A stretch of DNA of 61,995 bases from a virus. The stretch lies in the IMG/VR virus record IMGVR_UViG_3300037246_000486, positions 1-61,995 of that record; one strand, written 5' to 3'. The position numbers were made by a program, and so were the translations under genes. This document shows positions 1 to 61,995 of the stretch, in pieces (position 1 is the stretch's first letter; every line of letters starts with the position of its first letter). The notes beneath the pieces are model-generated. The model made no database searches and was not told where the DNA came from. It saw only the letters and a list, made by a program, of their open reading frames with translations.

Positions 1-154
1 CGAGGGTGTGAGCGTCTACGACACCGACGAGATCCTCGCCCGGAAGGCAGCGGCACGGGAACTGATCGTCGCAGAGGACGCCGCAGAGGACTGATGGCGC
101 TGTCACCGGAACGTCTCGCCTACCGTGCGGCGCTGTCCTCGCGCGACTGGGCCG
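1..154. repeat. Terminal overlap, left copy
   Basis: The first 154 bases match the last 154 bases (61842-61995) except at position 28, which is C here and T at 61869. That difference is synonymous (GAC/GAT, Asp). This is the signature of a circularly closed or circularly permuted assembly. It does not by itself prove a physical direct terminal repeat. Confidence 0.95.
2..94 (+). CDS. 3' end of small hypothetical virion gene (partial)
   Basis: The last 30 codons of the 77-residue gene that is complete at 61702-61935 appear here because the contig overlaps itself. It ends in TGA at 92-94, and the A of that stop is the first base of the next ATG. No function is recognised. It should be merged with the right-end copy when the genome is closed. 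Confidence 0.85.
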   Translation, partial: EGVSVYDTDEILARKAAARELIVAEDAAED

Positions 155-525
155 AGGCGCGCCGGCGCCGCGATCTACACCCGGCCGAACTGGGAGCAGC
201 GCCCGACGTCGAGGACGACGCGCTCGCCTGTCTTGCCTCCGACCCCAACGACGTCGGCTGGATGATCGTCCAGTGGTCGGTGCAGGCGGTTGACTGCGAT
301 GGGCAACCGGGCTGCCGACCGTGGTTGTTACGCGCACGCCAGTTCGATCATCTCGGCCTGGCCGCGACGCAAGATGAGGCGCTGATCCGGTTCCGTCAAT
401 ACGTGCAGGACCGACGAGACTACAGCGCCGGGGCACAGGTTGGCACGACGCTCTTTCTGTGCAAGGTGGTGCGCACCGTTCCGATCGTTGACCTTGACGG
501 CGCAAAGATCATGGAGGTGCAGTAG
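94..525 (+). CDS. Hypothetical protein in the head module
   Basis: A 143-residue soluble protein with no signal peptide, membrane segment or familiar domain. The ATG overlaps the preceding stop (TGATG), and its own TAG overlaps the GTG of the next gene, so it is translationally coupled in the structural operon. The N-terminus is Arg/Ala-rich (residues 1-30). The middle has a DPNDVGWMIVQW stretch that looks like a beta strand. Its position between the capsid genes and the head-tail connector suggests a virion or assembly protein. The first 61 bases recur at the right end of the contig. Confidence 0.75.
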   Translation: MALSPERLAYRAALSSRDWAEARRRRDLHPAELGAAPDVEDDALACLASDPNDVGWMIVQWSVQAVDCDGQPGCRPWLLRARQFDHLGLAATQDEALIRFRQYVQDRRDYSAGAQVGTTLFLCKVVRTVPIVDLDGAKIMEVQ

Positions 526-1328
526 TGGCTGACTTCATTAGTAACGGTGGCTGCTTCAACGGTGCGAGGTACGCGCGAGACGGCGCTGGGCAGGGTGCAC
601 GTGACTGGATAGCCGCCACCGATGCCGACGTAACCGGCTGGGTACAGAGCAGACCAATTATCGTCTCGGCGTCCTTTGACTGCAACGATATGGGCGCCAT
701 CGACGGCGACTTCGAGCTGCAATGGCGCAACGTCACCGACGCTGGCACGTTCGCCAATCTCACTGCGACCGGCGAGGTGAAGTGGACGACAGGTACCGAC
801 CTGATCAACGACAATGCGGTTGTCGACAGCGAGCGTGGCGGGTCCCAGAACTGTAGCGGGATGGGTGTGGACGGCAGCGATGAAGGCGTGGAGCGTTCAG
901 GCGCCAACGCCATCGACCTGGTGGACATCCCTGTCGGGATCGTTCTTGACCACCAGTGGGCGGTCAGTTTCGTGGACGGCGACCCGGGCGACGAGTACGA
1001 GTTCCGTATTGTCGAGACCGGCACGTCGAATAGCTACGGCACTTTCGCCGGCACGGTAACCATTGTGGCGGCGGTCGACATCATCGGCGTGACCAAGGAC
1101 AAGGACGGCGTCACGTTGGGCTCGGTCTTCGTCGCGGTGTTCGAGAAGGTCGAGGGTGGTGGTCCACCGCATGACTACATCTTCAGAGGCAAGACAACGA
1201 GCGACCCGAGCACCGGCGCTTATACAATCGCCGACCTCGCGGGTGGGGCCGAGCACTTCATCTATATGATCAAAGAGGACACGCCGCACGTCATGGACGC
1301 CACCGACGATGTACTGACGGGGGTTTAA
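525..1328 (+). CDS. Predicted virion surface protein with beta-rich domains
   Basis: A 267-residue protein starting at a GTG that overlaps the preceding stop. The sequence is rich in beta-prone, Gly/Thr/Asp segments. The N-terminal 170 residues resemble a jelly-roll or fibre-like fold. The last 90 residues (VTKDKDGVTLGSVFVAVFEK, then DPSTGAYTIADL) have the pattern of a carboxypeptidase-regulatory-like or Ig-like domain, common in phage decoration and fibre proteins. No transmembrane segment is present. It sits between capsid genes and a repeat-rich protein that may form part of the same surface structure. The fold assignment is inference from residue pattern. Confidence 0.65.
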   Translation: MADFISNGGCFNGARYARDGAGQGARDWIAATDADVTGWVQSRPIIVSASFDCNDMGAIDGDFELQWRNVTDAGTFANLTATGEVKWTTGTDLINDNAVVDSERGGSQNCSGMGVDGSDEGVERSGANAIDLVDIPVGIVLDHQWAVSFVDGDPGDEYEFRIVETGTSNSYGTFAGTVTIVAAVDIIGVTKDKDGVTLGSVFVAVFEKVEGGGPPHDYIFRGKTTSDPSTGAYTIADLAGGAEHFIYMIKEDTPHVMDATDDVLTGV

Positions 1329-1343
1329 CGAAGGAGGTCGGGC

Positions 1344-2294
1344 ATGGCATCGAACGATGGCTTCCTCAGGTCCGACCAGGACAAGGGCGAAACCTCACCG
1401 GACAACGACGGGCGCCTCAGGTCTGACGCCGACAAAGAGGCGAGTACTACTGACGGGGTCGCCGCAGCGGCGGGCGCCGCGACTGTCCTCGGGGTCGGCA
1501 CAGGCATCATCACCGGGGTTGCCAGCGCAGCGGGTGCAGCGGCATCCGCCGGAGTTGGTCGTTCCGTCGCCGCTGCCGTAGCGTCCTCGGTCGGGCTGGG
1601 TATTACGACAGGCGTCGGGGCGTCCGAGGCATCCGCGGTGGCGTCAGCGGTTGGGTTCGGGGTCACGACAGGGGTGGGAGCTTCCACTGCCGAGGCTGTG
1701 GCGTCCGCAGCGGGCACATCCAGCACGGGCGGACAGATGGGTGCCCAGGCACAAGCGGCGGGCGCATCGACGGCTTCGGCGGTTGGGGCGTCCATCTTCG
1801 CGGCAGTCGCTTCGGCGTCAGGGGCTGCTACCTCGAGCAGCGTTGGAGAGTCTACGGCGGCAGCCGTCGCGAACGCCGCAGGGACAGCGACTACCACCGC
1901 CACCGGTAACGTCATCGTCCCCGCCGTCGCCGGTGCCGCAGGGGCCGCCGTGTGCGGTGCAGACGGTGGTTCGACAAGCGTAGCGGTCGCCGCAGCGGTC
2001 GGGTCAGCCGTTGCCTCGGGTCTGGGTGCAGCGTTCTTCGCCGGGGTTGCGAGCTCGAGTGGGGCAGGTGTCGCAACGGGCGCCGGCGAAGTTACCGTTC
2101 CGGGTGTAGCCATCGCCGCGGGTGCAGCTGTCGCCCTGGCGGTCGGTGAATCGCCTGGTATATTTGCCGGCATTGCTTCGGCGGCCGGTACCTCCTCGGC
2201 CCTGGCGCAGGCGGTTTTGGAGATCGTCATGGAGAACATCAAGGACACCGGCATGACCGAGGAAGAAACACTCAAGAACTCGGAAGGGATCTAG
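1344..2294 (+). CDS. Ala/Gly/Ser/Thr-rich repeat protein, possible glycosylated virion protein
   Basis: A 316-residue protein with a strong Shine-Dalgarno (AAGGAGG) before its ATG. Residues about 38-290 are a degenerate repeat of roughly 18 residues. Each unit alternates a small-residue run such as VASAAG with a Gly-Val-Gly turn (for example GITTGVGAS). Val, Ala, Ser, Thr and Gly make up nearly everything. The charged N-terminus contains two related copies, DGFLRSDQDK and DGRLRSDADK, and the C-terminus is a charged helix. Low-complexity Ser/Thr-rich virion proteins are plausible O-glycosylation acceptors, and a sugar/glycosyltransferase cassette begins 1 kb downstream. That link is inference. 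It may alternatively form a repetitive fibre. Confidence 0.75.
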   Translation: MASNDGFLRSDQDKGETSPDNDGRLRSDADKEASTTDGVAAAAGAATVLGVGTGIITGVASAAGAAASAGVGRSVAAAVASSVGLGITTGVGASEASAVASAVGFGVTTGVGASTAEAVASAAGTSSTGGQMGAQAQAAGASTASAVGASIFAAVASASGAATSSSVGESTAAAVANAAGTATTTATGNVIVPAVAGAAGAAVCGADGGSTSVAVAAAVGSAVASGLGAAFFAGVASSSGAGVATGAGEVTVPGVAIAAGAAVALAVGESPGIFAGIASAAGTSSALAQAVLEIVMENIKDTGMTEEETLKNSEGI

Positions 2295-2295
2295 G

Positions 2296-2670
2296 ATGCC
2301 AGCGTTCGAGATTTTCAACATGAAGGAAGCGACCACGCCCACCTACCAGGTCACGCTACTGGACGAGGCAGGTGTTCCGATTCTTGATGCCGACCTGGAC
2401 ACGTTGGTCCTCACCCTGTACGACCGGGAGACCGGGGCCATCATCAACAGCCGGGACGGGCAGAACGCCAAGGACGCCAACCAGGTGGCCGTAGTGAACG
2501 GGGTCGTCACCTGGTCCATGCTGGTTCTCGACACACCCATCCTGAACGACGCCCTCGGTCACGAGATCCATATGGCCCTCTGGGAGTGGACCTATTCCCC
2601 CGCGTCAGATACGCTGGCAGGGAAACACGAAGCACGCCTACGAGTCGAGAACCTGGAAAAAGTCCCATGA
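2296..2670 (+). CDS. Hypothetical virion protein
   Basis: A 124-residue protein beginning one base after the preceding stop. It has alternating beta-strand segments (TYQVTLLDEAG, TLVLTLYDRET) of the kind found in small phage decoration or baseplate-upper proteins. No catalytic motif, signal peptide or membrane span is visible. It overlaps the next ATG by four bases (ATGA). Its place immediately before the head-tail connector makes a structural role likely, but the family is not recognised. Confidence 0.7.
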   Translation: MPAFEIFNMKEATTPTYQVTLLDEAGVPILDADLDTLVLTLYDRETGAIINSRDGQNAKDANQVAVVNGVVTWSMLVLDTPILNDALGHEIHMALWEWTYSPASDTLAGKHEARLRVENLEKVP

Positions 2671-2993
2671 CCGTTTCATTCGATCCGACCCTCGCCACTG
2701 ACCGTGACTGGGTCCGGTTCAAGATCGGTGACGCCACCGTGGCGACCGCCACCTTGCAGGACGAAACCATCGACGCCATCCTGGCGCAGGAGGCTAACAA
2801 GTGGTTCGCCGCTGCCTGCTGCGCGCAGGCCATCGTGGGACGTGCGCGGGGGTTGGCCTCCAAGAAGGTCGATGACCTGCACCTCACCTACGAGGACAAC
2901 GCGGACTCGGCATACGCCCGACTGATCCAGGAACTCCGCGAAGAAGGAGCCCTTCAACTTATGGAACGTCCACGTCACATGTTCGTACTCTGA
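2667..2993 (+). CDS. Head-tail connector (adaptor) protein, gp6-like
   Basis: A 108-residue, mostly helical protein whose ATG overlaps the preceding stop. The opening pattern, a helix that includes DRDWVRFKIGD followed by DETIDAILA and a Cys/Ala-rich helix, is typical of the phage head-tail adaptor family that binds beneath the portal. The length also fits. The gene sits directly before the head-closure candidate, the order seen in many siphophages. An in-frame extension back to 2586 exists but would overlap the preceding gene and is rejected. Confidence 0.75.
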   Translation: MTVSFDPTLATDRDWVRFKIGDATVATATLQDETIDAILAQEANKWFAAACCAQAIVGRARGLASKKVDDLHLTYEDNADSAYARLIQELREEGALQLMERPRHMFVL

Positions 2994-3334
2994 TGCCCGC
3001 CCCGATCGTTGGAGACCTCGCTGACCTGATGGTCGATGTCCTCCGGGTCGAACGAAATACCGGGTCCGATGGGATGGGTGCCCGCACATACGACCCGCCC
3101 GCAAACTTTCAATGCCGCCTGGTGGGTGGACACGTTCAGGTACGAGGCACGGACGGCAAGGAGAAGGTGTCGACCGTCCAGTGCACCACGGCCGGTGCCT
3201 TCGGGTTCACCACGCAGGACCGCTTCACGTTGGTCCCCAGCGCGGGGACCTTTACTCCGTCCTCCCCGGAGTGTATCAACGTGAGGACGGTGCCGGACGA
3301 GAACGGCCCCCATCATCAAAAGCTGTTCTTCTAA
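2993..3334 (+). CDS. Head closure (stopper) protein
   Basis: A 113-residue beta-rich protein starting at an ATG that overlaps the preceding stop. The pattern DVLRVERNTGSDGMGARTYDPP followed by several strands is typical of phage head-completion or stopper proteins, which have a small SH3/OB-like barrel with an extended loop. It lies between the adaptor gene and the sugar cassette. After the cassette the tail-completion gene resumes the normal neck order. The final A of its stop is the first base of the aminotransferase start codon. Confidence 0.7.
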   Translation: MPAPIVGDLADLMVDVLRVERNTGSDGMGARTYDPPANFQCRLVGGHVQVRGTDGKEKVSTVQCTTAGAFGFTTQDRFTLVPSAGTFTPSSPECINVRTVPDENGPHHQKLFF

Positions 3335-4473
3335 TGCGGGCTCACGCAGCTGTACCTGACACAGCCCGGCGTCTGTCCGTGTCCGAACCTGTCTTCCTGG
3401 GTCGGGAGACCGAGTACGTCCTGGACTGCATGACCCGACGACGCCTGTCCATGGGGGAGTACACCCGACGGTTCGAGGAGGACTTCGCGGAGTGGGTCGG
3501 GGTGTCCCACGCCATCACCTGTGCGAGTGGATCGGCAGCGCTACACCTGGCACTACTAGGGCTGGGCGTGGGGCCGGGCGACGCGGTTTTGGTTCCCGCC
3601 CTGACCTACGTGGCGACAGCCAATGCCGTCGTCCACTGCGGCGCGACGCCGGTGTTCGTGGACGTTGACCCGGAGACCTGGTGCATGGACCCCGGGCAGA
3701 TTCCCAGGGCGATGGACCAGGGGGCCACAGCAGGCGCACCAGCGCGTTATCTCGTTGCCGTTCACCTGTATGGACAGCTGGCAGACGTTCGGGCGTTACA
3801 AGCCGCTACAGGGCCTCGGTGTGTGGTGGTAGAGGACGCGGCCCAGGCACACGGGGGTGTGGACGTGTACGGCCATCGGGCCGGCGCCCTGGGTGAGGTG
3901 GGGACGTTCTCGTTCTACGCCTCCAAGCTCCTGGCCGGGGGCGAAGGTGGGATGGTCACCACCGACCGCCTGGACGTCGCCGACCTGGCTCGTAGGTACC
4001 GGGGACAAGGGCAGTCCCGACCCGGGGCCTACGAGCACGACCTGGTCGGGTTCAACTACCGCATGACGGAGCTCGCCTCGGCGGTGGCGCTGGCACAGCT
4101 GGAGTCCTACCGGGAACATCGGGCCCGCCGCGCGCTGGTCATGGCGTGGTACGGGGAGCGACTGGCGGACCTCCAGGTCACGGTCCAAAGCAGGGACCGA
4201 GGGGCAGCGGATTGGATGCTGGCATTACTGGTCCCTGACAGGGCTGAGGTTGCCCGGCACCTGGCCGCAGCGGGCATCGAGTCCCGTCCCTTCTTTGTCC
4301 CTCTGAACACCCTCCCGATGTACCGGGAGCTCGGGTACAGTTGCCCGGTCGCAGAACGGATGTACCAGGCCGGGATTAACCTACCCACGCACAGCGGCAT
4401 GACCGAAGCGGATGTCGACTACGTGGTCACGCAACTTGAGGAGGCGCTACATGGAGGACGAGGACACGAATAG
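3334..4473 (+). CDS. DegT/DnrJ/EryC1/StrS-family sugar aminotransferase
   Basis: A 379-residue PLP-dependent enzyme expected to transfer an amino group to a nucleotide-linked keto-sugar. The PLP-binding pattern is intact: an N-terminal GEYTRRFEEDFAEW segment, the Ser/Ala-rich phosphate-binding turn CASGSAALHLAL, VVVEDAAQAHGG (Asp stacking on PLP), and SFYASKLLAGGEGG with the catalytic Lys at about residue 198. The length matches the family. The ATG at 3334 overlaps the previous stop; a longer frame back to 3112 overlaps the closure gene and is rejected. It is followed, with overlap, by an acyltransferase, a classic pair for making an N-acylated amino sugar. No sugar dehydratase is encoded nearby, so the keto-sugar probably comes from the host. 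Confidence 0.92.
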   Translation: MRAHAAVPDTARRLSVSEPVFLGRETEYVLDCMTRRRLSMGEYTRRFEEDFAEWVGVSHAITCASGSAALHLALLGLGVGPGDAVLVPALTYVATANAVVHCGATPVFVDVDPETWCMDPGQIPRAMDQGATAGAPARYLVAVHLYGQLADVRALQAATGPRCVVVEDAAQAHGGVDVYGHRAGALGEVGTFSFYASKLLAGGEGGMVTTDRLDVADLARRYRGQGQSRPGAYEHDLVGFNYRMTELASAVALAQLESYREHRARRALVMAWYGERLADLQVTVQSRDRGAADWMLALLVPDRAEVARHLAAAGIESRPFFVPLNTLPMYRELGYSCPVAERMYQAGINLPTHSGMTEADVDYVVTQLEEALHGGRGHE

Positions 4474-5101
4474 GATCCAGGCACCCTACGGCACCGCCGA
4501 CCTGGACCAGCAACTGATCGACGAACACGTCACCGAGCTCCTGGCGGACTACGACTACCCCGGCCTGCCCGAGGACTTCTCCAACGGTCCCACCCTCTAC
4601 GACCCGGTGATCATATTGCGCCCGGAGAACCTGCGCATCAGTCTCACCGCCAGGCTTGACTCCTACTGCAAACTGGAGGTCGGGGACGGGATGGTGGTCG
4701 GGCACCATGTCCACGTCGCCTCCTTCGCCCACCTGGGCATCGGCGGTGGCGTCACCATCCTCGAGGACGGCACCAGCTTTGCCTCGGGGTCCAAGGTCAT
4801 GTCCGGCAGCAACGTCCCTGCCCGTGGCCGGAGCTGTTCCGCGGTGGCCCCCGGCAACCGGGTCGCGAGGTACATCACCCGGATCAAACGGAACGCCGTC
4901 CTGTTCGCCGGCGCCCAGGTCCTCCCCGGTGTGACCGTAGGCGAGAACGCTGTCATTGCTGCCGGCGCGATCGTTGTGTGCGACGTCCCATCCTTCGAGG
5001 TGTGGGGTGGCATCCCCGCCAGGAAGATCGGTGTGGACCTGGTCACCTCCGAACTGATCGACAAGGTTATTGAAGAAGATGAGCGAACCAGACTGGGTTG
5101 A
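4451..5101 (+). CDS. Left-handed beta-helix (hexapeptide) acyltransferase
   Basis: A 216-residue protein. Its C-terminal half carries hexapeptide repeats of the I/V-G-x-x-x-x type (GVTILEDGTSF, GAQVLPGVTVGENAVI, AAGAIVV) and ends with GGIPARKIG, the usual tail of sugar O/N-acyltransferases of the VatD/WbpD/NeuD kind. These enzymes use acyl-CoA and trimerise. The start at 4451 is chosen because GAGGAGG lies just upstream, inside the aminotransferase gene. The overlap implies coupled translation. The likely job is acylation of the amino sugar made by the preceding enzyme. Confidence 0.88.
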   Translation: MEDEDTNRIQAPYGTADLDQQLIDEHVTELLADYDYPGLPEDFSNGPTLYDPVIILRPENLRISLTARLDSYCKLEVGDGMVVGHHVHVASFAHLGIGGGVTILEDGTSFASGSKVMSGSNVPARGRSCSAVAPGNRVARYITRIKRNAVLFAGAQVLPGVTVGENAVIAAGAIVVCDVPSFEVWGGIPARKIGVDLVTSELIDKVIEEDERTRLG

Positions 5102-5873
5102 GGAGATGCTGGACTGGCATGGGATAGGCGACCCGCTGGCCCACGCGGTACCACCCGAGGAACGCCCGGGATACTACGGGCAACACAGTCACCCAATGAG
5201 GAGCGCACAAGACATGGCTAAGCAGCTACGTGATAAGGCAACCATCGAGGAACACTGGACCGCCATCCTAAAGGCGATCCCGTCCAGGGCGTTCCGCAAC
5301 CCGGCGTACCACCAGCCCTTCGGGTTCCGCCTGGGCCTGGCGGGCATGGCCCACCACATGAAGAACGAGGTCAGGTACCTCGAGGTCGGGTGCCGCCTGG
5401 GTCACAGCCTGGCAGTGGTATGCCTGGCGGCTGGCGACAACCTCAAGTCCGCCCATGCGGTGGACGTCTTCATCCAGGATTACGACAACGAGGACAACGC
5501 CAACCCCGAGCAGGTCCTGTCCTCCCTGGCGGACTGCAACATCAAGGACCTGACCCGGGTGACGATTCACGAGCAGGACAGCCACAAGTACTTGCGGACG
5601 CTGGCACGGGGGAAGGGCAAGCTCCGGTTCAACCTCATCTGCGTGGACGGGGATCACACCCTGACCGGCGCGCGCCAAGACCTCGAGGACTGTTTCGATC
5701 TCCTGGACGTCGGGGGCATCCTGGTGTTCGACGACGTGGTGGTCAAGGGCGACCGATCCCTACTGCGGGTGTGGCACGAGTTCCTGGGCGCCAAGCGGGA
5801 CTTCGTGGAGACCACCGAGGCGCTGGGCGATCACCCTGGGTGGGTGTCGTTGACGCGGGGTCGCCAGCAGTGA
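5079..5873 (+). CDS. SAM-dependent class I methyltransferase
   Basis: A 264-residue protein with a Rossmann-type methyltransferase core. Motif I is YLEVGCRLGHS, an acidic residue follows in AHAVDVFIQDYD, and motif IV-like NLICVDGDHTLTGARQDLE is followed by GGILVFDDVV. This arrangement matches the Methyltransf_24-type family often found in sugar-modification loci. A TTG three codons upstream (5070) is an alternative start. Its position between an acyltransferase and glycosyltransferases suggests O-methylation of a sugar or glycan, though the substrate cannot be read from sequence. Confidence 0.85.
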   Translation: MSEPDWVEEMLDWHGIGDPLAHAVPPEERPGYYGQHSHPMRSAQDMAKQLRDKATIEEHWTAILKAIPSRAFRNPAYHQPFGFRLGLAGMAHHMKNEVRYLEVGCRLGHSLAVVCLAAGDNLKSAHAVDVFIQDYDNEDNANPEQVLSSLADCNIKDLTRVTIHEQDSHKYLRTLARGKGKLRFNLICVDGDHTLTGARQDLEDCFDLLDVGGILVFDDVVVKGDRSLLRVWHEFLGAKRDFVETTEALGDHPGWVSLTRGRQQ

Positions 5874-6559
5874 TCCAGATCCTGTCCCTCTGGCGCAACG
5901 ATGCCACCTCGCATCTGATCAAGCGGGCGAATCACCTTCTCCACAAGACGTCGGAGCAGGGGGTGTCCTGGCTGTGGGGTGTGGGGGACTGCACCGACCA
6001 GACGGCAGCGCTCCTGGAAGCCCACGCGGCGCGCATGGTGGGCGATGTCCTGGTCCGGGTGGTCAACGTGGACACCGGCATCGTGGGGGAGGACGCGGCA
6101 ACCAGGCGGGCGCGTGGGTCTGCCTCGGCCTCCCAGCTGTTCCACCAACTGGATCCGCTGGCGGACTACGCCATGCTCCACGAGTCGGACCTGGTGTCGC
6201 CGGACAACGTGGCGGACGAACTACTGGCAGCAGGGGACGGTGTCCCGATGGCAGGGTGGCCTGTCATCCAGTTGAACGGGCGGTTCCAGTTCTATGACAT
6301 CTGGGCTTATCGGGACATGACCGGCAACCCGTTCCTCCCCGAGAAGCCGTACTCGCCCCAGTACACCCGGGTCGGACCGTTCCGTCTGCGGTCCTTCGGG
6401 TCGGTGTGGGTGATCCCTGCTGCTATACTGCGGGACCGAACCATCACCACCGAGGCGGTGGTGGAGCTATGCGGACAATGGGCCGCCGAGGGGATCGAAC
6501 TATGGTGCGACCCCCGGGTGTCCGTGGTGCAACCGGTGGAGTTATGGGAGGCGCAATGA
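5870..6559 (+). CDS. Glycosyltransferase-like protein (GT-A type, tentative)
   Basis: A 229-residue protein starting at a GTG that overlaps the methyltransferase stop (GTGA). It opens IQILSLWRNDA and later has LADYAMLHESDLVSPDNV, the position and character of a GT-A metal-binding acidic motif. RFQFYDIWAYRDMTG resembles the acceptor/donor loop of small-molecule glycosyltransferases. The downstream neighbour has the same layout (YVLYVESDLLWDP, then FYDVWGFRG), so the two are probably paralogues. Family assignment is by pattern and context only. Confidence 0.65.
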   Translation: MIQILSLWRNDATSHLIKRANHLLHKTSEQGVSWLWGVGDCTDQTAALLEAHAARMVGDVLVRVVNVDTGIVGEDAATRRARGSASASQLFHQLDPLADYAMLHESDLVSPDNVADELLAAGDGVPMAGWPVIQLNGRFQFYDIWAYRDMTGNPFLPEKPYSPQYTRVGPFRLRSFGSVWVIPAAILRDRTITTEAVVELCGQWAAEGIELWCDPRVSVVQPVELWEAQ

Positions 6560-7260
6560 AGATCCAGGTGGTGTCGGCGTTCCGCAACATGTCGGGACGG
6601 GTTCCCAAGTACTACCAGCAGGTCCACGCCCTGCGCGTGGCGTTCAACAGTCAGGTCGAGCTGGGGGTGGTCGCTTGCACCGGGGACAACGAGGACCGAA
6701 CCCGGGAGGAACTGCTGGTCCTGCAGAAGCACTTTGGGGTACCCACGACGATCGTGGACTACAGCCACGGGTGCCGGGACTGGGGGTCCACCGAGGAGGG
6801 GGAACGACTAGAGAAGCTGTCCGGTGTCCTGAACGCGGCGCTGGATGGCGTGGCACCGGATACCGACTACGTCCTCTATGTCGAGTCCGACCTGCTATGG
6901 GATCCGTATCAGGTCCACGACCTGGTGGCCGAGGTGGTTCGGGATCCTGTCACGTTCCCGGTGGTGGCCCCGCTGGTATATGCGGGTGAAGCCTTCTATG
7001 ACGTCTGGGGATTCCGGGGGACGGACGGCGAACGGTTCGCCCCGTTCCCGCCCTACCACTCGAGCCTCAAGGGCCTGGTGGACGAGGAGTGCGTCGTGGA
7101 GGTGTCCTCGGTGGGCAGCTGCATGGTGATGGCGGGCGTGGTCGCCCGGACTGTACGGTGCGAGAACGGCAACGCCCTGGTGGGCTGGTGCGAAGCCGCC
7201 CGGGCCGGTGGGTATCGAATCGGAGTGGCCCCGCACCTGCGGGTGGATCACCCAGCGTAG
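6556..7260 (+). CDS. GT-A-type glycosyltransferase
   Basis: A 234-residue protein with ATGA overlap and a GGGAGG ribosome site. It opens with MKIQVVSAFRNMSGR. The segment DTDYVLYVESDLLWDP provides the acidic metal/nucleotide-sugar motif expected in GT-A enzymes, and FYDVWGFRGTDGERF follows. The organisation resembles ANP1/MNN9-like or general GT-A folds. The related preceding gene suggests duplication. It probably acts in the cytoplasm on the phage glycan or on virion proteins during assembly. Confidence 0.7.
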   Translation: MKIQVVSAFRNMSGRVPKYYQQVHALRVAFNSQVELGVVACTGDNEDRTREELLVLQKHFGVPTTIVDYSHGCRDWGSTEEGERLEKLSGVLNAALDGVAPDTDYVLYVESDLLWDPYQVHDLVAEVVRDPVTFPVVAPLVYAGEAFYDVWGFRGTDGERFAPFPPYHSSLKGLVDEECVVEVSSVGSCMVMAGVVARTVRCENGNALVGWCEAARAGGYRIGVAPHLRVDHPA

Positions 7261-7269
7261 GAGCGGACC

Positions 7270-8163
7270 ATGTTGAGAGCATACGTGAAGGCCCCGGGTG
7301 TCCTGTCGCGTGCAATGCACCGGACGGCTGCGGCCCTTGAGCGGTACGCCCCTCCGGAAGTGGACATTGTGTACACGCCCCTGGCGGCGGACATGGAGGT
7401 ACTCCATACCATCGGGTACGCCGACCTGGTCCAGGAGGTGGAGCGGGTCAGGGCGGACGGCCACCGGTATGCCGTCATGCAGTACTGCCTTGCCAGTGCC
7501 GGGGCACCGGACATGCTGTCCTGGTTGCCACTATGGGAGAACAGCGTGGGGGTGTGGTCGTACTACGACCTGGTCGCCCACCTGATCGACGCCGGGGTCA
7601 ACGCGCCCACCGGGGGCTGGATGTACCACGCGCCTCTCGGGGTAGACAGCGACGTCTTCCACCGGGTGCCGTCCATGGCCCAGTACACCATCCTGACCAG
7701 TGGGTACGTCCCGGAGGCCGAGGGTGTCCTCGAGTGCCTGGACGCCGTCACCCAGACGGGTGGTCGGATGTTCCACCTCGGTCCCGAGGACAGTCGGTAC
7801 CCGGACAACGTGGACCAGCTACTGGGCATCGGGGACGAGGAACTGGCCAGGCGGTACAGCGCCTCCCGGTTCGTGTCGGGGCTGCGCCGGATCGAGGGGT
7901 TCGAGTTGCCGGCAGCGGAGGGTGTGGTGTGCGGTGCCCGCCCGGTCATGTTCGACCTCCCCTGCTATCGGGCCTGGTACCAGGACTTGGCCGAGTACGT
8001 TCCCGAGGGCACCCATGACGAGGTCACTGCGGCACTGGTCGATCTGTTTCAACAACCACCGAACCCGGTCACTGCGGACGAGATGGAGCAAGCACGGGAA
8101 CGGTTCAACTGGGAGACGCTGGCGGCCGGATTCTGGGCCCAGGTGTTGGAGGCAACAGCATGA
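7270..8163 (+). CDS. GT-B-type glycosyltransferase
   Basis: A 297-residue protein with a TAGGAG ribosome site. Features of a GT-B fold include a central APLGVDSDVFHRV segment (typical of GT4 enzymes, around residues 120-130), a following strand TILTSGYVPEAEG, and FELPAAEGVVCGARPVM, which corresponds to the EGF.L..lEaMA.G.PVv donor-binding region. The N-terminal domain is shorter than usual, so it is a compact family member. It overlaps the next glycosyltransferase by four bases. Confidence 0.78.
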   Translation: MLRAYVKAPGVLSRAMHRTAAALERYAPPEVDIVYTPLAADMEVLHTIGYADLVQEVERVRADGHRYAVMQYCLASAGAPDMLSWLPLWENSVGVWSYYDLVAHLIDAGVNAPTGGWMYHAPLGVDSDVFHRVPSMAQYTILTSGYVPEAEGVLECLDAVTQTGGRMFHLGPEDSRYPDNVDQLLGIGDEELARRYSASRFVSGLRRIEGFELPAAEGVVCGARPVMFDLPCYRAWYQDLAEYVPEGTHDEVTAALVDLFQQPPNPVTADEMEQARERFNWETLAAGFWAQVLEATA

Positions 8164-9335
8164 AGAAGCTGCTATGGATCGGGGACGCCGTCGTGGAGAC
8201 GGGGTTCAGTCGGGCAACCCACGAGATCCTGAATGTGCTGCGGCACACCTGGGACGTCAACGTACTCGGGCTCAACTACTGGGGTGACCCCCATGAGCTG
8301 CCGTACAAAGTCTGGCCGGCAGCCGAGGGGTTCAAGCGGGACGACCCCCACGGCAAGCGCAGGTGCGCCAGGTTGATCACCGAGTTGAAGCCGGACGTGG
8401 TGGTCCTACTCAACGACCCCTGGAACATCCCGGGGTACCTCGAGCGGGTGGGCAACATCCCGGCCGTGGGGTACATCGCGGTGGACGGGAAGAACTGCCG
8501 GGGCAACGAGCTCAACGGGTTGGCGTGCGCGGTCTTCTGGACGGAGTTCGCCCTGACCGAGGCGGCGAACGGTGGGTACCGTGGCAAGGGCACCGTCGTC
8601 CCCCTGGGTGTGGACCGCGAGGTGTACAGGCCCCGACCCCAGCTGGAGGCCCGGACACGCATCGGGTTGCCCACGGATCTGAACCAGGCGTTCATCGTGG
8701 GCAACGTCAACCGCAACCAGCCACGCAAGCGGTTCGACCTGACCATGAAGTACTTCGCCGCCTGGGTCCACGAGAACGACATCACGGACGCCTACCTGTT
8801 CCTCCATGTTGCCCCCACCGGGGACGACGCCTTGGACGTATCCCAGATGGCTCACTACCTGGGCATTGCCCGGTACGTCATTGCGGCCGCACCGGCTATC
8901 GGTTCGGGTATCTCGCAGGAGGCATTGTCTTGGACTTACAACGCCTTCAACGTCCAGGTCACCACGACCCAGGGCGAAGGCTTCGGGTTGACCACCCTCG
9001 AGGGCATGGCCTCGGGCATCCCGCAGATCGTTCCCGACTGGTCGGCGCTGGGTGAGATATGCGGGGACGCTGCCATCAAGGTGGCGTGCCCGACCACGGC
9101 AGCAACCCCGAACCGGATCAACGTCATCGGTGGCATCGCAGACGAGAGGAAATTCATCAAGGCTCTGGACCTGGTGTACCGGGACCACGACCTCTGCAAG
9201 GACATGGGTGCCAAGGGTATCGAGCTCGCTAGCCAGGACCGGTATGACTGGGAGAACATCGGGACGCTGTTCGGTAGCGTGCTAGACCAAACAACCACTG
9301 CGCGGGTCATGCAGGTGGGGGATGGCAAAAGCTAA
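8160..9335 (+). CDS. GT4-like glycosyltransferase (GT-B fold)
   Basis: A 391-residue protein with a full GT4 layout. The N-terminal domain starts KLLWIGDAVVETGFSR. A linker VVPLGVDREVYRP follows, then FIVGNVNRNQPRKRFDL (start of the C-terminal Rossmann domain) and the donor-site motif TTQGEGFGLTTLEGMASGIP, whose two glutamates seven residues apart are the family signature. It is the last gene of the sugar cassette and overlaps the tail-completion gene by 14 bases, so the cassette is embedded in the structural operon rather than separately terminated. Confidence 0.88.
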   Translation: MKKLLWIGDAVVETGFSRATHEILNVLRHTWDVNVLGLNYWGDPHELPYKVWPAAEGFKRDDPHGKRRCARLITELKPDVVVLLNDPWNIPGYLERVGNIPAVGYIAVDGKNCRGNELNGLACAVFWTEFALTEAANGGYRGKGTVVPLGVDREVYRPRPQLEARTRIGLPTDLNQAFIVGNVNRNQPRKRFDLTMKYFAAWVHENDITDAYLFLHVAPTGDDALDVSQMAHYLGIARYVIAAAPAIGSGISQEALSWTYNAFNVQVTTTQGEGFGLTTLEGMASGIPQIVPDWSALGEICGDAAIKVACPTTAATPNRINVIGGIADERKFIKALDLVYRDHDLCKDMGAKGIELASQDRYDWENIGTLFGSVLDQTTTARVMQVGDGKS

Positions 9336-9711
9336 GCTACGGGGTGAGGAGGCAATGCTCCGGAAGATCCGGAAACTGTCGCGCACCTACCCCGACAAGA
9401 TGGAGCTCGCCATCAGGGTAGAGGCCGAGCTCGTTATGACCAGATCGAAGCAGTCCTTCACCCCGGTTAAGCTTGGCGCGCTGCGGTCTTCGGGTCATGT
9501 CACGAAGGTGGAACGGGTCGGACGGATTATTCTCGTTCGCCTGGTGTATGGTGGAGTCAGTGCCCCATACGCTATCATTCAGCACGAACGGCTAGACTTC
9601 CAACATAGGGTCGGTGAGGCGAAGTACTTGGAGCGTCCCCTCAACCAGGCGGTGCCGGGGATGGCAAAGAGGATGGCGCGTACGCTCGATCTAGACAGGG
9701 TGCGATTGTGA
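9322..9711 (+). CDS. Tail completion / neck protein (HK97 gp10-like)
   Basis: A 129-residue basic protein. A helical N-terminus leads to TPVKLGALRSSGHVT and PYAIIQHERLDFQHR, the typical pattern of HK97 gp10-like neck proteins (T-G-x-L-R-x-S and a Y-A-x-x-x-H loop). It starts inside the last glycosyltransferase gene and overlaps the next gene (GTGA). Its place before the tail terminator and tube genes supports the assignment. Confidence 0.8.
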   Translation: MAKAKLRGEEAMLRKIRKLSRTYPDKMELAIRVEAELVMTRSKQSFTPVKLGALRSSGHVTKVERVGRIILVRLVYGGVSAPYAIIQHERLDFQHRVGEAKYLERPLNQAVPGMAKRMARTLDLDRVRL

Positions 9712-10124
9712 CGGCTTGGTACAGGCAGATTGAGGTGGTGCAGGACCCGCAGGACTTGGGGCTCGACGCCAACGGCCGTGCAATCTCGGCGTTCAATATC
9801 AACGTGGTCAAGCGGTACTCAGACACGCTCGAGGAAGAGATTGTCGGGTTACTGGTGGCCGCATCGGTGGGGGTGTTCAACACGGACATCTTCGCCAGTA
9901 GCAGCAAGGACCTCCCGGATGATGGTGATGGGCCGTTCCTCACCGTCGTGGCGACCGGTGGTACCAGTCCTGAGCGGACACAGAACAGTATCGCAACGCC
10001 AGCATACCCCAGGCCGTCGGCCCAGATAGCTGTACACGCTGGGACCTACCGTGCGGCCCGGACGATGGCGTTCGCGGCATACCTCGCACTCGCGGGTATC
10101 CGTAATCAAACAGTCACGGGATAA
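9708..10124 (+). CDS. Tail terminator protein
   Basis: A 138-residue protein starting at a GTG overlapping the previous stop. The layout, with a short helix (EEEIVGLLVAASVGVFN), a beta-strand containing GPFLTVVATGG, and then PRPSAQIAVHAGTYRAARTMAFAAYLAL, matches small alpha/beta tail terminators of siphophages. Such proteins cap the tail tube and join it to the neck. Synteny (neck, terminator, tube) supports it. Sequence similarity in this family is always low. Confidence 0.7.
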   Translation: MTAWYRQIEVVQDPQDLGLDANGRAISAFNINVVKRYSDTLEEEIVGLLVAASVGVFNTDIFASSSKDLPDDGDGPFLTVVATGGTSPERTQNSIATPAYPRPSAQIAVHAGTYRAARTMAFAAYLALAGIRNQTVTG

Positions 10125-10136
10125 GGAGCACAGCTG

Positions 10137-10562
10137 ATGTCCGATGCTATTTCCGCTCAAGGAACATTGATCGCCAGGGAGCCGGTCGCGACGCCTGGTG
10201 TATTCACCACCGTCGCGGAGCTGCGGGACATCACACCCCCGCCGCTGTCACGTAACCCTATCGAAACCACCAACCACAATGAGCTCGAAGAGAATTTCGT
10301 GGTTGGCATCCGGCGCAAGGGCGAGATGACGTTCGCCATCGGGTTCGTCCCGAACAGCCCCACGCACGGACAGGTGTCCGGCCTGATCGAGTCCTGGGAG
10401 AACGGGGACAAGGACAGATGGCGGATCACCTATCCGGACGGCAGCCTCTGGTTGTTCTCCGGGTTCGTGTCCAACGTCGGTCCGTCGGCCCCCGTGGACG
10501 ATGGCCTGGTCGCCGACATCACCATCCGCCCCACCGGATTGATGACCATCATCGACGCATAG
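10137..10562 (+). CDS. Major tail tube protein
   Basis: A 141-residue protein beginning SDAISAQGTLIAREP with TFTTVAELRDI-like spacing. This is the usual N-terminus of lambda gpV-like tube proteins (a GT.l.r...g....vaev..i pattern). WRITYPDGSLWLFSGFVSNVG and the closing ADITIRPTGLMTI fit the beta-barrel subunit. The ribosome site is AAGGAG. It precedes the tail-assembly chaperones, as expected. Confidence 0.82.
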   Translation: MSDAISAQGTLIAREPVATPGVFTTVAELRDITPPPLSRNPIETTNHNELEENFVVGIRRKGEMTFAIGFVPNSPTHGQVSGLIESWENGDKDRWRITYPDGSLWLFSGFVSNVGPSAPVDDGLVADITIRPTGLMTIIDA

Positions 10563-10634
10563 CGGTACCACGCGGGCGGGGTCTAGCGGTCCCCGTCCGC
10601 ACCCAACCTGGTTGAGCATGGAGGTGCTCCAAGA

Positions 10635-11030
10635 ATGACCAAGCTGCTGACGGCTGAGAACGTATGGGAAGCAGACGACCTGGTGTGGGAGGACATCCCC
10701 ATCCCGGAGTGGTCCCCGGGCTACGTGGAGGGAGACGATCCCTCCAACCTGCGCCTGCGCATCATGACCGCCAAGGAGGCGATCGACTTTGCGAAGGCGA
10801 TGGAGAACCCGAACAACGAACGGTCGGCAATTGTCCGGGCGGTGATCAAGACCGCCATCGACGGAGAGGGCAACCTGCTGTTCCCGGGAGACGGCGACTT
10901 CGCCAAGTTGCTGGACAAGTCCCTGGCCCCATACAAGCGCATTCGTAAGGTCTTCTTTTCGCTCAACGGGTTCGGTGCGGACGTGGACACCGATGAACCG
11001 TCCGGTGAGGACGAGGCAAAAAACGACTAG
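10635..11030 (+). CDS. Tail assembly chaperone, short product (gpG analogue)
   Basis: A 131-residue protein with a GGAGGT site upstream. It is the zero-frame product of the chaperone pair and ends at TAG 11028-11030, just after a slippery A AAA AAC. The length, the acidic C-terminus (EPSGEDEAKND), and the position between tube and tape-measure genes match siphophage gpG-type chaperones, which coat the tape measure during tail assembly. Confidence 0.82.
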   Translation: MTKLLTAENVWEADDLVWEDIPIPEWSPGYVEGDDPSNLRLRIMTAKEAIDFAKAMENPNNERSAIVRAVIKTAIDGEGNLLFPGDGDFAKLLDKSLAPYKRIRKVFFSLNGFGADVDTDEPSGEDEAKND

Positions 11031-11389
11031 AGGCGAGCCCCAGTAGAAGGTTCGCCTACCGACTGGCCAAGGAGATCGGTACGTGGGACGTGGACGGCAT
11101 GCTGGACGGTATGAACATCCGGCAGTTCCGCGAGTGGTACGCATACGCCGAACTGGAGCCCTTCGGAGATGAGAGGGCCGACTACCGGTCGGCGCAGATA
11201 TGCGCCATGATCGCGAACGCGAACAGGGACCGGAAGCGCAAGCCCACTCCATACAAGGTCGAGGAATTTCTCCTCAAGTTCGGTGGTCGCCAGACCAGGG
11301 AGAAGAAGGACTGGCGGTCCATGAAGCTAGACATGGAAAGGATAGCCGCAGGGTACGGGGTCGTCAGGATGAAACTGTCTGACCTTTAG
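10635..11389 (+). CDS. Tail assembly chaperone, frameshifted long product (gpGT analogue)
   Basis: A -1 slip at A AAA AAC (11018-11024) joins the short chaperone to a second frame without a stop between them and gives a protein of about 251 residues. The joined frame reads RRFAYRLAKEIGTWDVDGM and then MNIRQFREWYAYAELEPFG, the characteristic R-E-W-x-A-Y-x-x-L-E-P pattern of the T domain. The only early in-frame initiator, a GTG at 11090, lacks a good ribosome site and would discard the coding-like segment before it, so frameshifting is the better explanation. Confidence 0.82.
11018..11024 (+). other. Programmed -1 frameshift slippery heptamer A AAA AAC
   Basis: The zero-frame codons are GCA AAA AAC, so the heptamer has canonical X XXY YYZ form. 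The zero-frame stop follows four bases after it, and the -1 frame is open to 11389. I did not identify a convincing downstream pseudoknot. Confidence 0.82.
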
Positions 11390-11447
11390 GACGAGCACCA
11401 CCACCAGGCGAACGTGAGGAGGACCAAGCCGGAGAGGTGGTGCCGTC

Positions 11448-14400
11448 GTGGCAACTGACATCGGAACCCTGCGGGGGACCATTGAGCTGAACGACAAATT
11501 TAGCTCCACCCTCTCCCTCGCCGGGTCCAATCTCCAGAAGGCGGGACGCAACTTCCAGGCCGTGGGCGGGAAGATGTCGGCGGCCGGTTCCTCGATCACC
11601 AGGTCCATCGGGTTGCCCCTGGCATTGGCGTCGGGTGCAGCCCTGAAGCTGTCCTCGGACTTCGAGACCTCCCTCACCAAGATCCAGACCCTTGTTGGAC
11701 TGTCCGCCAAGGACGTCCAGGGGTTCCGCGCCGACGTCCTGTCCCTGGCGGGTGAGACCGCCCAGGCACCGAAGGCGCTGGCGGACGCCATGTTCTTCAT
11801 CACGTCTGCCGGCCTGCGTGGGGCCGAGGCCCTCGAGGCCCTCAAGTTCTCAGCGCAGGCGTCGGCCATAGGCCTGGGCGACACCGCAGTCGTGGCGGAC
11901 GCCGTGACCTCGGCAATGAACGCCTATGGACCGGCAACGCTGTCCGCCGAGCGCGCGACCAACGTCCTGGCCCTGGCGGTACGTGCCGGCAAGTTGGAGG
12001 CGTCCGCCCTGGCCCCGGTGCTTGGCAGGTTGCTGCCGACCGCGGCGGCCATGGAGATCGCGTTCGAGGATGTGGCCGGTGTGCTGGCCGTGATGTCCAA
12101 GACGGGTCTGGACGCTGCCGAGGCGTCCACCTCGCTGTCCTCCATCATGACCACCCTGTTGAAGCCCACAAAGCTGGGGGTGGACGCCCTGGACTCTGTG
12201 GGCCTGTCCCTGAAGGACCTGCGGGAGACGGCGAAGGGACCGGGTGGCCTGGTCCAGGTCATGCGTGACCTCGACAGCGCCTTCGAGGGTAACGACGAAG
12301 CGCTCGTCCAGGTGGTGCCCAACGTCCGAGCCTTCCGTGGTGTGATGAACGTCCTGGCCCAGGACGCCGGGTCCGTAGACGAGGTCATGAAGGCGGTGGC
12401 CTCCGACGTGGATGTGTTGGGCGAGGGCATGAAGATCGTGGAGCAGACCACGGGATTCAAGTTCAACCAGTTCATGACCAAGTTGTCCACGGTCGGGATC
12501 GAACTGGGCGACACCCTGGTGCCTGCCTTCGAAGGCATCCTGGCAGCGTCGGTGGACCTCCTGAGCTTTGCGTCCAAGGGCGTCGAGTTGTTCGGCAAGC
12601 TCCCGGGGCCAATCCAGACCACCGCCATCGCGTTCCTCGGACTCGCCATCGCGATGGGCCCGATCATGTTCCTGGGCGGCAACATGCTCACCATGTTCGG
12701 CAGCCTGCTGGGTGTCATGGGTGGCGGCCTCGCGAAGGTCGGCCTGTTCAGTAAGGCAACCGGCGCCATCGGTACTGCCGGGGTGTCCGCAGGTCGGGGC
12801 CTGGGACCACTGGTGTCCACCATCCTGCCCGGCTTCATGCAGAAGACGGTCCAGGGCCGCAACGCGGCTGGCCAGTTCACCAAGGGCGTGACCAAGCTGG
12901 ACCTCAGTTTCCTGAAGACCAAGATCACCCTCGGCAGTCTCGGCGGTGCGTTCAAGACGATGGGCGTCGCGATCAAGGGCGCGGCCATCTCCCTGGGCAC
13001 CACGATGGCCGCGGCGGCAAGCGCGGCAGGGACGGCACTGTCCGCCTTGTGGGCCGTCATCCTGGCGAACCCGATCGGTGCCATCGCCATCGCAGTCGGA
13101 CTCGTGGCAGTCGCCGTCTCCTCCTTCGTGTTCAAAGAGGGTGGGATGTTCGAGAACTGGATGGCCGGGACGAAGGAGACCCTGGCCGAACTCCAGACGG
13201 GCGTTACCAACCTCACCGGCAGCGTGGCCACCCTGGGCCTGGGCATTGCCGACAACATGCGGGACACGTTCCCGGAGGTCACCGCTGCCATCAGCGCGGG
13301 GGTGGCAGCCGGCAAGGACATGGACACCGTCGTCCAGGACCTGCTCACCACGTTCCAGACGGGCACCGTGGTCGGGGATGCCCTGCGCGCCAGCATGATC
13401 GAGGTCAGTACGGAGATGAATGCCGGGGCACGGGCTGCGACCGCGCTACGGAAGGAACTGGACGATGTGAAGGAAGCCGAGGCCAGGGCAGCTGCCAACG
13501 CCGAGGCGCTCAAGGTCGAGCAAGAAGAACTGGTGAGGGTCCTGTCCAGCCTGGGCGTGGTCACACGGACCGATGTGAAGGCTGGCCTGGACGACCTGGA
13601 GACCGGGCTGAAGTCTGGGCAGGTCCCGGCGAAGAAGGCAGCCGAGCTCCTGGACAAGATGTGGACCGAGCTTAACGACATCGGTCAACTGACCCCCGAC
13701 GTCCAGGCTCGCCTCCTGGAGCTGGCACGTACCCACGACACTCTGAAGATTAGCCAGACCGCCAACCTGGCCGCGATGTCGGAACTCGGCCGGCAGTTCT
13801 CCATGACCGCCGGGGAGTTCGAGGACAACACCCCACCGATTGCTGACTTCGGTGACGCGGTGCTGCCGAGGATGGTGCCCGAGTTGGACCGTGCCACCCT
13901 GGGCATGAAGCAATTCGGGATCACCCTCCCCAACGTCGGCAAGGACATGAAGAACCTGACGGCCCTGGTGGAGTCGGGTCGTGCCCCTGTCCGGCAGATG
14001 GTGGAGGCCATCCGGGACCAGCGCCAAGAGTACGAGGACCTCGGTGCCCTGACCCCGGAGGTGAACACCCAGCTGCGCACCCTGGAGAAGACGGCACTCG
14101 CCAATGCCACGGCAGCAGACCGGGCAGCGCTCGGGTTCAAGGGTCTGTTCGATGGACTGATCACCGGGTTCGGACCGGTCGATGATTTCATCGGCAAGTT
14201 CGGTGGGATCTTCGACTCCATCACCGGGGTCCTGGGTGGACTGGGTGGCAAGGTCGGCGGGTTCTTCTCCGGCCTGACCGACAGCATCGGGAGCATGTTC
14301 GGCAGCGGTGGCAAGCAGGGCGGGGACAACTTCTTCGCGAACATGGCCGGCGGGCTGGGTGGCCTGGGCGGGCTCTTCGGAAAGAAGGGCGAGGAGTCGG

Positions 14401-16247
14401 GGACCGACTTCACCCAGGCTGTCTCGATCGGCGTGGGCGGCATCATGCCTGTCATGACCAACGCTGGCACCGCCGGGGCCGGTGGGTTCGCAAGCGGGAT
14501 CATGCAGACCCTCGGCGGTGGGGGTGGGTTCGACATCGGCGGCATGTTCAACACGTCGGGCCAGGCGGCAACGCAAGGGTTCACGCTTGGTCTGTCAACG
14601 GTACCTGAGCAGGCCGGTTCGATCTTCGCCGAGGCAGCAAACGAGAGCGGTGGTGGATTCCTGTCTACCCTCTCCGGTCTGTTCGGTGGTGGTGGTGGCG
14701 AGGGCGGTGGGTTCTTGTCTTCCATCTTCTCGGGGGCGGGTGGTGGTGCAGGTGGCAACTTCCTGTCCGGCCTCACGCAGGGTCTGTCCTCCGGCATGGG
14801 TGCGGCCAAGTCCAGCATCCAGGGCATCTTCCAAGCGGGCCTCTCCCTCATCCCAGTGGTCGGTCCCATCCTGTCCCAGTTCGCCGGTCCCCTGTTCAAG
14901 GGCATCACGGCCATCGGCAAGAAGATCGGCGGCTTCTTCAAGGGCATCTTCGGTGGCGTGTCCGCCGAGGAGAAAGAGGCCCGGTCATTTGCCAACTCCC
15001 TGAACGACGTCTTCCGGGGCATGCTGGACACGGCGTCCCTGGCGGAGGCCAAGGCGGCAGCGGTCGGGACTAAGAACGACCAGTGGGCCGTATCCAACAT
15101 CGCCATCCGAGACTCGTACCTGGCGGTCGGCATGAGCGCCGACCAAGCGGCAGCGGCAACGACCCGCCTGAGTGCGTCGGCCAAGAAGTCCCCGGCGGAG
15201 GCGGAAGCGGCAGCGGCAGCCATCAAGGTCGTGACCGACCGTGTCGAGGCGGCCATGTCCATCACGGGCCTGTCCCTGACCAAGCTCCGGGATCAGGCGA
15301 TCACCGACGCCTCGAACATGGGCATCTCGGTGGAGGAAGCCTTCACCAACCTGACCACCTCGGTGACCGAGTCCGTGACCACGGCGACCGGTGTCCAGTG
15401 TGAAGCCCAGACGGCCGCAGCAACCTGCGGGGTCAACAGCGCCGAGCAGGTGTCCAGTGCGGTGGAGGTGTCCACCAAGAAGCAAGTGGAGGACACCAAG
15501 GCGGCGCAGGAGGAGATCGTTACCCTGACCACCGACACCGGGAAGAAGATCGTCCAAGGTGTCGCCGACACGACCGAGGTCATCCAGACCAAGTGGGAGG
15601 AGTCCACCTCCGCCACCAAGGCAAAGCTCCAGGACCTCCAGACCCAGTCCGACATCTCCTTCAATGCAATGGCAGCCGAGGCCGGGACCAGCGCCGAGCA
15701 GATCCAGCTCGTCCTGGACTCCCTGTTCGAGACTACCGGGCTAAAGCTTGACCTCATGGCCGCTGGCGCGTCGTCCTCGTTCGGTAGCATGGCAGCGAGT
15801 GCCATTGCCGCAGCGCGCGACAGCGTGGACGCCTTCGAGGACATGGAGGACGAGCTGGTCGGCAACAGCGTGTTCCCGGACACCGCCTTCTCTGCCAGCA
15901 AGTCCCTGATGGACATCGCCAAGGCAGCACAGGTCTCGGCGGGACAGGTCACGAGCACGTTCGCCGCCGCGGGTGGGGAAGTGGAAAAGAAGATCGGCGT
16001 CCTTGTGGCAACAGGTGGTGCAACCAAGACCGTCGCTATGGTGCGCAACCTGGACCGGACTGTACTGGGGCAACCCGACCTGCGGTCCCGGGCCGTCCGG
16101 GGCGGTGGTGGACCGCCTGGTGGTGGTGGTGGGGGTGGTAGCGACATGGTCGTCCAGGTAGTGATGCCGAACGGGCAGGTGCTGGCAGAGACGGTGGTCA
16201 AGGAGATGCCCCGGGTACTGGGCAACAAAGGATTGAGGCGCTTCTAG
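11448..16247 (+). CDS. Tape measure protein
   Basis: A 1599-residue protein starting at a GTG. The N-terminus GTIELNDKFSSTL followed by a long helical TP901-type segment (LSSDFETSLTKIQTLVGLS, LSLAGETAQAP) is diagnostic of phage tape measures. Hydrophobic Gly/Ala segments lie near residues 390-430 and 520-560, consistent with membrane-active regions. The C-terminal half is Gly-rich (FGGGGGEGGGF-like runs around residues 930-1110), then coiled coil. It ends in a poly-Gly linker and a VVQVVMPNGQVLAETVVKEM module. By the usual proportion for siphophages (about 0.15 nm per residue) a tail near 240 nm is expected. The last module has a DNA-identical copy in the gene at 30319. Confidence 0.95.
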   Translation: MATDIGTLRGTIELNDKFSSTLSLAGSNLQKAGRNFQAVGGKMSAAGSSITRSIGLPLALASGAALKLSSDFETSLTKIQTLVGLSAKDVQGFRADVLSLAGETAQAPKALADAMFFITSAGLRGAEALEALKFSAQASAIGLGDTAVVADAVTSAMNAYGPATLSAERATNVLALAVRAGKLEASALAPVLGRLLPTAAAMEIAFEDVAGVLAVMSKTGLDAAEASTSLSSIMTTLLKPTKLGVDALDSVGLSLKDLRETAKGPGGLVQVMRDLDSAFEGNDEALVQVVPNVRAFRGVMNVLAQDAGSVDEVMKAVASDVDVLGEGMKIVEQTTGFKFNQFMTKLSTVGIELGDTLVPAFEGILAASVDLLSFASKGVELFGKLPGPIQTTAIAFLGLAIAMGPIMFLGGNMLTMFGSLLGVMGGGLAKVGLFSKATGAIGTAGVSAGRGLGPLVSTILPGFMQKTVQGRNAAGQFTKGVTKLDLSFLKTKITLGSLGGAFKTMGVAIKGAAISLGTTMAAAASAAGTALSALWAVILANPIGAIAIAVGLVAVAVSSFVFKEGGMFENWMAGTKETLAELQTGVTNLTGSVATLGLGIADNMRDTFPEVTAAISAGVAAGKDMDTVVQDLLTTFQTGTVVGDALRASMIEVSTEMNAGARAATALRKELDDVKEAEARAAANAEALKVEQEELVRVLSSLGVVTRTDVKAGLDDLETGLKSGQVPAKKAAELLDKMWTELNDIGQLTPDVQARLLELARTHDTLKISQTANLAAMSELGRQFSMTAGEFEDNTPPIADFGDAVLPRMVPELDRATLGMKQFGITLPNVGKDMKNLTALVESGRAPVRQMVEAIRDQRQEYEDLGALTPEVNTQLRTLEKTALANATAADRAALGFKGLFDGLITGFGPVDDFIGKFGGIFDSITGVLGGLGGKVGGFFSGLTDSIGSMFGSGGKQGGDNFFANMAGGLGGLGGLFGKKGEESGTDFTQAVSIGVGGIMPVMTNAGTAGAGGFASGIMQTLGGGGGFDIGGMFNTSGQAATQGFTLGLSTVPEQAGSIFAEAANESGGGFLSTLSGLFGGGGGEGGGFLSSIFSGAGGGAGGNFLSGLTQGLSSGMGAAKSSIQGIFQAGLSLIPVVGPILSQFAGPLFKGITAIGKKIGGFFKGIFGGVSAEEKEARSFANSLNDVFRGMLDTASLAEAKAAAVGTKNDQWAVSNIAIRDSYLAVGMSADQAAAATTRLSASAKKSPAEAEAAAAAIKVVTDRVEAAMSITGLSLTKLRDQAITDASNMGISVEEAFTNLTTSVTESVTTATGVQCEAQTAAATCGVNSAEQVSSAVEVSTKKQVEDTKAAQEEIVTLTTDTGKKIVQGVADTTEVIQTKWEESTSATKAKLQDLQTQSDISFNAMAAEAGTSAEQIQLVLDSLFETTGLKLDLMAAGASSSFGSMAASAIAAARDSVDAFEDMEDELVGNSVFPDTAFSASKSLMDIAKAAQVSAGQVTSTFAAAGGEVEKKIGVLVATGGATKTVAMVRNLDRTVLGQPDLRSRAVRGGGGPPGGGGGGGSDMVVQVVMPNGQVLAETVVKEMPRVLGNKGLRRF

Positions 16248-16248
16248 A

Positions 16249-19101
16249 ATGTCGGTTCTCACGGTCACGGTCGCCGGGGTAGACCGCACGGAGTACTGGC
16301 ACGAGCCCACCTCCACCACCTGGGAGGATCCGCTCAACGGTCGGGGTACTGGGTCCATCACCTTCGTGGTCCCGGTGTCCTCCGGCATCAGGTTCCTGGA
16401 TGGTCAGGAGTTCGTCCTCCTGGAAGACGGCACACCCAGGTTCGGCGGGCAGCTTATGGAGCCCGAGGAAACCGAGCGCGGGGACAACGCCCAGAACGCG
16501 GTCCTGTTCTTCCACTGTCAGATCGCGGACTTCAACATTCTGGCGGACCAGCGCATCGTGTCCGAGGAGTGGACGGACACGGAGTTCAGCCTCATCGTGT
16601 CTGGGGTTGTCACGAACTGGATGTTCGACGAGGGCATCTCCCTGGCGGGGGTGCAGACCGGGGCAGCGTTCTCCATCGAGGCAGGCAACGTCCTGGCGCG
16701 GGACGTGTTCGACACCCTGGCGGACAAGAGCAAGCGGGGCTGGCGTATCGACGAAGCCAAGGTCCTCAACTTCAAGGACCGCGACCAGGACGCCGCACCG
16801 TTCGGGATGAACGGGTCCACCATGATGCGCGGGACGGTGACGGTCAGACCCGACCGCCAGACATACCGCAACTGGCAGCTGGTGGAAGCCGGCACCGACG
16901 AGTTCCCCATCCTGGTGGTGTCGGGTAACGCTACCGAGATCGCAGCACGTGCTGCCCTCACCGGGACGTCCGGTCGGGTGGAACACCTGGCGCAGAACCT
17001 GGAGATTACCAACTCCGCCATCGCCCAGGAGTGGACCGGAGAACTGCTGAACAAGTACGACGCGATCGGGTCCGTGGTGGTAGGCAAGACCAGGCTGCCC
17101 GGGTTCCACGCCGGGCAGGAGGTGGTGGTCGACTTCCCCAACCACGACATTGACGAAGTGGACATGCTCATCGACTCGGTCAATGCCGAGGTCGTGGTGG
17201 TGGGTAACGAGCAAGAAATCTGGTACACCATCCGCGCCATCACCGGCGATCCCTACGGTGGGTATCAACAGCACTACCGCAAGGTGGCCCCCATCAAAGG
17301 CCCGCTGCGGTTCACCAACGAGCCGGGCCTGTTCCGGGTCGATCCCACCCCGGGCGTGGTCATCCACGATCCCATCCCCGGGGACTTCGAGTGGTTCCAA
17401 GCCGCCAAGACCGTCCCGACCGAGTTCCCCGGCATCTTCGGCATCACCCACGACGGTGAGAAACTGGTCACGTTCCGGGGTGGTGGACTTGCCAACACCG
17501 ACGGGTGTGGAGGTGGGCTCTTCCCTGGGTTCGGTGGGTCACCCGCGTGCTTCGTCAACCGCCAATACATTGCCGAGATATACGACATCGACATCGAGAA
17601 CCGGGTGGCGACCACACCCACCTTCGGCAACAGCATCGACCGACCGAACGTGGGTGCCAACTCGAAGGCCACCGCCCCAATCTCGCCGGACGACAAGTAC
17701 GCCCTCCTCACCCTGCTGTTCACTTCGGGGGTGGACTCGGTGGTCATGGTCTACGACATCCAACTCAACATCTTCAGGGGGCAGGTCGTCTCGACTATGC
17801 TCACGAACTCCAACATGTCCGAGCCGGCCTGGATTGGGGACGTGTGCTACTTCATCGACGCGTCCGATGGGGAGCTCTACATGTACGACATCACCGACCC
17901 GGACAATCCCACCGAGACGGTCTTCTCGACCTCGGTGCCCAATATGGTCAGCCTGGTCGGCTCCCCGGACGGGTCGGTCCTGTACGGCATGGGCGGCACC
18001 AAGGTTGCCGCGTTCGACATCTCCTCCCCGTTGGCACCGGTGGAGGATACCGTCCTGACGATTGTCGGTGGGCACCAATCCCTGGAAATCAACCCGGCCG
18101 GGACAGCACTGCTCATGATCCGCCGGAGGAACGCCAGCCAGCTCGGGTGGACATCCATCACCATGACGGCGAACGACACCGACATCGCCATCTCTACCGA
18201 CGACGGAAGCATCCCGCTGTCCACCGTCGTCATGGATGGGCGCTCGTTGATCTGGCCCAACGACACGACCTGCATCGTGTTCAGTAGCCAACCGACGTTC
18301 CCGGCCGACTCGTTCGAGGCGCATGTCTTCGACGCCACTGACATTGACGTGGTGACCTACCTGGAGACGATCAACTACACCCACGGAGGTGGCAGCAACG
18401 CCGGTCCGTTCCGGTCCTTGACGTCGGCCAAGGCCTTCGTCTGGTTCGGTGGGGTCAACCAGCAGATCACGTTCGGTGAGGCCACCATCGACGAACCCGT
18501 CCCACTGACCATCGAGAAGCCCCTGCGGTCTGGGTTCGGTGGCACGGGGCTCGGCACCGCTAACAGGGGCGACATCGTCTACGCCGACCGCAACCTGCCC
18601 GACGACGACCGTGGGCAGGGCGCGTGGTCGCGCCTGGGCGTTGGGCAGATCGGACAGGTACTGATCGTCAGTGGGAACGGCAACGGTGCCAGGTTGCCGG
18701 CCTGGGGCGCCGCCACCGACCCCGCCCCCGTGGACCAGCTGTTCTTCGTGGGTGACGATGTCCTGGTGGTGTCCGGCGCGGTGGCGTCCCTGGACGACCT
18801 CGCGGCAGTCATCGTATCGGGGGTCACGTACTACTTCCGGGCCGAGCTCTACGTGGACCCGGACGCCGACCTGGGCGCGAAGTATGGCATGGGTGGAACC
18901 TCGACTGGTAACGTCATCTTCCAGATCAAGGCATTGGACGACGACACTGGGGAGTACAGCCTACTGATCTCCGGGCGCAAGACGGCGTACGACGACTTCG
19001 CCGGCGAGGATGAAACGACACGAGGCTACGTGGAGATGACAGGCAGTATCGAGTGCACGGGTGACGGCACCCTGGTGCCGAAGGTAGGGACGTTCGTATG
19101 A
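16249..19101 (+). CDS. Tail hub / tip protein with central beta-propeller-like region
   Basis: A 950-residue protein immediately after the tape measure. Residues 1-360 have the pattern of a gp27/Dit-Tal-like baseplate hub: TVTVAGVDRTEYWHEP, RFGGQLMEPEE, DRDQDAAPFGMNG, LPGFHAGQEVVVDFP. Residues about 380-700 contain repeated blade-like strands (KYALLTLLFTSGVDSVVMVYD, GELYMYDITDPDNP, GSVLYGMGGTKVAAFD, SLEINPAGTALLM) typical of a beta-propeller. The last 150 residues are beta-rich and probably link to the fibre. Overlap with the next gene is ATGA. A propeller in the tip suggests adhesion or cell-wall recognition, which is inference. Confidence 0.8.
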   Translation: MSVLTVTVAGVDRTEYWHEPTSTTWEDPLNGRGTGSITFVVPVSSGIRFLDGQEFVLLEDGTPRFGGQLMEPEETERGDNAQNAVLFFHCQIADFNILADQRIVSEEWTDTEFSLIVSGVVTNWMFDEGISLAGVQTGAAFSIEAGNVLARDVFDTLADKSKRGWRIDEAKVLNFKDRDQDAAPFGMNGSTMMRGTVTVRPDRQTYRNWQLVEAGTDEFPILVVSGNATEIAARAALTGTSGRVEHLAQNLEITNSAIAQEWTGELLNKYDAIGSVVVGKTRLPGFHAGQEVVVDFPNHDIDEVDMLIDSVNAEVVVVGNEQEIWYTIRAITGDPYGGYQQHYRKVAPIKGPLRFTNEPGLFRVDPTPGVVIHDPIPGDFEWFQAAKTVPTEFPGIFGITHDGEKLVTFRGGGLANTDGCGGGLFPGFGGSPACFVNRQYIAEIYDIDIENRVATTPTFGNSIDRPNVGANSKATAPISPDDKYALLTLLFTSGVDSVVMVYDIQLNIFRGQVVSTMLTNSNMSEPAWIGDVCYFIDASDGELYMYDITDPDNPTETVFSTSVPNMVSLVGSPDGSVLYGMGGTKVAAFDISSPLAPVEDTVLTIVGGHQSLEINPAGTALLMIRRRNASQLGWTSITMTANDTDIAISTDDGSIPLSTVVMDGRSLIWPNDTTCIVFSSQPTFPADSFEAHVFDATDIDVVTYLETINYTHGGGSNAGPFRSLTSAKAFVWFGGVNQQITFGEATIDEPVPLTIEKPLRSGFGGTGLGTANRGDIVYADRNLPDDDRGQGAWSRLGVGQIGQVLIVSGNGNGARLPAWGAATDPAPVDQLFFVGDDVLVVSGAVASLDDLAAVIVSGVTYYFRAELYVDPDADLGAKYGMGGTSTGNVIFQIKALDDDTGEYSLLISGRKTAYDDFAGEDETTRGYVEMTGSIECTGDGTLVPKVGTFV

Positions 19102-19799
19102 GCATCTCCGTAGTCCAACACGCCAACGCGACCAACGGACTGGCCACGACTTGGAATGTCATCCTAGGTGCCGGCCCCACCGAGGGCAACTTGCTCATCG
19201 GGTTGACCTGGCACGACGAGTCTGCGGGAGACGCCGAGGTCGCGCCGAGTGGCTACACCCGCCTGGCTACCTTCAACTCCTTCCTGGGCGCCTTCTCATA
19301 CCGAGCCAGCGTGTGGGGCAAGTTCGCCGGGCCCGCAGAGTCGACTACCACCCAGTTCAACAACGGCGAGGTCAACCGAAGGGCGCACGGGTGGATGGTG
19401 GAGTTCTCGGGCGTGCTCTTCAGTACGCTCCACGGGACGGACCTGGCTCCGTCCGTGGGGGCCGAACGTGACCCAGCTGGCACGTCGCTACAGGTGGGTC
19501 CGATTGAGATCCCTGCCGCACTGCTGGGGATCGCCATCTCCGGGGTCGACGGGACGTCCCCCTCCGCCAAGCCCAACTGGACTGCGGACCCGGACATGAC
19601 GGACATCGGTATTGGACTCAGTGTCAACTTCGTGGCCAGTGGTATCAGTTTCGTAGAGGGAGCCGGTCAGACCATCTCACCGACCGCAACATGGAGCTCC
19701 AACCGCCGGGGCGTTCAGATCCTGGCGGTGGTGGGCGTACCACCTCCGGGCTCCACAGTACTCAAGGGATCCAGCTTTAGGGTGACACCGGCAAGCTAG
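19098..19799 (+). CDS. Tail fibre / receptor-binding protein candidate
   Basis: A 233-residue beta-rich protein overlapping the hub gene. It opens with VVQHANATNGLATTWNVILG and has EGNLLIGLTWHDES, PSGYTRLATFNS and SVWGKFAGPAEST, the pattern of a jelly-roll domain seen at phage tail tips and in sugar-binding modules. There is no enzyme motif. Its position at the end of the tail operon suggests the distal adhesin, but no receptor can be inferred. Confidence 0.65.
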   Translation: MSISVVQHANATNGLATTWNVILGAGPTEGNLLIGLTWHDESAGDAEVAPSGYTRLATFNSFLGAFSYRASVWGKFAGPAESTTTQFNNGEVNRRAHGWMVEFSGVLFSTLHGTDLAPSVGAERDPAGTSLQVGPIEIPAALLGIAISGVDGTSPSAKPNWTADPDMTDIGIGLSVNFVASGISFVEGAGQTISPTATWSSNRRGVQILAVVGVPPPGSTVLKGSSFRVTPAS

Positions 19800-19880
19800 C
19801 GAGCACCCACACACCAAGGACCGGAGCCGGACTCGGTCTGGTAACGTAGCGCGCAGTAAGCGTGGTCATGGGGACCAAAG

Positions 19881-20237
19881 ATGGAGGAGATGAACATAGG
19901 AGGCCAGGTCGTGCCTGACGAGCCTATAAGCCTTGTCCGGGTGTATAGCGAATTCGTCGAGTTCCGTGGCGAGACGACTGCGCACCGGGAAGCCTTGGAC
20001 CGGAGGTTCGGGTCCTTGGAGAGGTCCATCTCTACAGGACTCGAGGACATCAGGGACGTGGTCGCGGGGAACACGGGTGCGGAGCTGCGCCTGCAACACC
20101 TGGAAGCCGCGGCACTACCTGATCGACTGGGTGCCTTGGAAGGTCGGTGGCGGTTGGCGATGTGGATGGCAAGCGCGTTCGCCATCGCGGGCCTGTCCGC
20201 CCTCGGTGCTTTGTTCGTTGCATGGGTGCAAGCTTGA
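19881..20237 (+). CDS. Membrane-anchored coiled-coil protein, lysis-module candidate (XhlA-like layout)
   Basis: A 118-residue protein. A heptad-like stretch (residues about 20-85, EFVEFRGETTAHREALDRRF onward) is followed by one C-terminal membrane span (residues about 92-115, LAMWMASAFAIAGLSALGAL). Coiled coil plus C-terminal anchor is the layout of XhlA-type proteins that assist holins. It opens the lysis region ahead of a tiny membrane protein and the endolysin. The ribosome site is GGAG. It could instead be an unrelated inner-membrane protein. Confidence 0.6.
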   Translation: MEEMNIGGQVVPDEPISLVRVYSEFVEFRGETTAHREALDRRFGSLERSISTGLEDIRDVVAGNTGAELRLQHLEAAALPDRLGALEGRWRLAMWMASAFAIAGLSALGALFVAWVQA

Positions 20238-20249
20238 AGGTAGGTCTCC

Positions 20250-20351
20250 ATGAGTGAGAAGGTGTTGTTCGTCCTTGGTACTGTCTTCCTGGTCGCCGTC
20301 CTGGGGTTCTTCGTATCCCTGGGCTGGGCGGCCTGGGAGCGCTACCGGTGA
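20250..20351 (+). CDS. Small single-span membrane protein, holin candidate
   Basis: A 33-residue ORF. It runs from ATG 20250, preceded by GAAGGTAGG, to TGA 20349-20351, and overlaps the endolysin GTG start. The peptide is MSEKVLFVLG, then a hydrophobic core TVFLVAVLGFFVSLGWAAW, ending ERYR: one membrane span with N-in charge distribution. Tight coupling to the endolysin gene and its size suggest a holin or holin accessory, but sequence alone cannot show pore formation. Confidence 0.6.
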   Translation: MSEKVLFVLGTVFLVAVLGFFVSLGWAAWERYR

Positions 20352-20806
20352 ACCGTCGAGTGTCGCCCAACTTCCGTGAAAGCGAGGTGGTCGGCAATGA
20401 CCGGTACCCGGATCTGGTCACGCCGTATTACCGACTGACCCCGCGCAGGGCCGCAGCGGCATCGCGCCTCCTGTGGACCGGGCTCGAACCCCTCCGCCGA
20501 CGGCTGGGGCGTATCCGGGTCCTGGGCTTCTACCGGGGTCCGGTCTTGAACGGCGCGGTGGATGGGACCGACAACAGCCAGCATCTTACTGGCAACGCTG
20601 CCGACTGGATCCCGATGGACATGGGGCAGGACGAGGCTTGGCTTGTCATTCGTAGTGGAGACGTTCCCGGCTTGTCGTTCGATCACCTCAACTACTATGC
20701 CGCACTGGACGTCCCCACCTTCCACATCGACCATCGGTCGGTGGACGTTGGGCCACCCCGCATGAAGCTCTATGTGGGCTGGGTCCGGTGGCAACCGGAG
20801 CTATGA
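20348..20806 (+). CDS. Endolysin, peptidase M15 family (L-Ala-D-Glu or D-Ala peptidase type)
   Basis: A 152-residue protein with a GTG start overlapping the small membrane gene. The zinc site of M15 peptidases is visible: SQHLTGNAADW gives His79 and Asp86 (pattern S-x-H-x-x-G-x-A-x-D), and the third ligand is probably His126 in TFHIDH. An upstream FYRGPVLN segment matches the family's R/P loop. The length equals a single catalytic domain with no wall-binding domain. It has no signal peptide, so it needs a holin for release. It should cut the peptide stem of peptidoglycan. Confidence 0.87.
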   Translation: MNRRVSPNFRESEVVGNDRYPDLVTPYYRLTPRRAAAASRLLWTGLEPLRRRLGRIRVLGFYRGPVLNGAVDGTDNSQHLTGNAADWIPMDMGQDEAWLVIRSGDVPGLSFDHLNYYAALDVPTFHIDHRSVDVGPPRMKLYVGWVRWQPEL

Positions 20807-21142
20807 ATGCTGCCATGGATCATGCAACGGAGACCGGTCAACCAGGACAGGGAGTTCGCGGAGATCCGCGCCCGGGGATCCTGGTCCCAGAACGGGGGAC
20901 GGCAATGGAGCTGTCCACCCCTCCTCCCGCCACGCCGATGCGGGAGGCCCATCGCCCTGGTCCTGCTCCTCGCCCTGGTGGTCGGGTGCGCGTCGGCGCG
21001 CGCTGTCTACCAGCATGTGAGCGCGGCCAAGTTGGCTCACGCCGAGGATGTCATCCGGGAACTAGCTGCCGAGGAGGGCTGGTCGGACAAGCGCCTGGAG
21101 ATTCTCCTGGCGAACCTTCACCGCAAGTACAGGGAGGAATGA
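20807..21142 (+). CDS. Type II membrane protein in lysis region, spanin-like candidate
   Basis: A 111-residue protein. A basic N-terminal 48 residues precede a membrane span (PIALVLLLALVVGCASA, about residues 48-65) and a C-terminal helix (AEDVIRELAAEEGWSDKRLEILL). Cys at the end of the span gives a lipobox-like look, but the span is not N-terminal, so a lipoprotein is unlikely. An i-spanin-like or endolysin-regulator role is possible because it follows the endolysin directly. A second frame (20803-21156, ATGA-coupled) overlaps it and cannot be fully excluded. Confidence 0.55.
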   Translation: MLPWIMQRRPVNQDREFAEIRARGSWSQNGGRQWSCPPLLPPRRCGRPIALVLLLALVVGCASARAVYQHVSAAKLAHAEDVIRELAAEEGWSDKRLEILLANLHRKYREE

Positions 21143-21145
21143 GTC

Positions 21146-21493
21146 ATGGCGTGTAACGGCTGGAAGCGAATCACCAGCGTCGGAGACGTCAATGTCGTGG
21201 TGGCCATGCGGGACCTGCGGGACCTGGTGGGCCGGTTCGGGTCCACCCACCTGGGGTCCTTCGACCGCTGCGGTAAGTACGCCGTGTTCACCCGTGGGGA
21301 GTGGGCCCAGTTCCTCGGCCACCACCGGGCGGACCAGCACGGGCCACTCCGGTCCCGGCGCGGTGGCGGTGGTGACTGCGACGGGTGGTGCGACGACGTC
21401 TGCGAGGACCATGACGGTTGCGACTCCGCCGGTGGAACCCAGGGCGACTGCGTCGCCATCTGTAACGACAACGAAGTTATTCTGCAGGTGTAA
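21146..21493 (+). CDS. Hypothetical protein with Cys/Asp/Gly-rich tail
   Basis: A 115-residue protein with an AGGGAGGAATG start region. The N-terminal 65 residues (VNVVVAMRDLRDLVGRFGST, then YAVFTRGEWAQFL) form an alpha/beta unit. The C-terminus has six Cys within about 40 residues among Asp/Gly (GDCDGWCDDVCEDHDGC), suggesting metal binding or disulphides. No secretion signal is visible. Function unknown. Confidence 0.6.
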   Translation: MACNGWKRITSVGDVNVVVAMRDLRDLVGRFGSTHLGSFDRCGKYAVFTRGEWAQFLGHHRADQHGPLRSRRGGGGDCDGWCDDVCEDHDGCDSAGGTQGDCVAICNDNEVILQV

Positions 21494-21546
21494 GAGCGGG
21501 CCGGTGGCCCCCGATGTGGTCACCATCAAGCAGTAGGAGGAACGAC

Positions 21547-22008
21547 ATGAAGAGAACACTCCTTGGGCTGATCCTGGTCGCCGTGGTGGCGATGGGGTCG
21601 GCCTGCCAGAACAACATCACCGGGGCCACGTTGCCCGTCCCGAGCATTGTTGCCGGGGCTTGGGCGGGCAACGCCCGGTGGGATGCTGTCCAGGGCGGTG
21701 CCCCGGCAGTGGTCACCTCGGGCGCGTCTAGCGCCATCATCTTCCAGACCGGCGCCGCCATCCAAGGCGGCTCCACTTGGGAGGTGACAGGCATGTTCAC
21801 CGGCACTCTCAGCGGCACGGTTGATCCGAACGGCAACGCGACGGGTGTCGCGACCGTGCTAGTGGTTGGAGTCCCATGTACGGCGAGCGCATCATTCGGT
21901 GGGACCGTTGAGGGTGACAGGTTGGTGTTGACCATGAGCTTCGCTGACCCGGGTGCGTCACCGTGCCCGGGGGCTCCGGTTGGCATGGTCCTCACCCTGG
22001 GGAGGTAG
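21547..22008 (+). CDS. Predicted secreted lipoprotein
   Basis: A 153-residue protein with a strong TAGGAGG site. The N-terminus is a textbook signal sequence: MKRT, then LLGLILVAVVAM, then GSAC with Cys at residue 20 as the probable lipidated residue. The lipobox position -3 is Gly, which is tolerated but not ideal. The mature part is beta-rich (GTLSGTVDPNGNATGVATVLV) and resembles small beta-barrel envelope lipoproteins. In a phage this could be a superinfection-exclusion or envelope-modifying protein. Both roles are inference. Confidence 0.7.
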   Translation: MKRTLLGLILVAVVAMGSACQNNITGATLPVPSIVAGAWAGNARWDAVQGGAPAVVTSGASSAIIFQTGAAIQGGSTWEVTGMFTGTLSGTVDPNGNATGVATVLVVGVPCTASASFGGTVEGDRLVLTMSFADPGASPCPGAPVGMVLTLGR

Positions 22009-22010
22009 TG

Positions 22011-22589
22011 ATGACGCTTGCGACTATCGGCTTGCTAGTGGCGGTGGCTGTCGCCCCCATGCAACAGGAGGCGACAGCACCACCACCCACCATCGACCTC
22101 GATGCCGCCATGGACGACGCGGTCACCCGCATCATTGCGGAGGACCTGGGCCTGGAGCTCGTGTGGGTCCAGGAGCGTGACCCGGAGACGGGTCGGTTCG
22201 TTGCTACCCAGGAGGGTGAGGAGGAGACGGGCTACCTGAAGATGCTGTATCAGGGAACGTACTCCGCACCCGAGCTTGCCTTCATGGGGGCGTCGGCGAT
22301 CCAGATGTATGCCGAGTCAGACTTCAACGGCCTGTGCGAACGCAACCCGTGGCTGAAGTGTGACACCAACTTCGGGAGCACGGTACAGCAGGACGTACTC
22401 ATCACCGCCGGGGTATACGCCGGGGTGAAGGGCGTCCAACGCCTGGCGAAGAAGTACTGGGGTGTCGACCTGGACGAGGGGTGGAAGAACCTGCTGATCT
22501 TCGGCGGGATGACGGCCGTGCGCGGACTGGTCGCGGCCGACACCATCTCCTTGAACAACGCCATCCGCGAACTCCCGTTCATCCAATGA
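22011..22589 (+). CDS. Hypothetical exported or membrane-anchored protein
   Basis: A 192-residue protein with a GGAGGT site two bases after the lipoprotein gene. The N-terminal hydrophobic stretch TLATIGLLVAVAVAP could be a signal peptide or anchor. An acidic helical part (residues 28-75) follows, then a segment with two Cys (LCERNPWLKCD), and hydrophobic Ala/Gly stretches near the C-terminus (DVLITAGVYAGVKGV, LLIFGGMTAVRGLV). It overlaps the next gene by four bases. Function not recognised; an envelope role is suggested by its neighbours. Confidence 0.6.
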   Translation: MTLATIGLLVAVAVAPMQQEATAPPPTIDLDAAMDDAVTRIIAEDLGLELVWVQERDPETGRFVATQEGEEETGYLKMLYQGTYSAPELAFMGASAIQMYAESDFNGLCERNPWLKCDTNFGSTVQQDVLITAGVYAGVKGVQRLAKKYWGVDLDEGWKNLLIFGGMTAVRGLVAADTISLNNAIRELPFIQ

Positions 22590-22870
22590 TGGAGCTCGGT
22601 GGGTTCGACCTTCTGGTCCCGGTAATTGTGTCTGCCCTGATTGTGTTCGCGCGGCAGTTCACCGCCAAGCTCGACGGCAACCAAGCATACATGGTGAGCG
22701 TGGTGCTCAACATCCTGGCCCAGGTGGCAGCTGCCCTCCTGGACGGTGGTGCCCTGGGGGCTGCGGCCGCGACCGGCTTGGCAACGGGCGCGGTGGTAGG
22801 TCCGGGCCTGGTCGCCACGGGCAAACGAGTGGGCCTGGCGAAGGTGGTCAAGCCCAGGAAGGAAGCATAG
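22586..22870 (+). CDS. Small hydrophobic membrane protein, holin candidate
   Basis: A 94-residue protein (an alternative ATG lies at 22589). A first membrane span is at about residues 8-25 (LLVPVIVSALIVFARQF) and a second at about 40-75, Ala/Gly-rich (LNILAQVAAALLDGGALGAA, GLATGAVVGPGL). The C-terminus is basic (KVVKPRKEA). Two spans with a basic cytoplasmic tail match class II holins. It is the last gene before the main terminator, so it closes the late operon. Confidence 0.6.
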   Translation: MMELGGFDLLVPVIVSALIVFARQFTAKLDGNQAYMVSVVLNILAQVAAALLDGGALGAAAATGLATGAVVGPGLVATGKRVGLAKVVKPRKEA

Positions 22871-22874
22871 TGAT

Positions 22875-22961
22875 TGGGGCGGGGTAGGTCCGGAGCGCCT
22901 CCGGTTCCCAGTCGATAGTCCGCTCAGGCTGGGGACTTGAACCGAGGGCCTCCCCCGCCCT
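22875..22961 (+). ncRNA. Possible structured RNA element in the late-operon 3' UTR
   Basis: Between the last late gene and the terminator the sequence can form an 8-bp closing stem (GGGCGGGG with CCCCGCCC) and an internal CCGGAG-CGC-CTCCGG hairpin. An alternative CGGTTC...GAACCG / CCCAG...CTGGG stem competes with that hairpin for one strand. I tested a tRNA reading on both strands and it fails (no valid T-arm). It could be a processed 3' UTR RNA or simply GC-rich pairing. Confidence 0.35.
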
Positions 22962-22968
22962 GTTATCC

Positions 22969-23028
22969 GACCCCCAGGGTCTGGCATGTACACCCTCCAG
23001 GGTGGCCAGATCCTGGGGGTCCTTTTTT
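22969..23028 (+). terminator. Strong rho-independent terminator after the late operon
   Basis: An inverted repeat beginning GACCCCCAGG and ending CCTGGGGGTC (arms 22969-22985 and 23005-23021, with one internal mismatch) is followed by TTTTTT at 23023-23028. It separates the late genes from the first early promoter, which begins within 10 bases. Confidence 0.9.
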
Positions 23029-23034
23029 GTACAG

Positions 23035-23080
23035 TATTTCCGAGATAGTGGTTGTGCCCAGGACCCCCAGGCATGACAAT
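23035..23080 (+). promoter_or_regulatory. Early promoter P1 of a six-member family
   Basis: The upstream box TATTTCCGAGATA (23035-23047) is followed by the -35 box TTGTGC (23052-23057), a 17-bp spacer and the -10 box GACAAT (23075-23080). The ATG of the next gene lies exactly 7 nt after the -10 box, where transcription should begin, so the mRNA is predicted to be leaderless. The same arrangement recurs at 24249, 25056, 25740 and 28808. Confidence 0.8.
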
Positions 23081-23086
23081 CTGTTT

Positions 23087-23272
23087 ATGGAAAACACACA
23101 CGAGGTATACGGGCGGGACGGGCGGGCAGTCAGGGTCGTAAGCCGGACGGAGGATCTGGGGGGCGGCGCGGCAGTGTGGTACTCGGCACAGGTCGAAGGT
23201 TGGAACGTGTCGGAGCGTTCGTTGGAAGCAATGCAGGCTCGCGTCACCTCAATCGTAGGAGCAGGCAAATGA
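23087..23272 (+). CDS. Small early protein, probably leaderless mRNA
   Basis: A 61-residue protein beginning MENTHEVYGRDG. There is no Shine-Dalgarno and the ATG coincides with the predicted transcription start of P1. The AAAACACACACG right after the ATG is the CA-rich segment shared by this promoter family. The C-terminus has SERSLEAMQARVTSIV, a short helix. Function unknown. It overlaps the next gene by ATGA. Confidence 0.65.
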   Translation: MENTHEVYGRDGRAVRVVSRTEDLGGGAAVWYSAQVEGWNVSERSLEAMQARVTSIVGAGK

Positions 23273-23403
23273 TCGGGGCCGGATCGTGGGTCACCACCCA
23301 GTACGGCAACGGGGTCGTCAGGTACCGGCGCGGCAACACCCTCACCGTCCGACTGTTCAACACCCACCAGGTCGTCACCATCACCATCGAGGAGCTCAGC
23401 TAA
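23269..23403 (+). CDS. Small early protein
   Basis: A 44-residue beta-rich protein (GSWVTTQYGNGVVRYRRGN, TLTVRLFNTHQVVTITIEEL) that looks like a minimal SH3/KOW-like barrel. It is coupled to both neighbours by ATGA and TAATG overlaps. Function unknown. Confidence 0.6.
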   Translation: MIGAGSWVTTQYGNGVVRYRRGNTLTVRLFNTHQVVTITIEELS

Positions 23404-23576
23404 TGCGCACCGAGATCCACAGGACCGTCACCAAGGTGAAAGTCGACCCGGACGGTGGCTGGACAAAGCTCACGATGGACTGCGGGCACGTCGCAGAATG
23501 CAACCAGGTCTACACCTACAAAGTCGGCTCGCGCCGGCCGTGCTACCGCTGCAACTACCCCACGGCCCGCAACTGA
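23403..23576 (+). CDS. Small zinc-finger-like early protein
   Basis: A 57-residue protein. It has MDCGHVAEC and CYRCNYP, giving four Cys and one His spaced as a compact zinc ribbon after a short beta strand (VTKVKVDPDGGWTKL). It may bind nucleic acid or a host protein. It is coupled to the preceding stop by TAATG. Confidence 0.6.
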   Translation: MRTEIHRTVTKVKVDPDGGWTKLTMDCGHVAECNQVYTYKVGSRRPCYRCNYPTARN

Positions 23577-24055
23577 TGGCCCTACCAGGAGCAAAGCAAA
23601 TGACAGACCACCAGGCAATCACCGAACCCGGTGTCCAGGTACCGGACATCACCTGTCCCAAGTGCAAGTCGCCGGACGGTGGGTTTCAGGGCGTGCGGCA
23701 CCGGGGTGGTGGGCTGCGGTCCACCTGGAAGTGTGAGGAGTGCGATCACAAGTGGCCGCGCAGAACCATCCCCGAGGGCGCGCTCATCCCGGACATGCCG
23801 GAGGCCAAGGCACCGGTCGACCCGAACGCCCCCGTGGTCCTGTCCCCCGAGGCCCAGGCCATGGCCGAGCAACGTGCCGCCGAGTCCGCGATGGCCCTGC
23901 GGTACCGGCGCGGGGTCCTGGGCAGGTACGTTGCGCAGGTCCTGGACTGCGGCACCTTCACCGAGGTGGACGGCGAGCTGGTACGGCCCGCGGACGCCGG
24001 GGCCAAGCGCCTGGCGTTCTTCGAGGCCCACCCGATCGCGGACATGTTCAGCTGA
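23576..24055 (+). CDS. Zinc-ribbon protein
   Basis: 159 residues from the coupled ATG; ATG 23600 with an AGGAG site is an equally good start (151 residues). An N-terminal zinc ribbon is formed by ITCPKCKSPDGG and WKCEECDHKWPRR (Cys pairs about 25 residues apart, like TFIIS/RpoB-type ribbons). A Pro-rich linker and a helical C-terminus follow. It probably binds nucleic acid or RNA polymerase, which would suit an early regulator. No specific family is recognised. Confidence 0.65.
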   Translation: MALPGAKQMTDHQAITEPGVQVPDITCPKCKSPDGGFQGVRHRGGGLRSTWKCEECDHKWPRRTIPEGALIPDMPEAKAPVDPNAPVVLSPEAQAMAEQRAAESAMALRYRRGVLGRYVAQVLDCGTFTEVDGELVRPADAGAKRLAFFEAHPIADMFS

Positions 24056-24100
24056 CCTGGTACACTGCCCATGACCCAGGCCGGCAACGGCCGACGCGCA

Positions 24101-24145
24101 GGCACCCTCGGCAGGGACTTCACGGTCCTCGCCGGGGGTGTTTCT
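24101..24145 (+). terminator. Probable intrinsic terminator
   Basis: CACCCTCGGC...GCCGGGGGTG arms surround a short loop and are followed by TTTCTT. The stem has a bulge, so strength is moderate. It lies just before promoter P2, the same terminator-then-promoter arrangement seen at 22969 and 25687. Confidence 0.6.
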
Positions 24146-24191
24146 TATTGTCCGATTGTGCTTGTGCCACCCAGGCTCGAGCCTATATAAT
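24146..24191 (+). promoter_or_regulatory. Early promoter P2 (near-consensus -10)
   Basis: The variant upstream box TATTGTCCGATTGTGC (24146-24161) abuts the -35 box TTGTGC (24162-24167). An 18-bp spacer separates it from a perfect TATAAT (24186-24191). Unlike its relatives it has no ATG 7 nt after the -10 box. It may initiate a short leader RNA or act in tandem with P3, about 100 bp downstream. Confidence 0.75.
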
Positions 24192-24248
24192 AGGGTAGAG
24201 AGCCGGGATCCGTCTCACGACGTTTGAACCCCTCGAAATACTTTCACC

Positions 24249-24293
24249 TATTGTCCGAATGTGCTTGAGCCCGGACGCCCCAGATAGGACAAT
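24249..24293 (+). promoter_or_regulatory. Early promoter P3
   Basis: The upstream box TATTGTCCGAATGTGC (24249-24264) abuts the -35 box TTGAGC (24265-24270), followed by a 17-bp spacer and the -10 box GACAAT (24288-24293). An ATG lies at 24300, exactly 7 nt downstream, followed by a CACACACACACA tract. Confidence 0.8.
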
Positions 24294-24299
24294 GTCTAC

Positions 24300-24338
24300 A
24301 TGGTAGTTCACACACACACAGGAGCGGCACATGTATAA
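24300..24338 (+). CDS. Leader ORF at the predicted start of the P3 transcript
   Basis: Twelve codons starting at the predicted first base of the mRNA: MVVHTHTGAAHV, then TAA. It overlaps the ATG of the next gene by eight bases in another frame, so termination here could deliver ribosomes to that start. It may be a translation-coupling leader rather than a functional peptide. Confidence 0.4.
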   Translation: MVVHTHTGAAHV

Positions 24339-24582
24339 CGCAAAGGCATACAGGTTGGTCCAGTTGGATGGTCGCGGTCCCTGGGAGTCCAGTCCCCGCC
24401 GCACCGTCACCACCATCTCCGGGCAGGAGTGGTTGGCCGAAACCTTCGCAGTCGTCCTCCGGGCGTTCGGGTCCGCAGGGGGCGTCGATGGCGTCACCGA
24501 GCAGGCCCAGTACCAGGACGCCCGTGAGCGGTGGTGGGACATGTCACCCGAAGAAGTTTCGACGTTCATCGACAACGTCTAG
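24331..24582 (+). CDS. Small early hypothetical protein
   Basis: An 83-residue soluble protein with a GGAG site. It contains TVTTISGQEWLAETFAVVL and a C-terminal DMSPEEVSTFIDNV helix. No known domain is visible. It is transcribed from P3 after a CA-rich leader. Confidence 0.65.
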   Translation: MYNAKAYRLVQLDGRGPWESSPRRTVTTISGQEWLAETFAVVLRAFGSAGGVDGVTEQAQYQDARERWWDMSPEEVSTFIDNV

Positions 24583-24647
24583 GTCCACCGCCCCCGGGCA
24601 ACCGGGGGCACCACCCCACCCCGTTCACACACACACGGAGAAGCACA

Positions 24648-24893
24648 ATGGCAAATCGGATCAGTGTCAACCTGGAGGCGCAGGAGGTCGTGGACACCCT
24701 GGCCGCCGAGCTTCACGAGTTCCGCAACATCAACTTCAACGCCGGGGACCTGGAGCCCCTGGTCGCCAAGCTCCGGGAAGCCGCGGCCGAGCTGTCCGTC
24801 GCCGCCCGGCACCTGGTGGTGGCTGCCGCCGAGGACAAGGTGGTGGACCCCAACACCGTGGCATGGATCACCAGGCCGGGCCACCAGGCCTGA
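24648..24893 (+). CDS. Small early helical protein
   Basis: An 81-residue, largely helical acidic protein (VNLEAQEVVDTLAAELHEFR, ELSVAARHLVVAAAED). Its leader also carries a CACACACAC tract before GGAGAAG. The segment NINFNAGDLEPLVAKL resembles QVNVNASDVQAFLELLE in the protein at 25826, so the two are probably distant paralogues. Function unknown. Confidence 0.65.
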   Translation: MANRISVNLEAQEVVDTLAAELHEFRNINFNAGDLEPLVAKLREAAAELSVAARHLVVAAAEDKVVDPNTVAWITRPGHQA

Positions 24894-24899
24894 CCACCA

Positions 24900-24957
24900 G
24901 GCAGCAAGCCTCCGGGTGGTGGTGGATGGGCCACCTCTCCCGGGGGTCTTTTTTTGT
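24900..24957 (+). terminator. Probable intrinsic terminator
   Basis: A GC-rich imperfect hairpin with CCGGGTGGTGG and CCACCTCTCCCGGGGG as partial arms is followed by TCTTTTTTT (to 24957). It closes the P3 transcript. Confidence 0.7.
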
Positions 24958-25055
24958 CGGTCGCCGACCGACCGCAGCCTGGACCCGGGCCCACCCCTAT
25001 TATACCAGCTCGATCCTCGAGACCCAAGCCTATTCGTCCCCGAAGAAACCTCCGT

Positions 25056-25101
25056 TATTTCCGAGATATTGGTTGAGACCTGGTGCCCGATCCATGACAA
25101 T
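25056..25101 (+). promoter_or_regulatory. Early promoter P4
   Basis: TATTTCCGAGATA (25056-25068) is identical to the box in P1, with the same 4-nt gap to the -35 box TTGAGA (25073-25078). A 17-bp spacer leads to the -10 box GACAAT (25096-25101), and the ATG of the next ORF is 7 nt further on. Confidence 0.8.
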
Positions 25102-25107
25102 CAGTAC

Positions 25108-25305
25108 ATGGTAATCACACACACCAACCTGGTTGCGAGCACGGGGGTCGGGAAGGAGCAGACCTCGCGGGAGATGGGGCAGGCCGAGCCACTAGTTGAG
25201 TCTCGGTGGAGTTGGGGCCTGTTGCGGAGTGACACCGATGCAGACCGTCCCGCGGCACCCGACCTTCGTGCCCGCCACCAGGTTGACCACAAGGAGCAAA
25301 GCTAA
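25108..25305 (+). CDS. Small early protein, probably leaderless
   Basis: 65 residues starting MVITHTNLVASTG exactly at the predicted P4 start site with no Shine-Dalgarno. The TAA overlaps the next ATG (TAATG). The composition is mixed and the reading frame is only moderately typical of the genome, so it may serve partly to couple translation of the following gene. Function unknown. Confidence 0.5.
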   Translation: MVITHTNLVASTGVGKEQTSREMGQAEPLVESRWSWGLLRSDTDADRPAAPDLRARHQVDHKEQS

Positions 25306-25661
25306 TGCCGTACATCAGCCGCTGGCAAGCACCCGCAGTCTTCCATGTCGTCCGTGCAGCTGGGGACTCCGAGCCCACCGTCACCTTCTACCACGCCTAC
25401 AAAGGCGAGCACCAGCAGTCCTTCTGGTTCAACGCCGACTCCGCCCAGTACGAGGGCGACATCGGCCCGTTCGACTTTGACATCCGCCAGGTGGCCAAGG
25501 AGTTGGGCATGAACGCTCCCCGGGACGAGGATGACATGCGCCTCATGCTGGAGCACATCGTGTGCGAGTGGCAGCAGGGCATGTCCGTCCAGGACGACCG
25601 GTTGCGTGCAGCCCTTCGGCGCGCGTGCAGGTTGGCCGGACCGGACAGCTCGGGCCGGTAG
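25305..25661 (+). CDS. Early hypothetical protein
   Basis: A 118-residue acidic alpha/beta protein (WQAPAVFHVVRAAGDSEPTV, DDMRLMLEHIVCEWQQGMS). The start overlaps the preceding stop. No motif is recognised. A perfect terminator follows. Confidence 0.65.
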   Translation: MPYISRWQAPAVFHVVRAAGDSEPTVTFYHAYKGEHQQSFWFNADSAQYEGDIGPFDFDIRQVAKELGMNAPRDEDDMRLMLEHIVCEWQQGMSVQDDRLRAALRRACRLAGPDSSGR

Positions 25662-25686
25662 GTTCCCACCGCCCCCTCGGGGACGG

Positions 25687-25731
25687 GCCCCCAGGTACCC
25701 AGGGCATCGGGTACCTGGGGGCATTTCTTTT
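25687..25731 (+). terminator. Rho-independent terminator
   Basis: A perfect 14-bp stem, GCCCCCAGGTACCC (25687-25700) with GGGTACCTGGGGGC (25709-25722), encloses an 8-nt loop. A T-rich tail runs to 25731. Promoter P5 starts nine bases later. Confidence 0.92.
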
Positions 25732-25739
25732 GCCTACGT

Positions 25740-25786
25740 TATTTCTGAGATAAGGGCTGGTGCCGGGTGGGCCCAGGTGGCACAAT
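25740..25786 (+). promoter_or_regulatory. Early promoter P5
   Basis: TATTTCTGAGATA (25740-25752), -35 TGGTGC (25758-25763), 17-bp spacer and -10 CACAAT (25781-25786) are followed by an ATG 7 nt later (25793). It closely matches P6 over its whole length. Confidence 0.78.
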
Positions 25787-25825
25787 AGGGATATGGAAAT
25801 CACACACACACCGCAGGAGCAGGAC

Positions 25826-26311
25826 ATGAGCACCAACACACCAGACGCGCAGATGCGAAACGAGTTTATCGAGCTGGCCGACGACGTGGCCCAGGTGGTC
25901 AACGAGCACCGGCAGGTCAACGTCAACGCCTCGGACGTCCAGGCATTCCTGGAGCTCCTGGAGCGCACCGCCACCCAGGTCCGGGACATGCAGTACGCCG
26001 TCATCACCCGCAACATCGACCGGCACCTGGCGGAGCAGGCCGCAACCGAAGAGGACAACGCCGGCCTGGAGGACGAACCCCTCGGCCCCCTGGCCCCTCC
26101 CTTGGAGGACATGCTGCTGTTCGACTACGGCACGATGGAGCTGCACTTTCGCCGCAGTGATGGTTGCTACGTCATCACCAGCCCACGCCGCGACCGTATG
26201 GTGTTCGGGTCGGACGCACTGGACGAGGCCTGCAACGCCTTCGCCGATCACGCTGGGTGCTCCCCGGTGGCCGTCCTCGAGCAGGCCGTAGCCCGGACCG
26301 AAGGTGCCTGA
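25826..26311 (+). CDS. Early hypothetical protein
   Basis: 161 residues from the ATG preceded by CAGGAGCAGG. The same frame is open from ATG 25793, the predicted P5 start site, which would add eleven residues (MEITHTPQEQD). Both forms may be made. The N-terminal helix (FIELADDVAQVVNEHRQVNV) resembles the small protein at 24648. The C-terminal half is an alpha/beta domain (MELHFRRSDGCYVITSPRRD). Function unknown. It directly precedes the helicase gene. Confidence 0.65.
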   Translation: MSTNTPDAQMRNEFIELADDVAQVVNEHRQVNVNASDVQAFLELLERTATQVRDMQYAVITRNIDRHLAEQAATEEDNAGLEDEPLGPLAPPLEDMLLFDYGTMELHFRRSDGCYVITSPRRDRMVFGSDALDEACNAFADHAGCSPVAVLEQAVARTEGA

Positions 26312-26312
26312 G

Positions 26313-28772
26313 ATGACCACCGCCACCGCCGGCCAGTACCCAGAGTTGATGGAAGCCATCCGGGCCATCCGGGCCGTCTGCGACGGGGCCCACCGCAACG
26401 ACGGGGTGGGGTTCACCGTCCAGCACGCCCGCATGGGGAAGGAGCTGGCCGCCAGGGCCGAGTGGACCCACGACCTAGCCCTGGAGGCCTACGCCATCCT
26501 GGCCACCTACCAGCACACGCAGCTGCCCGGGTTCGGGTTGGACTACGACACCCTCCTGTGCCCGGTCAGGTCCGACCAGGACGTCGCGTGGAGGCCCATG
26601 ACCAACGAGGAACGTCGCGCGGCATTCCCCGCCAAGAAGGTGTTCGGATCCGTGCAGCTCAGGGACGACCAGTTCGTGGTGCGCTTCCCCTACGAGCCCA
26701 CCTTTGTCGACAAGGTCCGGTCCATGAAGGGCCGCACCTGGAACCGACCCCACGCCCAGGCCTGGACCGTGGAGCCCAGCTTCGGCAACGTCACCATCCT
26801 CCTGACGATGGTGAACGGATGGGACATGACCCCCGAGGTGGTGGACCTGATGCACCAGGTCAACGAGGCCGGGCCGACCCCGGCGGACCTGCCCCCGGAG
26901 TTCAACATCGAGCTCGAACGGGACGAGGATGGGGAACCCCAGCTTTGGATCATGAGGTGGGACCGGGAGGACCCCCAGTTCGACGAGCGCAAGTCCGCAG
27001 TGAAGGCAGTCACCGGTCGCCGGTGGGATGCCAAGGCGTTCAGGTGGACGGCTCCCATCTCCGCCACCACCGCCACCGAGATCCAGGAGGTCTGTGCCGC
27101 AACCGGTATGGACATCTCCGAGGAAGCCCTGGCGGTCGCCCACTCCTTTGAGGAACGGGCGGACGCCCTGCTCCTGGCGTCCAGGCTGGACGACGCCGAC
27201 CTGGTGGTGGAGGGCTTCGCCGAGGGCCTGGAGCTCATGCCATTCCAGCGGGCAGGTGTCGCCTTCGGGTTGGCCGTACCCCGGTTCATCCTGGGGGACG
27301 AGATGGGACTAGGCAAAACCATCCAGGCCCTCGCGCTACTTCAGAAGCGCAGGTCCTATCCCGCCCTGGTCATCTGCCCGGCGTCGGTGAAGCTCCAGTG
27401 GGTGGAAGAACTGACCAAGTGGTTGCCCGGGATCACGGTGGACTACCTCCGGTCCCGCAGCGACTACGGGCTCCTCACCCAGCCCGATGTCCTGGTGGTC
27501 AACTACGACCTCCTCATCACCGTGCCACTGAAGGGCGACGACGGGGAGAAGGTCCTGGACAAGAACGGCAAACAGAAGCGGGTCAACAGCAACGCCCTCG
27601 AGTCCGTCCTCAACCTGGACTGGGAAGCCGTGGTGGTGGACGAGCTCCACTATGTGAAGAACCCGAAGGCCCACCGCACCATGTCGATCAAGAAGATCGT
27701 CAAACGCCTGGCGCCGGATGCCCCGGTCATGTTGCTGTCCGGTACGCCAATCAAGTCCCGCCCGGTGGAGCTGGTCGAACCCCTGAAGATCATCGGCGTG
27801 TTCAACGAGGCGTTCGGTGGGTGGAACAACTTTGTCCAGACCTACTGCGGCGCATACCAGAACGGGTTCGGGTGGAGCACGGGCGGGTCCAGCAACCTCA
27901 CCGAGCTCGGGGACAAGCTGCGCAGCACCTGTATGATCCGCCGGTTGAAAAAAGAGGTCCAGGAGGAACTGCCCGAGAAGACCAGGGTGCGGACCGTGGT
28001 GGAGATGACCAACCCCGCCAAGTACAGGGCGGCCGAGGACGACGTTATTGCCTACTACGCCGACCGGAAGCTCCAGGACAAAGAGTTTCTCGTTACCTTG
28101 GAGGGGCTGACCCCGGACGAGAAGGACCAGGCCCGGAACGCCCGGCGGTTGTCGGTGGCATACAAGGCCCGCCAGGCCGAGGCACTGGTTCGGATCAATG
28201 CCCTGCGCGGGCTGGTGGGGGAGCTCAAGGTCAAGGCGGTAATCGCCTGGGTGAAGGACTGGCTCGAGGTCAGCGAGGGTAAGCTGGTCATGTTCGCCCA
28301 CCATGTCCGGGTCCAGGCCGCACTCGCGGAAGCGTTCGGGGACCAGGCGGTCGCCCTGCGCGGTGGCATGACCGCCACCGCCAAGAAGCAGGCGATTGAT
28401 ACCTTTATGCAGGACGACAGCGTCCGGGTCTTCGTGGCGTCCCTGGGCGCTGGTGGTACCGGCATCGACGGGCTGCAACGGGTGGCCGACACCGTAGCCT
28501 TCGTGGAGTACGCCTGGACCCCGGGCGAGATGCAGCAGGCCGAGGACCGGGTGCACCGGATGTTCCAGGACAGCGACTCAGTTGTCATTCACCACTTCGT
28601 TGCCGTGGACACCATCGACGTCGACTTCCAGGAGACGCTCGCAGCCAAGCAGCTCGTCCTGGACGCGGTGCTCGGTGACGGGGACAACGAAGAACAGGCG
28701 GCCAAGGCCAGGGGCGCGAACGTGTTCGGCGCAATCGAGCGCGCGCTGCGGGCCAAGGCGGAGGGAGTGTAG
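26313..28772 (+). CDS. SNF2-family helicase, SMARCAL1/HARP-like
   Basis: An 819-residue superfamily 2 ATPase. Two HARP-like segments lie N-terminal to the motor: residues about 120-155 (VRSMKGRTWNRPHAQAW) and about 210-250 (KAVTGRRWDAKAFRWTAP). Motor motifs are intact: Walker A DEMGLGKT (about 330), motif II VVDELH (about 443), motif III LLSGTP (about 474), motif V region ASLGAGGTGIDGLQ and motif VI QAEDRVHRMFQ (about 742). HARP-SNF2 enzymes anneal ssDNA coated by single-strand binding protein and remodel forks. A role in phage replication or recombination-dependent repair is likely. The ATG at 26313 lies one base after the preceding TGA. Confidence 0.92.
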   Translation: MTTATAGQYPELMEAIRAIRAVCDGAHRNDGVGFTVQHARMGKELAARAEWTHDLALEAYAILATYQHTQLPGFGLDYDTLLCPVRSDQDVAWRPMTNEERRAAFPAKKVFGSVQLRDDQFVVRFPYEPTFVDKVRSMKGRTWNRPHAQAWTVEPSFGNVTILLTMVNGWDMTPEVVDLMHQVNEAGPTPADLPPEFNIELERDEDGEPQLWIMRWDREDPQFDERKSAVKAVTGRRWDAKAFRWTAPISATTATEIQEVCAATGMDISEEALAVAHSFEERADALLLASRLDDADLVVEGFAEGLELMPFQRAGVAFGLAVPRFILGDEMGLGKTIQALALLQKRRSYPALVICPASVKLQWVEELTKWLPGITVDYLRSRSDYGLLTQPDVLVVNYDLLITVPLKGDDGEKVLDKNGKQKRVNSNALESVLNLDWEAVVVDELHYVKNPKAHRTMSIKKIVKRLAPDAPVMLLSGTPIKSRPVELVEPLKIIGVFNEAFGGWNNFVQTYCGAYQNGFGWSTGGSSNLTELGDKLRSTCMIRRLKKEVQEELPEKTRVRTVVEMTNPAKYRAAEDDVIAYYADRKLQDKEFLVTLEGLTPDEKDQARNARRLSVAYKARQAEALVRINALRGLVGELKVKAVIAWVKDWLEVSEGKLVMFAHHVRVQAALAEAFGDQAVALRGGMTATAKKQAIDTFMQDDSVRVFVASLGAGGTGIDGLQRVADTVAFVEYAWTPGEMQQAEDRVHRMFQDSDSVVIHHFVAVDTIDVDFQETLAAKQLVLDAVLGDGDNEEQAAKARGANVFGAIERALRAKAEGV

Positions 28773-28807
28773 TCATGGGGCTGGACCCCGGTAGTGAGGG
28801 CCTACAT

Positions 28808-28854
28808 TATTTCTGAGATATGGGCTGGTGGTGCGTGGGCCCAGGTGGCACACT
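28808..28854 (+). promoter_or_regulatory. Early promoter P6
   Basis: TATTTCTGAGATA (28808-28820), -35 TGGTGG (28826-28831), 17-bp spacer and -10 CACACT (28849-28854) are followed by an ATG at 28861, again 7 nt downstream. It is nearly identical to P5, suggesting duplication. Confidence 0.75.
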
Positions 28855-28860
28855 ACCGGT

Positions 28861-28908
28861 ATGCGAGATCACACACACCACACACACCGCGGAGGACACA
28901 CACAATGA
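28861..28908 (+). CDS. Leader ORF at the predicted start of the P6 transcript
   Basis: Fifteen codons, MRDHTHHTHRGGHTQ, end in TGA overlapping the ATG of the next gene (ATGA). The His/Thr repeat is simply the reading of the CACACA tract. Its precise coupling to the next start suggests a regulatory or ribosome-loading role. Confidence 0.4.
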   Translation: MRDHTHHTHRGGHTQ

Positions 28909-29930
28909 GCCGTCCAGACTTGCTTGAGAAGTTGGCCAAGGTCATGGCCCTGATGGACTCCCCCAACGAGGGTGAGGCTGCCGCAGCTGCAGCCCACCTC
29001 GCCCGCCTCCTGGAGAAGCACAACCTGGAGATGGCCGACCTGGAAGCGGCAGGACAGGATGCTCCCAAGGTCGAGAAGGGCTCCGCCGTCAAACTGTCGA
29101 ACAACCCGATGTCGGATCCCACCATCAAGTGGAAGGTCCACCTGGGTGAGGCAGTCGCCGAGCACTTCTACTGCTTCGCCCTGACCTCCTACGACGACGA
29201 CCGGATCCAGTTCATCGGTCGCCGGGAGAACCTGGACAGCCTGGAGCTCCTGTACGAGTGGTTCATCAAGCAGATCAAACGCCTCGCCAAGGACGAACGT
29301 CGGGTCCACCTCGAACTGACCGGTGATGACGTCCCGGGCATCCGCTGGCAGATGGCATTCGCCGAGGGTTGCATCGAACGCCTGCGGGAACGCCTGTACG
29401 ACGAGCGGGAGCGGCACGCCACCAAGCAGTCCACCGGCCTGGTCGTTTCGCACAGCAATGAGATCAACGACTTCATGGAAGATGACATGGGGTACCGCCG
29501 GGACGGTCGTAAGACCAAGCGGCAGCAGGAACGTGAGCAGGAGTGGAAGGACACCATTGCCCGCAAGGCCGAACTGCTGGCCTCCGACCCCGCCGAGTAC
29601 TACCGGCAGTATCCCCTCGAGCATCCTGACAAGGTTGCCGAACAGGAGATGCAGGACGCAGCCCGTGCCAAGCGCCGGGACGCCAAGGAGCGCCGCAACG
29701 AGGGTCGCCGTCGCCGGTACCGTGAGGCCAAGGACGGTCTGCGGGACCTGGCCGGTGTCGATGCCGGTACGTTCGGCGGGGACAACTGGGGTGGCCGTAC
29801 CGACTGGGTAGCCGAGGACCAGAAGAACGCGGCCGAGGCTGCCGGGTACCGCAAGGGCGACGACGTCAACCTGCGGCCCCACCTGGACGGGGACGACCCC
29901 GCACGTAAGGGCCTGAAGGAGGGCAGCTAG
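28905..29930 (+). CDS. DUF2786-domain protein
   Basis: A 341-residue protein with a GGAGGA site in the CA-rich leader. Residues 1-45 (LLEKLAKVMALMDSPNEGEA, then HLARLLEKHNLEMADL) match the DUF2786 helical signature found in many phages. The middle is alpha/beta and contains SYDDDRIQFIGRRENLDSLE. The last 130 residues are a highly charged Arg/Lys/Glu helix (DAARAKRRDAKERRNEGRRR). The biochemical role of this family is not established. Confidence 0.8.
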   Translation: MSRPDLLEKLAKVMALMDSPNEGEAAAAAAHLARLLEKHNLEMADLEAAGQDAPKVEKGSAVKLSNNPMSDPTIKWKVHLGEAVAEHFYCFALTSYDDDRIQFIGRRENLDSLELLYEWFIKQIKRLAKDERRVHLELTGDDVPGIRWQMAFAEGCIERLRERLYDERERHATKQSTGLVVSHSNEINDFMEDDMGYRRDGRKTKRQQEREQEWKDTIARKAELLASDPAEYYRQYPLEHPDKVAEQEMQDAARAKRRDAKERRNEGRRRRYREAKDGLRDLAGVDAGTFGGDNWGGRTDWVAEDQKNAAEAAGYRKGDDVNLRPHLDGDDPARKGLKEGS

Positions 29931-29932
29931 TC

Positions 29933-30232
29933 ATGGACGTGATCACGTACACCAGGACGGTCTACTACGGTGCCGGCCACCAGGTCCGGGCAGTGGAGCT
30001 CTGGGAGGTCATGCCCACCTTCGTCCAGGCCACCACCTGGATGGAGTGGGACGCCCGCCCCACCGCCCGACCCGGGACCAAGGGTGGGCACACCACCAAG
30101 CGGACCGAGACGGTCGTCGCCGACGTCACCCCAGACGAGGGCCGGGCCATCGTGGACATCATGGTCAAGGCCCGGGTGCGTGCCGGGTACACCGACGCCA
30201 CCACGCCGATGGGAGTGACGCATAAGACATGA
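29933..30232 (+). CDS. Small hypothetical protein
   Basis: A 99-residue protein starting two bases after the preceding stop. It has RTVYYGAGHQVRAVELWEVM and VVADVTPDEGRAIVDIMVKA segments and looks like a compact alpha/beta fold. Function unknown. Confidence 0.6.
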   Translation: MDVITYTRTVYYGAGHQVRAVELWEVMPTFVQATTWMEWDARPTARPGTKGGHTTKRTETVVADVTPDEGRAIVDIMVKARVRAGYTDATTPMGVTHKT

Positions 30233-30261
30233 TCGCAGTTCCACCAGGCGGACAGGGGCTG

Positions 30262-30290
30262 GCCCCGGGGAGTGTGTGCCCCGGGGCTTG
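30262..30290 (+). terminator. GC-rich hairpin, possible attenuator or processing site
   Basis: GCCCCGGGG and CCCCGGGGC arms (9 bp) enclose an 8-nt loop. No T-run follows (CTTGTCCC), so it is not a convincing full terminator. It lies in the 86-bp gap between 30232 and 30319. Confidence 0.4.
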
Positions 30291-30318
30291 TCCCGTCTAC
30301 CGCAAGTAGGAGGTAAAT

Positions 30319-30789
30319 ATGGACAGCATGTTCAAGGTGGTCCAGGAGCGCATCGCAGATGCGCTGGAACGGATCGCCCTTGGCCTGGAGCTCGGACCCG
30401 AGTCCAGGACGATCAACGTCTACATGGACGGTAAGCTCCTGACCGCGCAACTGGTCAAGGAGATGCCCCGGGTACTGGCGGACCGGCGTAAGGTGGCCCC
30501 GCCCCAACGGTCAGACCTCCGCAGGGAGCGTACGGCCGTGGAGAAGCTGGAGGTGCGGTACCCCGGGCTCCTCAAGGCGTGTAAGCGCCGGGTGAAGCTG
30601 GGATCGGTGTGGCACCGGAAGGCCGGCAAGGCTGGGGTCATGGTCGTGAAGGTCGTTGGCCGCGGGGTGACCCACGCCATCCTGACACACCGGGGCACCG
30701 GCCGTGAGAGCCGGACCCGGTACGACTACTTCGACGTCAACGTCCCTGGATGTAAAGGGCAATGGCGGAAGGGAGAGCCAAGCAAATGA
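30319..30789 (+). CDS. Hypothetical protein sharing a module with the tape-measure C-terminus
   Basis: A 156-residue basic protein with a strong TAGGAGGT site. Residues about 34-55 (TINVYMDGKLLTAQLVKEMP) match the last 30 residues of the tape measure, and 27 bases (30452-30478) are identical to 16195-16221. The remainder is basic (KRRVKLGSVWHRKAGKAGVM) and could bind nucleic acid. Function unknown. It is coupled to the exonuclease gene by ATGA. Confidence 0.65.
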   Translation: MDSMFKVVQERIADALERIALGLELGPESRTINVYMDGKLLTAQLVKEMPRVLADRRKVAPPQRSDLRRERTAVEKLEVRYPGLLKACKRRVKLGSVWHRKAGKAGVMVVKVVGRGVTHAILTHRGTGRESRTRYDYFDVNVPGCKGQWRKGEPSK

Positions 30790-31646
30790 GCGGCATGGTG
30801 ACACCAGACGACCCGAACCGGATGGAGAAGATGCGGGTGGTGTCCATCGACACCGAGACGGTCCCGGACCCGGACTGGCTGGCATACAAGTCCACCGGGT
30901 TCGAACCGTTCGACCTGGTCCGGTACCTGAAGAAGATGAAGCGGGTGGAGCTGAGCGTCCTGGCCAGCTCCTGGGGGATCGACCCCAAGCCCTTCAAGAA
31001 CGCCGGGGACTTGATGTCCGAGCTCAACCGGGTGGCCCCCACCCTGGACGAGGGTGACCCCGGGTACCCCGAACTGATTGCCCTGTACGACAACCACGAC
31101 GCCGACCAGGGGGACGGCCTACTGCGGTCCGCTGTTCAGTACCGGGCCATGGCTTCCAAGATCGTGGCGGTCGGTTGCGCGTCCTACTACGGGGGCGCGG
31201 AGGACCCCGACCCGGACAGGACGTTCGCCGTGGCAGGAGACGACGAGGCCGAGCTCATTCGGTCCATCTTTGACATGGTGGACGGGGCTGACGTCGTGAC
31301 CGGGTTCAACCTGTACGGGTACGACCAACCTATGCTCCGCTGGCGGGCTTGCCTGCTGGGTGTCGAGTTGCCGAAGAAGCTGTGGAAGTTCCGCAGGTAC
31401 TCGGACTGGCCGTGCTGCGACACCATGTACGAGCTGGGCAACTGGGAGCCACACCCGAAGGGTACCCTCGAGGAGTGGGCCTGGCGGTTCGGGGTGGAGG
31501 CCCCGGCCATCACGGACTTCAGGGAGATCATCCTCTGGTACCAGGCCCAGGACTGGAACGCCCTACGTGCTCACGTCCTCCAGGACGCCATGAGCGCCGG
31601 GGCTTTGTACCACCGCATCGAACCGGCCTTACACCAGCCGGGGTAG
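30786..31646 (+). CDS. DnaQ/PolB-like 3'-5' exonuclease
   Basis: A 286-residue protein. Exo I is VVSIDTETV (Asp and Glu around residues 22-24). Exo II is TGFNLYGYDQPMLR (around 172-183). The C-terminus LRAHVLQDAMSAGALY supplies the Exo III aspartate region. The arrangement and length fit the predicted PolB-like 3'-5' exonuclease family found in phage replication modules. It could proofread, process ends or support recombination. The ATG at 30786 overlaps the preceding stop. Confidence 0.82.
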   Translation: MSGMVTPDDPNRMEKMRVVSIDTETVPDPDWLAYKSTGFEPFDLVRYLKKMKRVELSVLASSWGIDPKPFKNAGDLMSELNRVAPTLDEGDPGYPELIALYDNHDADQGDGLLRSAVQYRAMASKIVAVGCASYYGGAEDPDPDRTFAVAGDDEAELIRSIFDMVDGADVVTGFNLYGYDQPMLRWRACLLGVELPKKLWKFRRYSDWPCCDTMYELGNWEPHPKGTLEEWAWRFGVEAPAITDFREIILWYQAQDWNALRAHVLQDAMSAGALYHRIEPALHQPG

Positions 31647-31671
31647 ACCGAGGTATGCGGTCGTGTATAGT
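31644..31671 (+). promoter_or_regulatory. Possible promoter before the small leader ORF
   Basis: A good -10 box TATAGT (31666-31671) is preceded by TG one base out of the extended position. The best -35 candidate is only TAGACC at 31644-31649. It is a different type from the P1-P6 family. Confidence 0.45.
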
Positions 31672-31711
31672 AGGCACCAACGAGTCAGGACCAACGGCGA
31701 AGGGAGGCAGC

Positions 31712-31804
31712 ATGGGAACGACATTTTACAACGCCTGTTCCGTGTCCTCCTTTCGCCTGGTGGAACTCGGACTCGTCGCTCGGGCCGGCCGCTCTTCGGG
31801 GTAG
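31712..31804 (+). CDS. Thirty-residue ORF ending inside a terminator hairpin
   Basis: ATG 31712 has a GGGAGG site. The peptide starts MGTTFYNACSVSSFRLVELG and ends at TAG 31802-31804, whose last base begins the right arm of the terminator stem. A well-initiated short ORF overlapping an intrinsic terminator is the classic layout of a translation-controlled attenuator. There is no run of one rare codon that would name a sensed amino acid. Confidence 0.5.
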   Translation: MGTTFYNACSVSSFRLVELGLVARAGRSSG

Positions 31805-31822
31805 CCGGCCCGAGTTGTTTTT
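31779..31822 (+). terminator. Rho-independent terminator overlapping the leader ORF
   Basis: A perfect 11-bp stem, CTCGGGCCGGC (31779-31789) with GCCGGCCCGAG (31804-31814), has a 14-nt loop and TTGTTTTT after it. It ends the first early block. Confidence 0.9.
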
Positions 31823-32120
31823 ATGCCCGCAGCGAGCGTGGGTCGACCAACCTGCACGCAACTGGAAGGACAACGGGCACGCGACACACCAGGACGAACC
31901 GGATGGTCCCGGTCGTAGGAGAGTCCCGGGACGAGAGCTTGGCGAGTCTGTTAGCGTATCCGGCACACGACACCACCGGGTTAGCTCCTAAGCGAATGCC
32001 AGTCAAATGTGCAATGGCCTATCGGGGCTGGCAAACTACTCGCCAACACGGGCACAGCACTGGCACACCTAGCGCGGGGTCCAACACCAGGCAAGGACAC
32101 ACCAACAGAGGGAGGATGCG
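31823..32120 (+). other. Intergenic region, no supported gene
   Basis: 298 bases between the terminator and the SSB-like gene. An ORF spans it (31663-32124), but its low-quality Arg/Thr-rich translation and overlap with the terminator argue against coding. A promoter is expected here because a terminator precedes and a new block follows, but I cannot identify convincing -35/-10 boxes. The 3' end has a CACACCAACAGAGGGAGG leader for the next gene. Confidence 0.6.
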
Positions 32121-33296
32121 ATGAGCGACGACAATCGTGAATGGCTACGGCGCAAGGCGTTCGGGGACGGGATGCCGATCGTCCTGACACTGGACGAGGA
32201 CGGGGGGGACACGCCCTGGTTCTGGGCCGACCCATCCAAGACCTTCACCGCAGGCAGCAAGGTCGACCAGGCTCCGGTGTGGCTGTTTCATGTCACGTCC
32301 CAGGACAACCGGCAATGGACCCTGGACGGCAACCTGAAAATGACCAGGGCGATTGCTGCCCTCGAGGTGGCGCACGGACCCCTGGGCATCGGGGCCACCT
32401 TCACCCTGGAGAAACAGATCGCCGGCAAGCGCCACGACTGGGTGGCGGTGCTGGTCAACAACCCGAACCCACCCGACCGGGCCCCGGTGCAGCCGGCCTT
32501 GGTCGTGTTCGTGGATCCCAGTGCCGGGCAGCAGCCCCCGGCCCAGGGTGTACCACCCCAGGGCTCGCCACCACCCCAGGGATCACCTCCCGCTGGTGGC
32601 GGACTATCCCCTGGTGGTGGTGCGCCCGTAGGTACCCCGCCAGGAACCCCGCCAGGGACCCCACCGCCTGCCCAGGGCGCCGTACCACCTGGCGGAGGTG
32701 TACCGGGTACCCCAGCAGGTGCTCCGGCGTTAGAGGGCGGTACAGCGCCTCCGGAATACCACGCCTCCCGGGACATGTACCGGACACCCTGGTCGAAGAA
32801 GCAGGCGCTTGGCTTGTGGGACCTGGCAGCCGACGCCGCGGGGGAGCACATCCAAGCCCTGGTCGCCCGGTTCGGGGAGGACGAGATTGACATCCTCCAC
32901 GCAGGGGATCTGTTCTGTGCGTTCCAGGGGCTCGTCGCCACCTACGTCATTCACGGGGAGCGCGGCATGCACCCCGTCAGCTTTGGGGACGAGGGTCCGA
33001 TGCCCGAAGGCGTTATGGACCGGCTCCGGATGACCCTGGACCTCCAGGCCAAGACCGAAGGGCTGGACCCGGACGCCGTGACCCGGGTGCTCATGCGGGT
33101 ATACATGGAGTCCGACCCCAACACCAAGCTCGGGTCCGTCATGAAGCGGGCTGTCAACGGTTGGGACAATTTCAAAGCGTTGGTCCTGGAAGAGATGGGT
33201 CCGGGTGACCAGCAGCAGGAGGATCCCCAGGACGACGAGGCGCCGTCCGCCCAACCTGCCAATGCTGGTGTCACCGACGAGGACATCCCATTCTAA
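32121..33296 (+). CDS. SSB-like single-stranded DNA-binding protein with Pro/Gly linker
   Basis: A 391-residue protein. Residues 1-130 look like an OB-type beta domain (PVWLFHVTSQDNRQWTLDGN, ATFTLEKQIAGKRHDWVAVL). Residues about 135-215 are a Pro/Gly/Ala/Gln linker with repeated GTPPGTPPG and PPQGSPP elements. Residues about 220-350 form a helical domain (SKKQALGLWDLAADAAGEHI). The protein ends DEDIPF, which is the acidic tip that bacterial SSBs use to bind partners. It is a likely phage SSB or replication-recombination mediator and may cooperate with the HARP helicase. The extra helical domain is unusual. Confidence 0.72.
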   Translation: MSDDNREWLRRKAFGDGMPIVLTLDEDGGDTPWFWADPSKTFTAGSKVDQAPVWLFHVTSQDNRQWTLDGNLKMTRAIAALEVAHGPLGIGATFTLEKQIAGKRHDWVAVLVNNPNPPDRAPVQPALVVFVDPSAGQQPPAQGVPPQGSPPPQGSPPAGGGLSPGGGAPVGTPPGTPPGTPPPAQGAVPPGGGVPGTPAGAPALEGGTAPPEYHASRDMYRTPWSKKQALGLWDLAADAAGEHIQALVARFGEDEIDILHAGDLFCAFQGLVATYVIHGERGMHPVSFGDEGPMPEGVMDRLRMTLDLQAKTEGLDPDAVTRVLMRVYMESDPNTKLGSVMKRAVNGWDNFKALVLEEMGPGDQQQEDPQDDEAPSAQPANAGVTDEDIPF

Positions 33297-33510
33297 GGAC
33301 CGGGGCCGGGTGGTGTCCCTCCCTCCCGCGTTAGTGTGTGGCGCGGTTGGATGGCAACGGGCCTCGCATCCCAGTTGCCGGCACCACTCCGGCTCCACTT
33401 GTTCGCCGTGTTCGTTGGATCCGCCTCGCGGCGGACCAGGTCCCTGGCACTTGCGCAGGGTCATGGGGGACTAGGTCCAACGAGCACGGCAACCTTTTCT
33501 GGAGGCGCGT

Positions 33511-34653
33511 GTGGTTGAGAAAGTACGAGCGACCCAGTGCGAGATGTACTGGCTCGGCAAGGGCGGTGGTCGGTGTGCCATCGGTGGGGGCCGGACGGAA
33601 CGCCACCACCTGGTGCTGCGGTCGGACACTCCCAAGGACTGCCCCGCATGTCGGGGGCTGACCCTGATCACCAACCCGGTCACGGGTGACCACGACCCCT
33701 GCCCCGAGTGCCACGCCACCGGGTACCGACCCCACGGCCTGGCTGACATCTGTACCGAATGCCACAAGCGGATCCACCGGGAGCTGAACCCCTGGCTGTA
33801 CCGGGTGGAGCTCCCGGACTTCCAGTACGCCTATGTCGAGGCACCCTCCAAGGCGGCAGTGCGGGACGTCCTCAAGATGGTGGACGAGGCTGCAGCCCCC
33901 GGGGTACCGACCACCGACCTGATCGCCGGCACCTTACTCGCCCAGGAGTGGGTGTCGGAACGGGACGGTGAGGTGGTCCTGTACGGGGACGAGCCCCGGC
34001 GGTGGAAGGTGGCGTTCTTGTGGGGCAACATCAGCGAGCGTATGGAGCGCGGGGTGGTCGACCTGGACACCGAGACGGACCTGGGTTCGGAGATCGTCAA
34101 GGCGGGGGCCTGGCGGGTGGGCCGGGCCATGTATCAGCTGGAGCAGATGGGGGACGCCTGGCAACTACTCGGGCACCGGTCCCTGTCCATGTTCGCCACG
34201 GCCAAGGGCTTCGCTCCCCGTACCCTGCGGGCCTACCTGGCCGCCGAGCGTACCCTCCAGGAGTCACCCCAGATCCGACCCGACCAACGGGAGGCCATCC
34301 GGCACCTGCCCATCCAGTTGATGATCGATGCCCGCGCCCCCATGTCCGAGATGACCACGGACCAGATAGACATCCTCCTGGCCAAGGCAGAGACCCTGCC
34401 GACTGCCCACCTGGTCCAGGAGGCCAAGAAGGCGGCAGGTGTGATCGCCGCCCAGGCGGAGGGGAAGCACAGCGCGTCGGTGACCCTGGTGTCGCGGGCC
34501 GCCACCTTCCCCGTGGAGAATGTGGTGTACGGTAGAGGCGAGTCACCAGTCCATAAGGCGAAACAGCAGGTCGAGTTCCGCAACCCCGGTGCCGTGATCG
34601 AGTGGGCACCGAAGGGTCAGCAGAAGTGGGACCGCAACAAGGAGGATGACTGA
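33511..34653 (+). CDS. HNH-like zinc-binding protein with helical C-terminal domain
   Basis: A 380-residue protein with a GTG start and a TGGAGG site. Residues about 15-95 carry an HNH-like/zinc arrangement: GRTERHHLVLRSD, DCPACRG, PCPECHATG and DICTECHKRIHRE. The latter resembles the C-x-x-C-H-x-x-x-H end of HNH nucleases, and the two CxxCxG units resemble DnaJ-type ribbons. The C-terminal 200 residues are helical with an HTH-like LSMFATAKGFAPRTLRAYLA. It might be a nuclease or a DNA-binding replication factor. Confidence 0.6.
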   Translation: MVEKVRATQCEMYWLGKGGGRCAIGGGRTERHHLVLRSDTPKDCPACRGLTLITNPVTGDHDPCPECHATGYRPHGLADICTECHKRIHRELNPWLYRVELPDFQYAYVEAPSKAAVRDVLKMVDEAAAPGVPTTDLIAGTLLAQEWVSERDGEVVLYGDEPRRWKVAFLWGNISERMERGVVDLDTETDLGSEIVKAGAWRVGRAMYQLEQMGDAWQLLGHRSLSMFATAKGFAPRTLRAYLAAERTLQESPQIRPDQREAIRHLPIQLMIDARAPMSEMTTDQIDILLAKAETLPTAHLVQEAKKAAGVIAAQAEGKHSASVTLVSRAATFPVENVVYGRGESPVHKAKQQVEFRNPGAVIEWAPKGQQKWDRNKEDD

Positions 34654-35309
34654 TGAGCGAACACGAGGCCAAGGCTATTAAGCCCCCGGTCACGAACCCC
34701 CAACTCGGACCGCAGGCGATGGAGACGGTCTGGACCCTGGTGCCCGAGGCGCTACAGGCCACCCTCGGGTGGCAGGTGGTGGAGGACGTCTTCACCCAGA
34801 TGAGATCCCTCCGGGCCACCGGCAGGGTGTCCAAGTCTGTGGTCAAGAAGCTGTGGGCCAAGCTTGGGGAGTACCCGCCCTCGGTTGTCCGCGACGCCAT
34901 CGAGGTGTTCCTCCGTGACCACCACGGCAAGGAGGAACGGTACCTGGTGGGCATCGTCCGGTCCGAGGCGAAGAAGGTTGCCCGGGCGGAACGGATCGGC
35001 AAGGCAGAGACCAAGGTGGCAGCGGACCGCCGACCCCCGCAGGTTGGACTACCACGGGCAGCCGTCCACCTGGGCAGGGTGGTCATGTGGCTCAGGGAAT
35101 GCTACGCTCGCCCGGACGTCACCGCCGACCAGCGGGAGCAACTGGGCCTGGCGGGGAAGGCCCTGTCCGACGCGCAGGCATTGTGCATCACCAAGGACCA
35201 CCCAGGTGCCCGCGAGCTGGACGTGATGTGCGACGCCTGGGAGGTGGTGGTCAAAGACAATGTGCCGGAGGGGGTTGAGGTCCCCATGTTCAGCCCCTAC
35301 GGTTTCTAG
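34653..35309 (+). CDS. Hypothetical helical protein, possible replication accessory
   Basis: A 218-residue protein whose ATG overlaps the preceding TGA. Mostly helical, with VSKSVVKKLWAKLGEYPPSV resembling the start of small replication-initiator or helicase-loader-like domains. No motif is strong enough to name it. It sits between the HNH-like gene and a nuclease. Confidence 0.55.
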   Translation: MSEHEAKAIKPPVTNPQLGPQAMETVWTLVPEALQATLGWQVVEDVFTQMRSLRATGRVSKSVVKKLWAKLGEYPPSVVRDAIEVFLRDHHGKEERYLVGIVRSEAKKVARAERIGKAETKVAADRRPPQVGLPRAAVHLGRVVMWLRECYARPDVTADQREQLGLAGKALSDAQALCITKDHPGARELDVMCDAWEVVVKDNVPEGVEVPMFSPYGF

Positions 35310-35343
35310 GAATTCTTGTACCGACGACGAGGGAGGATGCGAG

Positions 35344-35718
35344 ATGGCGAAACGGCGACCAGCAGACCACGGTCCCCGCACCCGGGTGTACTACCAGGAG
35401 CTCGGGTACATGGTGGGCAAGGTCGACTGCACCGGGTCACGGCGACGGCCCTCCCACGACCTGTTCGGGTTCGCGGATCTCATCGGGTTCGCCACGGACG
35501 GGGACGGACTCGTCGTCGTGTTGATCCAACTGACCAACCGCAGCAGCCATGCCAAGCACAGGAACAAGATCCTCATGTCAACGAGGGCATACGAGGTCGT
35601 CCGCCGGTTCGGTGGGCGCGTGCGCATCGACCTGATCTCCTGGAAGATCATGGCGGGCGAACGGAAGTACACGCCCTGGGTCGAGGACATGAACCAGACG
35701 ATTATGGAACAACCATGA
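35344..35718 (+). CDS. PD-(D/E)XK nuclease-fold protein (Hjc/VRR-like)
   Basis: A 124-residue protein with a GGGAGG site. The core SHDLFGFADLIGFATDGDGL, VVLIQLTN and SHAKHRNKILMST, then VRIDLISW, matches the small PD-(D/E)XK layout with Asp, then (E/Q)-x-T replacing E-x-K, as in archaeal Hjc-like and related phage proteins. A Holliday-junction or restriction-like nuclease role is plausible. It is coupled by ATGA to the frame that contains the DpdA-like gene. Confidence 0.7.
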   Translation: MAKRRPADHGPRTRVYYQELGYMVGKVDCTGSRRRPSHDLFGFADLIGFATDGDGLVVVLIQLTNRSSHAKHRNKILMSTRAYEVVRRFGGRVRIDLISWKIMAGERKYTPWVEDMNQTIMEQP

Positions 35719-35771
35719 TCCTGTATCACTCGGGGCAGCTGGGTCACCGCAAGATTGAGGAGGTTATTAAC

Positions 35772-37028
35772 GTGATCATGTACCACTCGGGGAGCAAGGG
35801 ACGGCTGGCAGACGAGTCCCTGAAATTTCTACAGGCGGAGCTCGGCACCACCGGGTTGCCCACCGACATGGCGGCCATCATGTTGCAGGGCAGGTGCCGC
35901 CTTATCACCTACGCTGAGATCATCAACGAGACCCTGCTGATGAAAGAGGTGGAGGTCCTGATCGACATGCACCCGAAGCTGGCCCTGGACAGTGGGGCGT
36001 TTAGTGTCATGAACTCCGGCATCACCATCGACATCGACGTGTACGCCAAGTTCCTGAAAGAGCACGGGGGCATGTTCACCTGGTACGCCAACCTGGATGT
36101 CATACCGATCGACGACACCCATACGGTCGCGGCAGCGCAGGCGTCCCTGGACAACCTCCTCCACCTGGAGAACAACCACGGGCTGACACCGATGCCCATC
36201 TTCCACTTCGGGGAGCCAATCGAGTTCTTGGACAGGCTCCAGGAAGGACGGACGCACATCGGCCTGGGCGGACTGGTCGGGGTACCCCGGGCCTCACGCC
36301 TGCCGTGGTTGGAGACGGTGTTCGGGCATGTCAACGAGGGCGTGCGGGTCCACGGGTACGGCATCGGGGACGAGGTGATCCTGAAAGGTTTCCCCTGGCA
36401 TTCCATCGACTCCACGAACTGGCTCACCGCCTGCCGCTTCGGTACCTGGCCCCCGTTCCACTCGGGGATCTACACCCTCACCGCCCGAGTCCTGCCGTGG
36501 GTGGAGTACCTGGATGGGATGTGCGCGGCCCTCGACTCGGAGTACGAAGGCAAGGAGGACGAGGATCAGGCGTCCCTGTTCAAGACCACCAGCATGGACC
36601 GCACGCGCGAGCAGGGACCGCAGAACATCGGACCCGCCGCAGCGGTGTGGCCAGGGGACGACTTCGAGAAGGGCAAGCGTGCCGCCGACCTGATCGCCCA
36701 GGGACCACGACCCACCCCGAAGGTGGCGGTGAAGGTCCCACCCAGGAAGCCGCAGAGGACCAGGGCGGCGACCGCCCCCAGGCGTCGGACCAAGCCGGTG
36801 GCGGTGGTGGTACCTGTGAAGGTCCTGACCGATGAGGAGAAGGACCAGCGCCGACGGGACATGGACGCGCACCGCGCCCAGCAGATCGCCAAGGAGAAAG
36901 CAACCAAGCCCAAGCCGTTCGAGGACGCGGGCAAGCACGACGGGGTTCGGTGTACGTGCAGCCCACTTGGCCGGAACAACGAATGCCCCAGGCACGGGGT
37001 CAACGGGACGGAGGTCGGACATGCCTAA
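35772..37028 (+). CDS. dpdA: DpdA-like DNA 7-deazaguanine transglycosylase
   Basis: A 418-residue protein of the tRNA-guanine-transglycosylase/DpdA superfamily. These enzymes swap guanine for a 7-deazaguanine base. Barrel motifs in order: LALDSGAFSVMNSG (about 69-82), FTWYANLDVIPID, PIFHFGEP (about 145), THIGLGGLVG, VRVHGYGIGDE and PWHSIDSTNW. The tail is basic/Pro-rich and ends in a Cys/His cluster (CTCSPLGRNNECPRH). The GTG at 35772 has GAGGAGG nine bases upstream, so I prefer it. ATG 35715 gives 19 more residues and ATG 35778 is also possible. With QueC/D/E and FolE next door it should act on phage DNA. Confidence 0.82.
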   Translation: MIMYHSGSKGRLADESLKFLQAELGTTGLPTDMAAIMLQGRCRLITYAEIINETLLMKEVEVLIDMHPKLALDSGAFSVMNSGITIDIDVYAKFLKEHGGMFTWYANLDVIPIDDTHTVAAAQASLDNLLHLENNHGLTPMPIFHFGEPIEFLDRLQEGRTHIGLGGLVGVPRASRLPWLETVFGHVNEGVRVHGYGIGDEVILKGFPWHSIDSTNWLTACRFGTWPPFHSGIYTLTARVLPWVEYLDGMCAALDSEYEGKEDEDQASLFKTTSMDRTREQGPQNIGPAAAVWPGDDFEKGKRAADLIAQGPRPTPKVAVKVPPRKPQRTRAATAPRRRTKPVAVVVPVKVLTDEEKDQRRRDMDAHRAQQIAKEKATKPKPFEDAGKHDGVRCTCSPLGRNNECPRHGVNGTEVGHA

Positions 37029-37695
37029 GAGAGGATGCGTGGTACTTCACAGCGGTGGGATGGACTCGACCACCCTGCTGTACGAGTGCGTCAACACCTA
37101 CGGCCGGGAGCATGTCGTGTCCCTCGGCGTGGACTACGGGCAGCGGCACGGTCGGATGGAACTGACCTGCGCCACGAACCTGGCGGAGAACATCCTCCAC
37201 GTCCAGCGCCGGGTCCTAGACATGTCCATGCTGGCCAACCTACTGCCGGGCTCGGCACTGACGGACAGGTCGGTGGACGTACCGCACGGGCACTACGAGG
37301 ACGAGTCCATGAAGGCCACCGTGGTTCCGAACCGGAACATGATCCTCCTGTCCCTGGCCGCAGCCGTGGCGATCGCCAACGACTACACCCACGTCGCCTA
37401 TGCCGCGCACGCCGGGGACCGTGCCATTTATCCCGACTGCCGTCCGAAGTTCTTTGAGCGGATGAAGTACGTCCTCGCGGTGTGCCACTACGACCCGATC
37501 CGGATCGCAGCCCCGTACATGACATGGACCAAGGGAGAGATCGCCGACCGTGGCAACAGGCTGGGCGTCCCCTGGGAATACACCTGGACCTGCTACGAAG
37601 GCGGGGACGTCCACTGCGGGGAGTGTGGTGCCTGCACCGAGCGTCGGGAGGCCCTACTCGGGTCACCCGACCCCACTACCTACGCCAATGGTTAG
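37021..37695 (+). CDS. queC: 7-cyano-7-deazaguanine (preQ0) synthase
   Basis: A 224-residue enzyme that converts 7-carboxy-7-deazaguanine to preQ0 with ATP and ammonia. The PP-loop VVLHSGGMDSTT (residues 7-18), the VSLGVDYGQRH motif, and the C-terminal zinc site CGECGACTERR are all present. The length is normal. There is no GAT domain, so the product is expected to stay as preQ0 rather than an amidino derivative. It overlaps the DpdA-like gene by eight bases. Confidence 0.94.
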   Translation: MPKRGCVVLHSGGMDSTTLLYECVNTYGREHVVSLGVDYGQRHGRMELTCATNLAENILHVQRRVLDMSMLANLLPGSALTDRSVDVPHGHYEDESMKATVVPNRNMILLSLAAAVAIANDYTHVAYAAHAGDRAIYPDCRPKFFERMKYVLAVCHYDPIRIAAPYMTWTKGEIADRGNRLGVPWEYTWTCYEGGDVHCGECGACTERREALLGSPDPTTYANG

Positions 37696-38308
37696 GAACC
37701 GTCGACGGCCGCGCTCGATCACCAAGCACGGTTTTCCCGCCAGCGGTATCGTCGACGCACATTTTATCGTCGACGAACCAAGCGCCCGTCGACGACCTCC
37801 CTTCGCTGGCCTGGCCGTGGTCGGGTACCTGGTCGCAGTAGTCCTGGCCAACCTGGGGGCGTACTACCTGGGGCCCGGGTGGGTACCTGCCATCGGGTTC
37901 GTCGCCATCGGGTTCGACCTGACCTGCCGGGACATCCTCCATGAGCGGTGGCACGGGGGTGACCTGAAGCTCAACATGGCACTCCTTATCCTGGCGGGGT
38001 CAGTCCTGACCAAGTACATCAACCCCGCTGCGGAGTGGGTCGCCCTCGCGTCTATGCTGGCGTTCGGGTTGAGTGCCGTGGTTGATTCCGTTATCTTTGA
38101 AAAGTTGTTCCACCGGGCAAGACTCGTTCGGATCAACGGCAGCAACCTGGGAAGTGCAGCGGTGGACTCGGTCGTGTTCCCCACTGTCGCCTTCGGGTTG
38201 TTCATGCCGTGGATCATCGTGGGTCAGTTCCTGGCCAAGGTCGCAGGCGGCTTCTTGTGGTCCTTGGTCCTGACGAAGGGAGACAGACATGCAGCACGAG
38301 ATCAGTAG
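37688..38308 (+). CDS. VUT-family queuosine-precursor transporter
   Basis: A 206-residue membrane protein. After a basic 40-residue N-terminus there are five or six hydrophobic segments (GLAVVGYLVAVVLANLGAYY, AIGFVAIGFDLTCRDI, ALLILAGSVLTKY, LASMLAFGLSAVVDS, VVFPTVAFGLFMPWIIVGQF). The DLTCRD...W element and VDSVIFEKLF / SAAVDSVVFPTVAF match the YhhQ/VUT family, which imports preQ0 or related bases. It overlaps queC and queD. A phage with both synthesis and import has two routes to preQ0. Confidence 0.82.
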   Translation: MVRNRRRPRSITKHGFPASGIVDAHFIVDEPSARRRPPFAGLAVVGYLVAVVLANLGAYYLGPGWVPAIGFVAIGFDLTCRDILHERWHGGDLKLNMALLILAGSVLTKYINPAAEWVALASMLAFGLSAVVDSVIFEKLFHRARLVRINGSNLGSAAVDSVVFPTVAFGLFMPWIIVGQFLAKVAGGFLWSLVLTKGDRHAARDQ

Positions 38309-38816
38309 GGCATTCCACATCGACGCGGGGCACCGGGTCTATGGACACGAGAGCAAGTGTGCTCACCTCCACGGGCACCGGTACACCATCACCGTCACCC
38401 TGCGGTCCCGGGACCTGGACGACCTGGGTCGGGTGGTGGACTTCGGGGACATGGTGTCCACCATCGGGGAGTGGCTCCTGACCAACTGGGACCACGGCCT
38501 GGTGCTGTTCGCCGAGGACCCGTTCGTCGAGTTGTTCGCCTGCCCGCCACACCAGTCGCCGGTCCTCTTGGCCCACCGCGCCCTGCGTGAGCAACTGTCC
38601 CGACAGAAGATGTTCATCCTCCCCACCAACCCCACCGCCGAGAACATGGCGCAGTACCTGATGGACGAGGTGGTCCCGGACCTGATCCCCGGTGGCGTGT
38701 TCTGTTCCCGGGTCACTGTCCAGGAGACACCGAACTGTGGCGCGACGGCATACCCGCAACCCCAGACCGTCCGGGAGTCCACACCGATGGAGGACGCGGC
38801 AGCGTCCATCGCATGA
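38289..38816 (+). CDS. queD: 6-carboxy-5,6,7,8-tetrahydropterin synthase
   Basis: 175 residues. The zinc triad is His15 (IDAGHRV), His28 and His30 (HLHGHRY), and the catalytic Cys24 is in KCAHLHGH. VVDFGDM and NPTAENMAQYL are standard family motifs. It turns dihydroneopterin triphosphate, the FolE product, into carboxytetrahydropterin. The protein is longer than usual because of an insertion (about residues 75-105) and a C-terminal tail. Confidence 0.93.
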   Translation: MQHEISRAFHIDAGHRVYGHESKCAHLHGHRYTITVTLRSRDLDDLGRVVDFGDMVSTIGEWLLTNWDHGLVLFAEDPFVELFACPPHQSPVLLAHRALREQLSRQKMFILPTNPTAENMAQYLMDEVVPDLIPGGVFCSRVTVQETPNCGATAYPQPQTVRESTPMEDAAASIA

Positions 38817-39028
38817 GCAAGGGTCAGCAGCGGTACGCGTTCATCATCCGCCGCGGGCAGGACGGTGGGTACGTCGTCGAACTGGACAACGAACCGCACC
38901 GCAGTCTGGGCGTCCTGGAGAAGTTGTCGTTGTTTCATGTCGCCCGCATGTTCGTGGTGACGAGTGCCAAGGCGGCCGGGGACAAGGTGGCGGAGCTCCT
39001 GGTCGAGGGCGAGAAGGAGGGCGACTGA
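38813..39028 (+). CDS. Small hypothetical protein in the deazaguanine module
   Basis: A 71-residue protein coupled to queD by ATGA. YAFIIRRGQDGGYVVELDNE and LFHVARMFVVTSAKAAGDKV suggest one beta-hairpin and a helix. Function unknown. Conservation beside que genes in relatives would be informative. Confidence 0.6.
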   Translation: MSKGQQRYAFIIRRGQDGGYVVELDNEPHRSLGVLEKLSLFHVARMFVVTSAKAAGDKVAELLVEGEKEGD

Positions 39029-39029
39029 C

Positions 39030-39332
39030 ATGCCGGCATCGACGACGATGGCGGTGGACGCAGCGGTACGCTTGATCAGACTGCATGGGCCGTCCCGGGT
39101 AGTAATCGACAGGCACGCCCAGGCCGTCAGCCCGAAGCGGGCGCGGGAGCAGTATGGCATCACCCCGGACGTCATGTTCATCCGGGGCGATGGTTGGTCC
39201 CTGGGGGCCACGAACGAGATGGCGATGGTGGCATACAACACCTGGGCCGGGGACTGGGTGGGTGTCCTAACGTGGCCGGGCTACGCCGTCCACAGTGTTA
39301 GCGAGTGGCTAGAAAGGATGGACGATGTCTGA
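39030..39332 (+). CDS. Small hypothetical protein in the deazaguanine module
   Basis: A 100-residue protein between queD and queE with AAGGAGG eleven bases upstream. It is an alpha/beta protein (AVRLIRLHGPSRVVIDRHAQ, GDGWSLGATNEMAMVAYN). It overlaps the queE ATG by eight bases. Function unknown. Confidence 0.6.
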   Translation: MPASTTMAVDAAVRLIRLHGPSRVVIDRHAQAVSPKRAREQYGITPDVMFIRGDGWSLGATNEMAMVAYNTWAGDWVGVLTWPGYAVHSVSEWLERMDDV

Positions 39333-40026
39333 GGCAGCGTACCAGATCAACGAGATGTTCTACAGCGTCCAGGGGGAGGGCGTGCGGGCCGGCACGCCCA
39401 ACGTGTTCATCCGGTTCTCCGGGTGCAACATGGAGTGCCAACTGGAGGCGGGTCCGAAGAGCCCCGGGGGCTTTGACTGCGACACCGAGTTCGTGTCCGG
39501 CAAGGTCATGACCCTGGACCAGATCCACCGGGAGGCTATCCGTATCTCGGAGGAGTGGAACGGCCTGGAGGCGGAGGGCGAAGACGAACGGGTGCAGCTG
39601 TCCGATGGCAACAGGCCGTGGCAGATCCTGACCGGTGGTGAACCCGGGCTCCAGGTGGACATCTCCTACTGCGAGGTCATGCACCGCAAGGGCTGGAACC
39701 TCGCGATCGAAACTAACGGGTCCATCGACCTCCCGCACATCGGGACCGGGCAACTGGACGACTACATGCTGGACTGGATCACCGTCTCACCGAAGGTCGC
39801 GGAGCATGCGGTCCGCCAACTGGTGGCACACGAGGTGAAGTATGTCCGGGGTGCCGGTCAGGCCATACCGAAGCCCGCGTGTAACGCCAGGCACCAACTG
39901 ATCTCCCCGGCGTTCAACGGCATGGTCCTGGACCAGGACTCCATGGAGACGTGTCTCTGGTTGGTCAAGTGCAACCCGACCTGGCGGCTGTCCGTCCAGG
40001 CGCACAAGGCATGGAGGGTACGATGA
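39325..40026 (+). CDS. queE: 7-carboxy-7-deazaguanine synthase
   Basis: A 233-residue radical SAM enzyme forming the deazapurine ring from carboxytetrahydropterin. FYSVQGEGVRAGTPNVFIRF and SGCNMECQ hold Cys34 and Cys38; the third cluster Cys is Cys52 in GGFDCDTEF. That insertion between the second and third Cys is a known QueE variant. ILTGGEPGLQ (SAM/substrate), AIETNGS and a product-binding region near ITVSPK follow, as in the family. Confidence 0.93.
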   Translation: MSEAAYQINEMFYSVQGEGVRAGTPNVFIRFSGCNMECQLEAGPKSPGGFDCDTEFVSGKVMTLDQIHREAIRISEEWNGLEAEGEDERVQLSDGNRPWQILTGGEPGLQVDISYCEVMHRKGWNLAIETNGSIDLPHIGTGQLDDYMLDWITVSPKVAEHAVRQLVAHEVKYVRGAGQAIPKPACNARHQLISPAFNGMVLDQDSMETCLWLVKCNPTWRLSVQAHKAWRVR

Positions 40027-40847
40027 GCCGTGGCGACGACGACCACGACGACCCACCGCGCGAGGTGGGCGGCAACCAGGATGGGGAGTTCGACCACATC
40101 ATCACCCCGGACGAGTACCACCAGCTGGCGGACCGGGGTCTCAACACCGGGAGCTCCGGTGAGTCCATCCGGGAGGCACTGAACGACATCCGGCAGCAGG
40201 ACGAGATGGACGAGGCGGCAGCGCAGCCGATGATGTGCTCGGGGTACATGGGATCGGACCCCCGCATGTCCGACCATGCGGAGCTGGACATCTCCGTGGA
40301 GGGTGCAGTGCGTGTCCTTCTTCGCCGGGTGGTGCGGGAGGACCCCGAACGGGAGGGACTACTAGACACACCCCGCAGGGTGGTGAAAGCCCTGGGGGAG
40401 ATGACCACGGGGTACGGCCAGGACGTCCACGAGATCCTGGGCACCACGTTCGACACCGAAGGGTATGACGAGATGGTCGTGCTGCGCGGCATCGACTTCG
40501 TGTCCCTCTGCGAACACCACATGCTCCCGTTCACCGGCACCGCTGCGGTCGGGTACGTGCCCGGCGAGCGGGTCGTGGGCCTGTCCAAGTTGGCCCGCCT
40601 GGTGGACTGCTTCGCCCGGCGACTCCAGATCCAGGAGCGTATGACCAAGGAGATAGCAGACGCCGTGATGGAGGTCCTGTCGCCGCAGGGTGTGGGTGTG
40701 GTGGTGTCGGCCCACCATAGCTGCATGGGTTGCCGGGGTGTCCGGAAGCCGGGCGCCTCTATGGTGACCTCGTACCTGGCGGGGGTCATGCGGGACAACG
40801 TGGCAGCCCGGGCGGAATTCCTCGCCCTGGCGGGGGTGACAAAGTAA
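40023..40847 (+). CDS. folE: GTP cyclohydrolase I
   Basis: A 274-residue enzyme catalysing GTP to dihydroneopterin triphosphate, the first step to preQ0. The catalytic core is unmistakable: DTPRRVVKALGEMTTGYGQD, SLCEHHMLPFTGTAAVGYVP (zinc Cys and His), VVGLSKLARLVDCFARRLQ and SAHHSCMGCRGV. About 75 N-terminal acidic residues before the core are an extension not seen in most homologues. The ATG at 40023 overlaps the queE stop and has GGAGGG five bases upstream. This is the last gene of the module. Confidence 0.95.
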   Translation: MSRGDDDHDDPPREVGGNQDGEFDHIITPDEYHQLADRGLNTGSSGESIREALNDIRQQDEMDEAAAQPMMCSGYMGSDPRMSDHAELDISVEGAVRVLLRRVVREDPEREGLLDTPRRVVKALGEMTTGYGQDVHEILGTTFDTEGYDEMVVLRGIDFVSLCEHHMLPFTGTAAVGYVPGERVVGLSKLARLVDCFARRLQIQERMTKEIADAVMEVLSPQGVGVVVSAHHSCMGCRGVRKPGASMVTSYLAGVMRDNVAARAEFLALAGVTK

Positions 40848-40860
40848 ATGACGTTTCGGG

Positions 40861-40888
40861 TTGACTGTGATCTCGTGTCGTTGATAAT
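40861..40888 (+). promoter_or_regulatory. Sigma-70-type promoter
   Basis: The -35 box TTGACT (40861-40866), a 16-bp spacer and the -10 box GATAAT (40883-40888) lie 14 bases after the folE stop. It is a closer match to the classical consensus than the P1-P6 family and drives the H1-like gene through a 65-nt leader with AGGAGG. Confidence 0.75.
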
Positions 40889-40953
40889 GGTCTCAGTTCC
40901 TACCCACACACCGGCGCGGACAGTTCAGCCGGGTACTACCAGGAGGCAACATC

Positions 40954-41364
40954 ATGGCAAAGGCAAAGAACACCAAGGCGACCAAGGCAACCCCGAAGGC
41001 CAAGCCGGCCGGCCCCACCAAGGCAGAGGTCCTCGCCGCTCGCGATGCGAAGATCGTCGCCGCCTACAAGAGCGGCACCGACGTCCCGGACCTGGCCCCG
41101 AAGTTCGGCCTGTCCGGTGTCCGCATCTACCGCATCCTCGGTGCCAAGAATGTGACGCTGCGACCGCGTCCGAAGGCCGACCCCAAGCCCGCCACCAAGG
41201 GCAAGGCCACCAAGAAGGCCGCCAAGAAGGCCGCTCCCCGCAAGGCCACCAAGGCCACCAAGGCCAAGCCCGCCGGCAAGTCGGCGTCCGCAGCCCCGGC
41301 CCTCGCGCTCCCCAAGAGCCAGTCGGTACGTCGCCCGAACAAGCCCACCCCGTCGGACAGCTAG
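40954..41364 (+). CDS. Histone H1-like basic protein with helix-turn-helix
   Basis: A 136-residue protein. Residues about 24-65 form a Hin-like or resolvase-like HTH (AEVLAARDAKIVAAYKSGTD, DLAPKFGLSGVRIYRILGA). It is flanked by Lys/Ala/Pro-rich segments, with a tail of AAKKAAPRKATKATKAK type as in histone H1-like bacterial proteins. It probably coats or organises DNA, perhaps with site preference through the HTH. It has its own promoter and a following hairpin, so it is a single-gene unit likely made in quantity. Confidence 0.78.
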   Translation: MAKAKNTKATKATPKAKPAGPTKAEVLAARDAKIVAAYKSGTDVPDLAPKFGLSGVRIYRILGAKNVTLRPRPKADPKPATKGKATKKAAKKAAPRKATKATKAKPAGKSASAAPALALPKSQSVRRPNKPTPSDS

Positions 41365-41382
41365 TCCGACCAGTACCGACAA

Positions 41383-41418
41383 GCAAGGGCACCTGGCCAG
41401 GCCGGCAGGTGCCCTTGC
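41383..41418 (+). terminator. Strong hairpin after the H1-like gene
   Basis: A perfect 13-bp stem, GCAAGGGCACCTG (41383-41395) with CAGGTGCCCTTGC (41406-41418), has a 10-nt loop. There is no T-run, so termination may be partial or factor-dependent. A second 7-bp hairpin (GTCGGAC/GTCCGAC, 41352-41370) spans the stop codon just upstream. Confidence 0.6.
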
Positions 41419-41448
41419 TGTATCCATCAGGCACGCAGGAGGTGACCC

Positions 41449-41673
41449 GTGACAATGACAGGTGAGGAGTGGTTGCTCGCCATCGTATCCGCCCTGATTG
41501 GTGCGGCTGCCCTACGATTCTTCCAATGGATCTTGATGCCACGGGGTAGTGCCGTGGACAAGGACCAACTCCGAGAGCTCCGCCACCGACTGGGCGACCC
41601 CCTGTCCACGCAGTCGCATGTCACCATTCGCCGAGACCTGCTGGTCGCCCTCGTACATGACGCGAGGAGGTGA
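41449..41673 (+). CDS. Small membrane protein
   Basis: A 74-residue protein with a GTG start. It has one membrane span (WLLAIVSALIGAAALRFFQW) followed by a basic cytoplasmic domain (DKDQLRELRHRLGD). Its initiation region AGGAGGTGACCCGTG is duplicated before the next gene. Function unknown. Confidence 0.62.
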   Translation: MTMTGEEWLLAIVSALIGAAALRFFQWILMPRGSAVDKDQLRELRHRLGDPLSTQSHVTIRRDLLVALVHDARR

Positions 41674-41676
41674 CCC

Positions 41677-42060
41677 GTGCTCGACACCCAGCGTGAAGCG
41701 TGGGAGCGGATCCTGCCCATCGCGGGCGGCCTGCGTGAGGCCGTCTACCAATATGTGGACCGGTGGCCCTCGGCCGCGTTCGAGTTGGAGGCAGTGACCG
41801 GACTGCGGCAGTCCACCGTCGCCGCCCGCTTTGCCGAGCTCGCCAACCGCAAGGGCAAGTACGACTGGCGTCCCCGTATCTTCGACAGTGGGGTGGTCAA
41901 GAAGAACCCGGAGACCGGACGCAACGCCGTGGTCTGGAACACCACCAAGCCGGACGACGGGCAGCTCGACCTGTTCCCCGAACCACGACTGTGCCTGGCC
42001 GCGACCCAGCTCGGTCCGTGCCAGTTGGTAGGCGGTCACGATGGAAGGTGTCAGGTCTAA
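41677..42060 (+). CDS. Winged-helix-like DNA-binding protein
   Basis: A 127-residue protein with a GTG start and the same AGGAGGTGACCCGTG region. AFELEAVTGLRQSTVAARFAELA is an HTH, and the following basic strand pair (KYDWRPRIFDSGVVKKNPET) fits a wing. The C-terminus has two Cys (CLAATQLGPCQLV). It could be a regulator of the middle/late region. No family name is justified. Confidence 0.62.
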   Translation: MLDTQREAWERILPIAGGLREAVYQYVDRWPSAAFELEAVTGLRQSTVAARFAELANRKGKYDWRPRIFDSGVVKKNPETGRNAVVWNTTKPDDGQLDLFPEPRLCLAATQLGPCQLVGGHDGRCQV

Positions 42061-42666
42061 ATGGCATACTCCGACAAGGTCAACAGGATGATCTTCGACC
42101 GGCTCGAGGCTGGGCAGACCTGCGACACCATCGCCTCCGCGATGGGAGTGTCCCGTGCCTTGGTGTCCATCCGCCGACGATCCATGGCCAACCCACCTCC
42201 ACGCAAGGTGCCGTTCCGTGGTCGGGAGGACAAGTTCAGCACCAAGCGGAATCCCCACGAGGCGGCGGCAGCCCTATGGGAGAAGGTCCTAGAGACAGCA
42301 ATCCGGGAAGGAGACTTAGTCTGGCTCTTCCACGACGTCGAGGACGCGGGCACCGTGGGGACGTTCACCTGGGTCGCCATCTCCCTGGGGGCCGAGCCGG
42401 ACGACCTCCTTACCGGCATTGACTACGAAGACCTGGTGACCCCAGTATTTCCAAGACATGGTGACGGGTCGGTTATACTCTGGGACTGGACCGAACACGA
42501 CGCAACGGAGGAACGCATTGAGGAGCGAGACGCAGCGGGTGGTGGTGACGGGGATGTCACAGGGCCAGACGCTCCAGGTGCTGAACGCGCCGGAGTTCGG
42601 GGCAGTGACGGGCGACCTCGATGGGACGAAGGTGGATGGCAGGACCCTTGCTGCGTTGGAGCGTAA
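42061..42666 (+). CDS. Putative HTH protein with an out-of-character C-terminus
   Basis: A 201-residue ORF starting directly after the previous stop. Residues 12-45 (IFDRLEAGQTCDTIASAMGV, then SRALVSIRRR) form an HTH. The middle (residues 60-135) looks coding. From about residue 145 the translation becomes Gly/Asp/Arg low complexity and overlaps the better-looking frame of the next gene by about 150 bases. The original stop may have been lost by a frameshift, or the overlap is real. Confidence 0.55.
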   Translation: MAYSDKVNRMIFDRLEAGQTCDTIASAMGVSRALVSIRRRSMANPPPRKVPFRGREDKFSTKRNPHEAAAALWEKVLETAIREGDLVWLFHDVEDAGTVGTFTWVAISLGAEPDDLLTGIDYEDLVTPVFPRHGDGSVILWDWTEHDATEERIEERDAAGGGDGDVTGPDAPGAERAGVRGSDGRPRWDEGGWQDPCCVGA

Positions 42667-42757
42667 GGGATACATCGTAGAGGGCAAGGAGACGAGTCCA
42701 TGGACAAGGCGAATGAAACTGACACGGCAGGGGCGGGCAGCGGCTTCACAACCGTAG
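42518..42757 (+). CDS. Small winged-helix-like protein
   Basis: A 79-residue protein from TTG 42518, which has ACGGAGG upstream. The longer frame to 42458 has no ribosome site. LNAPEFGAVTGDLDG, TLAALERKGYIVEGKETSPW and TRRMKLTRQGRAA give the helix-helix-wing pattern of MarR/winged-helix folds (G-Y-I near the wing). It overlaps genes on both sides. Confidence 0.55.
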   Translation: MRSETQRVVVTGMSQGQTLQVLNAPEFGAVTGDLDGTKVDGRTLAALERKGYIVEGKETSPWTRRMKLTRQGRAAASQP

Positions 42758-43212
42758 ACCCTGCCCGTTACCTGGGCCGGGGGTCGGTGAAGCGTATTGC
42801 CACCGAGCTCATGGGCGTGGTGGTGCTGGCCGCCATGAAGTACGTGAAGCACCAGTACCAGGACGGGGCAACGCTCCGGGTGGTCCAGGAGCCCGTCATC
42901 ATCCCACCGCCAGGACTGGTCGGGTGGGTGGTGGGCGCCAGGCAGTTGCCAGTGGGCGTGCTGACCGGTGGGTACCATAGGGACGACCCCATGGAGTTCT
43001 CGCAGGAGGGGGCGGTACAGGCGTTGCTAGTGGCGCGCTGGCCGAACCGTCGCCCGGTACCTGTCCCGATGCAGTGCTTCGTCATCACAACCATCCAACC
43101 GAGCTCGGGGTTGTCCTGGGCTGACCTGCGTGTCCCCGAGCGGCACCGTGCGGAGATGCGGGAGTGGGCATCCCAGATCCAACGAGACGAGAGAGGCAGG
43201 TGGCAAGCATGA
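42700..43212 (+). CDS. Hypothetical protein
   Basis: A 170-residue protein whose ATG lies inside the preceding gene. A helical segment ELMGVVVLAAMKYVKHQYQD and a beta region (EPVIIPPPGLVGWVVGARQL) are followed by a charged helical end. No motif is recognised. The DNA contains one copy of a 16-base repeat (43008-43023). Confidence 0.62.
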   Translation: MDKANETDTAGAGSGFTTVDPARYLGRGSVKRIATELMGVVVLAAMKYVKHQYQDGATLRVVQEPVIIPPPGLVGWVVGARQLPVGVLTGGYHRDDPMEFSQEGAVQALLVARWPNRRPVPVPMQCFVITTIQPSSGLSWADLRVPERHRAEMREWASQIQRDERGRWQA

Positions 43213-43901
43213 AGGACCTTGGCAAGGTACGGGTGACCGACGTGTTCGGTGGTGTCGTCCGCAACGTGAGGGTGCAGCGGTCCCACGACGCTGGCTCCCA
43301 GGGCACGGCCGTCACTGTCGATGCTCCGGGGTTCCGCGCACGCCGGGTGTTCCTGGACTTCAACCCGAACACCGTGGACGAGGTGGTCCTGGTCATGCGG
43401 GCATCGCAGGCGACCCCGGCGACACTGTCCTCCTGTTGCCTTAAGAATCTGGAGACCGCGGGCATGACGGTCTACCTCCGGGACACTCCCCTCTGGGAGT
43501 ACTTCGGACGGATGTACAATGCCGACCAGGACCGGGTGTGGATGGCGGTCACCACCGACCGCCTGGTGGACGCACTGGAAGAGTCACCCCAGTGGGACGA
43601 GGCACCGGGCATGATGCACACCGCGCCGCAAGGGTGGCAACGGTTCAACTCCTGGAAGCTGAAACGGGAACCGCCCATTCTCCAGGTCACCCTCCACCGT
43701 AGGCGCCGAGAGCTCGACCCCATGCAGTACGAGTACCTGGCTGAGGTGGACATGGACCTGGCCTCCGGCATCGGACACTTGGCAGAGGTGCTGCGCAACC
43801 ACGCCACCAACCAGAAGACCAACCCGCACGACGTCGCCCAGGCCCTCTATGTCGGGTGGGGTCTGGAGTCCTACATCCCAACACCGGGAGGACGCACATG
43901 A
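43209..43901 (+). CDS. Hypothetical protein
   Basis: A 230-residue protein starting at ATG 43209 (overlap ATGA), with GAGAGGCAGG upstream. Beta-rich N-terminus (VTDVFGGVVRNVRVQRSHDA), an alpha/beta middle, and a helical C-terminus (DLASGIGHLAEVLRNHATNQ). Function unknown. Confidence 0.65.
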   Translation: MKDLGKVRVTDVFGGVVRNVRVQRSHDAGSQGTAVTVDAPGFRARRVFLDFNPNTVDEVVLVMRASQATPATLSSCCLKNLETAGMTVYLRDTPLWEYFGRMYNADQDRVWMAVTTDRLVDALEESPQWDEAPGMMHTAPQGWQRFNSWKLKREPPILQVTLHRRRRELDPMQYEYLAEVDMDLASGIGHLAEVLRNHATNQKTNPHDVAQALYVGWGLESYIPTPGGRT

Positions 43902-44134
43902 GTATGCGCATGCTGTTCGACTGGCTGTTCGCGACACTCGCCTTTGCCTTGGCTGGGTGGGTGGGCATGAAGTACTTCGGCGGCGACCCCGAGCTCTGGC
44001 TTCGGGTGTTCCTGATAGCCGTCGCCGCCTTCGCGGCAGGGCATTGGAACGGGCACTGCCTGGGTCGCCTTGATCCAGACCGCCTCGACCGGGACTTCCG
44101 GGCGTGGCAGGCGAGGGAACATTGGCGTGGGTAA
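43898..44134 (+). CDS. Small two-span membrane protein
   Basis: A 78-residue protein with GGGAGG upstream. The two hydrophobic segments are LFDWLFATLAFALAGWVGM and LWLRVFLIAVAAFAAGHW, followed by a charged cytoplasmic tail. Function unknown. An envelope or early host-takeover role is possible. Confidence 0.65.
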   Translation: MSMRMLFDWLFATLAFALAGWVGMKYFGGDPELWLRVFLIAVAAFAAGHWNGHCLGRLDPDRLDRDFRAWQAREHWRG

Positions 44135-44660
44135 TCCGATCAAGCTGGTGCAGGCACGTCCCGGACGTAAGCTGTGGGAGGTGAAGGTGTCTGGTCCCAC
44201 GGTCATGTCGCCGTGGATGCCCTCGGCGATCGAGGTCCAGTCACGCCGGCAGGTACCACCCCAGCTGATGGCAGCGGTGGCGTTCGAGTGGCCCGGGTAC
44301 TCCCTGGTCCACGGCAAGGTCACTCACCCGTCCGAGTACCTGGACGAGCTCCGGTTGAACGCTGAAGAAGCCCGGGCGGAGTTCCTCGAGACCGTACTGG
44401 ACGGTGAGGAGTGGGAGATCCAGATCATGTGCCCCACCTGCGGAGGCCGTGGTGTCTTCGACTGTGATGAGTGCGGGTGGGCCGGGCGAGCGGACAACGA
44501 CAAGGAGGACTGCGAGGAGTGCAAGGGCGACGGGGTAGTAGAGTGTCACGAGTGTGATGGCGAGGCATGCTGGTTCGTCGATTACGAACCCGGGTTGGAG
44601 CACTGGCCCGGACCTACCGCGGCATGGGCCGCAGAAGTAAGGAGCGGACACGATGGCTAA
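44127..44660 (+). CDS. DnaJ-type zinc-finger protein
   Basis: A 177-residue protein from GTG 44127. The last 75 residues have four CxxCxG-like units (CPTCGGRG, CDECGWAG, CEECKGDG, CHECDGEA), the signature of the DnaJ cysteine-rich domain that binds two zinc ions. There is no J-domain. The N-terminal 100 residues are beta-rich and unrelated. Stand-alone DnaJ-type fingers occur in phages and may act as chaperone adaptors or nucleic-acid binders. Confidence 0.75.
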   Translation: MGNPIKLVQARPGRKLWEVKVSGPTVMSPWMPSAIEVQSRRQVPPQLMAAVAFEWPGYSLVHGKVTHPSEYLDELRLNAEEARAEFLETVLDGEEWEIQIMCPTCGGRGVFDCDECGWAGRADNDKEDCEECKGDGVVECHECDGEACWFVDYEPGLEHWPGPTAAWAAEVRSGHDG

Positions 44661-45045
44661 GAAGAAACCAGAACCCGAACCGGAACTGGTGGAAGAAGTA
44701 GAAGAGGACGACGGTGGTGCCGGCGAGATGCTGGTGTACGTGGTCCGTAAGGTTGGGCCCTTCGCCTTGTTCGATCCCAAGGGGAGCCAGATAGCGGACG
44801 ACACCAAGTCCGCAGTCATGGCGCTCGCCCGGGACGAGGCCACCACCCAGATGCAGGCCGGGTTCGACACCCAGGTCGTGGAGCTCGACGACCAGGAGCG
44901 GGTCATCCGGGTGATGCCGTACTACCCCGGGGATCAGGCGGATGTGGAATTCGAGGAGGACGACCCCGCCCCCGAGGGCCCGCAGCCGTCACCCGAAGAC
45001 GAGCTGGCACCGGACGAGGAACCAGACGAGGACGACAGCGAGTGA
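44653..45045 (+). CDS. Acidic hypothetical protein
   Basis: A 130-residue protein. An acidic Pro/Glu N-terminus precedes a compact alpha/beta middle (MLVYVVRKVGPFALFDPKGS, ALARDEATTQMQAGFDTQVV), and a very acidic tail follows (PDEEPDEDDSE). DNA mimicry is possible but unsupported. Function unknown. A 148-bp gap with no supported gene follows. Confidence 0.62.
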   Translation: MAKKKPEPEPELVEEVEEDDGGAGEMLVYVVRKVGPFALFDPKGSQIADDTKSAVMALARDEATTQMQAGFDTQVVELDDQERVIRVMPYYPGDQADVEFEEDDPAPEGPQPSPEDELAPDEEPDEDDSE

Positions 45046-45193
45046 ACCGAGTTGGGGGAGGCGGCCGGGGGCTGGGGTGGGGTGTTGCCCTGGTCCCCCT
45101 CGCTCCCCTCGGTGGATGGGGTGGTGGTGTGTCGAAGGCTGGGAGGCCCCAAGCAGCACCGCCACCCTCACCGCCAACTGAAAGGACACGGAC

Positions 45194-45547
45194 ATGGGAC
45201 TGACAACGAACACCAACGTGGAGAACCTCCTGGCCATCCTGAAGAAGAACAGGAGCGGTCACCGGCAACTGTACGAGGAAGCCTTCGAGGAGTACCGGCG
45301 CCAGGTGGTCAAGGCGATGGAATACAACCTGGACCGGGCACGGTCGGGTGGGGACATCCGCTTGTCCCTGGCCATGCGGACACCCGAGGACCACACCGAG
45401 GAGTACGACGCGGTGATCGGTCTGCTGGAGATGTCCACCGACCAGGACGTCGAACTGACGGCCAACGACTATCAGCGGTTCGTCCTGGACCGGTGGGAGT
45501 GGGCACGGTCCTTCGAGGTCAACACGATGTCGTACACCCAGCACTGA
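45194..45547 (+). CDS. Hypothetical helical protein
   Basis: A 117-residue protein with AAAGGA upstream. Helical and charged (NVENLLAILKKNRSGHRQLY, YDAVIGLLEMSTDQDVEL). No motif is recognised. Confidence 0.62.
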   Translation: MGLTTNTNVENLLAILKKNRSGHRQLYEEAFEEYRRQVVKAMEYNLDRARSGGDIRLSLAMRTPEDHTEEYDAVIGLLEMSTDQDVELTANDYQRFVLDRWEWARSFEVNTMSYTQH

Positions 45548-45548
45548 C

Positions 45549-45773
45549 ATGGCCACCATCAAGTCGAAGTGGATCCTGATTGTCCGGGCTGTGACCCTGG
45601 ACGGGATCGAGGACGAGGTGAACGAGATGCTCAAGGAGGACCCCTCACGCCAGGTGGGTCCGGTCCAGCACATACCCGGTGGCTACAGCGCCGACCCCAC
45701 GAAGGAGATGCAGGACGAGGACCTGTTCTGGGTCACCGTCACCAGCACGGAGTTCCACCATGACGACACCTAA
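45549..45773 (+). CDS. Small hypothetical protein
   Basis: A 74-residue alpha/beta protein (SKWILIVRAVTLDGIEDEVN, DLFWVTVTSTEFHHD). The layout resembles tiny ferredoxin-like folds. It overlaps the HD-domain gene by 14 bases. Confidence 0.6.
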   Translation: MATIKSKWILIVRAVTLDGIEDEVNEMLKEDPSRQVGPVQHIPGGYSADPTKEMQDEDLFWVTVTSTEFHHDDT

Positions 45774-46428
45774 AGGCGACTACATCATCTGTCCCTGCGG
45801 CACCGACGTCCCGGTCGAGTTGGCACTGGACGGGGAGTGGTGCTCCACCACCTGCAAGGAGGACGAGGACGTCCACGGGTTCGCCTCCGACAACCGAGGA
45901 CCGTGGATGACCACGTTCACCGGCAAGCGGTTCTACCTCATGGACCCGGTGGTGGAGGACATCACCATCGAGGACATCGCCCACGCCCTGGCAATGACCT
46001 GCCGCTGGCATGGGCACACGAACACCTTCTACAGCGTGGCCCAGCACTCCGTACTCACGTCCCTGGTGGCGGACCGGCCGTACCGTATGGCAATGCTGCT
46101 GCACGACGCGGCCGAGGCGTACATCGGGGACCTGGCAAAGCCCATCAAGCGGGACACCAGGCTCGGGGAAAGCTGGCGGGTCATGGAAGACCGCATCCAG
46201 GAGCAGGTCCAGCTGGCGTTCGGATACAAGGTGCCCAACAAGGCACGGCAGAAGGTGTGGGACAACCGGGTACTGCTGGCGGAGGCCGACGACCTGGTCA
46301 ACCAGGACTGGCTCCTGGCGCTGCGGGACCGACTGCGCCTGACCCGGTACCCCGAGGACACCATCATCACGATGGGACCGACGGCAGCCGAGGCCATGTT
46401 CTTGCGGCGGTACCTGGAGCTAAACTAG
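45760..46428 (+). CDS. HD-domain phosphohydrolase (nucleotidase-like)
   Basis: A 222-residue protein. The HD site is complete: QHS (His96), LLHDAAEAYIGD (His115, Asp116, Asp124), and EADDLVNQDW supplying the distal Asp. The pattern fits YfbR-like 5'-deoxynucleotidases or related HD hydrolases. Residues 1-45 add a CPC...CSTTC cluster that may bind zinc. It could adjust nucleotide pools during infection, possibly linked to GTP drain by FolE, which is inference. Confidence 0.8.
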   Translation: MTTPKGDYIICPCGTDVPVELALDGEWCSTTCKEDEDVHGFASDNRGPWMTTFTGKRFYLMDPVVEDITIEDIAHALAMTCRWHGHTNTFYSVAQHSVLTSLVADRPYRMAMLLHDAAEAYIGDLAKPIKRDTRLGESWRVMEDRIQEQVQLAFGYKVPNKARQKVWDNRVLLAEADDLVNQDWLLALRDRLRLTRYPEDTIITMGPTAAEAMFLRRYLELN

Positions 46429-46444
46429 GGAGGGAGGTCGTAAC

Positions 46445-46720
46445 ATGGACGACATGAGACGAGGACCTATCAATCCGTTCCTCCCGCCGGTGGTGATCCG
46501 TAACGTGAACCCCCACCTGGCGAACGTAGTCGTCCAGGACGTCGTGCGGCGGTACCCGCCCGGGACCGTGGTGGACGTGGTGGAGATACACCGGTCTGCC
46601 TGTCCCGACCAGCAAGGCGGGCGCTGCACCTGCCGGCACATCCACCTGGAGATCAACCCTACCTGGGGAGGGGACATCGGCATCCCGGGACCGTACCCGC
46701 AACTCATGTGCATGAACTAG
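46445..46720 (+). CDS. Small hypothetical protein
   Basis: A 91-residue protein with a strong GGGAGGGAGG site. It has three Cys and several His residues (HRSACPDQQGGRCTCRHIHL), suggesting metal binding. Beta-rich. Function unknown. Confidence 0.62.
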   Translation: MDDMRRGPINPFLPPVVIRNVNPHLANVVVQDVVRRYPPGTVVDVVEIHRSACPDQQGGRCTCRHIHLEINPTWGGDIGIPGPYPQLMCMN

Positions 46721-46732
46721 GAGCGGACTCCT

Positions 46733-47170
46733 ATGGCAAGCGACTACGAACGGTGTCCCACCTGCTCGGAGTGGGCCTGGACGAAGCGGCACAGGTGTAA
46801 GCCCATCTGGCTAGTGTTCGACACGGACCAGCACGAGGACTGGGACGAGGCGGAGCGGGTGTACGCCAACTCCCCACAAGAGGCCGCGGAGAAGTGGGCC
46901 GAGGACGACGACTGCAACTCGGCCGAGTACTCCATCGTGGCAGGGACCCCCGCGGCAGTACAGGTTCGCCACCTGGACGAACCGGACACCGACCCGGTCT
47001 GGTGGGTGGTCACCGGGGAGTCCGTCCCGACGTACCACGGCAACGAGGCCACCGAGATTAAGTGCTGTAGGTGCCAGACCCGGGAGGCCCTGGATCCAAA
47101 GCTTATCGGACAGCGGCACGACGTTTGCGGCTCGGCAGGGTTCAAATGGGCACGATGGGAGGTGGCGTAA
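46733..47170 (+). CDS. Hypothetical protein with zinc-binding ends
   Basis: A 145-residue protein. N-terminal RCPTCSEWAWTKRHRC and C-terminal KCCRCQTREALD...HDVC clusters give two candidate zinc sites around an acidic middle (DQHEDWDEAERVYANSPQEA). Function unknown. Confidence 0.62.
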   Translation: MASDYERCPTCSEWAWTKRHRCKPIWLVFDTDQHEDWDEAERVYANSPQEAAEKWAEDDDCNSAEYSIVAGTPAAVQVRHLDEPDTDPVWWVVTGESVPTYHGNEATEIKCCRCQTREALDPKLIGQRHDVCGSAGFKWARWEVA

Positions 47171-47412
47171 TGAGCAACCCGACCGACGTGAGGCTGGTAC
47201 TCGGTGGACCGAAGAAGGGCGAGGTGTGGGTGAACGGGGTCAACCTGGCCAACGTGGTCGGCACCATCGCACTGTACGCACCACCAGGAGGACCGCCCCA
47301 CCTGACCATGCAGCTTGTCCCCGATAGGATTCACGTCCAGGTGGAGGGGGTTGACGTGGCATACGAGTGCGCGTTCTGCGGGCGACCCATGGACCCACCG
47401 GAGGAACCGTGA
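47170..47412 (+). CDS. Small hypothetical protein
   Basis: An 80-residue beta-rich protein starting at TAATG with GGGAGG upstream. It ends with ECAFCGRPMDPPEEP, a single CxxC. Function unknown. Confidence 0.6.
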   Translation: MSNPTDVRLVLGGPKKGEVWVNGVNLANVVGTIALYAPPGGPPHLTMQLVPDRIHVQVEGVDVAYECAFCGRPMDPPEEP

Positions 47413-47864
47413 GCGGACCCATCGGACCGACCGGACCCTGCCCGCATGGGGTGGTGGACGACATCTGTGAACCCTGCACCCTACGGAACCACCTCGTCGC
47501 CCTGGTCGAGCTGTGTGACACCTTGGAGGTGGTAGGGCACCAGGTAGAGGACGCCAAGGAGATCGTCCGACAGGGGGCGGTACAGGCGTCCCCACCGGTA
47601 TGCCCCGACAACGTGGACGGGCACCCGACCGACCTGGAAGCGGCAGAGGCGCGGGCCGAGACGTGGAAGGGGCTGGCGACCGACGGGACGCTCACCGGGT
47701 TACGTGTTGACCTCGCCGCCGCCGAGAAGGTGGTCGGGTTGCTCGGCGAGGCGCTGACAAGGCTCGTGGCTGAACGGCTAGCCGAAGGTCCGCCAGAGTT
47801 CGAGGAGATTGCGACTACAGCCCTCGCCGCTCACGACGAATGGAAAAAGGGGCGGGACGAATGA
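47409..47864 (+). CDS. Hypothetical helical protein
   Basis: A 151-residue protein with a GTG start overlapping the previous stop. The N-terminus has CPHGVVDDICEPC, then long amphipathic helices (HLVALVELCDTLEVVGHQVE, EAAEARAETWKGLA). The DNA carries a 16-base repeat (47573-47588). Function unknown. Confidence 0.6.
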   Translation: MSGPIGPTGPCPHGVVDDICEPCTLRNHLVALVELCDTLEVVGHQVEDAKEIVRQGAVQASPPVCPDNVDGHPTDLEAAEARAETWKGLATDGTLTGLRVDLAAAEKVVGLLGEALTRLVAERLAEGPPEFEEIATTALAAHDEWKKGRDE

Positions 47865-48208
47865 GTAGCACAGCGGAGCGGATGCGGAAGTTCGTAAACG
47901 AGCACTTTCCAGATGGCTACGGCCCACGCCGCCGCGACCACGAACCCCGCATCGAAGGACACCACATGGCCGACGAGGCAGAGGCGTTGGAGGCGGCGCT
48001 GCGGGAGATCGCCGGCGAACCAGATGCCTATTCCTGTGGCGTGATCGCCCTCGCCGCACTCAAGGAGAAGAATGACGCTCAATGCCCCGCGTGCGGCGAG
48101 CCCTCCGAGTTCGTGCGCATCGACGGCGATCCCGTCTACAAGCCCGCGCTGTGTTTGGCGTGCAACACAGGAGACGACGCAGGCGCGGAGACAGGAGGCG
48201 AGGAATGA
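47861..48208 (+). CDS. Small zinc-binding-like protein
   Basis: A 115-residue protein. A helical N-terminal part is followed by CPACGEPSEF and a later CLACNTG, forming a probable zinc ribbon. It overlaps both neighbours by ATGA. Function unknown. Confidence 0.6.
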   Translation: MSSTAERMRKFVNEHFPDGYGPRRRDHEPRIEGHHMADEAEALEAALREIAGEPDAYSCGVIALAALKEKNDAQCPACGEPSEFVRIDGDPVYKPALCLACNTGDDAGAETGGEE

Positions 48209-48387
48209 GCGAACAGCTCTACAAGTTCGAGCCCAGGTGCAAGTGCGGCCACGGCCTGTACTCGCACTACCTGTGCGGCGGTCCTGAAACCCGGTGCCTA
48301 CATGGCGGCTGCGAGTGCGAGGCGTTCCGCGAAGGGAAGCGTAATCAATCACGCACCCTCGACGCAGGCACGGAGACAGGGGCATGA
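48205..48387 (+). CDS. Small Cys-rich protein
   Basis: A 60-residue protein with PRCKCGHGLYSHYLCGG and RCLHGGCECEAF: six Cys and three His residues in 35 residues, a likely zinc-binding unit. It lies directly before the terminase small subunit. Confidence 0.6.
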   Translation: MSEQLYKFEPRCKCGHGLYSHYLCGGPETRCLHGGCECEAFREGKRNQSRTLDAGTETGA

Positions 48388-48980
48388 AGACAAAGAGGAA
48401 GCTGACACCGAAGCAGAAGCTGTTCATCCAGTACTACCTGCTGGCCCCCAATGCCCACCAGGCCGCACTCGCCGCCGGGTACTCCCCACGGACGGCGCAG
48501 GCAACTGGATCGGAGAACCTTCGGAAACCAGCCATCGCCGAGGCCATCGCGGCAGGGCAGGCGAAGGTGGCTGTCAAGCTTGAGATCACGCAGGAGCTTC
48601 TCGCGCAGGAGCTGGCCAAGCTTGCGATGGTCAACATGGAGGACTTCATCCGCATAGGGTCCGACGGCGACCCGTACATCGACCTGTCCGAACTGACCCG
48701 GGATCAGGCTGCCGCCATCAACGAGATCACCGTGGATGATTACGTGGAGGGCAGGGGTTACGAGGCCCGGGACGTCAAGAAGGTCCGGTTCAAGCTCCAC
48801 GACAAGCGGGCGTCCATCATGGACCTCGCCAAGCTCCTGGGGCTGGTGGTCACCAAGCACGAGGTCACCGGCAAGGACGGGGGACCTCTCCTGGTAGGGC
48901 CGGTCACCGAGACACCAGACGAGCTGCGGGCACGGGCTGCACAGCTGGCGGGGGCAACCATCGTGGAGGACGAGGCATGA
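48384..48980 (+). CDS. terS: Terminase small subunit
   Basis: A 198-residue protein. The N-terminal helix-turn-helix KLTPKQKLFIQYYLLAPNAH followed by QAALAAGYSPRTAQATGSEN is the Terminase_2-type DNA-binding signature, and KPAIAEAIAAGQAK continues it. A helical oligomerisation core follows, and the C-terminal part should contact the large subunit. It recognises phage DNA to start packaging. The large subunit is 3.2 kb downstream rather than adjacent, an unusual separation. Confidence 0.88.
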   Translation: MKTKRKLTPKQKLFIQYYLLAPNAHQAALAAGYSPRTAQATGSENLRKPAIAEAIAAGQAKVAVKLEITQELLAQELAKLAMVNMEDFIRIGSDGDPYIDLSELTRDQAAAINEITVDDYVEGRGYEARDVKKVRFKLHDKRASIMDLAKLLGLVVTKHEVTGKDGGPLLVGPVTETPDELRARAAQLAGATIVEDEA

Positions 48981-49237
48981 CCACCGAGGTCATCATCACC
49001 TGCGAGCGGGACAGGTACGAGGCGAAGGTGGAAGAGCCCGGCAGTCTCGGCGGTGCGTTCCAGGCCAGCGGGGAGTACGACACGCCCCTCGGCGCGGTGG
49101 TGTCCCTGGCGGCCCGCCTGTTCGACAACTGGATCAAGGAGATGGAGCAGCAGTCGGCGGAGGTAGACCTGATAAAGGAGGCCCAGCCAGTCTGGACGCC
49201 GGAACACGGGCTACACCAGGGCACCGAGGAATCATGA
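48977..49237 (+). CDS. Small hypothetical protein
   Basis: An 86-residue alpha/beta protein (TTEVIITCERDRYEAKVEEP, VVSLAARLFDNWIKEMEQQ). Its C-terminal EVDLIKEAQ resembles EVDLMKEAR in the next gene. It is coupled to terS by ATGA. Confidence 0.62.
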   Translation: MTTEVIITCERDRYEAKVEEPGSLGGAFQASGEYDTPLGAVVSLAARLFDNWIKEMEQQSAEVDLIKEAQPVWTPEHGLHQGTEES

Positions 49238-49321
49238 GCGCGGCGTACTCGGCGGACGGGTACATGGCACGACGGTTACGAGGACGGTACCCCCGACAGG
49301 TACGGAGAGGACGGACAGTAC

Positions 49322-49525
49322 ATGTTCAGGCACAACCGGATGCAGCAGGCGGTGGAGGTGGACCTGATGAAGGAGGCACGGGACGGGAGGTTCGGGACGC
49401 TTGAGATTGTCCTGGTCCTGAAGAACCGGCGACAGTTCTTTGTCCGGCTGTGGCTGGCTACCAAGCTGGCACAGCTGGCGGGCTGGGTGGCTCCGGTCCC
49501 CACTACCGTGGAGCAGGAAGAATGA
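49322..49525 (+). CDS. Small hypothetical protein, possibly 5'-truncated by a frameshift
   Basis: 67 residues from ATG 49322 with GGAGAGG upstream. The same frame reads back sensibly (WHDGYEDGTPDRYGEDGQY) to about 49260 but has no start codon. A good ATGA-coupled start at 49234 lies one frame away (MSAAYSADGY). A single-base insertion or a +1 shift near 49255-49263 would join them into one protein of about 96 residues. The C-terminal part is amphipathic. Confidence 0.5.
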   Translation: MFRHNRMQQAVEVDLMKEARDGRFGTLEIVLVLKNRRQFFVRLWLATKLAQLAGWVAPVPTTVEQEE

Positions 49526-49800
49526 ACCAGCGACCAGCGGTGGATGCGAAGGGCTGGTGTATCGTAGCCGAGACGATCCAGACCGACCTCGTGGTTGCAG
49601 GTATGCCGGTCAAGGGGTGGAGCCCGACAGGCGCCATCGCCCTGTTCCTGGACGGGGAGGTCACCGGCATCGAGACGTACCTGTTCCACGCCTATGCCGA
49701 GCTCGGTGTGAACCGCGGCATGGTGGAGCGGTGGTTGGCGAACGTCCGCCTGGTTCCGAAGGACCGGGTCTTGTCCTGGCCACGCAAGGCCAGCGAGTGA
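49522..49800 (+). CDS. Small hypothetical protein
   Basis: A 92-residue alpha/beta protein coupled by ATGA (GWCIVAETIQTDLVVAGMPV, VERWLANVRLVPKDRVL). Function unknown. Confidence 0.6.
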   Translation: MNQRPAVDAKGWCIVAETIQTDLVVAGMPVKGWSPTGAIALFLDGEVTGIETYLFHAYAELGVNRGMVERWLANVRLVPKDRVLSWPRKASE

Positions 49801-49979
49801 AGCCCCACCTGCGGCGCTGCCTCGAATGTCGAGGCAAGTTGGTCCCCAACGACGGGACCAAGGTGGGGGTGTGGTACTGCCCGCACTGTGACTACTGCTA
49901 CACCGACGAGCAGATCCGCCAGGCCGTGGTCAACCAGCCAGGCGCCAAGGTCATTCAGATAGGAGACCGGAGACGATGA
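49797..49979 (+). CDS. Small zinc-ribbon protein
   Basis: A 60-residue protein with a GTG start. CLECRGKLVPNDG and WYCPHCDYCYT form a four-Cys ribbon. The tail is basic. Probably a nucleic-acid binder. Confidence 0.62.
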   Translation: MKPHLRRCLECRGKLVPNDGTKVGVWYCPHCDYCYTDEQIRQAVVNQPGAKVIQIGDRRR

Positions 49980-50179
49980 GCGAGACAGAGAACCTGGCAG
50001 CCAGGGAGTACCCCGAGCTCCTGGACCTTCAGTGTAGCAGGGGGAACTGCGAGGAACCCCCGGTCATGGAGTGTGTGTGGACCGCCACGGGCGAGGTGTG
50101 GTTCAGGTTCTGCGAGGACCACCGGCCGAGGGGGTTCGACCAGTCTGGGCTTGCGTCCGCCGACCAGGGCGGTGTATAG
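49976..50179 (+). CDS. Small hypothetical protein
   Basis: A 67-residue protein with CSRGNCEEPPVMEC and WFRFCEDHRP. This Cys/His set resembles tiny phage zinc-binding proteins. It is coupled to the ribbon gene by ATGA. Confidence 0.6.
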   Translation: MSETENLAAREYPELLDLQCSRGNCEEPPVMECVWTATGEVWFRFCEDHRPRGFDQSGLASADQGGV

Positions 50180-50221
50180 GTATCAGGACACACGAGTTCA
50201 AGACCAACGAGGAGGCGCGAC

Positions 50222-50326
50222 ATGAGGACGTATACGGCAAGCAGTAAGGCGGGCACGTGGTTGCTCGGAGGCTTTGGCCTCTTCATGCTGTGGCAGCTCT
50301 TGCTGATCCTTATCAGGATCGGTTAA
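50222..50326 (+). CDS. Small single-span membrane protein
   Basis: A 34-residue ORF with a strong CGAGGAGG site. The N-terminus MRTYTASSKAG precedes one span (TWLLGGFGLFMLWQLLLILI), then RIG and TAA at 50324-50326. Function unknown. A hairpin follows 22 bases later. Confidence 0.6.
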   Translation: MRTYTASSKAGTWLLGGFGLFMLWQLLLILIRIG

Positions 50327-50348
50327 GCCACACGACGCAGGATGGTTG

Positions 50349-50390
50349 ACCAACGGCGTCCCCACCACGAGGTCGGGACGCCGTTGGTCT
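50349..50390 (+). terminator. Perfect 15-bp inverted repeat, probable terminator
   Basis: GACCAACGGCGTCCC (50349-50363) and GGGACGCCGTTGGTC (50376-50390) pair perfectly around a 12-nt loop. Only TAT follows, so it may terminate weakly, protect the mRNA end or bind a protein as a palindromic DNA site. Confidence 0.55.
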
Positions 50391-50407
50391 ATACGGGAGG
50401 GTGGACG

Positions 50408-50716
50408 ATGGGCAAGCTCCTTGGCATCAGGCAGGACATCGAGATGGAGAAGGACGAGGACGGGGTCTTCCGACCCTCGCGCCGGGTGTGGACCACCACC
50501 CCGGACGGTAGGCTCCACGATGGGTCAGGACCGACCATCATCCAGCACACCATCGTCCTGGACGACTGGCGGCCACCGTTGCGACCCGATACGCCATACG
50601 ACTGGACGGACTTCGACCGCGCACTGGAGCTGGTCGACCACCTGGTTGCCATGTGCCCGGACCAGGTGGAGCTACTGGCCGAGGCTGGGCGGCGCCTGGT
50701 GGAGGAAGACGAATGA
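50408..50716 (+). CDS. Small hypothetical protein
   Basis: A 102-residue protein with GGGAGGG upstream. Acidic, alpha/beta (LLGIRQDIEMEKDEDGVFRP, TDFDRALELVDHLVAMCPDQ). Function unknown. Overlaps the next gene. Confidence 0.62.
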   Translation: MGKLLGIRQDIEMEKDEDGVFRPSRRVWTTTPDGRLHDGSGPTIIQHTIVLDDWRPPLRPDTPYDWTDFDRALELVDHLVAMCPDQVELLAEAGRRLVEEDE

Positions 50717-51000
50717 GCGTGTACGTCGATAACATGGCCAAGCCCTACGGCAGGATGATCATGTGCCACATGATTGCCGACTGCACCGAGGACCTGATGA
50801 CGATGGCGGACCGGGTCGGCGTGTCCAGGCGGTGGGTCCAGAACCCAGGCCGGGCCACCGAGCACTTCGACATCTGCCTGGAGATGCGGCGCAAGGCTGT
50901 CAACGCTGGCGCCATCCAGATCACCATGCGCCAGGCAGCCCTGATGCTCCGGGCCAGGAAGACCGCTGCGCCCCTGGCAGCCGAGGCAGCCCGTGCCTGA
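50713..51000 (+). CDS. DUF4031-like protein
   Basis: A 95-residue protein. It opens MSVYVDNMAKPYGRMIMCHM, then a helix (LMTMADRVGVSRRWVQNPGR), then TEHFDICLEMRRKAVNAGA. This order (V-Y-V-D...W-x-H-M...G-V-x-R-x-W-x-Q...H-x-D) matches the DUF4031 family common in phages. Function is not established. Confidence 0.72.
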   Translation: MSVYVDNMAKPYGRMIMCHMIADCTEDLMTMADRVGVSRRWVQNPGRATEHFDICLEMRRKAVNAGAIQITMRQAALMLRARKTAAPLAAEAARA

Positions 51001-51355
51001 GCTACCACCGTGGAACACCCGTATGTCGGACGGGTGCAGCGCCCTCTCCATCGGACCCCGTGCCCTGCGCAGGCGGTTCAACCTCTGGCTGTTCAGCCGG
51101 TGGCCTGACGCGACCGAGGGGTGCCTGGCCCATGACCGCTCCTACTACTACGGGGGCAGCATGGCGACCCGTCTCCAGGCGGACGAGGATCTCATGGACG
51201 CCTGGGCGGATGCGGGCGTCCCGGAGCAGACCCGACAGCTGGCCTGGACCCTCATCAGGTTCGGTGGTGCCCCCACCTGGCGCACGCCGGGTGTGTCGTG
51301 GGCGTTCGGTGGTGGGGTGTTCGAGTACACCGGACCCAGGCGGCTGCCACAATGA
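50993..51355 (+). CDS. Hypothetical protein with a phospholipase-A2-like His-Asp motif
   Basis: A 120-residue protein with a GTG start. The segment GCLAHDRSYYYGGS places Cys44, His47, Asp48 and Tyr51-53 in the arrangement of small PLA2-like folds, and a helix with ADEDLMDAWADAG follows. The active-site look is suggestive only. It lies between a DUF4031 gene and the intergenic region before terL, so a virion or host-entry role is conceivable. Confidence 0.55.
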   Translation: MPELPPWNTRMSDGCSALSIGPRALRRRFNLWLFSRWPDATEGCLAHDRSYYYGGSMATRLQADEDLMDAWADAGVPEQTRQLAWTLIRFGGAPTWRTPGVSWAFGGGVFEYTGPRRLPQ

Positions 51356-51356
51356 G

Positions 51357-51569
51357 GTGGCCCTGGGCACCCCGACCCTCGAGGCGGTCGATCCTGGTCG
51401 AGCGGCAGGCGTGCTGGCGGTGGACCCTGGGGGCGTGGCCTGGTGTGCCGTTGCGTATCCCCCTGGGCGCTATCGTCAGGGCTATGGCCCACGACGTCGG
51501 GGTCGGACGGTAACGCCCGAACGTCCAGGCGGTGGCGTCCTTACACCTACACCACCCCCGGCCCGTTAG
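51357..51569 (+). CDS. Short RuvC-like fragment (possible gene remnant)
   Basis: A 70-residue frame from GTG 51357. LEAVDPGRAAGVLAVDPGGV, then AWCAVAYPPGRY, resembles the first strand-turn (D-P-G) of RuvC/RNase-H-like nucleases. Codon third positions are GC-rich as in real genes here. It stops after 70 residues in a Pro/Arg-rich tail, too short for an enzyme, so it may be a decayed resolvase. Another frame (51352-51513) overlaps it but looks non-coding. Confidence 0.4.
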   Translation: MALGTPTLEAVDPGRAAGVLAVDPGGVAWCAVAYPPGRYRQGYGPRRRGRTVTPERPGGGVLTPTPPPAR

Positions 51570-51654
51570 GGGGCGGTACAGGCGCTCGAGGTGTTCGAGG
51601 CGCCGAGGCGGCCTCTAGGACTCTGGCCGGTTCCGGACACCTGTTCCACCCCCA

Positions 51655-51695
51655 CTAGAGGCGGTCGAGGCGTCGAGGCGGAGGCGACGCCTCGA
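51655..51695 (+). repeat. Hairpin unit 1
   Basis: It begins CTAGAGGCG. The stem arms TCGAGGCGTCG (51665-51675) and CGACGCCTCGA (51685-51695) pair perfectly over 11 bp with a 9-nt loop. It is homologous to unit 2 at 51736, with a base-pair-preserving difference. Confidence 0.75.
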
Positions 51696-51735
51696 ACCTA
51701 TCGAGCCACCCCGAAATTCCCAAGACCGGACACCG

Positions 51736-51776
51736 CTAGAGGCGCTAGAGACGTCGAGGCGGGCTCGACGTCTCGA
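51736..51776 (+). repeat. Hairpin unit 2
   Basis: It begins CTAGAGGCG as in unit 1. The arms GAGACGTCGAG (51748-51758) and CTCGACGTCTC (51764-51774) pair perfectly over 11 bp with a 5-nt loop. The G-C pair at 51670/51690 in unit 1 is A-T here (51751/51771), so pairing is conserved while sequence changes. Confidence 0.75.
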
Positions 51777-51827
51777 CCCCGGCGACTGCCCTCCATAATC
51801 ATCTAAGGATCATGGGGTAGGCAGCAC
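51773..51827 (+). promoter_or_regulatory. Promoter-like repeat L1
   Basis: TCGACC (51773-51778), 15 bases and CATAAT (51794-51799) lie inside GCCCTCCATAATCATC (51788-51803), followed by a GGATC...TAG...CAGCAC element ending 51827. The same pattern recurs as L2. The 15-bp spacer is short for a standard sigma factor, so it may need an activator or be an operator. Confidence 0.55.
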
Positions 51828-51924
51828 CGTCGTGACCCCTCGACAACGGCAGGTAGCCACCCCTACGTGGAACCGTCGGGAAGGCACTTTCGGGTTCCCT
51901 GCATTCTTGAGGGCTCGAGCCGTC

Positions 51925-51978
51925 TCGACTGGTGATTGTGCCCTCCATAATCATCCCGGGATCGTGGGCTAGCAGCAC
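51925..51978 (+). promoter_or_regulatory. Promoter-like repeat L2
   Basis: TCGACT (51925-51930), 15 bases and CATAAT (51946-51951) lie in an identical GCCCTCCATAATCATC (51940-51955), again followed by GGATC...TAG.CAGCAC (51959-51978). It lies about 170 bases before the terL start and 152 bases after L1. Confidence 0.55.
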
Positions 51979-52147
51979 GTATTCTGACCCCGCCAGGGTG
52001 ACAGTATCAGGGCGGTACGTGGACGCCTGGGGTCGGCACATTGAGAGGTCGAGGCGTCGAGACGGTATCGACTGCTCGAACGGCTCTGTCCGGTACTGGG
52101 ACGGTCCCCGTTGCCATTGCTGTCCTTCCAAGGTGTACCCTACCGAC

Positions 52148-53620
52148 ATGCCGGCACAAGCCACCATGACCCGAACCGAGTTCCACCACGAGCTGTCCCT
52201 GGTCCAGGGCAAGCTTGCCAAGGTGGAGCTCTACGAGTTCGTGAAGGCGGTCTGGCCCATCGTGGAACCGACCCAGTCATTCGTGGACAACTGGCACATC
52301 CGCCTAATCTGCGAGCAGCTCGAAGCGGTGACCCGTGGGGAGATTAAGAACCTCATCATCAACGTGCCGCCCGGGTGCATGAAGTCCCTGCTGGTGTCGG
52401 TCATGTGGCCGGCGTGGGAGTGGGCCTCGGACGACAGCAGGCGGTACCTGAAGGCGAGCTACGGTCAGGACCTGGCGAACCGGGACAACGTCAAGGTCCG
52501 GGACATCGTTCAGTCGGCTTGGTACCAGAGCCTGTTCGGTGTCCGGTTCAGGGGTGAGACCAACCGCAAGGAGAAGTTCGAAACCGAAGGTAAGGGCTGG
52601 GCCATCGCCACGTCCGTCGGTGGGCGTGGTACCGGGGAGCACCCGGACGTCATCATCATTGACGACCCGACCTCGGCAGACCAGGCCAGGTCCGACAAGT
52701 ACCGCAAGCGGGCGAACGACTGGTACACCCAGACACTGTCCACCAGAGGCGTGGCCCGGGACGTGGCAACCGTCATCATCATGCAGCGCCTCCACGAGAA
52801 GGACCTCACCGGGTACCTCATGGACCAGGACGAGAATGGGGAGTGGGTCCACCTGTGCCTGCCCATGCAATACGAGACTTCGCGCGAGTCGGACCCCGAC
52901 TGGCAACCGGACCCGCTGGACCCCAGGACCGAACCTGGCGAACTACTGTGGCCGGACCTGTTCACCCACAAGAAGGTCCGCAAGCTGACCCTGGTCCTCG
53001 GTCCCTACGGTGCGGCCGGACAGCTGCAACAGAGACCGGCCCCCGAGGGTGGTGGCCTGTTCAAGCGGGACTGGTTCGAGATCGTGGAGCACGCACCGAA
53101 GGACGTCCTTATCAGGGTGCGGGGCTGGGACATCGCCGGCACCGAGGCATGGGAGAACCCGGACGCCGACTGGACCGCGGGCGTCCTTATCTCCATGACA
53201 CGCGAGGGGACCTTCTACGTCGAGGACGTGGTGTACGACCAGCTGTCCGAGGACGGGGTGAACCGCCTAATGAAGCAGACCGCCAAGCTGGACGGCCGGT
53301 CTGTCCTGCAACGCGAGGAGCGGGAGGGTGGGTCCAGCGGCAAGGCCGTGACCAGGGCGCGGGCACGCCTACTGCGGGGGTTCGACTACGCCGAGGTCAT
53401 TGTCAACAAGGCGGACAAGGTGGGACGAGCCCGACCACTCCGAGGTCAGGCAGAGGCGCGCAACGTGAAGCTGGTGGCCGGACTGTGGAACCGCAGGTAC
53501 CTGGACGAGTTGGCGGTGTTCCCAACGGGGGAGCATGACGACCAGGTGGACGGCAGCAGCTGTGCATTCAACGCGATCATTGACGAGGAGCCCGGTGCCG
53601 AGGGCCTGATGCTATGGTAA
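52148..53620 (+). CDS. terL: Terminase large subunit
   Basis: A 490-residue packaging motor. The ATPase has an N-terminal adenine-binding/FVDNWHIRLICEQLEAV segment, Walker A NVPPGCMKSLL (about residues 68-80), Walker B VIIIDDP (about 168-174) and a coupling-motif region near VIIMQRLHEKDL. The RuvC-like nuclease domain includes RVRGWDIAGTEAW, then DADWTAGVLIS, and GEHDDQVDGSSCAFN with the terminal acidic residues. The ATG at 52148 is chosen; 52169 is possible, and upstream frame extension enters the repeat-rich non-coding region. The ribosome site is weak (AAGGTG). Confidence 0.93.
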   Translation: MPAQATMTRTEFHHELSLVQGKLAKVELYEFVKAVWPIVEPTQSFVDNWHIRLICEQLEAVTRGEIKNLIINVPPGCMKSLLVSVMWPAWEWASDDSRRYLKASYGQDLANRDNVKVRDIVQSAWYQSLFGVRFRGETNRKEKFETEGKGWAIATSVGGRGTGEHPDVIIIDDPTSADQARSDKYRKRANDWYTQTLSTRGVARDVATVIIMQRLHEKDLTGYLMDQDENGEWVHLCLPMQYETSRESDPDWQPDPLDPRTEPGELLWPDLFTHKKVRKLTLVLGPYGAAGQLQQRPAPEGGGLFKRDWFEIVEHAPKDVLIRVRGWDIAGTEAWENPDADWTAGVLISMTREGTFYVEDVVYDQLSEDGVNRLMKQTAKLDGRSVLQREEREGGSSGKAVTRARARLLRGFDYAEVIVNKADKVGRARPLRGQAEARNVKLVAGLWNRRYLDELAVFPTGEHDDQVDGSSCAFNAIIDEEPGAEGLMLW

Positions 53621-53633
53621 AAACAGGGACACC

Positions 53634-55025
53634 ATGACTGACAAAGTAAGCGGAGACGGATGGGGATTCAGGAGTCTGGCCAGCGCCCTCGCCAACCGGA
53701 TCGGCCTGGCCAACGCAGCAGGCATATCCTACGGGGGCGAGCGGGACCTATACAAGGCACTCGGTTACAAGCGTGAGCTCACACCCGAGGACTACCGCAC
53801 CCGGTACGACCGGGGTGAGGTGGCCGGCAGGGTGGTGGATGCCAAGCCCCGGTCCACCTGGTCCGACGGCTTCGAGATCGTAGACGACCAGCAGCCGGAC
53901 GTGGAGACAGCCCTGGAGAAGGCGTGGAAGGAGATGGCCATCCGGTTGGACGTGGTGTCCCGGTTCCAGCGCGCGGACATCCTGGCGGGACTGGGCCAGT
54001 TCAGTTGCCTGCTGATCGGGGCACCTGGCGAACTGGACCAGGAGCTCGGCACGGTGACCGCCGAGCAGGTGGTGTTCCTCCAACCGTTCAGCCAACGGGA
54101 CATCACCGTGAAGCAGACCGAGGGCGACCTGGAGGACGCGAGGTTCGGACTGCCCGTGCTGTACGAGTTCCAGAGGATCGGTGCCAAGACCACCGGGTCG
54201 GGGCGGTCCAGTAAGTCGGCGATGGTGCACTGGACGCGGGTCATCCACATCGCGGACAACCTCCTGGACGACGACATCCTGGGGCAGCCCAGACTGCGCA
54301 GGGTGTGGAACCGCATTGACGACATCGACAAGGTCGCAGGCGGTGGGGCGGAGGCGTTCTGGGTCCGGGCCAACCCTCCGACCATCGTGTCCATCGACAA
54401 GGACCTGAAGATCACCCCGGACGATAAGGCGGACCTGAAGTCCCAGATGGACGAGCTGGTCAACAACATGCGGCGGTACGTGGCAGGTCGGGGCCTGGAG
54501 GTCAACCAGCTGGCCATGTCGGTGGCGGACATCAAGGGACCGGTGGACACCCTCATGACCCTGGTTGCCGTGGGGTCCGATACCCCGAAGCGTATCCTCA
54601 TGGGTTCGGAGCAGGGCGTCCTGGCGGCGAGCAAGGATAAGGACAACTGGGACAACGTCATTACGACCAGGCGGACACAGTTCGCCGAGCCCCAGGTGGT
54701 GCGGCAGTTCATCGATAGGATGATCGACCACAAGGCCCTACCCCCGGCAACCGAGGACATGTACGAGGTACGCTGGCCGGACATCGAGGCCCTGAACGAC
54801 GTGGAGGCAGCCGAGGTTGGCAAGGCATGGGCTGGTATCAACCGGGAGTTCGGGGCGACCGTTGTCACCGAGGACGAGATCCGCACGCGGGTCCTGAACC
54901 TGCCGCCCCTGGAAGAAGTGACCGACGAAGACGCGGACCAGATGATTGATGACAACACACCCGAGGACGTGGAGGACGAGGACACGCCCCCGGAAGAAGG
55001 CGACGACCCGAGTCTCACGGAGTAG
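53634..55025 (+). CDS. Portal protein
   Basis: A 463-residue protein of the DUF1073-type/SPP1-like portal group. YTYGGERDLYKALGYKRE-like spacing appears here as YGGERDLYKALGYKR. YRTRYDRGEVAGRVVDAKPR, then WSDGFEIVDD, then a core with VHWTRVIHIADNLLDDDILG and LRRVWNRIDDIDKV follow. GSDTPKRILMGSEQGVLAAS, then KDNWDN, is the characteristic portal crown/stem region. The acidic tail ends the protein. It forms the dodecameric DNA channel and follows terL as expected. Confidence 0.9.
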   Translation: MTDKVSGDGWGFRSLASALANRIGLANAAGISYGGERDLYKALGYKRELTPEDYRTRYDRGEVAGRVVDAKPRSTWSDGFEIVDDQQPDVETALEKAWKEMAIRLDVVSRFQRADILAGLGQFSCLLIGAPGELDQELGTVTAEQVVFLQPFSQRDITVKQTEGDLEDARFGLPVLYEFQRIGAKTTGSGRSSKSAMVHWTRVIHIADNLLDDDILGQPRLRRVWNRIDDIDKVAGGGAEAFWVRANPPTIVSIDKDLKITPDDKADLKSQMDELVNNMRRYVAGRGLEVNQLAMSVADIKGPVDTLMTLVAVGSDTPKRILMGSEQGVLAASKDKDNWDNVITTRRTQFAEPQVVRQFIDRMIDHKALPPATEDMYEVRWPDIEALNDVEAAEVGKAWAGINREFGATVVTEDEIRTRVLNLPPLEEVTDEDADQMIDDNTPEDVEDEDTPPEEGDDPSLTE

Positions 55026-55028
55026 ACC

Positions 55029-56945
55029 GTGGCCATAGCAACCGAACCAGAGTGGCGCGCGCTACACCGCGCAGCCGACGCCAACGTCCCCGTCATTGAG
55101 CGTATCGTCCTGAAGGCTCTGCTGGCGGCCCAGGCGGGGTCCGACCTCAATGCCATCGCCGACTCGGTGGAGGCAGGCGGTGGGGTGGTACTGGGGAAGG
55201 TGTTTGCCGGGGCGGACGAGGCGGACCGCATCATGGCCGAGGAACTACCTGCGGTCCTCCTGGCCACCCTGGAGGCGGGCGCCTTTGCGAGCGCGAGGTT
55301 CTACCGTCGGCAGGGTGGGTTCCTCCCCGACGATCCCATCGACCAGGAGTCGGTCATAGGTGACGGACCGGTCGACGTCCTGGCACCGGTGGCGTCAGCC
55401 GAGGGTGGTGTGTCCTCGGTGTTCATCCCACCGAGCGGGGACCTCCCGGGGTTCGCCCTGTCCCCGGACTTCTTGGTCACCAACCCCGAGAGCGTGGCGT
55501 GGGCCAACGACTTCGGCAGCAGGCAGATCGTCCAGATCAGCAACGAGACCCGGCGTGCCATCCGGGAACTGATCTCCCAGGCGTTCGTGGACGGTGTCCC
55601 ACCTGCCAAGGCGGCACGCGCCATCCGGGACCAGATCGGTCTGACCAGGTTCCAGGAGAGGGCGGTACGCAACCTCGCCAGGGAGATGAAGGGTCGGCAG
55701 CGTGGCGTGGTCCGCAGGTTCGGCAAGCAGTTCGGTGCCAAGGTCCCGCAGGGTGGGTACAACACGGTCCAGATCCAGGCAGCGACCAAGCGGTACGGCA
55801 AGAGGTTGCTCCGGTCCAGGGCGCTCACCATCGCCCGCACCGAGACACTGGCAGCAGCCAACGAGGGGCAACGTCAGCTCTGGTTGCAGGCACGGAAGGC
55901 TGGGGCCCTCCCGGCACACCTGGTCAAGGAGTGGATCATCACTCCGGACGACGACCTCTGTCCGGTATGCCGTGGGATGATCGGACAGCAACGGGAACTG
56001 GACAAGCCGTTCAACACGGGACGGTTCGGACCGGTCATGAGCCCGCCCGCCCATCCCAGGTGCCGCTGCGCCCAGGGTCTGGCGCGTCCCAAGAAGGCCA
56101 AGAAGGACAGGACGACCCGCCCGGCAGAGACGCCCCTCGAGGCACGACGTCGCGCGCTGTCCTCCGGGCAACTGAAGGGCGGACCCTCCGACCGACTGGA
56201 GGGGTCCATCAACGACGTGCGCATACTGCGTGTCCTGGACGACCAGGGTGACGAGGTCGCAGGGTACTGGAAGCCGAACAACCCGGGGCAGGTTGGACCG
56301 GGCGAGTCGGTGGACCCGGACATCGTCTTCTTCCACCAGCAGACCACGGGAGGGGCAGCGTCCTGGGGCGAGCGTGAAGTCCTAGCCTCCGACATTGACC
56401 AGCTGTGGGGGACCAACCTGGTCCCGACCACGGTTCACCGGACGGTGGACGACATCGTCGGGTCCATCCAGGAGGGCGTGAAGAACGCCAAGACATACGC
56501 CACGGTACGGGGCACCCCGATAGTGAACGAGGTCACCGCCGAGCAGTGGTTGGACCTCACCGTGTACGACATGGTGATCGGCAACGTGGACCGGCACGGG
56601 GGCAACCTCATGCTCCAACGTGCAGCCGATGGGACGGTACGCCTGGTCGCCATCGACAACGGGCTGTCCTTCGTCCCCAACTTCGCGTTTGAGAAGCTGC
56701 GCGACCCGACCGTCCAGGAGGAGGCGTTCAAGTGGATCCAGGGTCGCTGGATGAGCAAGGACCAGACGGCGAAGTGGGTGGCCCGGTTGGAGGACCCCAA
56801 GTTCTTCGAGCTCATTGGCAAGTCCAACCTGTCAGCACAGCAGAAGGCGGATGCGATACAGCGGGCAGCAGACATCCGGTTTGAACTCATCAACGAAGAC
56901 GGGAATTTCTGGGGCCTCATGTCGGAGTTCCTGGACGTACGCTAA
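55029..56945 (+). CDS. Head morphogenesis protein fused to a FAM20/PI3-4-kinase-like domain
   Basis: A 638-residue protein with a GTG start. Residues about 1-345 are a Mu gpF/SPP1 gp7-like minor head protein: helices, then RALTIARTETLAAANEGQRQ, VKEWIITPDDDLCPVCRGMI and PPAHPRCRCAQ. Residues about 385-638 carry kinase-fold hallmarks: GYWKP (Lys415), GEREVLASDIDQLWG (Glu448/450 helix), LVPTTVHRTVDD, GSIQEGV (hinge region), then MVIGNVDRHGGNLML (Asp521, Asn526) and LVAIDNGLSF (Asp543). All catalytic positions are present, so an active phosphotransferase packaged in the head is possible. The fusion is unusual. Confidence 0.85.
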   Translation: MAIATEPEWRALHRAADANVPVIERIVLKALLAAQAGSDLNAIADSVEAGGGVVLGKVFAGADEADRIMAEELPAVLLATLEAGAFASARFYRRQGGFLPDDPIDQESVIGDGPVDVLAPVASAEGGVSSVFIPPSGDLPGFALSPDFLVTNPESVAWANDFGSRQIVQISNETRRAIRELISQAFVDGVPPAKAARAIRDQIGLTRFQERAVRNLAREMKGRQRGVVRRFGKQFGAKVPQGGYNTVQIQAATKRYGKRLLRSRALTIARTETLAAANEGQRQLWLQARKAGALPAHLVKEWIITPDDDLCPVCRGMIGQQRELDKPFNTGRFGPVMSPPAHPRCRCAQGLARPKKAKKDRTTRPAETPLEARRRALSSGQLKGGPSDRLEGSINDVRILRVLDDQGDEVAGYWKPNNPGQVGPGESVDPDIVFFHQQTTGGAASWGEREVLASDIDQLWGTNLVPTTVHRTVDDIVGSIQEGVKNAKTYATVRGTPIVNEVTAEQWLDLTVYDMVIGNVDRHGGNLMLQRAADGTVRLVAIDNGLSFVPNFAFEKLRDPTVQEEAFKWIQGRWMSKDQTAKWVARLEDPKFFELIGKSNLSAQQKADAIQRAADIRFELINEDGNFWGLMSEFLDVR

Positions 56946-56957
56946 GGTGTGTGACGT

Positions 56958-57197
56958 ATGGAACTACAATTCATAGAGACACCGATCGGTGGGCCAGCCC
57001 TACCGCTCGGGACCATCGCCCTGGTGGACGGGGTACTGGTGGCCGAGGCGTCCGTGGTGTGGGCGCTCGAGTCCCCGGTGGGTTTCCCCGACGCCATTGA
57101 CCCGGAGACCGAACCCGTGGCCTGGTTGAAGCAGGCGCAGATCACCTACTCCGGTTCGAACATGCGGGCAGTACTCAAGGGAGACGCCGATGACTGA
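56958..57197 (+). CDS. Small hypothetical protein in the head operon
   Basis: A 79-residue beta-rich protein (MELQFIETPIGGPALPLGTI, VLVAEASVVWALESP). It overlaps the protease start by eight bases. Function unknown; perhaps a minor head component. Confidence 0.65.
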   Translation: MELQFIETPIGGPALPLGTIALVDGVLVAEASVVWALESPVGFPDAIDPETEPVAWLKQAQITYSGSNMRAVLKGDADD

Positions 57198-58884
57198 ACG
57201 TGTACTGCGGCACCTACGCCTGGGTGTCCAGGCGAACACCGCAGAGATCCGCATGGCGCAGTTCCAGGGTCGGGAGCACATCGTTGCCCCGGTGGTCATG
57301 TTGAAGGTAGGTGTCATCTGGCCGTCCAACTCCCCCATGCCGGAGCTGGTCACCCTGGAGTCCTTCGCCCGTAGCCCGGGGGCGTGGAACAACGAGCCGG
57401 TCCTATGGGACCACCCTCCCGAGTCCGCAGGTATGCCGGGCATCATGGAGACGATGGCGTTCGGCCAGGTGTTCAACGCGCACGTCGACGAGGACCGCCT
57501 GATAGCGGAGGTGTGGCTGGACCCGCTGCGGGCAATGGAACTGGGTGGGCATGCGCAGCGTTCGGTGGAACGGATCCTCGCAGGCGAGATGCAAGAGGTG
57601 TCTGTGGGGGCGTTCGTCGAGTACCTGGCGAAGGCGGGGACGTTCAAGGGCAAGGCGTACGGTCGCTCATGGCTGCGGGCCTTCCCCGACCACCTGGCGC
57701 TACTCCCGGAGACGGTGGAAGGCGCCTGCTCCAACGAGATGGGCTGTGGTGTACCCCGCGCAGCCTCGGCCAAGACCGTCTTCTATTCCTACGACCAACC
57801 CACCGAGACGCTATTGCATACGGGGACGGACAATGGCACACTCCCGTCACCAGGCGTCATGGAGGGTCATACCAACGAGGTGCCCATGACGATCCTGAAG
57901 ACCCTACGCGAGCGGTTCAAGGAGCTTGGTAGGTTCGTGAGTCTACAGGGCGAAGAAGGCATGTCAGACGTCGACCTTCGCCAGGTACTAGACGCGGCAC
58001 TGCGCGCCACCGAACCCGGGTTCCTGGGTGTGGAAGCTGTCTTCACCGAAAGCTCAAGCGTGGTCTTCGCAGTTGCCCCCGAGGAAGTTGTCGCCTGGTT
58101 CTCCCAGGCATTCACGATCGCCGATTCCGGCGAGGTCACGTTCAGCGACCGGGAAGAGGTTGCACCCGTGACAAGGTTCGAACCCGTCGGAGCAACCACG
58201 GCAAGCGCGTCCTGTGACTGCGACGCTGCCACCGGCACCAGCCAAGAAGAAGGAGACACCGAGATGGATGAGCGTATCAAGGCACTCATCGCCAACACCG
58301 GCACGCCGTACACCGAGGCGGACGCCGTGTGGATGGCAGGCATCCCCGAAGACCGCCTGGCCGCCCTCGAGGCAGCTTACGCCGAGGCCGAGGGTACCGG
58401 AGACACCGGGGACACCGACACCGGGGACACCGGGGACACCGACACCGGGGACACCGACACCGGTGACCAGGGAGACGGCACCGAGGACAAGGACAAGGAC
58501 GTGGATGGCGACGGCGATGCCGGCGACACCACCGAGCTGTCCGCAGCCAAGCCCCCGACCTGGGACGAGGTACTGGCGTCCGCCCCCGCGCACATGCGCC
58601 GGCGGTTCGCCGAGATGGAGGCGGACGAGAAGGCGGAGCACGATGCCCTCGTCACTTCGTTGTCCAAGGTCCAGGACGTGTTCAGCGTGGCACAGCTTCA
58701 GGACAAGGACCTCCCCGAGCTCCGGCAGTTGTCGCAGTTGACGACCCCGGCCGGTACCGACACGCCGATCACAGCCATCAACTATGGCGCGCGAGGTGTG
58801 GCGAACCGGGTGGAAGGGACGCCCAAGGTGGCCCCGAAGCCCCCGAGTCTCTTGGAGGCCGTGAAGGCGCGGAAGGCCAGCTAG
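57190..58884 (+). CDS. Capsid maturation protease with scaffold-like C-terminus (DUF2213-like)
   Basis: A 564-residue protein. Residues 1-190 hold the protease domain: an N-terminal strand set, NNEPVLWDHPPESAGMPG with the likely active-site His, and AGEMQEVSVGAFVEYL with the Ser, as in DUF2213/U35-type prohead proteases. From about 350 it is an acidic scaffold-like region with a repeat of G-D-T-D-T units (DNA 58399-58467). A helical tail follows (EMEADEKAEHDALVTSLSKV). Protease-scaffold fusion is common: the scaffold shapes the prohead and is then degraded. Confidence 0.82.
   Translation: MTERVLRHLRLGVQANTAEIRMAQFQGREHIVAPVVMLKVGVIWPSNSPMPELVTLESFARSPGAWNNEPVLWDHPPESAGMPGIMETMAFGQVFNAHVDEDRLIAEVWLDPLRAMELGGHAQRSVERILAGEMQEVSVGAFVEYLAKAGTFKGKAYGRSWLRAFPDHLALLPETVEGACSNEMGCGVPRAASAKTVFYSYDQPTETLLHTGTDNGTLPSPGVMEGHTNEVPMTILKTLRERFKELGRFVSLQGEEGMSDVDLRQVLDAALRATEPGFLGVEAVFTESSSVVFAVAPEEVVAWFSQAFTIADSGEVTFSDREEVAPVTRFEPVGATTASASCDCDAATGTSQEEGDTEMDERIKALIANTGTPYTEADAVWMAGIPEDRLAALEAAYAEAEGTGDTGDTDTGDTGDTDTGDTDTGDQGDGTEDKDKDVDGDGDAGDTTELSAAKPPTWDEVLASAPAHMRRRFAEMEADEKAEHDALVTSLSKVQDVFSVAQLQDKDLPELRQLSQLTTPAGTDTPITAINYGARGVANRVEGTPKVAPKPPSLLEAVKARKAS
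58399..58467 (+). repeat. Tandem repeat encoding Gly-Asp-Thr units
   Basis: About 70 bases built from GGGGACACCGACACC-type units inside the protease-scaffold gene. They encode an acidic low-complexity linker of GDTDT type. The repeat number is likely variable between relatives. Confidence 0.8.
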
Positions 58885-58937
58885 GCCACCGGGCAAACCT
58901 GTCAACAATCTGACAACGAGAAGAAGGAGCAAGACAG

Positions 58938-59378
58938 ATGCCGGAACGAGTCATCACCCTCAAGGGCAACCCGGAGGTTACCGAGACGGGCGTCGCAGGT
59001 GTGGCGCTGGAGCCCGGTCGCCTGGTCACGGGGTACGCCACCATCGCGCTTCAAGGCGCGGTGTCGGATGCGGCCGGTCGGCGCGTGGCGTTGGAGCGCA
59101 GCGAACTGGGCCGTGGCATTGACCAGTCGGTGGGGCAGGAGACGTCCGCGCTGGACGCCACCTATGCCGTCGGCGAGCAGGTCAAGGTCGGTGCGTTCGG
59201 CACCGGCGATCAGTTCACCGGGTGGCTGGCCAGTGGCGAGAGCGTCACTGCTGGTGACCTCATGGAGGCAGCGGCCGACGGCATGATGGCTGCGGGCACC
59301 ACGAACCCTAAGTACTTCGCGGTCAACACCGTGGACGCTTCCGGGGGTGACGCCTTCGTCCAGGCCGAGGTCCTGTAG
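58938..59378 (+). CDS. Capsid decoration / head-stabilising protein
   Basis: A 146-residue protein with GAAGGAG upstream, between protease and capsid genes. It is beta-rich with Gly/Val/Ala (VALEPGRLVTGYATIALQGA, YAVGEQVKVGAFGTGDQFTG, AAGTTNPKYFAVNTVDASGG), the usual look of small decoration proteins such as the DUF2190 group. Synteny is strong support. Confidence 0.75.
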   Translation: MPERVITLKGNPEVTETGVAGVALEPGRLVTGYATIALQGAVSDAAGRRVALERSELGRGIDQSVGQETSALDATYAVGEQVKVGAFGTGDQFTGWLASGESVTAGDLMEAAADGMMAAGTTNPKYFAVNTVDASGGDAFVQAEVL

Positions 59379-59453
59379 ACCAGGGTCACCGGATCAAACG
59401 ACACTCGGGGGCGGTGGGAAGACCCGAGGCAAAAGCAGAAGGAGAAACAGGAC

Positions 59454-60464
59454 ATGCAGGGAATTGACAATGGCCAGACCTTCTACGACAGCGCATCGGG
59501 TCGCTGGGCGGGGGAGCGTTTCCTGGCTGCGTTGAACGAGGGGCGCCCCATTACGCCCGCCGAGCTTCGCACCTTGGACACTCTCCGGCACGAGGAGTGG
59601 ATCCACTTCGACAACGTGCTGATCGAGGAAGGGCAGATCCGTCTGCGGGGTATCGCGGACATCATGGGGGCGGGCCTCACCATCCCGGTCCCGAACGCGA
59701 TGGGCAAGACGGTGGTGCAGTACGAGAAGGCCACCGACATGGAGCCGGCCATCCTCAGCCTGGACCCGAACGTCCGGAGCAAGAAGGACCGGGTGGAGTT
59801 CGTCCCGGGCCAAATTCCGATGCCCGTTATCCACAAGGACTTCGACCTGAACATCCGCACGCTGGCTGCGTCGCGGACCACGGGCGAGCCCTTGGACACC
59901 ATGCAGGCCCGCGTGGCTGCACGGTTGTGCTCGGAGCGTCTGGAGGCCCTTCTGTTCCAGGGCACCACGGCCACGTTCGGCAACCTGCCGATCTACGGGT
60001 ACATCACGCACCCGGATCGCAACACGTCGGCGTTCGGTACGAACGGTTCGTGGGACGAGACTGCCAAGACCGGTGAGAACATCCTGGACGATGTCCTCAC
60101 CATGAAGGCAGCCCTCCACGTCGACCGGTTCTACGGTCCCTACTGGATCTATGCCCCGGCGGACGCGGCCACGAAGTTGGACGACGACTTCAAGGCCAAC
60201 TCGGACAAGACCATCAAGCAGCGCATCATGGAAGTCGATGGTGTCCAGAACGTCCAGGTCGCCGACCAGCTGCCGACCGACCACGTCATCATGGTGCAGG
60301 CCACGCAGGATGTGACCGCGCTCCTAGACGGCGAGGGTTTGCAGACCATCCAGTGGGACATCAACGGTGGCATGACCGTCGCGTTCAAGGCGTTCATGAT
60401 CCAGGTCCCCCTGATCCGCAGTGACGTCGAGAAGCGCTCCGGCCTTTTCGACATGACCGGCTAG
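59454..60464 (+). CDS. Major capsid protein
   Basis: A 336-residue protein of HK97/encapsulin-like fold. The N-terminal arm is helical (GERFLAALNEGRPITPAELR). It then has DTLRHEEWIHFDNVLIEEGQ, a beta-rich E-loop region, VPIPVIHKDFDLNIRTL-type P-domain strands (here FVPGQIPMPVIHKDFDLNIR), ARLCSERLEALLFQG (spine helix) and an A-domain ending MTVAFKAFMIQVPLIRSDVE. The pattern is like the linocin/encapsulin family. The position after protease and decoration genes, and a strong AGGAG site, fit. Confidence 0.87.
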   Translation: MQGIDNGQTFYDSASGRWAGERFLAALNEGRPITPAELRTLDTLRHEEWIHFDNVLIEEGQIRLRGIADIMGAGLTIPVPNAMGKTVVQYEKATDMEPAILSLDPNVRSKKDRVEFVPGQIPMPVIHKDFDLNIRTLAASRTTGEPLDTMQARVAARLCSERLEALLFQGTTATFGNLPIYGYITHPDRNTSAFGTNGSWDETAKTGENILDDVLTMKAALHVDRFYGPYWIYAPADAATKLDDDFKANSDKTIKQRIMEVDGVQNVQVADQLPTDHVIMVQATQDVTALLDGEGLQTIQWDINGGMTVAFKAFMIQVPLIRSDVEKRSGLFDMTG

Positions 60465-60510
60465 GGCTAAGGCGCTCACCAAGGTTCCGGCCTAACAGCA
60501 GGAGAAACAG

Positions 60511-61014
60511 ATGGCGGACAGCACGAAGCTGTATCGCCTGCGAGATGGCGCGAAGTACCTCGTCCGAAACCCGGCCGGGGTACTTCGCCCATTGGAGCAG
60601 GGCGGCACGCGGGCATTTACTGACCAGGTGGCCCACGCGCTGCGGGACAAGTTCGTCCCCGTCACAGGGCCGCCCCTCGCGGTGGACCAGGAGAACCAGA
60701 CCCTGGATACCCCGCCGGACCCGTCCGCAGTAGAAGGTGGGGAGGGCGAGGCGGTCGTGGGTGACCAGGGCACCGACGACCAGCCCGGTCCGGACGCCGT
60801 ACCACCTGGCGACCCCGACCTCCACGAGAGCCCGGTGAACCCCACCGAGTACACGGTGGACGAGCTCAAGGCCTACATTGAGGACGACGACGAACCGTGG
60901 TCCCCCGAGGACCTGGAGGCCCTGGCAGCTGCCGAGGCCGCCGAGGGGAATCGTGCCGGTGTCCTGAAGGCCGTCTTCAAGCGCATCACCCACCTGGCGG
61001 TAGACGATGCCTGA
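60511..61014 (+). CDS. Head-associated protein with acidic linker and helical C-terminus
   Basis: A 167-residue protein with GCAGGAG upstream. A small N-terminal domain (LYRLRDGAKYLVRNPAGVLR) is followed by an acidic Pro/Gly linker. The C-terminal helix pair TVDELKAYIEDDDEPWSPED, then LEALAAAEAAE, resembles SAP/HeH-like short motifs seen in phage head proteins next to capsid genes. Role unknown. Confidence 0.7.
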   Translation: MADSTKLYRLRDGAKYLVRNPAGVLRPLEQGGTRAFTDQVAHALRDKFVPVTGPPLAVDQENQTLDTPPDPSAVEGGEGEAVVGDQGTDDQPGPDAVPPGDPDLHESPVNPTEYTVDELKAYIEDDDEPWSPEDLEALAAAEAAEGNRAGVLKAVFKRITHLAVDDA

Positions 61015-61255
61015 GCTGACTTCTCGGGAGGAGGCGGACCTTCTGAACCCGCAGTCCGTGGAGGTGGTGGTCCCTGTAAAGTTCGTTGCGTTGGTCCGGG
61101 CCCGCCCCGAGCGTGAGCTCCTGAAAGCCATCTCCTACGTCGAGACACATACAGGCGCCGAGCAGATTTTCGCCGCCGAGGGCATTGGGTTGCAACGACC
61201 CGCCGTGCTCGCGGCAGCGTCCAGGCGCATGGACGAACTGACCACGATGCACTGA
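61007..61255 (+). CDS. Small hypothetical protein in the head operon
   Basis: An 82-residue protein overlapping the previous gene by eight bases. Alpha/beta: EVVVPVKFVALVRARPEREL, AEQIFAAEGIGLQRPAVLAA. Function unknown. Confidence 0.65.
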   Translation: MPELTSREEADLLNPQSVEVVVPVKFVALVRARPERELLKAISYVETHTGAEQIFAAEGIGLQRPAVLAAASRRMDELTTMH

Positions 61256-61271
61256 CCAAGGAGCCTGAGCG

Positions 61272-61700
61272 ATGTCCAAGGGCAACACGTTCGAAAATGA
61301 TTTTCTGCTACTGATCTTCAACGCGGTAGCGATCGCCAACATCGCCGACAATGCTTCGGTGTCACCGCTCACGGACCTCTTTTGGAGTCTGGCGACGAGC
61401 GACCCTGGTGAGGGCGGTGACCAGGCGACCAACGAGGCGGCCTACACGAGCTATGTCCGTGTGACGGTTGCCAGGACGGCGGGTGGCCACACCGTCACCG
61501 CCAACTCCATGAGCCCCACGTCGGACGTAGACTTTCCCCCGGCCACGGGTGGAGGAGAAACAGAGACGCACTTCACCATCGGGGTAGCCGTGTCCGGTGC
61601 CTCGAAGATCCTCTACTACGGCACGGTCACGCCGAACATCGTGGTGACGGCGGGCGTTACCCCGCGGCTGGCCACGGCGTCCACGGTCACCGAGGACTAA
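61272..61700 (+). CDS. Minor virion / fibre-like protein
   Basis: A 142-residue protein starting MSKGNTFENDFLLLIFNAVA, then DLFWSLATSDPGEGGDQATN, then YVRVTVARTAGG and TETHFTIGVAVSGASKILYY. This is a recognisable small phage structural family (often labelled tail fibre or minor structural protein) with a jelly-roll-like domain. It lies between the capsid genes and the small proteins that cross the contig ends. Confidence 0.78.
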   Translation: MSKGNTFENDFLLLIFNAVAIANIADNASVSPLTDLFWSLATSDPGEGGDQATNEAAYTSYVRVTVARTAGGHTVTANSMSPTSDVDFPPATGGGETETHFTIGVAVSGASKILYYGTVTPNIVVTAGVTPRLATASTVTED

Positions 61701-61701
61701 G

Positions 61702-61935
61702 GTGGCTAAGCGTAAGAAGGACGAACCGAACATCGTCGCAGCGGTAGCGTCCGCGTCGGGCAGTGGTGCCACGGGAAAGAAGTCCAACCTGGCCAGACGC
61801 TTGGACCGGGCGATGGTGGAGGTCGTCGAGCAGGCGCTCGCCGAGGGTGTGAGCGTCTACGACACCGATGAGATCCTCGCCCGGAAGGCAGCGGCACGGG
61901 AACTGATCGTCGCAGAGGACGCCGCAGAGGACTGA
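61702..61935 (+). CDS. Small hypothetical protein crossing the contig closure
   Basis: A 77-residue protein from GTG 61702. Basic N-terminus (MAKRKKDEPN), Ala/Ser/Gly linker, then an amphipathic helix (LARRLDRAMVEVVEQALAEG) and an acidic end. The 3' half is repeated at the left end of the window (2-94). Function unknown. Confidence 0.72.
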   Translation: MAKRKKDEPNIVAAVASASGSGATGKKSNLARRLDRAMVEVVEQALAEGVSVYDTDEILARKAAARELIVAEDAAED

Positions 61936-61995
61936 TGGCGCTGTCACCGGAACGTCTCGCCTACCGTGCGGCGCTGTCCTCGCGCGACTGGGCCG
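61842..61995. repeat. Terminal overlap, right copy
   Basis: Matches bases 1-154 except T at 61869 (C at 28). Removing one copy closes the genome at about 61,841 bp. Confidence 0.95.
61935..61995 (+). CDS. 5' end of the gene at 94-525 (partial, cut by window end)
   Basis: The first 61 bases of the 143-residue hypothetical gene, identical to 94-154. It is present only because the contig overlaps itself. Confidence 0.85.
   Translation, partial: MALSPERLAYRAALSSRDWA

Follow-up and report, generated by a model that had tools for sequence, protein, structure and literature searches.

A PI4K/FAM20-type kinase domain on a phage MuF head protein, linked to a small partner gene: a candidate head-delivered effector

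The stretch of viral DNA analysed here, referred to below as the window, comprises 61,995 nucleotides, positions 1 to 61,995 of IMG/VR record IMGVR_UViG_3300037246_000486. Its head-gene cluster contains a minor head protein with a kinase domain at its C terminus, followed by a small partner gene, in the following arrangement:

51932-53620, plus strand: terminase large subunit (Terminase_6C, E = 8e-10; phrog_38, E = 6e-87)
53634-55025, plus strand: portal protein of the DUF1073/Phage_portal_3 type (Pfam, E = 2e-24; phrog_146, E = 7.5e-57)
55029-56945, plus strand: MuF minor head protein with C-terminal kinase domain, 638 amino acids, GTG start (Pfam, PHROGs)
55752-56072, plus strand: MuF domain, residues 242-348 (Phage_Mu_F, E = 1.9e-8)
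56084-57179: linker, kinase and partner gene, the cassette that appears exchanged relative to the contig L003 (blastn blocks stop at 56083 and restart at 57180)
56181-56942, plus strand: kinase domain, about residues 385-638 (Pfam PI3_PI4_kinase; AlphaFold2 model matched to PI4KII by Foldseek; invariant residues)
56271-56273, 56589-56591 and 56655-56657, plus strand: codons of the kinase residues K415, D521 and D543, respectively
56958-57197, plus strand: 79-amino-acid partner open reading frame (ORF), proposed cognate inhibitor or immunity protein (family conserved beside kinases; AlphaFold2 pLDDT 93.6)
57190-58884, plus strand: DUF2213-like protein, probable protease/scaffold (weak DUF2213 match, E = 1.3e-3)
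59454-60464, plus strand: major capsid protein (DUF6260/Linocin; phrog_771, E = 6e-19)

The kinase-bearing gene lies directly behind the portal gene, and a small decoration-type gene stands between the DUF2213-like gene and that of the major capsid protein. Because a relative's contig (L134, 7949-9524) joins the end of the window to its start, the window is probably a circularly permuted genome. No match to a tyrosine integrase (PF00589) or serine resolvase (PF00239) was found in the record, which may be incomplete. Elsewhere, a glycosyltransferase-like gene (8160-9335) and an aminotransferase-like gene (3112-4473) lie ahead of the tape-measure gene, and a queuine tRNA-ribosyltransferase-like gene (35316-37028) together with a QueE-like gene (39325-40026) suggests 7-deazaguanine DNA modification.

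The initial annotation had read 55029-56945 as a kinase-like domain fused to a minor head protein, and profile searches recover both halves within the one 638-residue frame. PHROGs assigns residues 12-362 to head morphogenesis (E = 5e-34), Phage_Mu_F matches above its Pfam cut-off, and PI3_PI4_kinase matches residues 510-553 (E = 6e-7, 30.1 bits against a cut-off of 27.1). HipA_2 and Fam20C are weak Pfam matches, and the domain is not assigned to the HipA family by profile, HipA_2 scoring 14.4 bits against a cut-off of 27. The PADLOC candidates PDC-M03A also gave weak matches, with the window protein at E = 3e-5 at best.

A FAM20/PI3-4-kinase/HipA-like fold had been predicted for the C-terminal region, and structure comparison agrees. 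The AlphaFold model of residues 378-638 (pLDDT 78.8, pTM 0.82), which includes several helices in the C-lobe, has PI4KII-alpha as its best solved match in Foldseek (E = 1.3e-9, prob 1.00, TMq 0.59), followed by Helicobacter pylori CtkA and, lower, by FAM20C and HipT. By sequence alone, a profile of 21 phage kinases searched against the PDB returned PI4KII (4.6e-10), FAM20B (1.2e-6) and CtkA (5e-4), with FAM20A and FAM20C also present. Across these 21 divergent domains K415, E450, G518, N519, D521, R522, H523, G525, N526 and D543 are invariant, so that the ATP-binding lysine, the helix glutamate, the catalytic aspartate and the metal-binding aspartate are all present and conserved; the catalytic motifs DRHxxN and DNG align to NTDR and IDNGLAFP of PI4KII. 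Most of the landmarks originally picked out by eye therefore hold, including Lys415, Asp521, Asn526 and Asp543; for the helix glutamate, where two positions had been named, E450 is conserved and E448 is not. Thus neither an unrelated fold nor variation at Lys415, Asp521 or Asp543, the two outcomes named beforehand as arguing against a kinase, was observed. A chance origin of the kinase motif is ruled out by the fold, the profile and the invariance across 21 sequences and, because the catalytic set is invariant, we see no reason to call the domain a pseudokinase. Purifying selection is evident in the pair L006 and L008, with dN 0.22 and dS 1.50 for the kinase and dN 0.17 and dS 0.44 for the partner. 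Judged by its modelled fold and conserved residues, the domain belongs to the PI3/PI4K-FAM20-HipA kinase superfamily, and phosphotransfer is its predicted activity.

Members of this fold need not all be protein kinases. SelO and SidJ are kinase folds with other chemistry, and the top fold and profile match of the window domain is a lipid kinase, PI4KII, which would suit a domain that carries out AMPylation or glutamylation, binds nucleotide without transfer or acts on a phosphoinositide. We regard such chemistry as very improbable, given that the canonical catalytic and metal residues are all intact and invariant, that FAM20 and CtkA are protein kinases and that phosphoinositides are, to our knowledge, not known from most bacteria. 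Phosphorylation by the FAM20, CtkA and HipA relatives is directed at proteins, which makes a protein the likelier target here than a lipid.

Two features were absent from the initial annotation, which had captured the fusion, the fold and the catalytic residues: the partner gene and the exchange of the cassette. The partner ORF begins 12 nt past the kinase stop codon and overlaps the start codon of the next gene. Its family comprises proteins of about 80-100 amino acids with a beta-rich start carrying the pattern G-[TS]-[IL]-x-L-x-D-G and a C-terminal end resembling D-P-E-x-[FW]-L-x-x-L-P-x-x-Y-S-G-S-Y-L-R-A; the window's own member has SGSN where the family has SGSY. The partner, modelled with the high pLDDT given above, has no Pfam family, no PDB profile match and no significant Foldseek match. 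A HipS-like identity, considered for a short beta-rich protein beside a kinase, was rejected for lack of any profile or fold match, and by the same Pfam, PDB and Foldseek searches the window kinase has no HipB-type or HipS-type partner.

Several observations tie this family to the kinase. First, we applied a profile built from 26 members to 15,163 small six-frame ORFs from all loci. All 55 matches, a count that includes duplicate copies of the same virus, adjoin a kinase: 49 lie within 200 nt of the kinase ORF on the same strand, another five sit downstream at about 371 nt, and the last is immediately downstream on the opposite strand. Cross-validation found 23 of the 26 members held out, each beside its kinase. 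Second, because nearly every locus had been fetched through a kinase, we also scanned from the partner side: a DNA pattern for the partner motif hit five loci, four of them with true members, all adjoining kinases, and one new (L130); L132 was discarded as a chance match of the pattern. Third, a kinase fused to MuF, one fused to other phage domains and one standing alone all usually have the partner immediately downstream; among 20 pairs checked, the genes share a four-base overlap of the ATGA type in eight, and a purine-rich stretch precedes the partner start in 16. Where kinases occur in tandem, L058 and L060 carry one partner gene per kinase, and L087 has one located between its two kinases. 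Fourth, kinase and partner distances correlate (Mantel r = 0.48, p = 2e-4), a correlation that shared descent alone could cause.

On a strict count the partner is present beside 34 of 79 kinases, and beside 19 of the 26 that are MuF fusions. Several further partners are visible by eye (for example in L066, L076 and L077), where the limits on ORF length or the threshold excluded them; some kinases do seem to have no partner gene. Two or three related kinase genes occur per locus in L058, L060, L082, L087, L094, L107 and L124.

Exchange of the kinase together with its partner is indicated by comparison with L003, the contig of a near relative that matches the window over most of 19.8 kb. The DNA on both sides of the cassette is 91-94% identical, compared with about 50% nucleotide identity within it, and the partner gene lies inside the exchanged block. 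At the protein level, terminase, portal, MuF residues 1-367, the DUF2213-like protein, the decoration protein and the major capsid protein are 90-97% identical; MuF itself is at 94% and the kinase at 36%. Diversifying selection alone is ruled out as the source of the kinase divergence because synonymous sites are far more diverged too, with a dS of 1.17 in the kinase versus 0.10-0.27 outside the cassette. We conclude from these alignments that 56084-57179 behaves as a cassette exchanged between phages. It is one of two variable islands between the window and L003, the other running from 60996 to the window end and through 1-3384. In a more distant relative, L004, whose MuF domain is 32% identical, the kinase slot holds instead a C-terminal domain with an HExxH motif (HEYGH, read by eye; 5941-7488). 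That domain is metalloprotease-like.

The cassette boundaries bear on the possibility that the kinase serves particle assembly, phosphorylating capsid, scaffold or its partner (at the conserved Ser or Tyr of the C-terminal YSGSY-like motif) to regulate maturation. The gene does lie between those for the portal and the scaffold and major capsid protein, and the small co-encoded protein frequently carries a Y-x-G-S-Y motif. The window's own partner, however, departs from that motif, the kinase has been exchanged while capsid, portal and scaffold remain 90-97% identical, and the kinase is found with many unrelated head systems and on bacterial WXG100-like proteins, as described below. We consider a role in assembly improbable.

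Because scans with single proteins reached little beyond the same virus, adding only L003-L005 and L039, wider sampling relied on motif and profile scans. A DNA pattern for IGNxDRHGGN and a profile-guided scan yielded most of 69 non-redundant viral loci, which were chosen by the kinase alone except for L003 (found through its MuF domain) and L002 (the window's own virus); the viral sample consists of IMG/VR contigs matching tight patterns. Among 60 non-redundant viral kinase proteins, which came from the kinase-motif scans apart from two relatives identified through MuF, Pfam matched MuF in 19, portal families in five and minor capsid 2 in one, as match counts that may overlap. The MuF-kinase fusion is not unique to the window phage. 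Zeta toxin, ADP-ribosyltransferase (ART) and 2H phosphoesterase domains also occur among these proteins. In L010, portal, Hint, 2H phosphoesterase and kinase share one 1683-amino-acid frame (1796-6844); L027 joins a zeta toxin to the kinase and L025 a minor capsid 2 domain. For 11 of the 43 kinases without MuF in the same protein, a MuF match lies in the flanking DNA, and portal families are common among the neighbours of such kinases.

By profile, a related kinase domain is also present in a cultured archaeal virus, HHTV-1 (Haloarcula hispanica), whose gp13 (1100 amino acids; L129, 9436-12738) additionally bears two HExxH motifs and sits between gp12, a probable portal by position and length, and an annotated gpF-like gene. 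By fold, a protein of the Mycobacterium phage Onyinye is likewise a relative. Among 50,697 phage records, tblastn of the kinase domains from the window, L036 and L025 gave no match, and that of the L011 and L041 domains matched only a single unannotated faecal contig. Large proteins of up to 2974 amino acids in L009, L015, L016 and L034 end in the same kinase family, with no head domain identified.

The kinase profile also matches 274 of 297 sampled genomes of the actinobacterial class of G001, mostly once. In five genomes tested the usual stand-alone match is TIGR03843 (for example G372:C284:3785-4504), a relative of the phage kinase that, unlike it, is a stand-alone chromosomal gene, mostly of about 250-350 amino acids, with no partner gene detected in the tested loci. 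G001 (an Actinophytocola) and G493 each have an additional match that is far stronger, located in ORFs of 530 and 728 amino acids. In both, a partner member lies at the end of the kinase, overlapping it or following it; its profile match is weak (E = 0.003 and 1e-4) but it is clear by eye. In G493 a WXG100 match lies inside the same 728-residue ORF, at a whole-genome E of 0.005 that is below the cut-off; in G001 such matches flank the kinase match on both sides, at distances of up to about 2 kb. An occurrence of kinase and partner on WXG100-like ORFs would be the behaviour of polymorphic toxins, in which one toxin-antidote module is combined with several delivery N termini. In 289 genomes of the class of G003 the partner was not found, in a search without a positive control.

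These carriers help to weigh a further reading, in which the kinase is delivered with the DNA but serves host takeover or counter-defence without being toxic, as with T7 gp0.7 or the P1 Dar proteins, and the partner, rather than an immunity protein, would be a chaperone or loading factor maintaining the kinase in a folded or inactive state until packaging. The phage may be virulent, with no lysogens to protect, given that its record matched neither an integrase nor a resolvase; head-attached DarA/Hdf of P1 is missing from heads that have lost their DNA (PMC12810830); and the 2H-phosphoesterase, zeta-toxin and ART domains with which the kinase genes occur are known from polyvalent host-takeover proteins (PMC5512222). 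Nonetheless, the same kinase and small gene on actinobacterial WXG100-like proteins argue for a toxin-antidote pair over a phage-assembly factor, and we hold the takeover reading to be unlikely.

On balance, we think it probable that the window encodes a kinase effector of the polymorphic-toxin type, delivered from the virion head and paired with a cognate small inhibitor. The N-terminal part is an ordinary MuF minor head protein, expected at the portal inside the capsid, and the C-terminal 250 residues, a kinase of PI4KII/FAM20/CtkA type, would accompany the DNA into the infected cell and there phosphorylate a host target, which would be arrested or reprogrammed. During late expression, the 79-residue downstream protein would keep the kinase inactive in the virion-producing cell. 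Kinase and partner would form a module that passes between phages as a unit and is combined also with portal proteins, WXG100-like actinobacterial proteins and kinase genes that stand alone. Computation supports the domain architecture, the fold, the conserved catalytic residues, the cassette exchange and the partner family with its tight linkage; from these we infer packaging, injection, catalysis, a target, toxicity and inhibition. An injected effector and capsid phosphorylation had both been proposed originally; the former is now the better supported because the C-terminal slot is swappable, has its own small partner gene and reappears on other carriers, namely portal proteins, proteins with zeta-toxin, 2H-phosphoesterase or ART domains and WXG100-like actinobacterial proteins.

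The inhibitory role proposed for the 79-residue protein is drawn by analogy with other MuF toxins. For the two studied ones, Bxa and Apk2, adjacent small immunity proteins neutralise the toxin, and one type does so by binding the enzyme and blocking it (PMC11699363); a small ORF usually follows MuF toxin genes (PMC5576092). MuF toxins are reported from temperate phages (PMC5576092), and entry together with the DNA has been hypothesised for them. As neither integrase nor resolvase was found in the window's record, classical lysogen immunity may not apply here. A broader claim, which we regard as evenly poised, is that these genes represent a widespread and undescribed kinase-antidote module, a PI4K/FAM20-type kinase toxin with a single dedicated family of small inhibitors lacking a fold match, carried by phage head proteins for injection and by WXG100-like proteins of bacteria for secretion, and swapped between phages as a cassette.

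Were the kinase packaged and injected, phages would be bringing ready-made phosphotransferases into play from the very start of infection. Studies of phage kinases are very few, and among the kinases named in the literature surveyed none is described as capsid-carried. The proposed explanation, if true, would add a kinase class to the MuF toxins and make the targets of virion-borne effectors testable by phosphoproteomics, with the partner as a direct handle, a small protein expected to switch the kinase off. In the literature searched, outside which most subscription journals and preprints fall, we found no description of a PI4K/FAM20-type kinase fused to MuF or portal, or of the partner family. 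Names of this kind do appear on some database proteins, among them a phage protein labelled as having a PI3/4-kinase domain; these annotated single cases have, as far as our literature search reached, been studied nowhere.

Among known systems, the MuF polymorphic toxins (Apk2, Bxa and the EFV toxin; PMC5576092, PMC11699363, PMC12226406) are closest in architecture, having a MuF N terminus in the head cluster, a variable C-terminal enzyme and a small ORF directly downstream. The window likewise has MuF in the head cluster, C-terminal exchange relative to L003 and a small downstream ORF of the immunity type, its neutralising function being putative. It differs in that its C-terminal domain is a PI4K/FAM20-type kinase, not found among the MuF toxin domains described in the text surveyed, in that its partner belongs to one recognisable family across very diverse kinases, and in that the phage has no detectable integrase. 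As set out in the accessible portions of two surveys (PMC5576092, PMC5512222), MuF toxins and polyvalent proteins include nucleases, ARTs, alarmone synthetases, zeta toxin and a different kinase type.

The polyvalent proteins of phages and conjugative elements similarly mount enzymes on MuF or portal for delivery, among them kinases, zeta toxin, 2H and ART; in the accessible text their kinases are of a Ser/Thr/Tyr type that has lost the C-lobe, with no mention of a PI4K/FAM20-type kinase or partner gene (PMC5512222). By contrast, the window kinase best matches PI4KII and FAM20 and is predicted to retain C-lobe helices. The closest solved folds and profiles, type II PI4-kinases, FAM20 kinases and H. 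pylori CtkA, are cellular enzymes, unlike the virion protein proposed here. Finally, Gratiaviridae carry a HipA-superfamily kinase gene in the head cluster, between portal and major capsid protein; the available part of that study discusses it as a late-expressed superinfection-immunity factor and does not discuss MuF fusion, a partner or virion delivery (PMC8008677). If our explanation is true, it suggests another reading for this orphan HipA-type kinase between the portal and capsid genes of gut phages.
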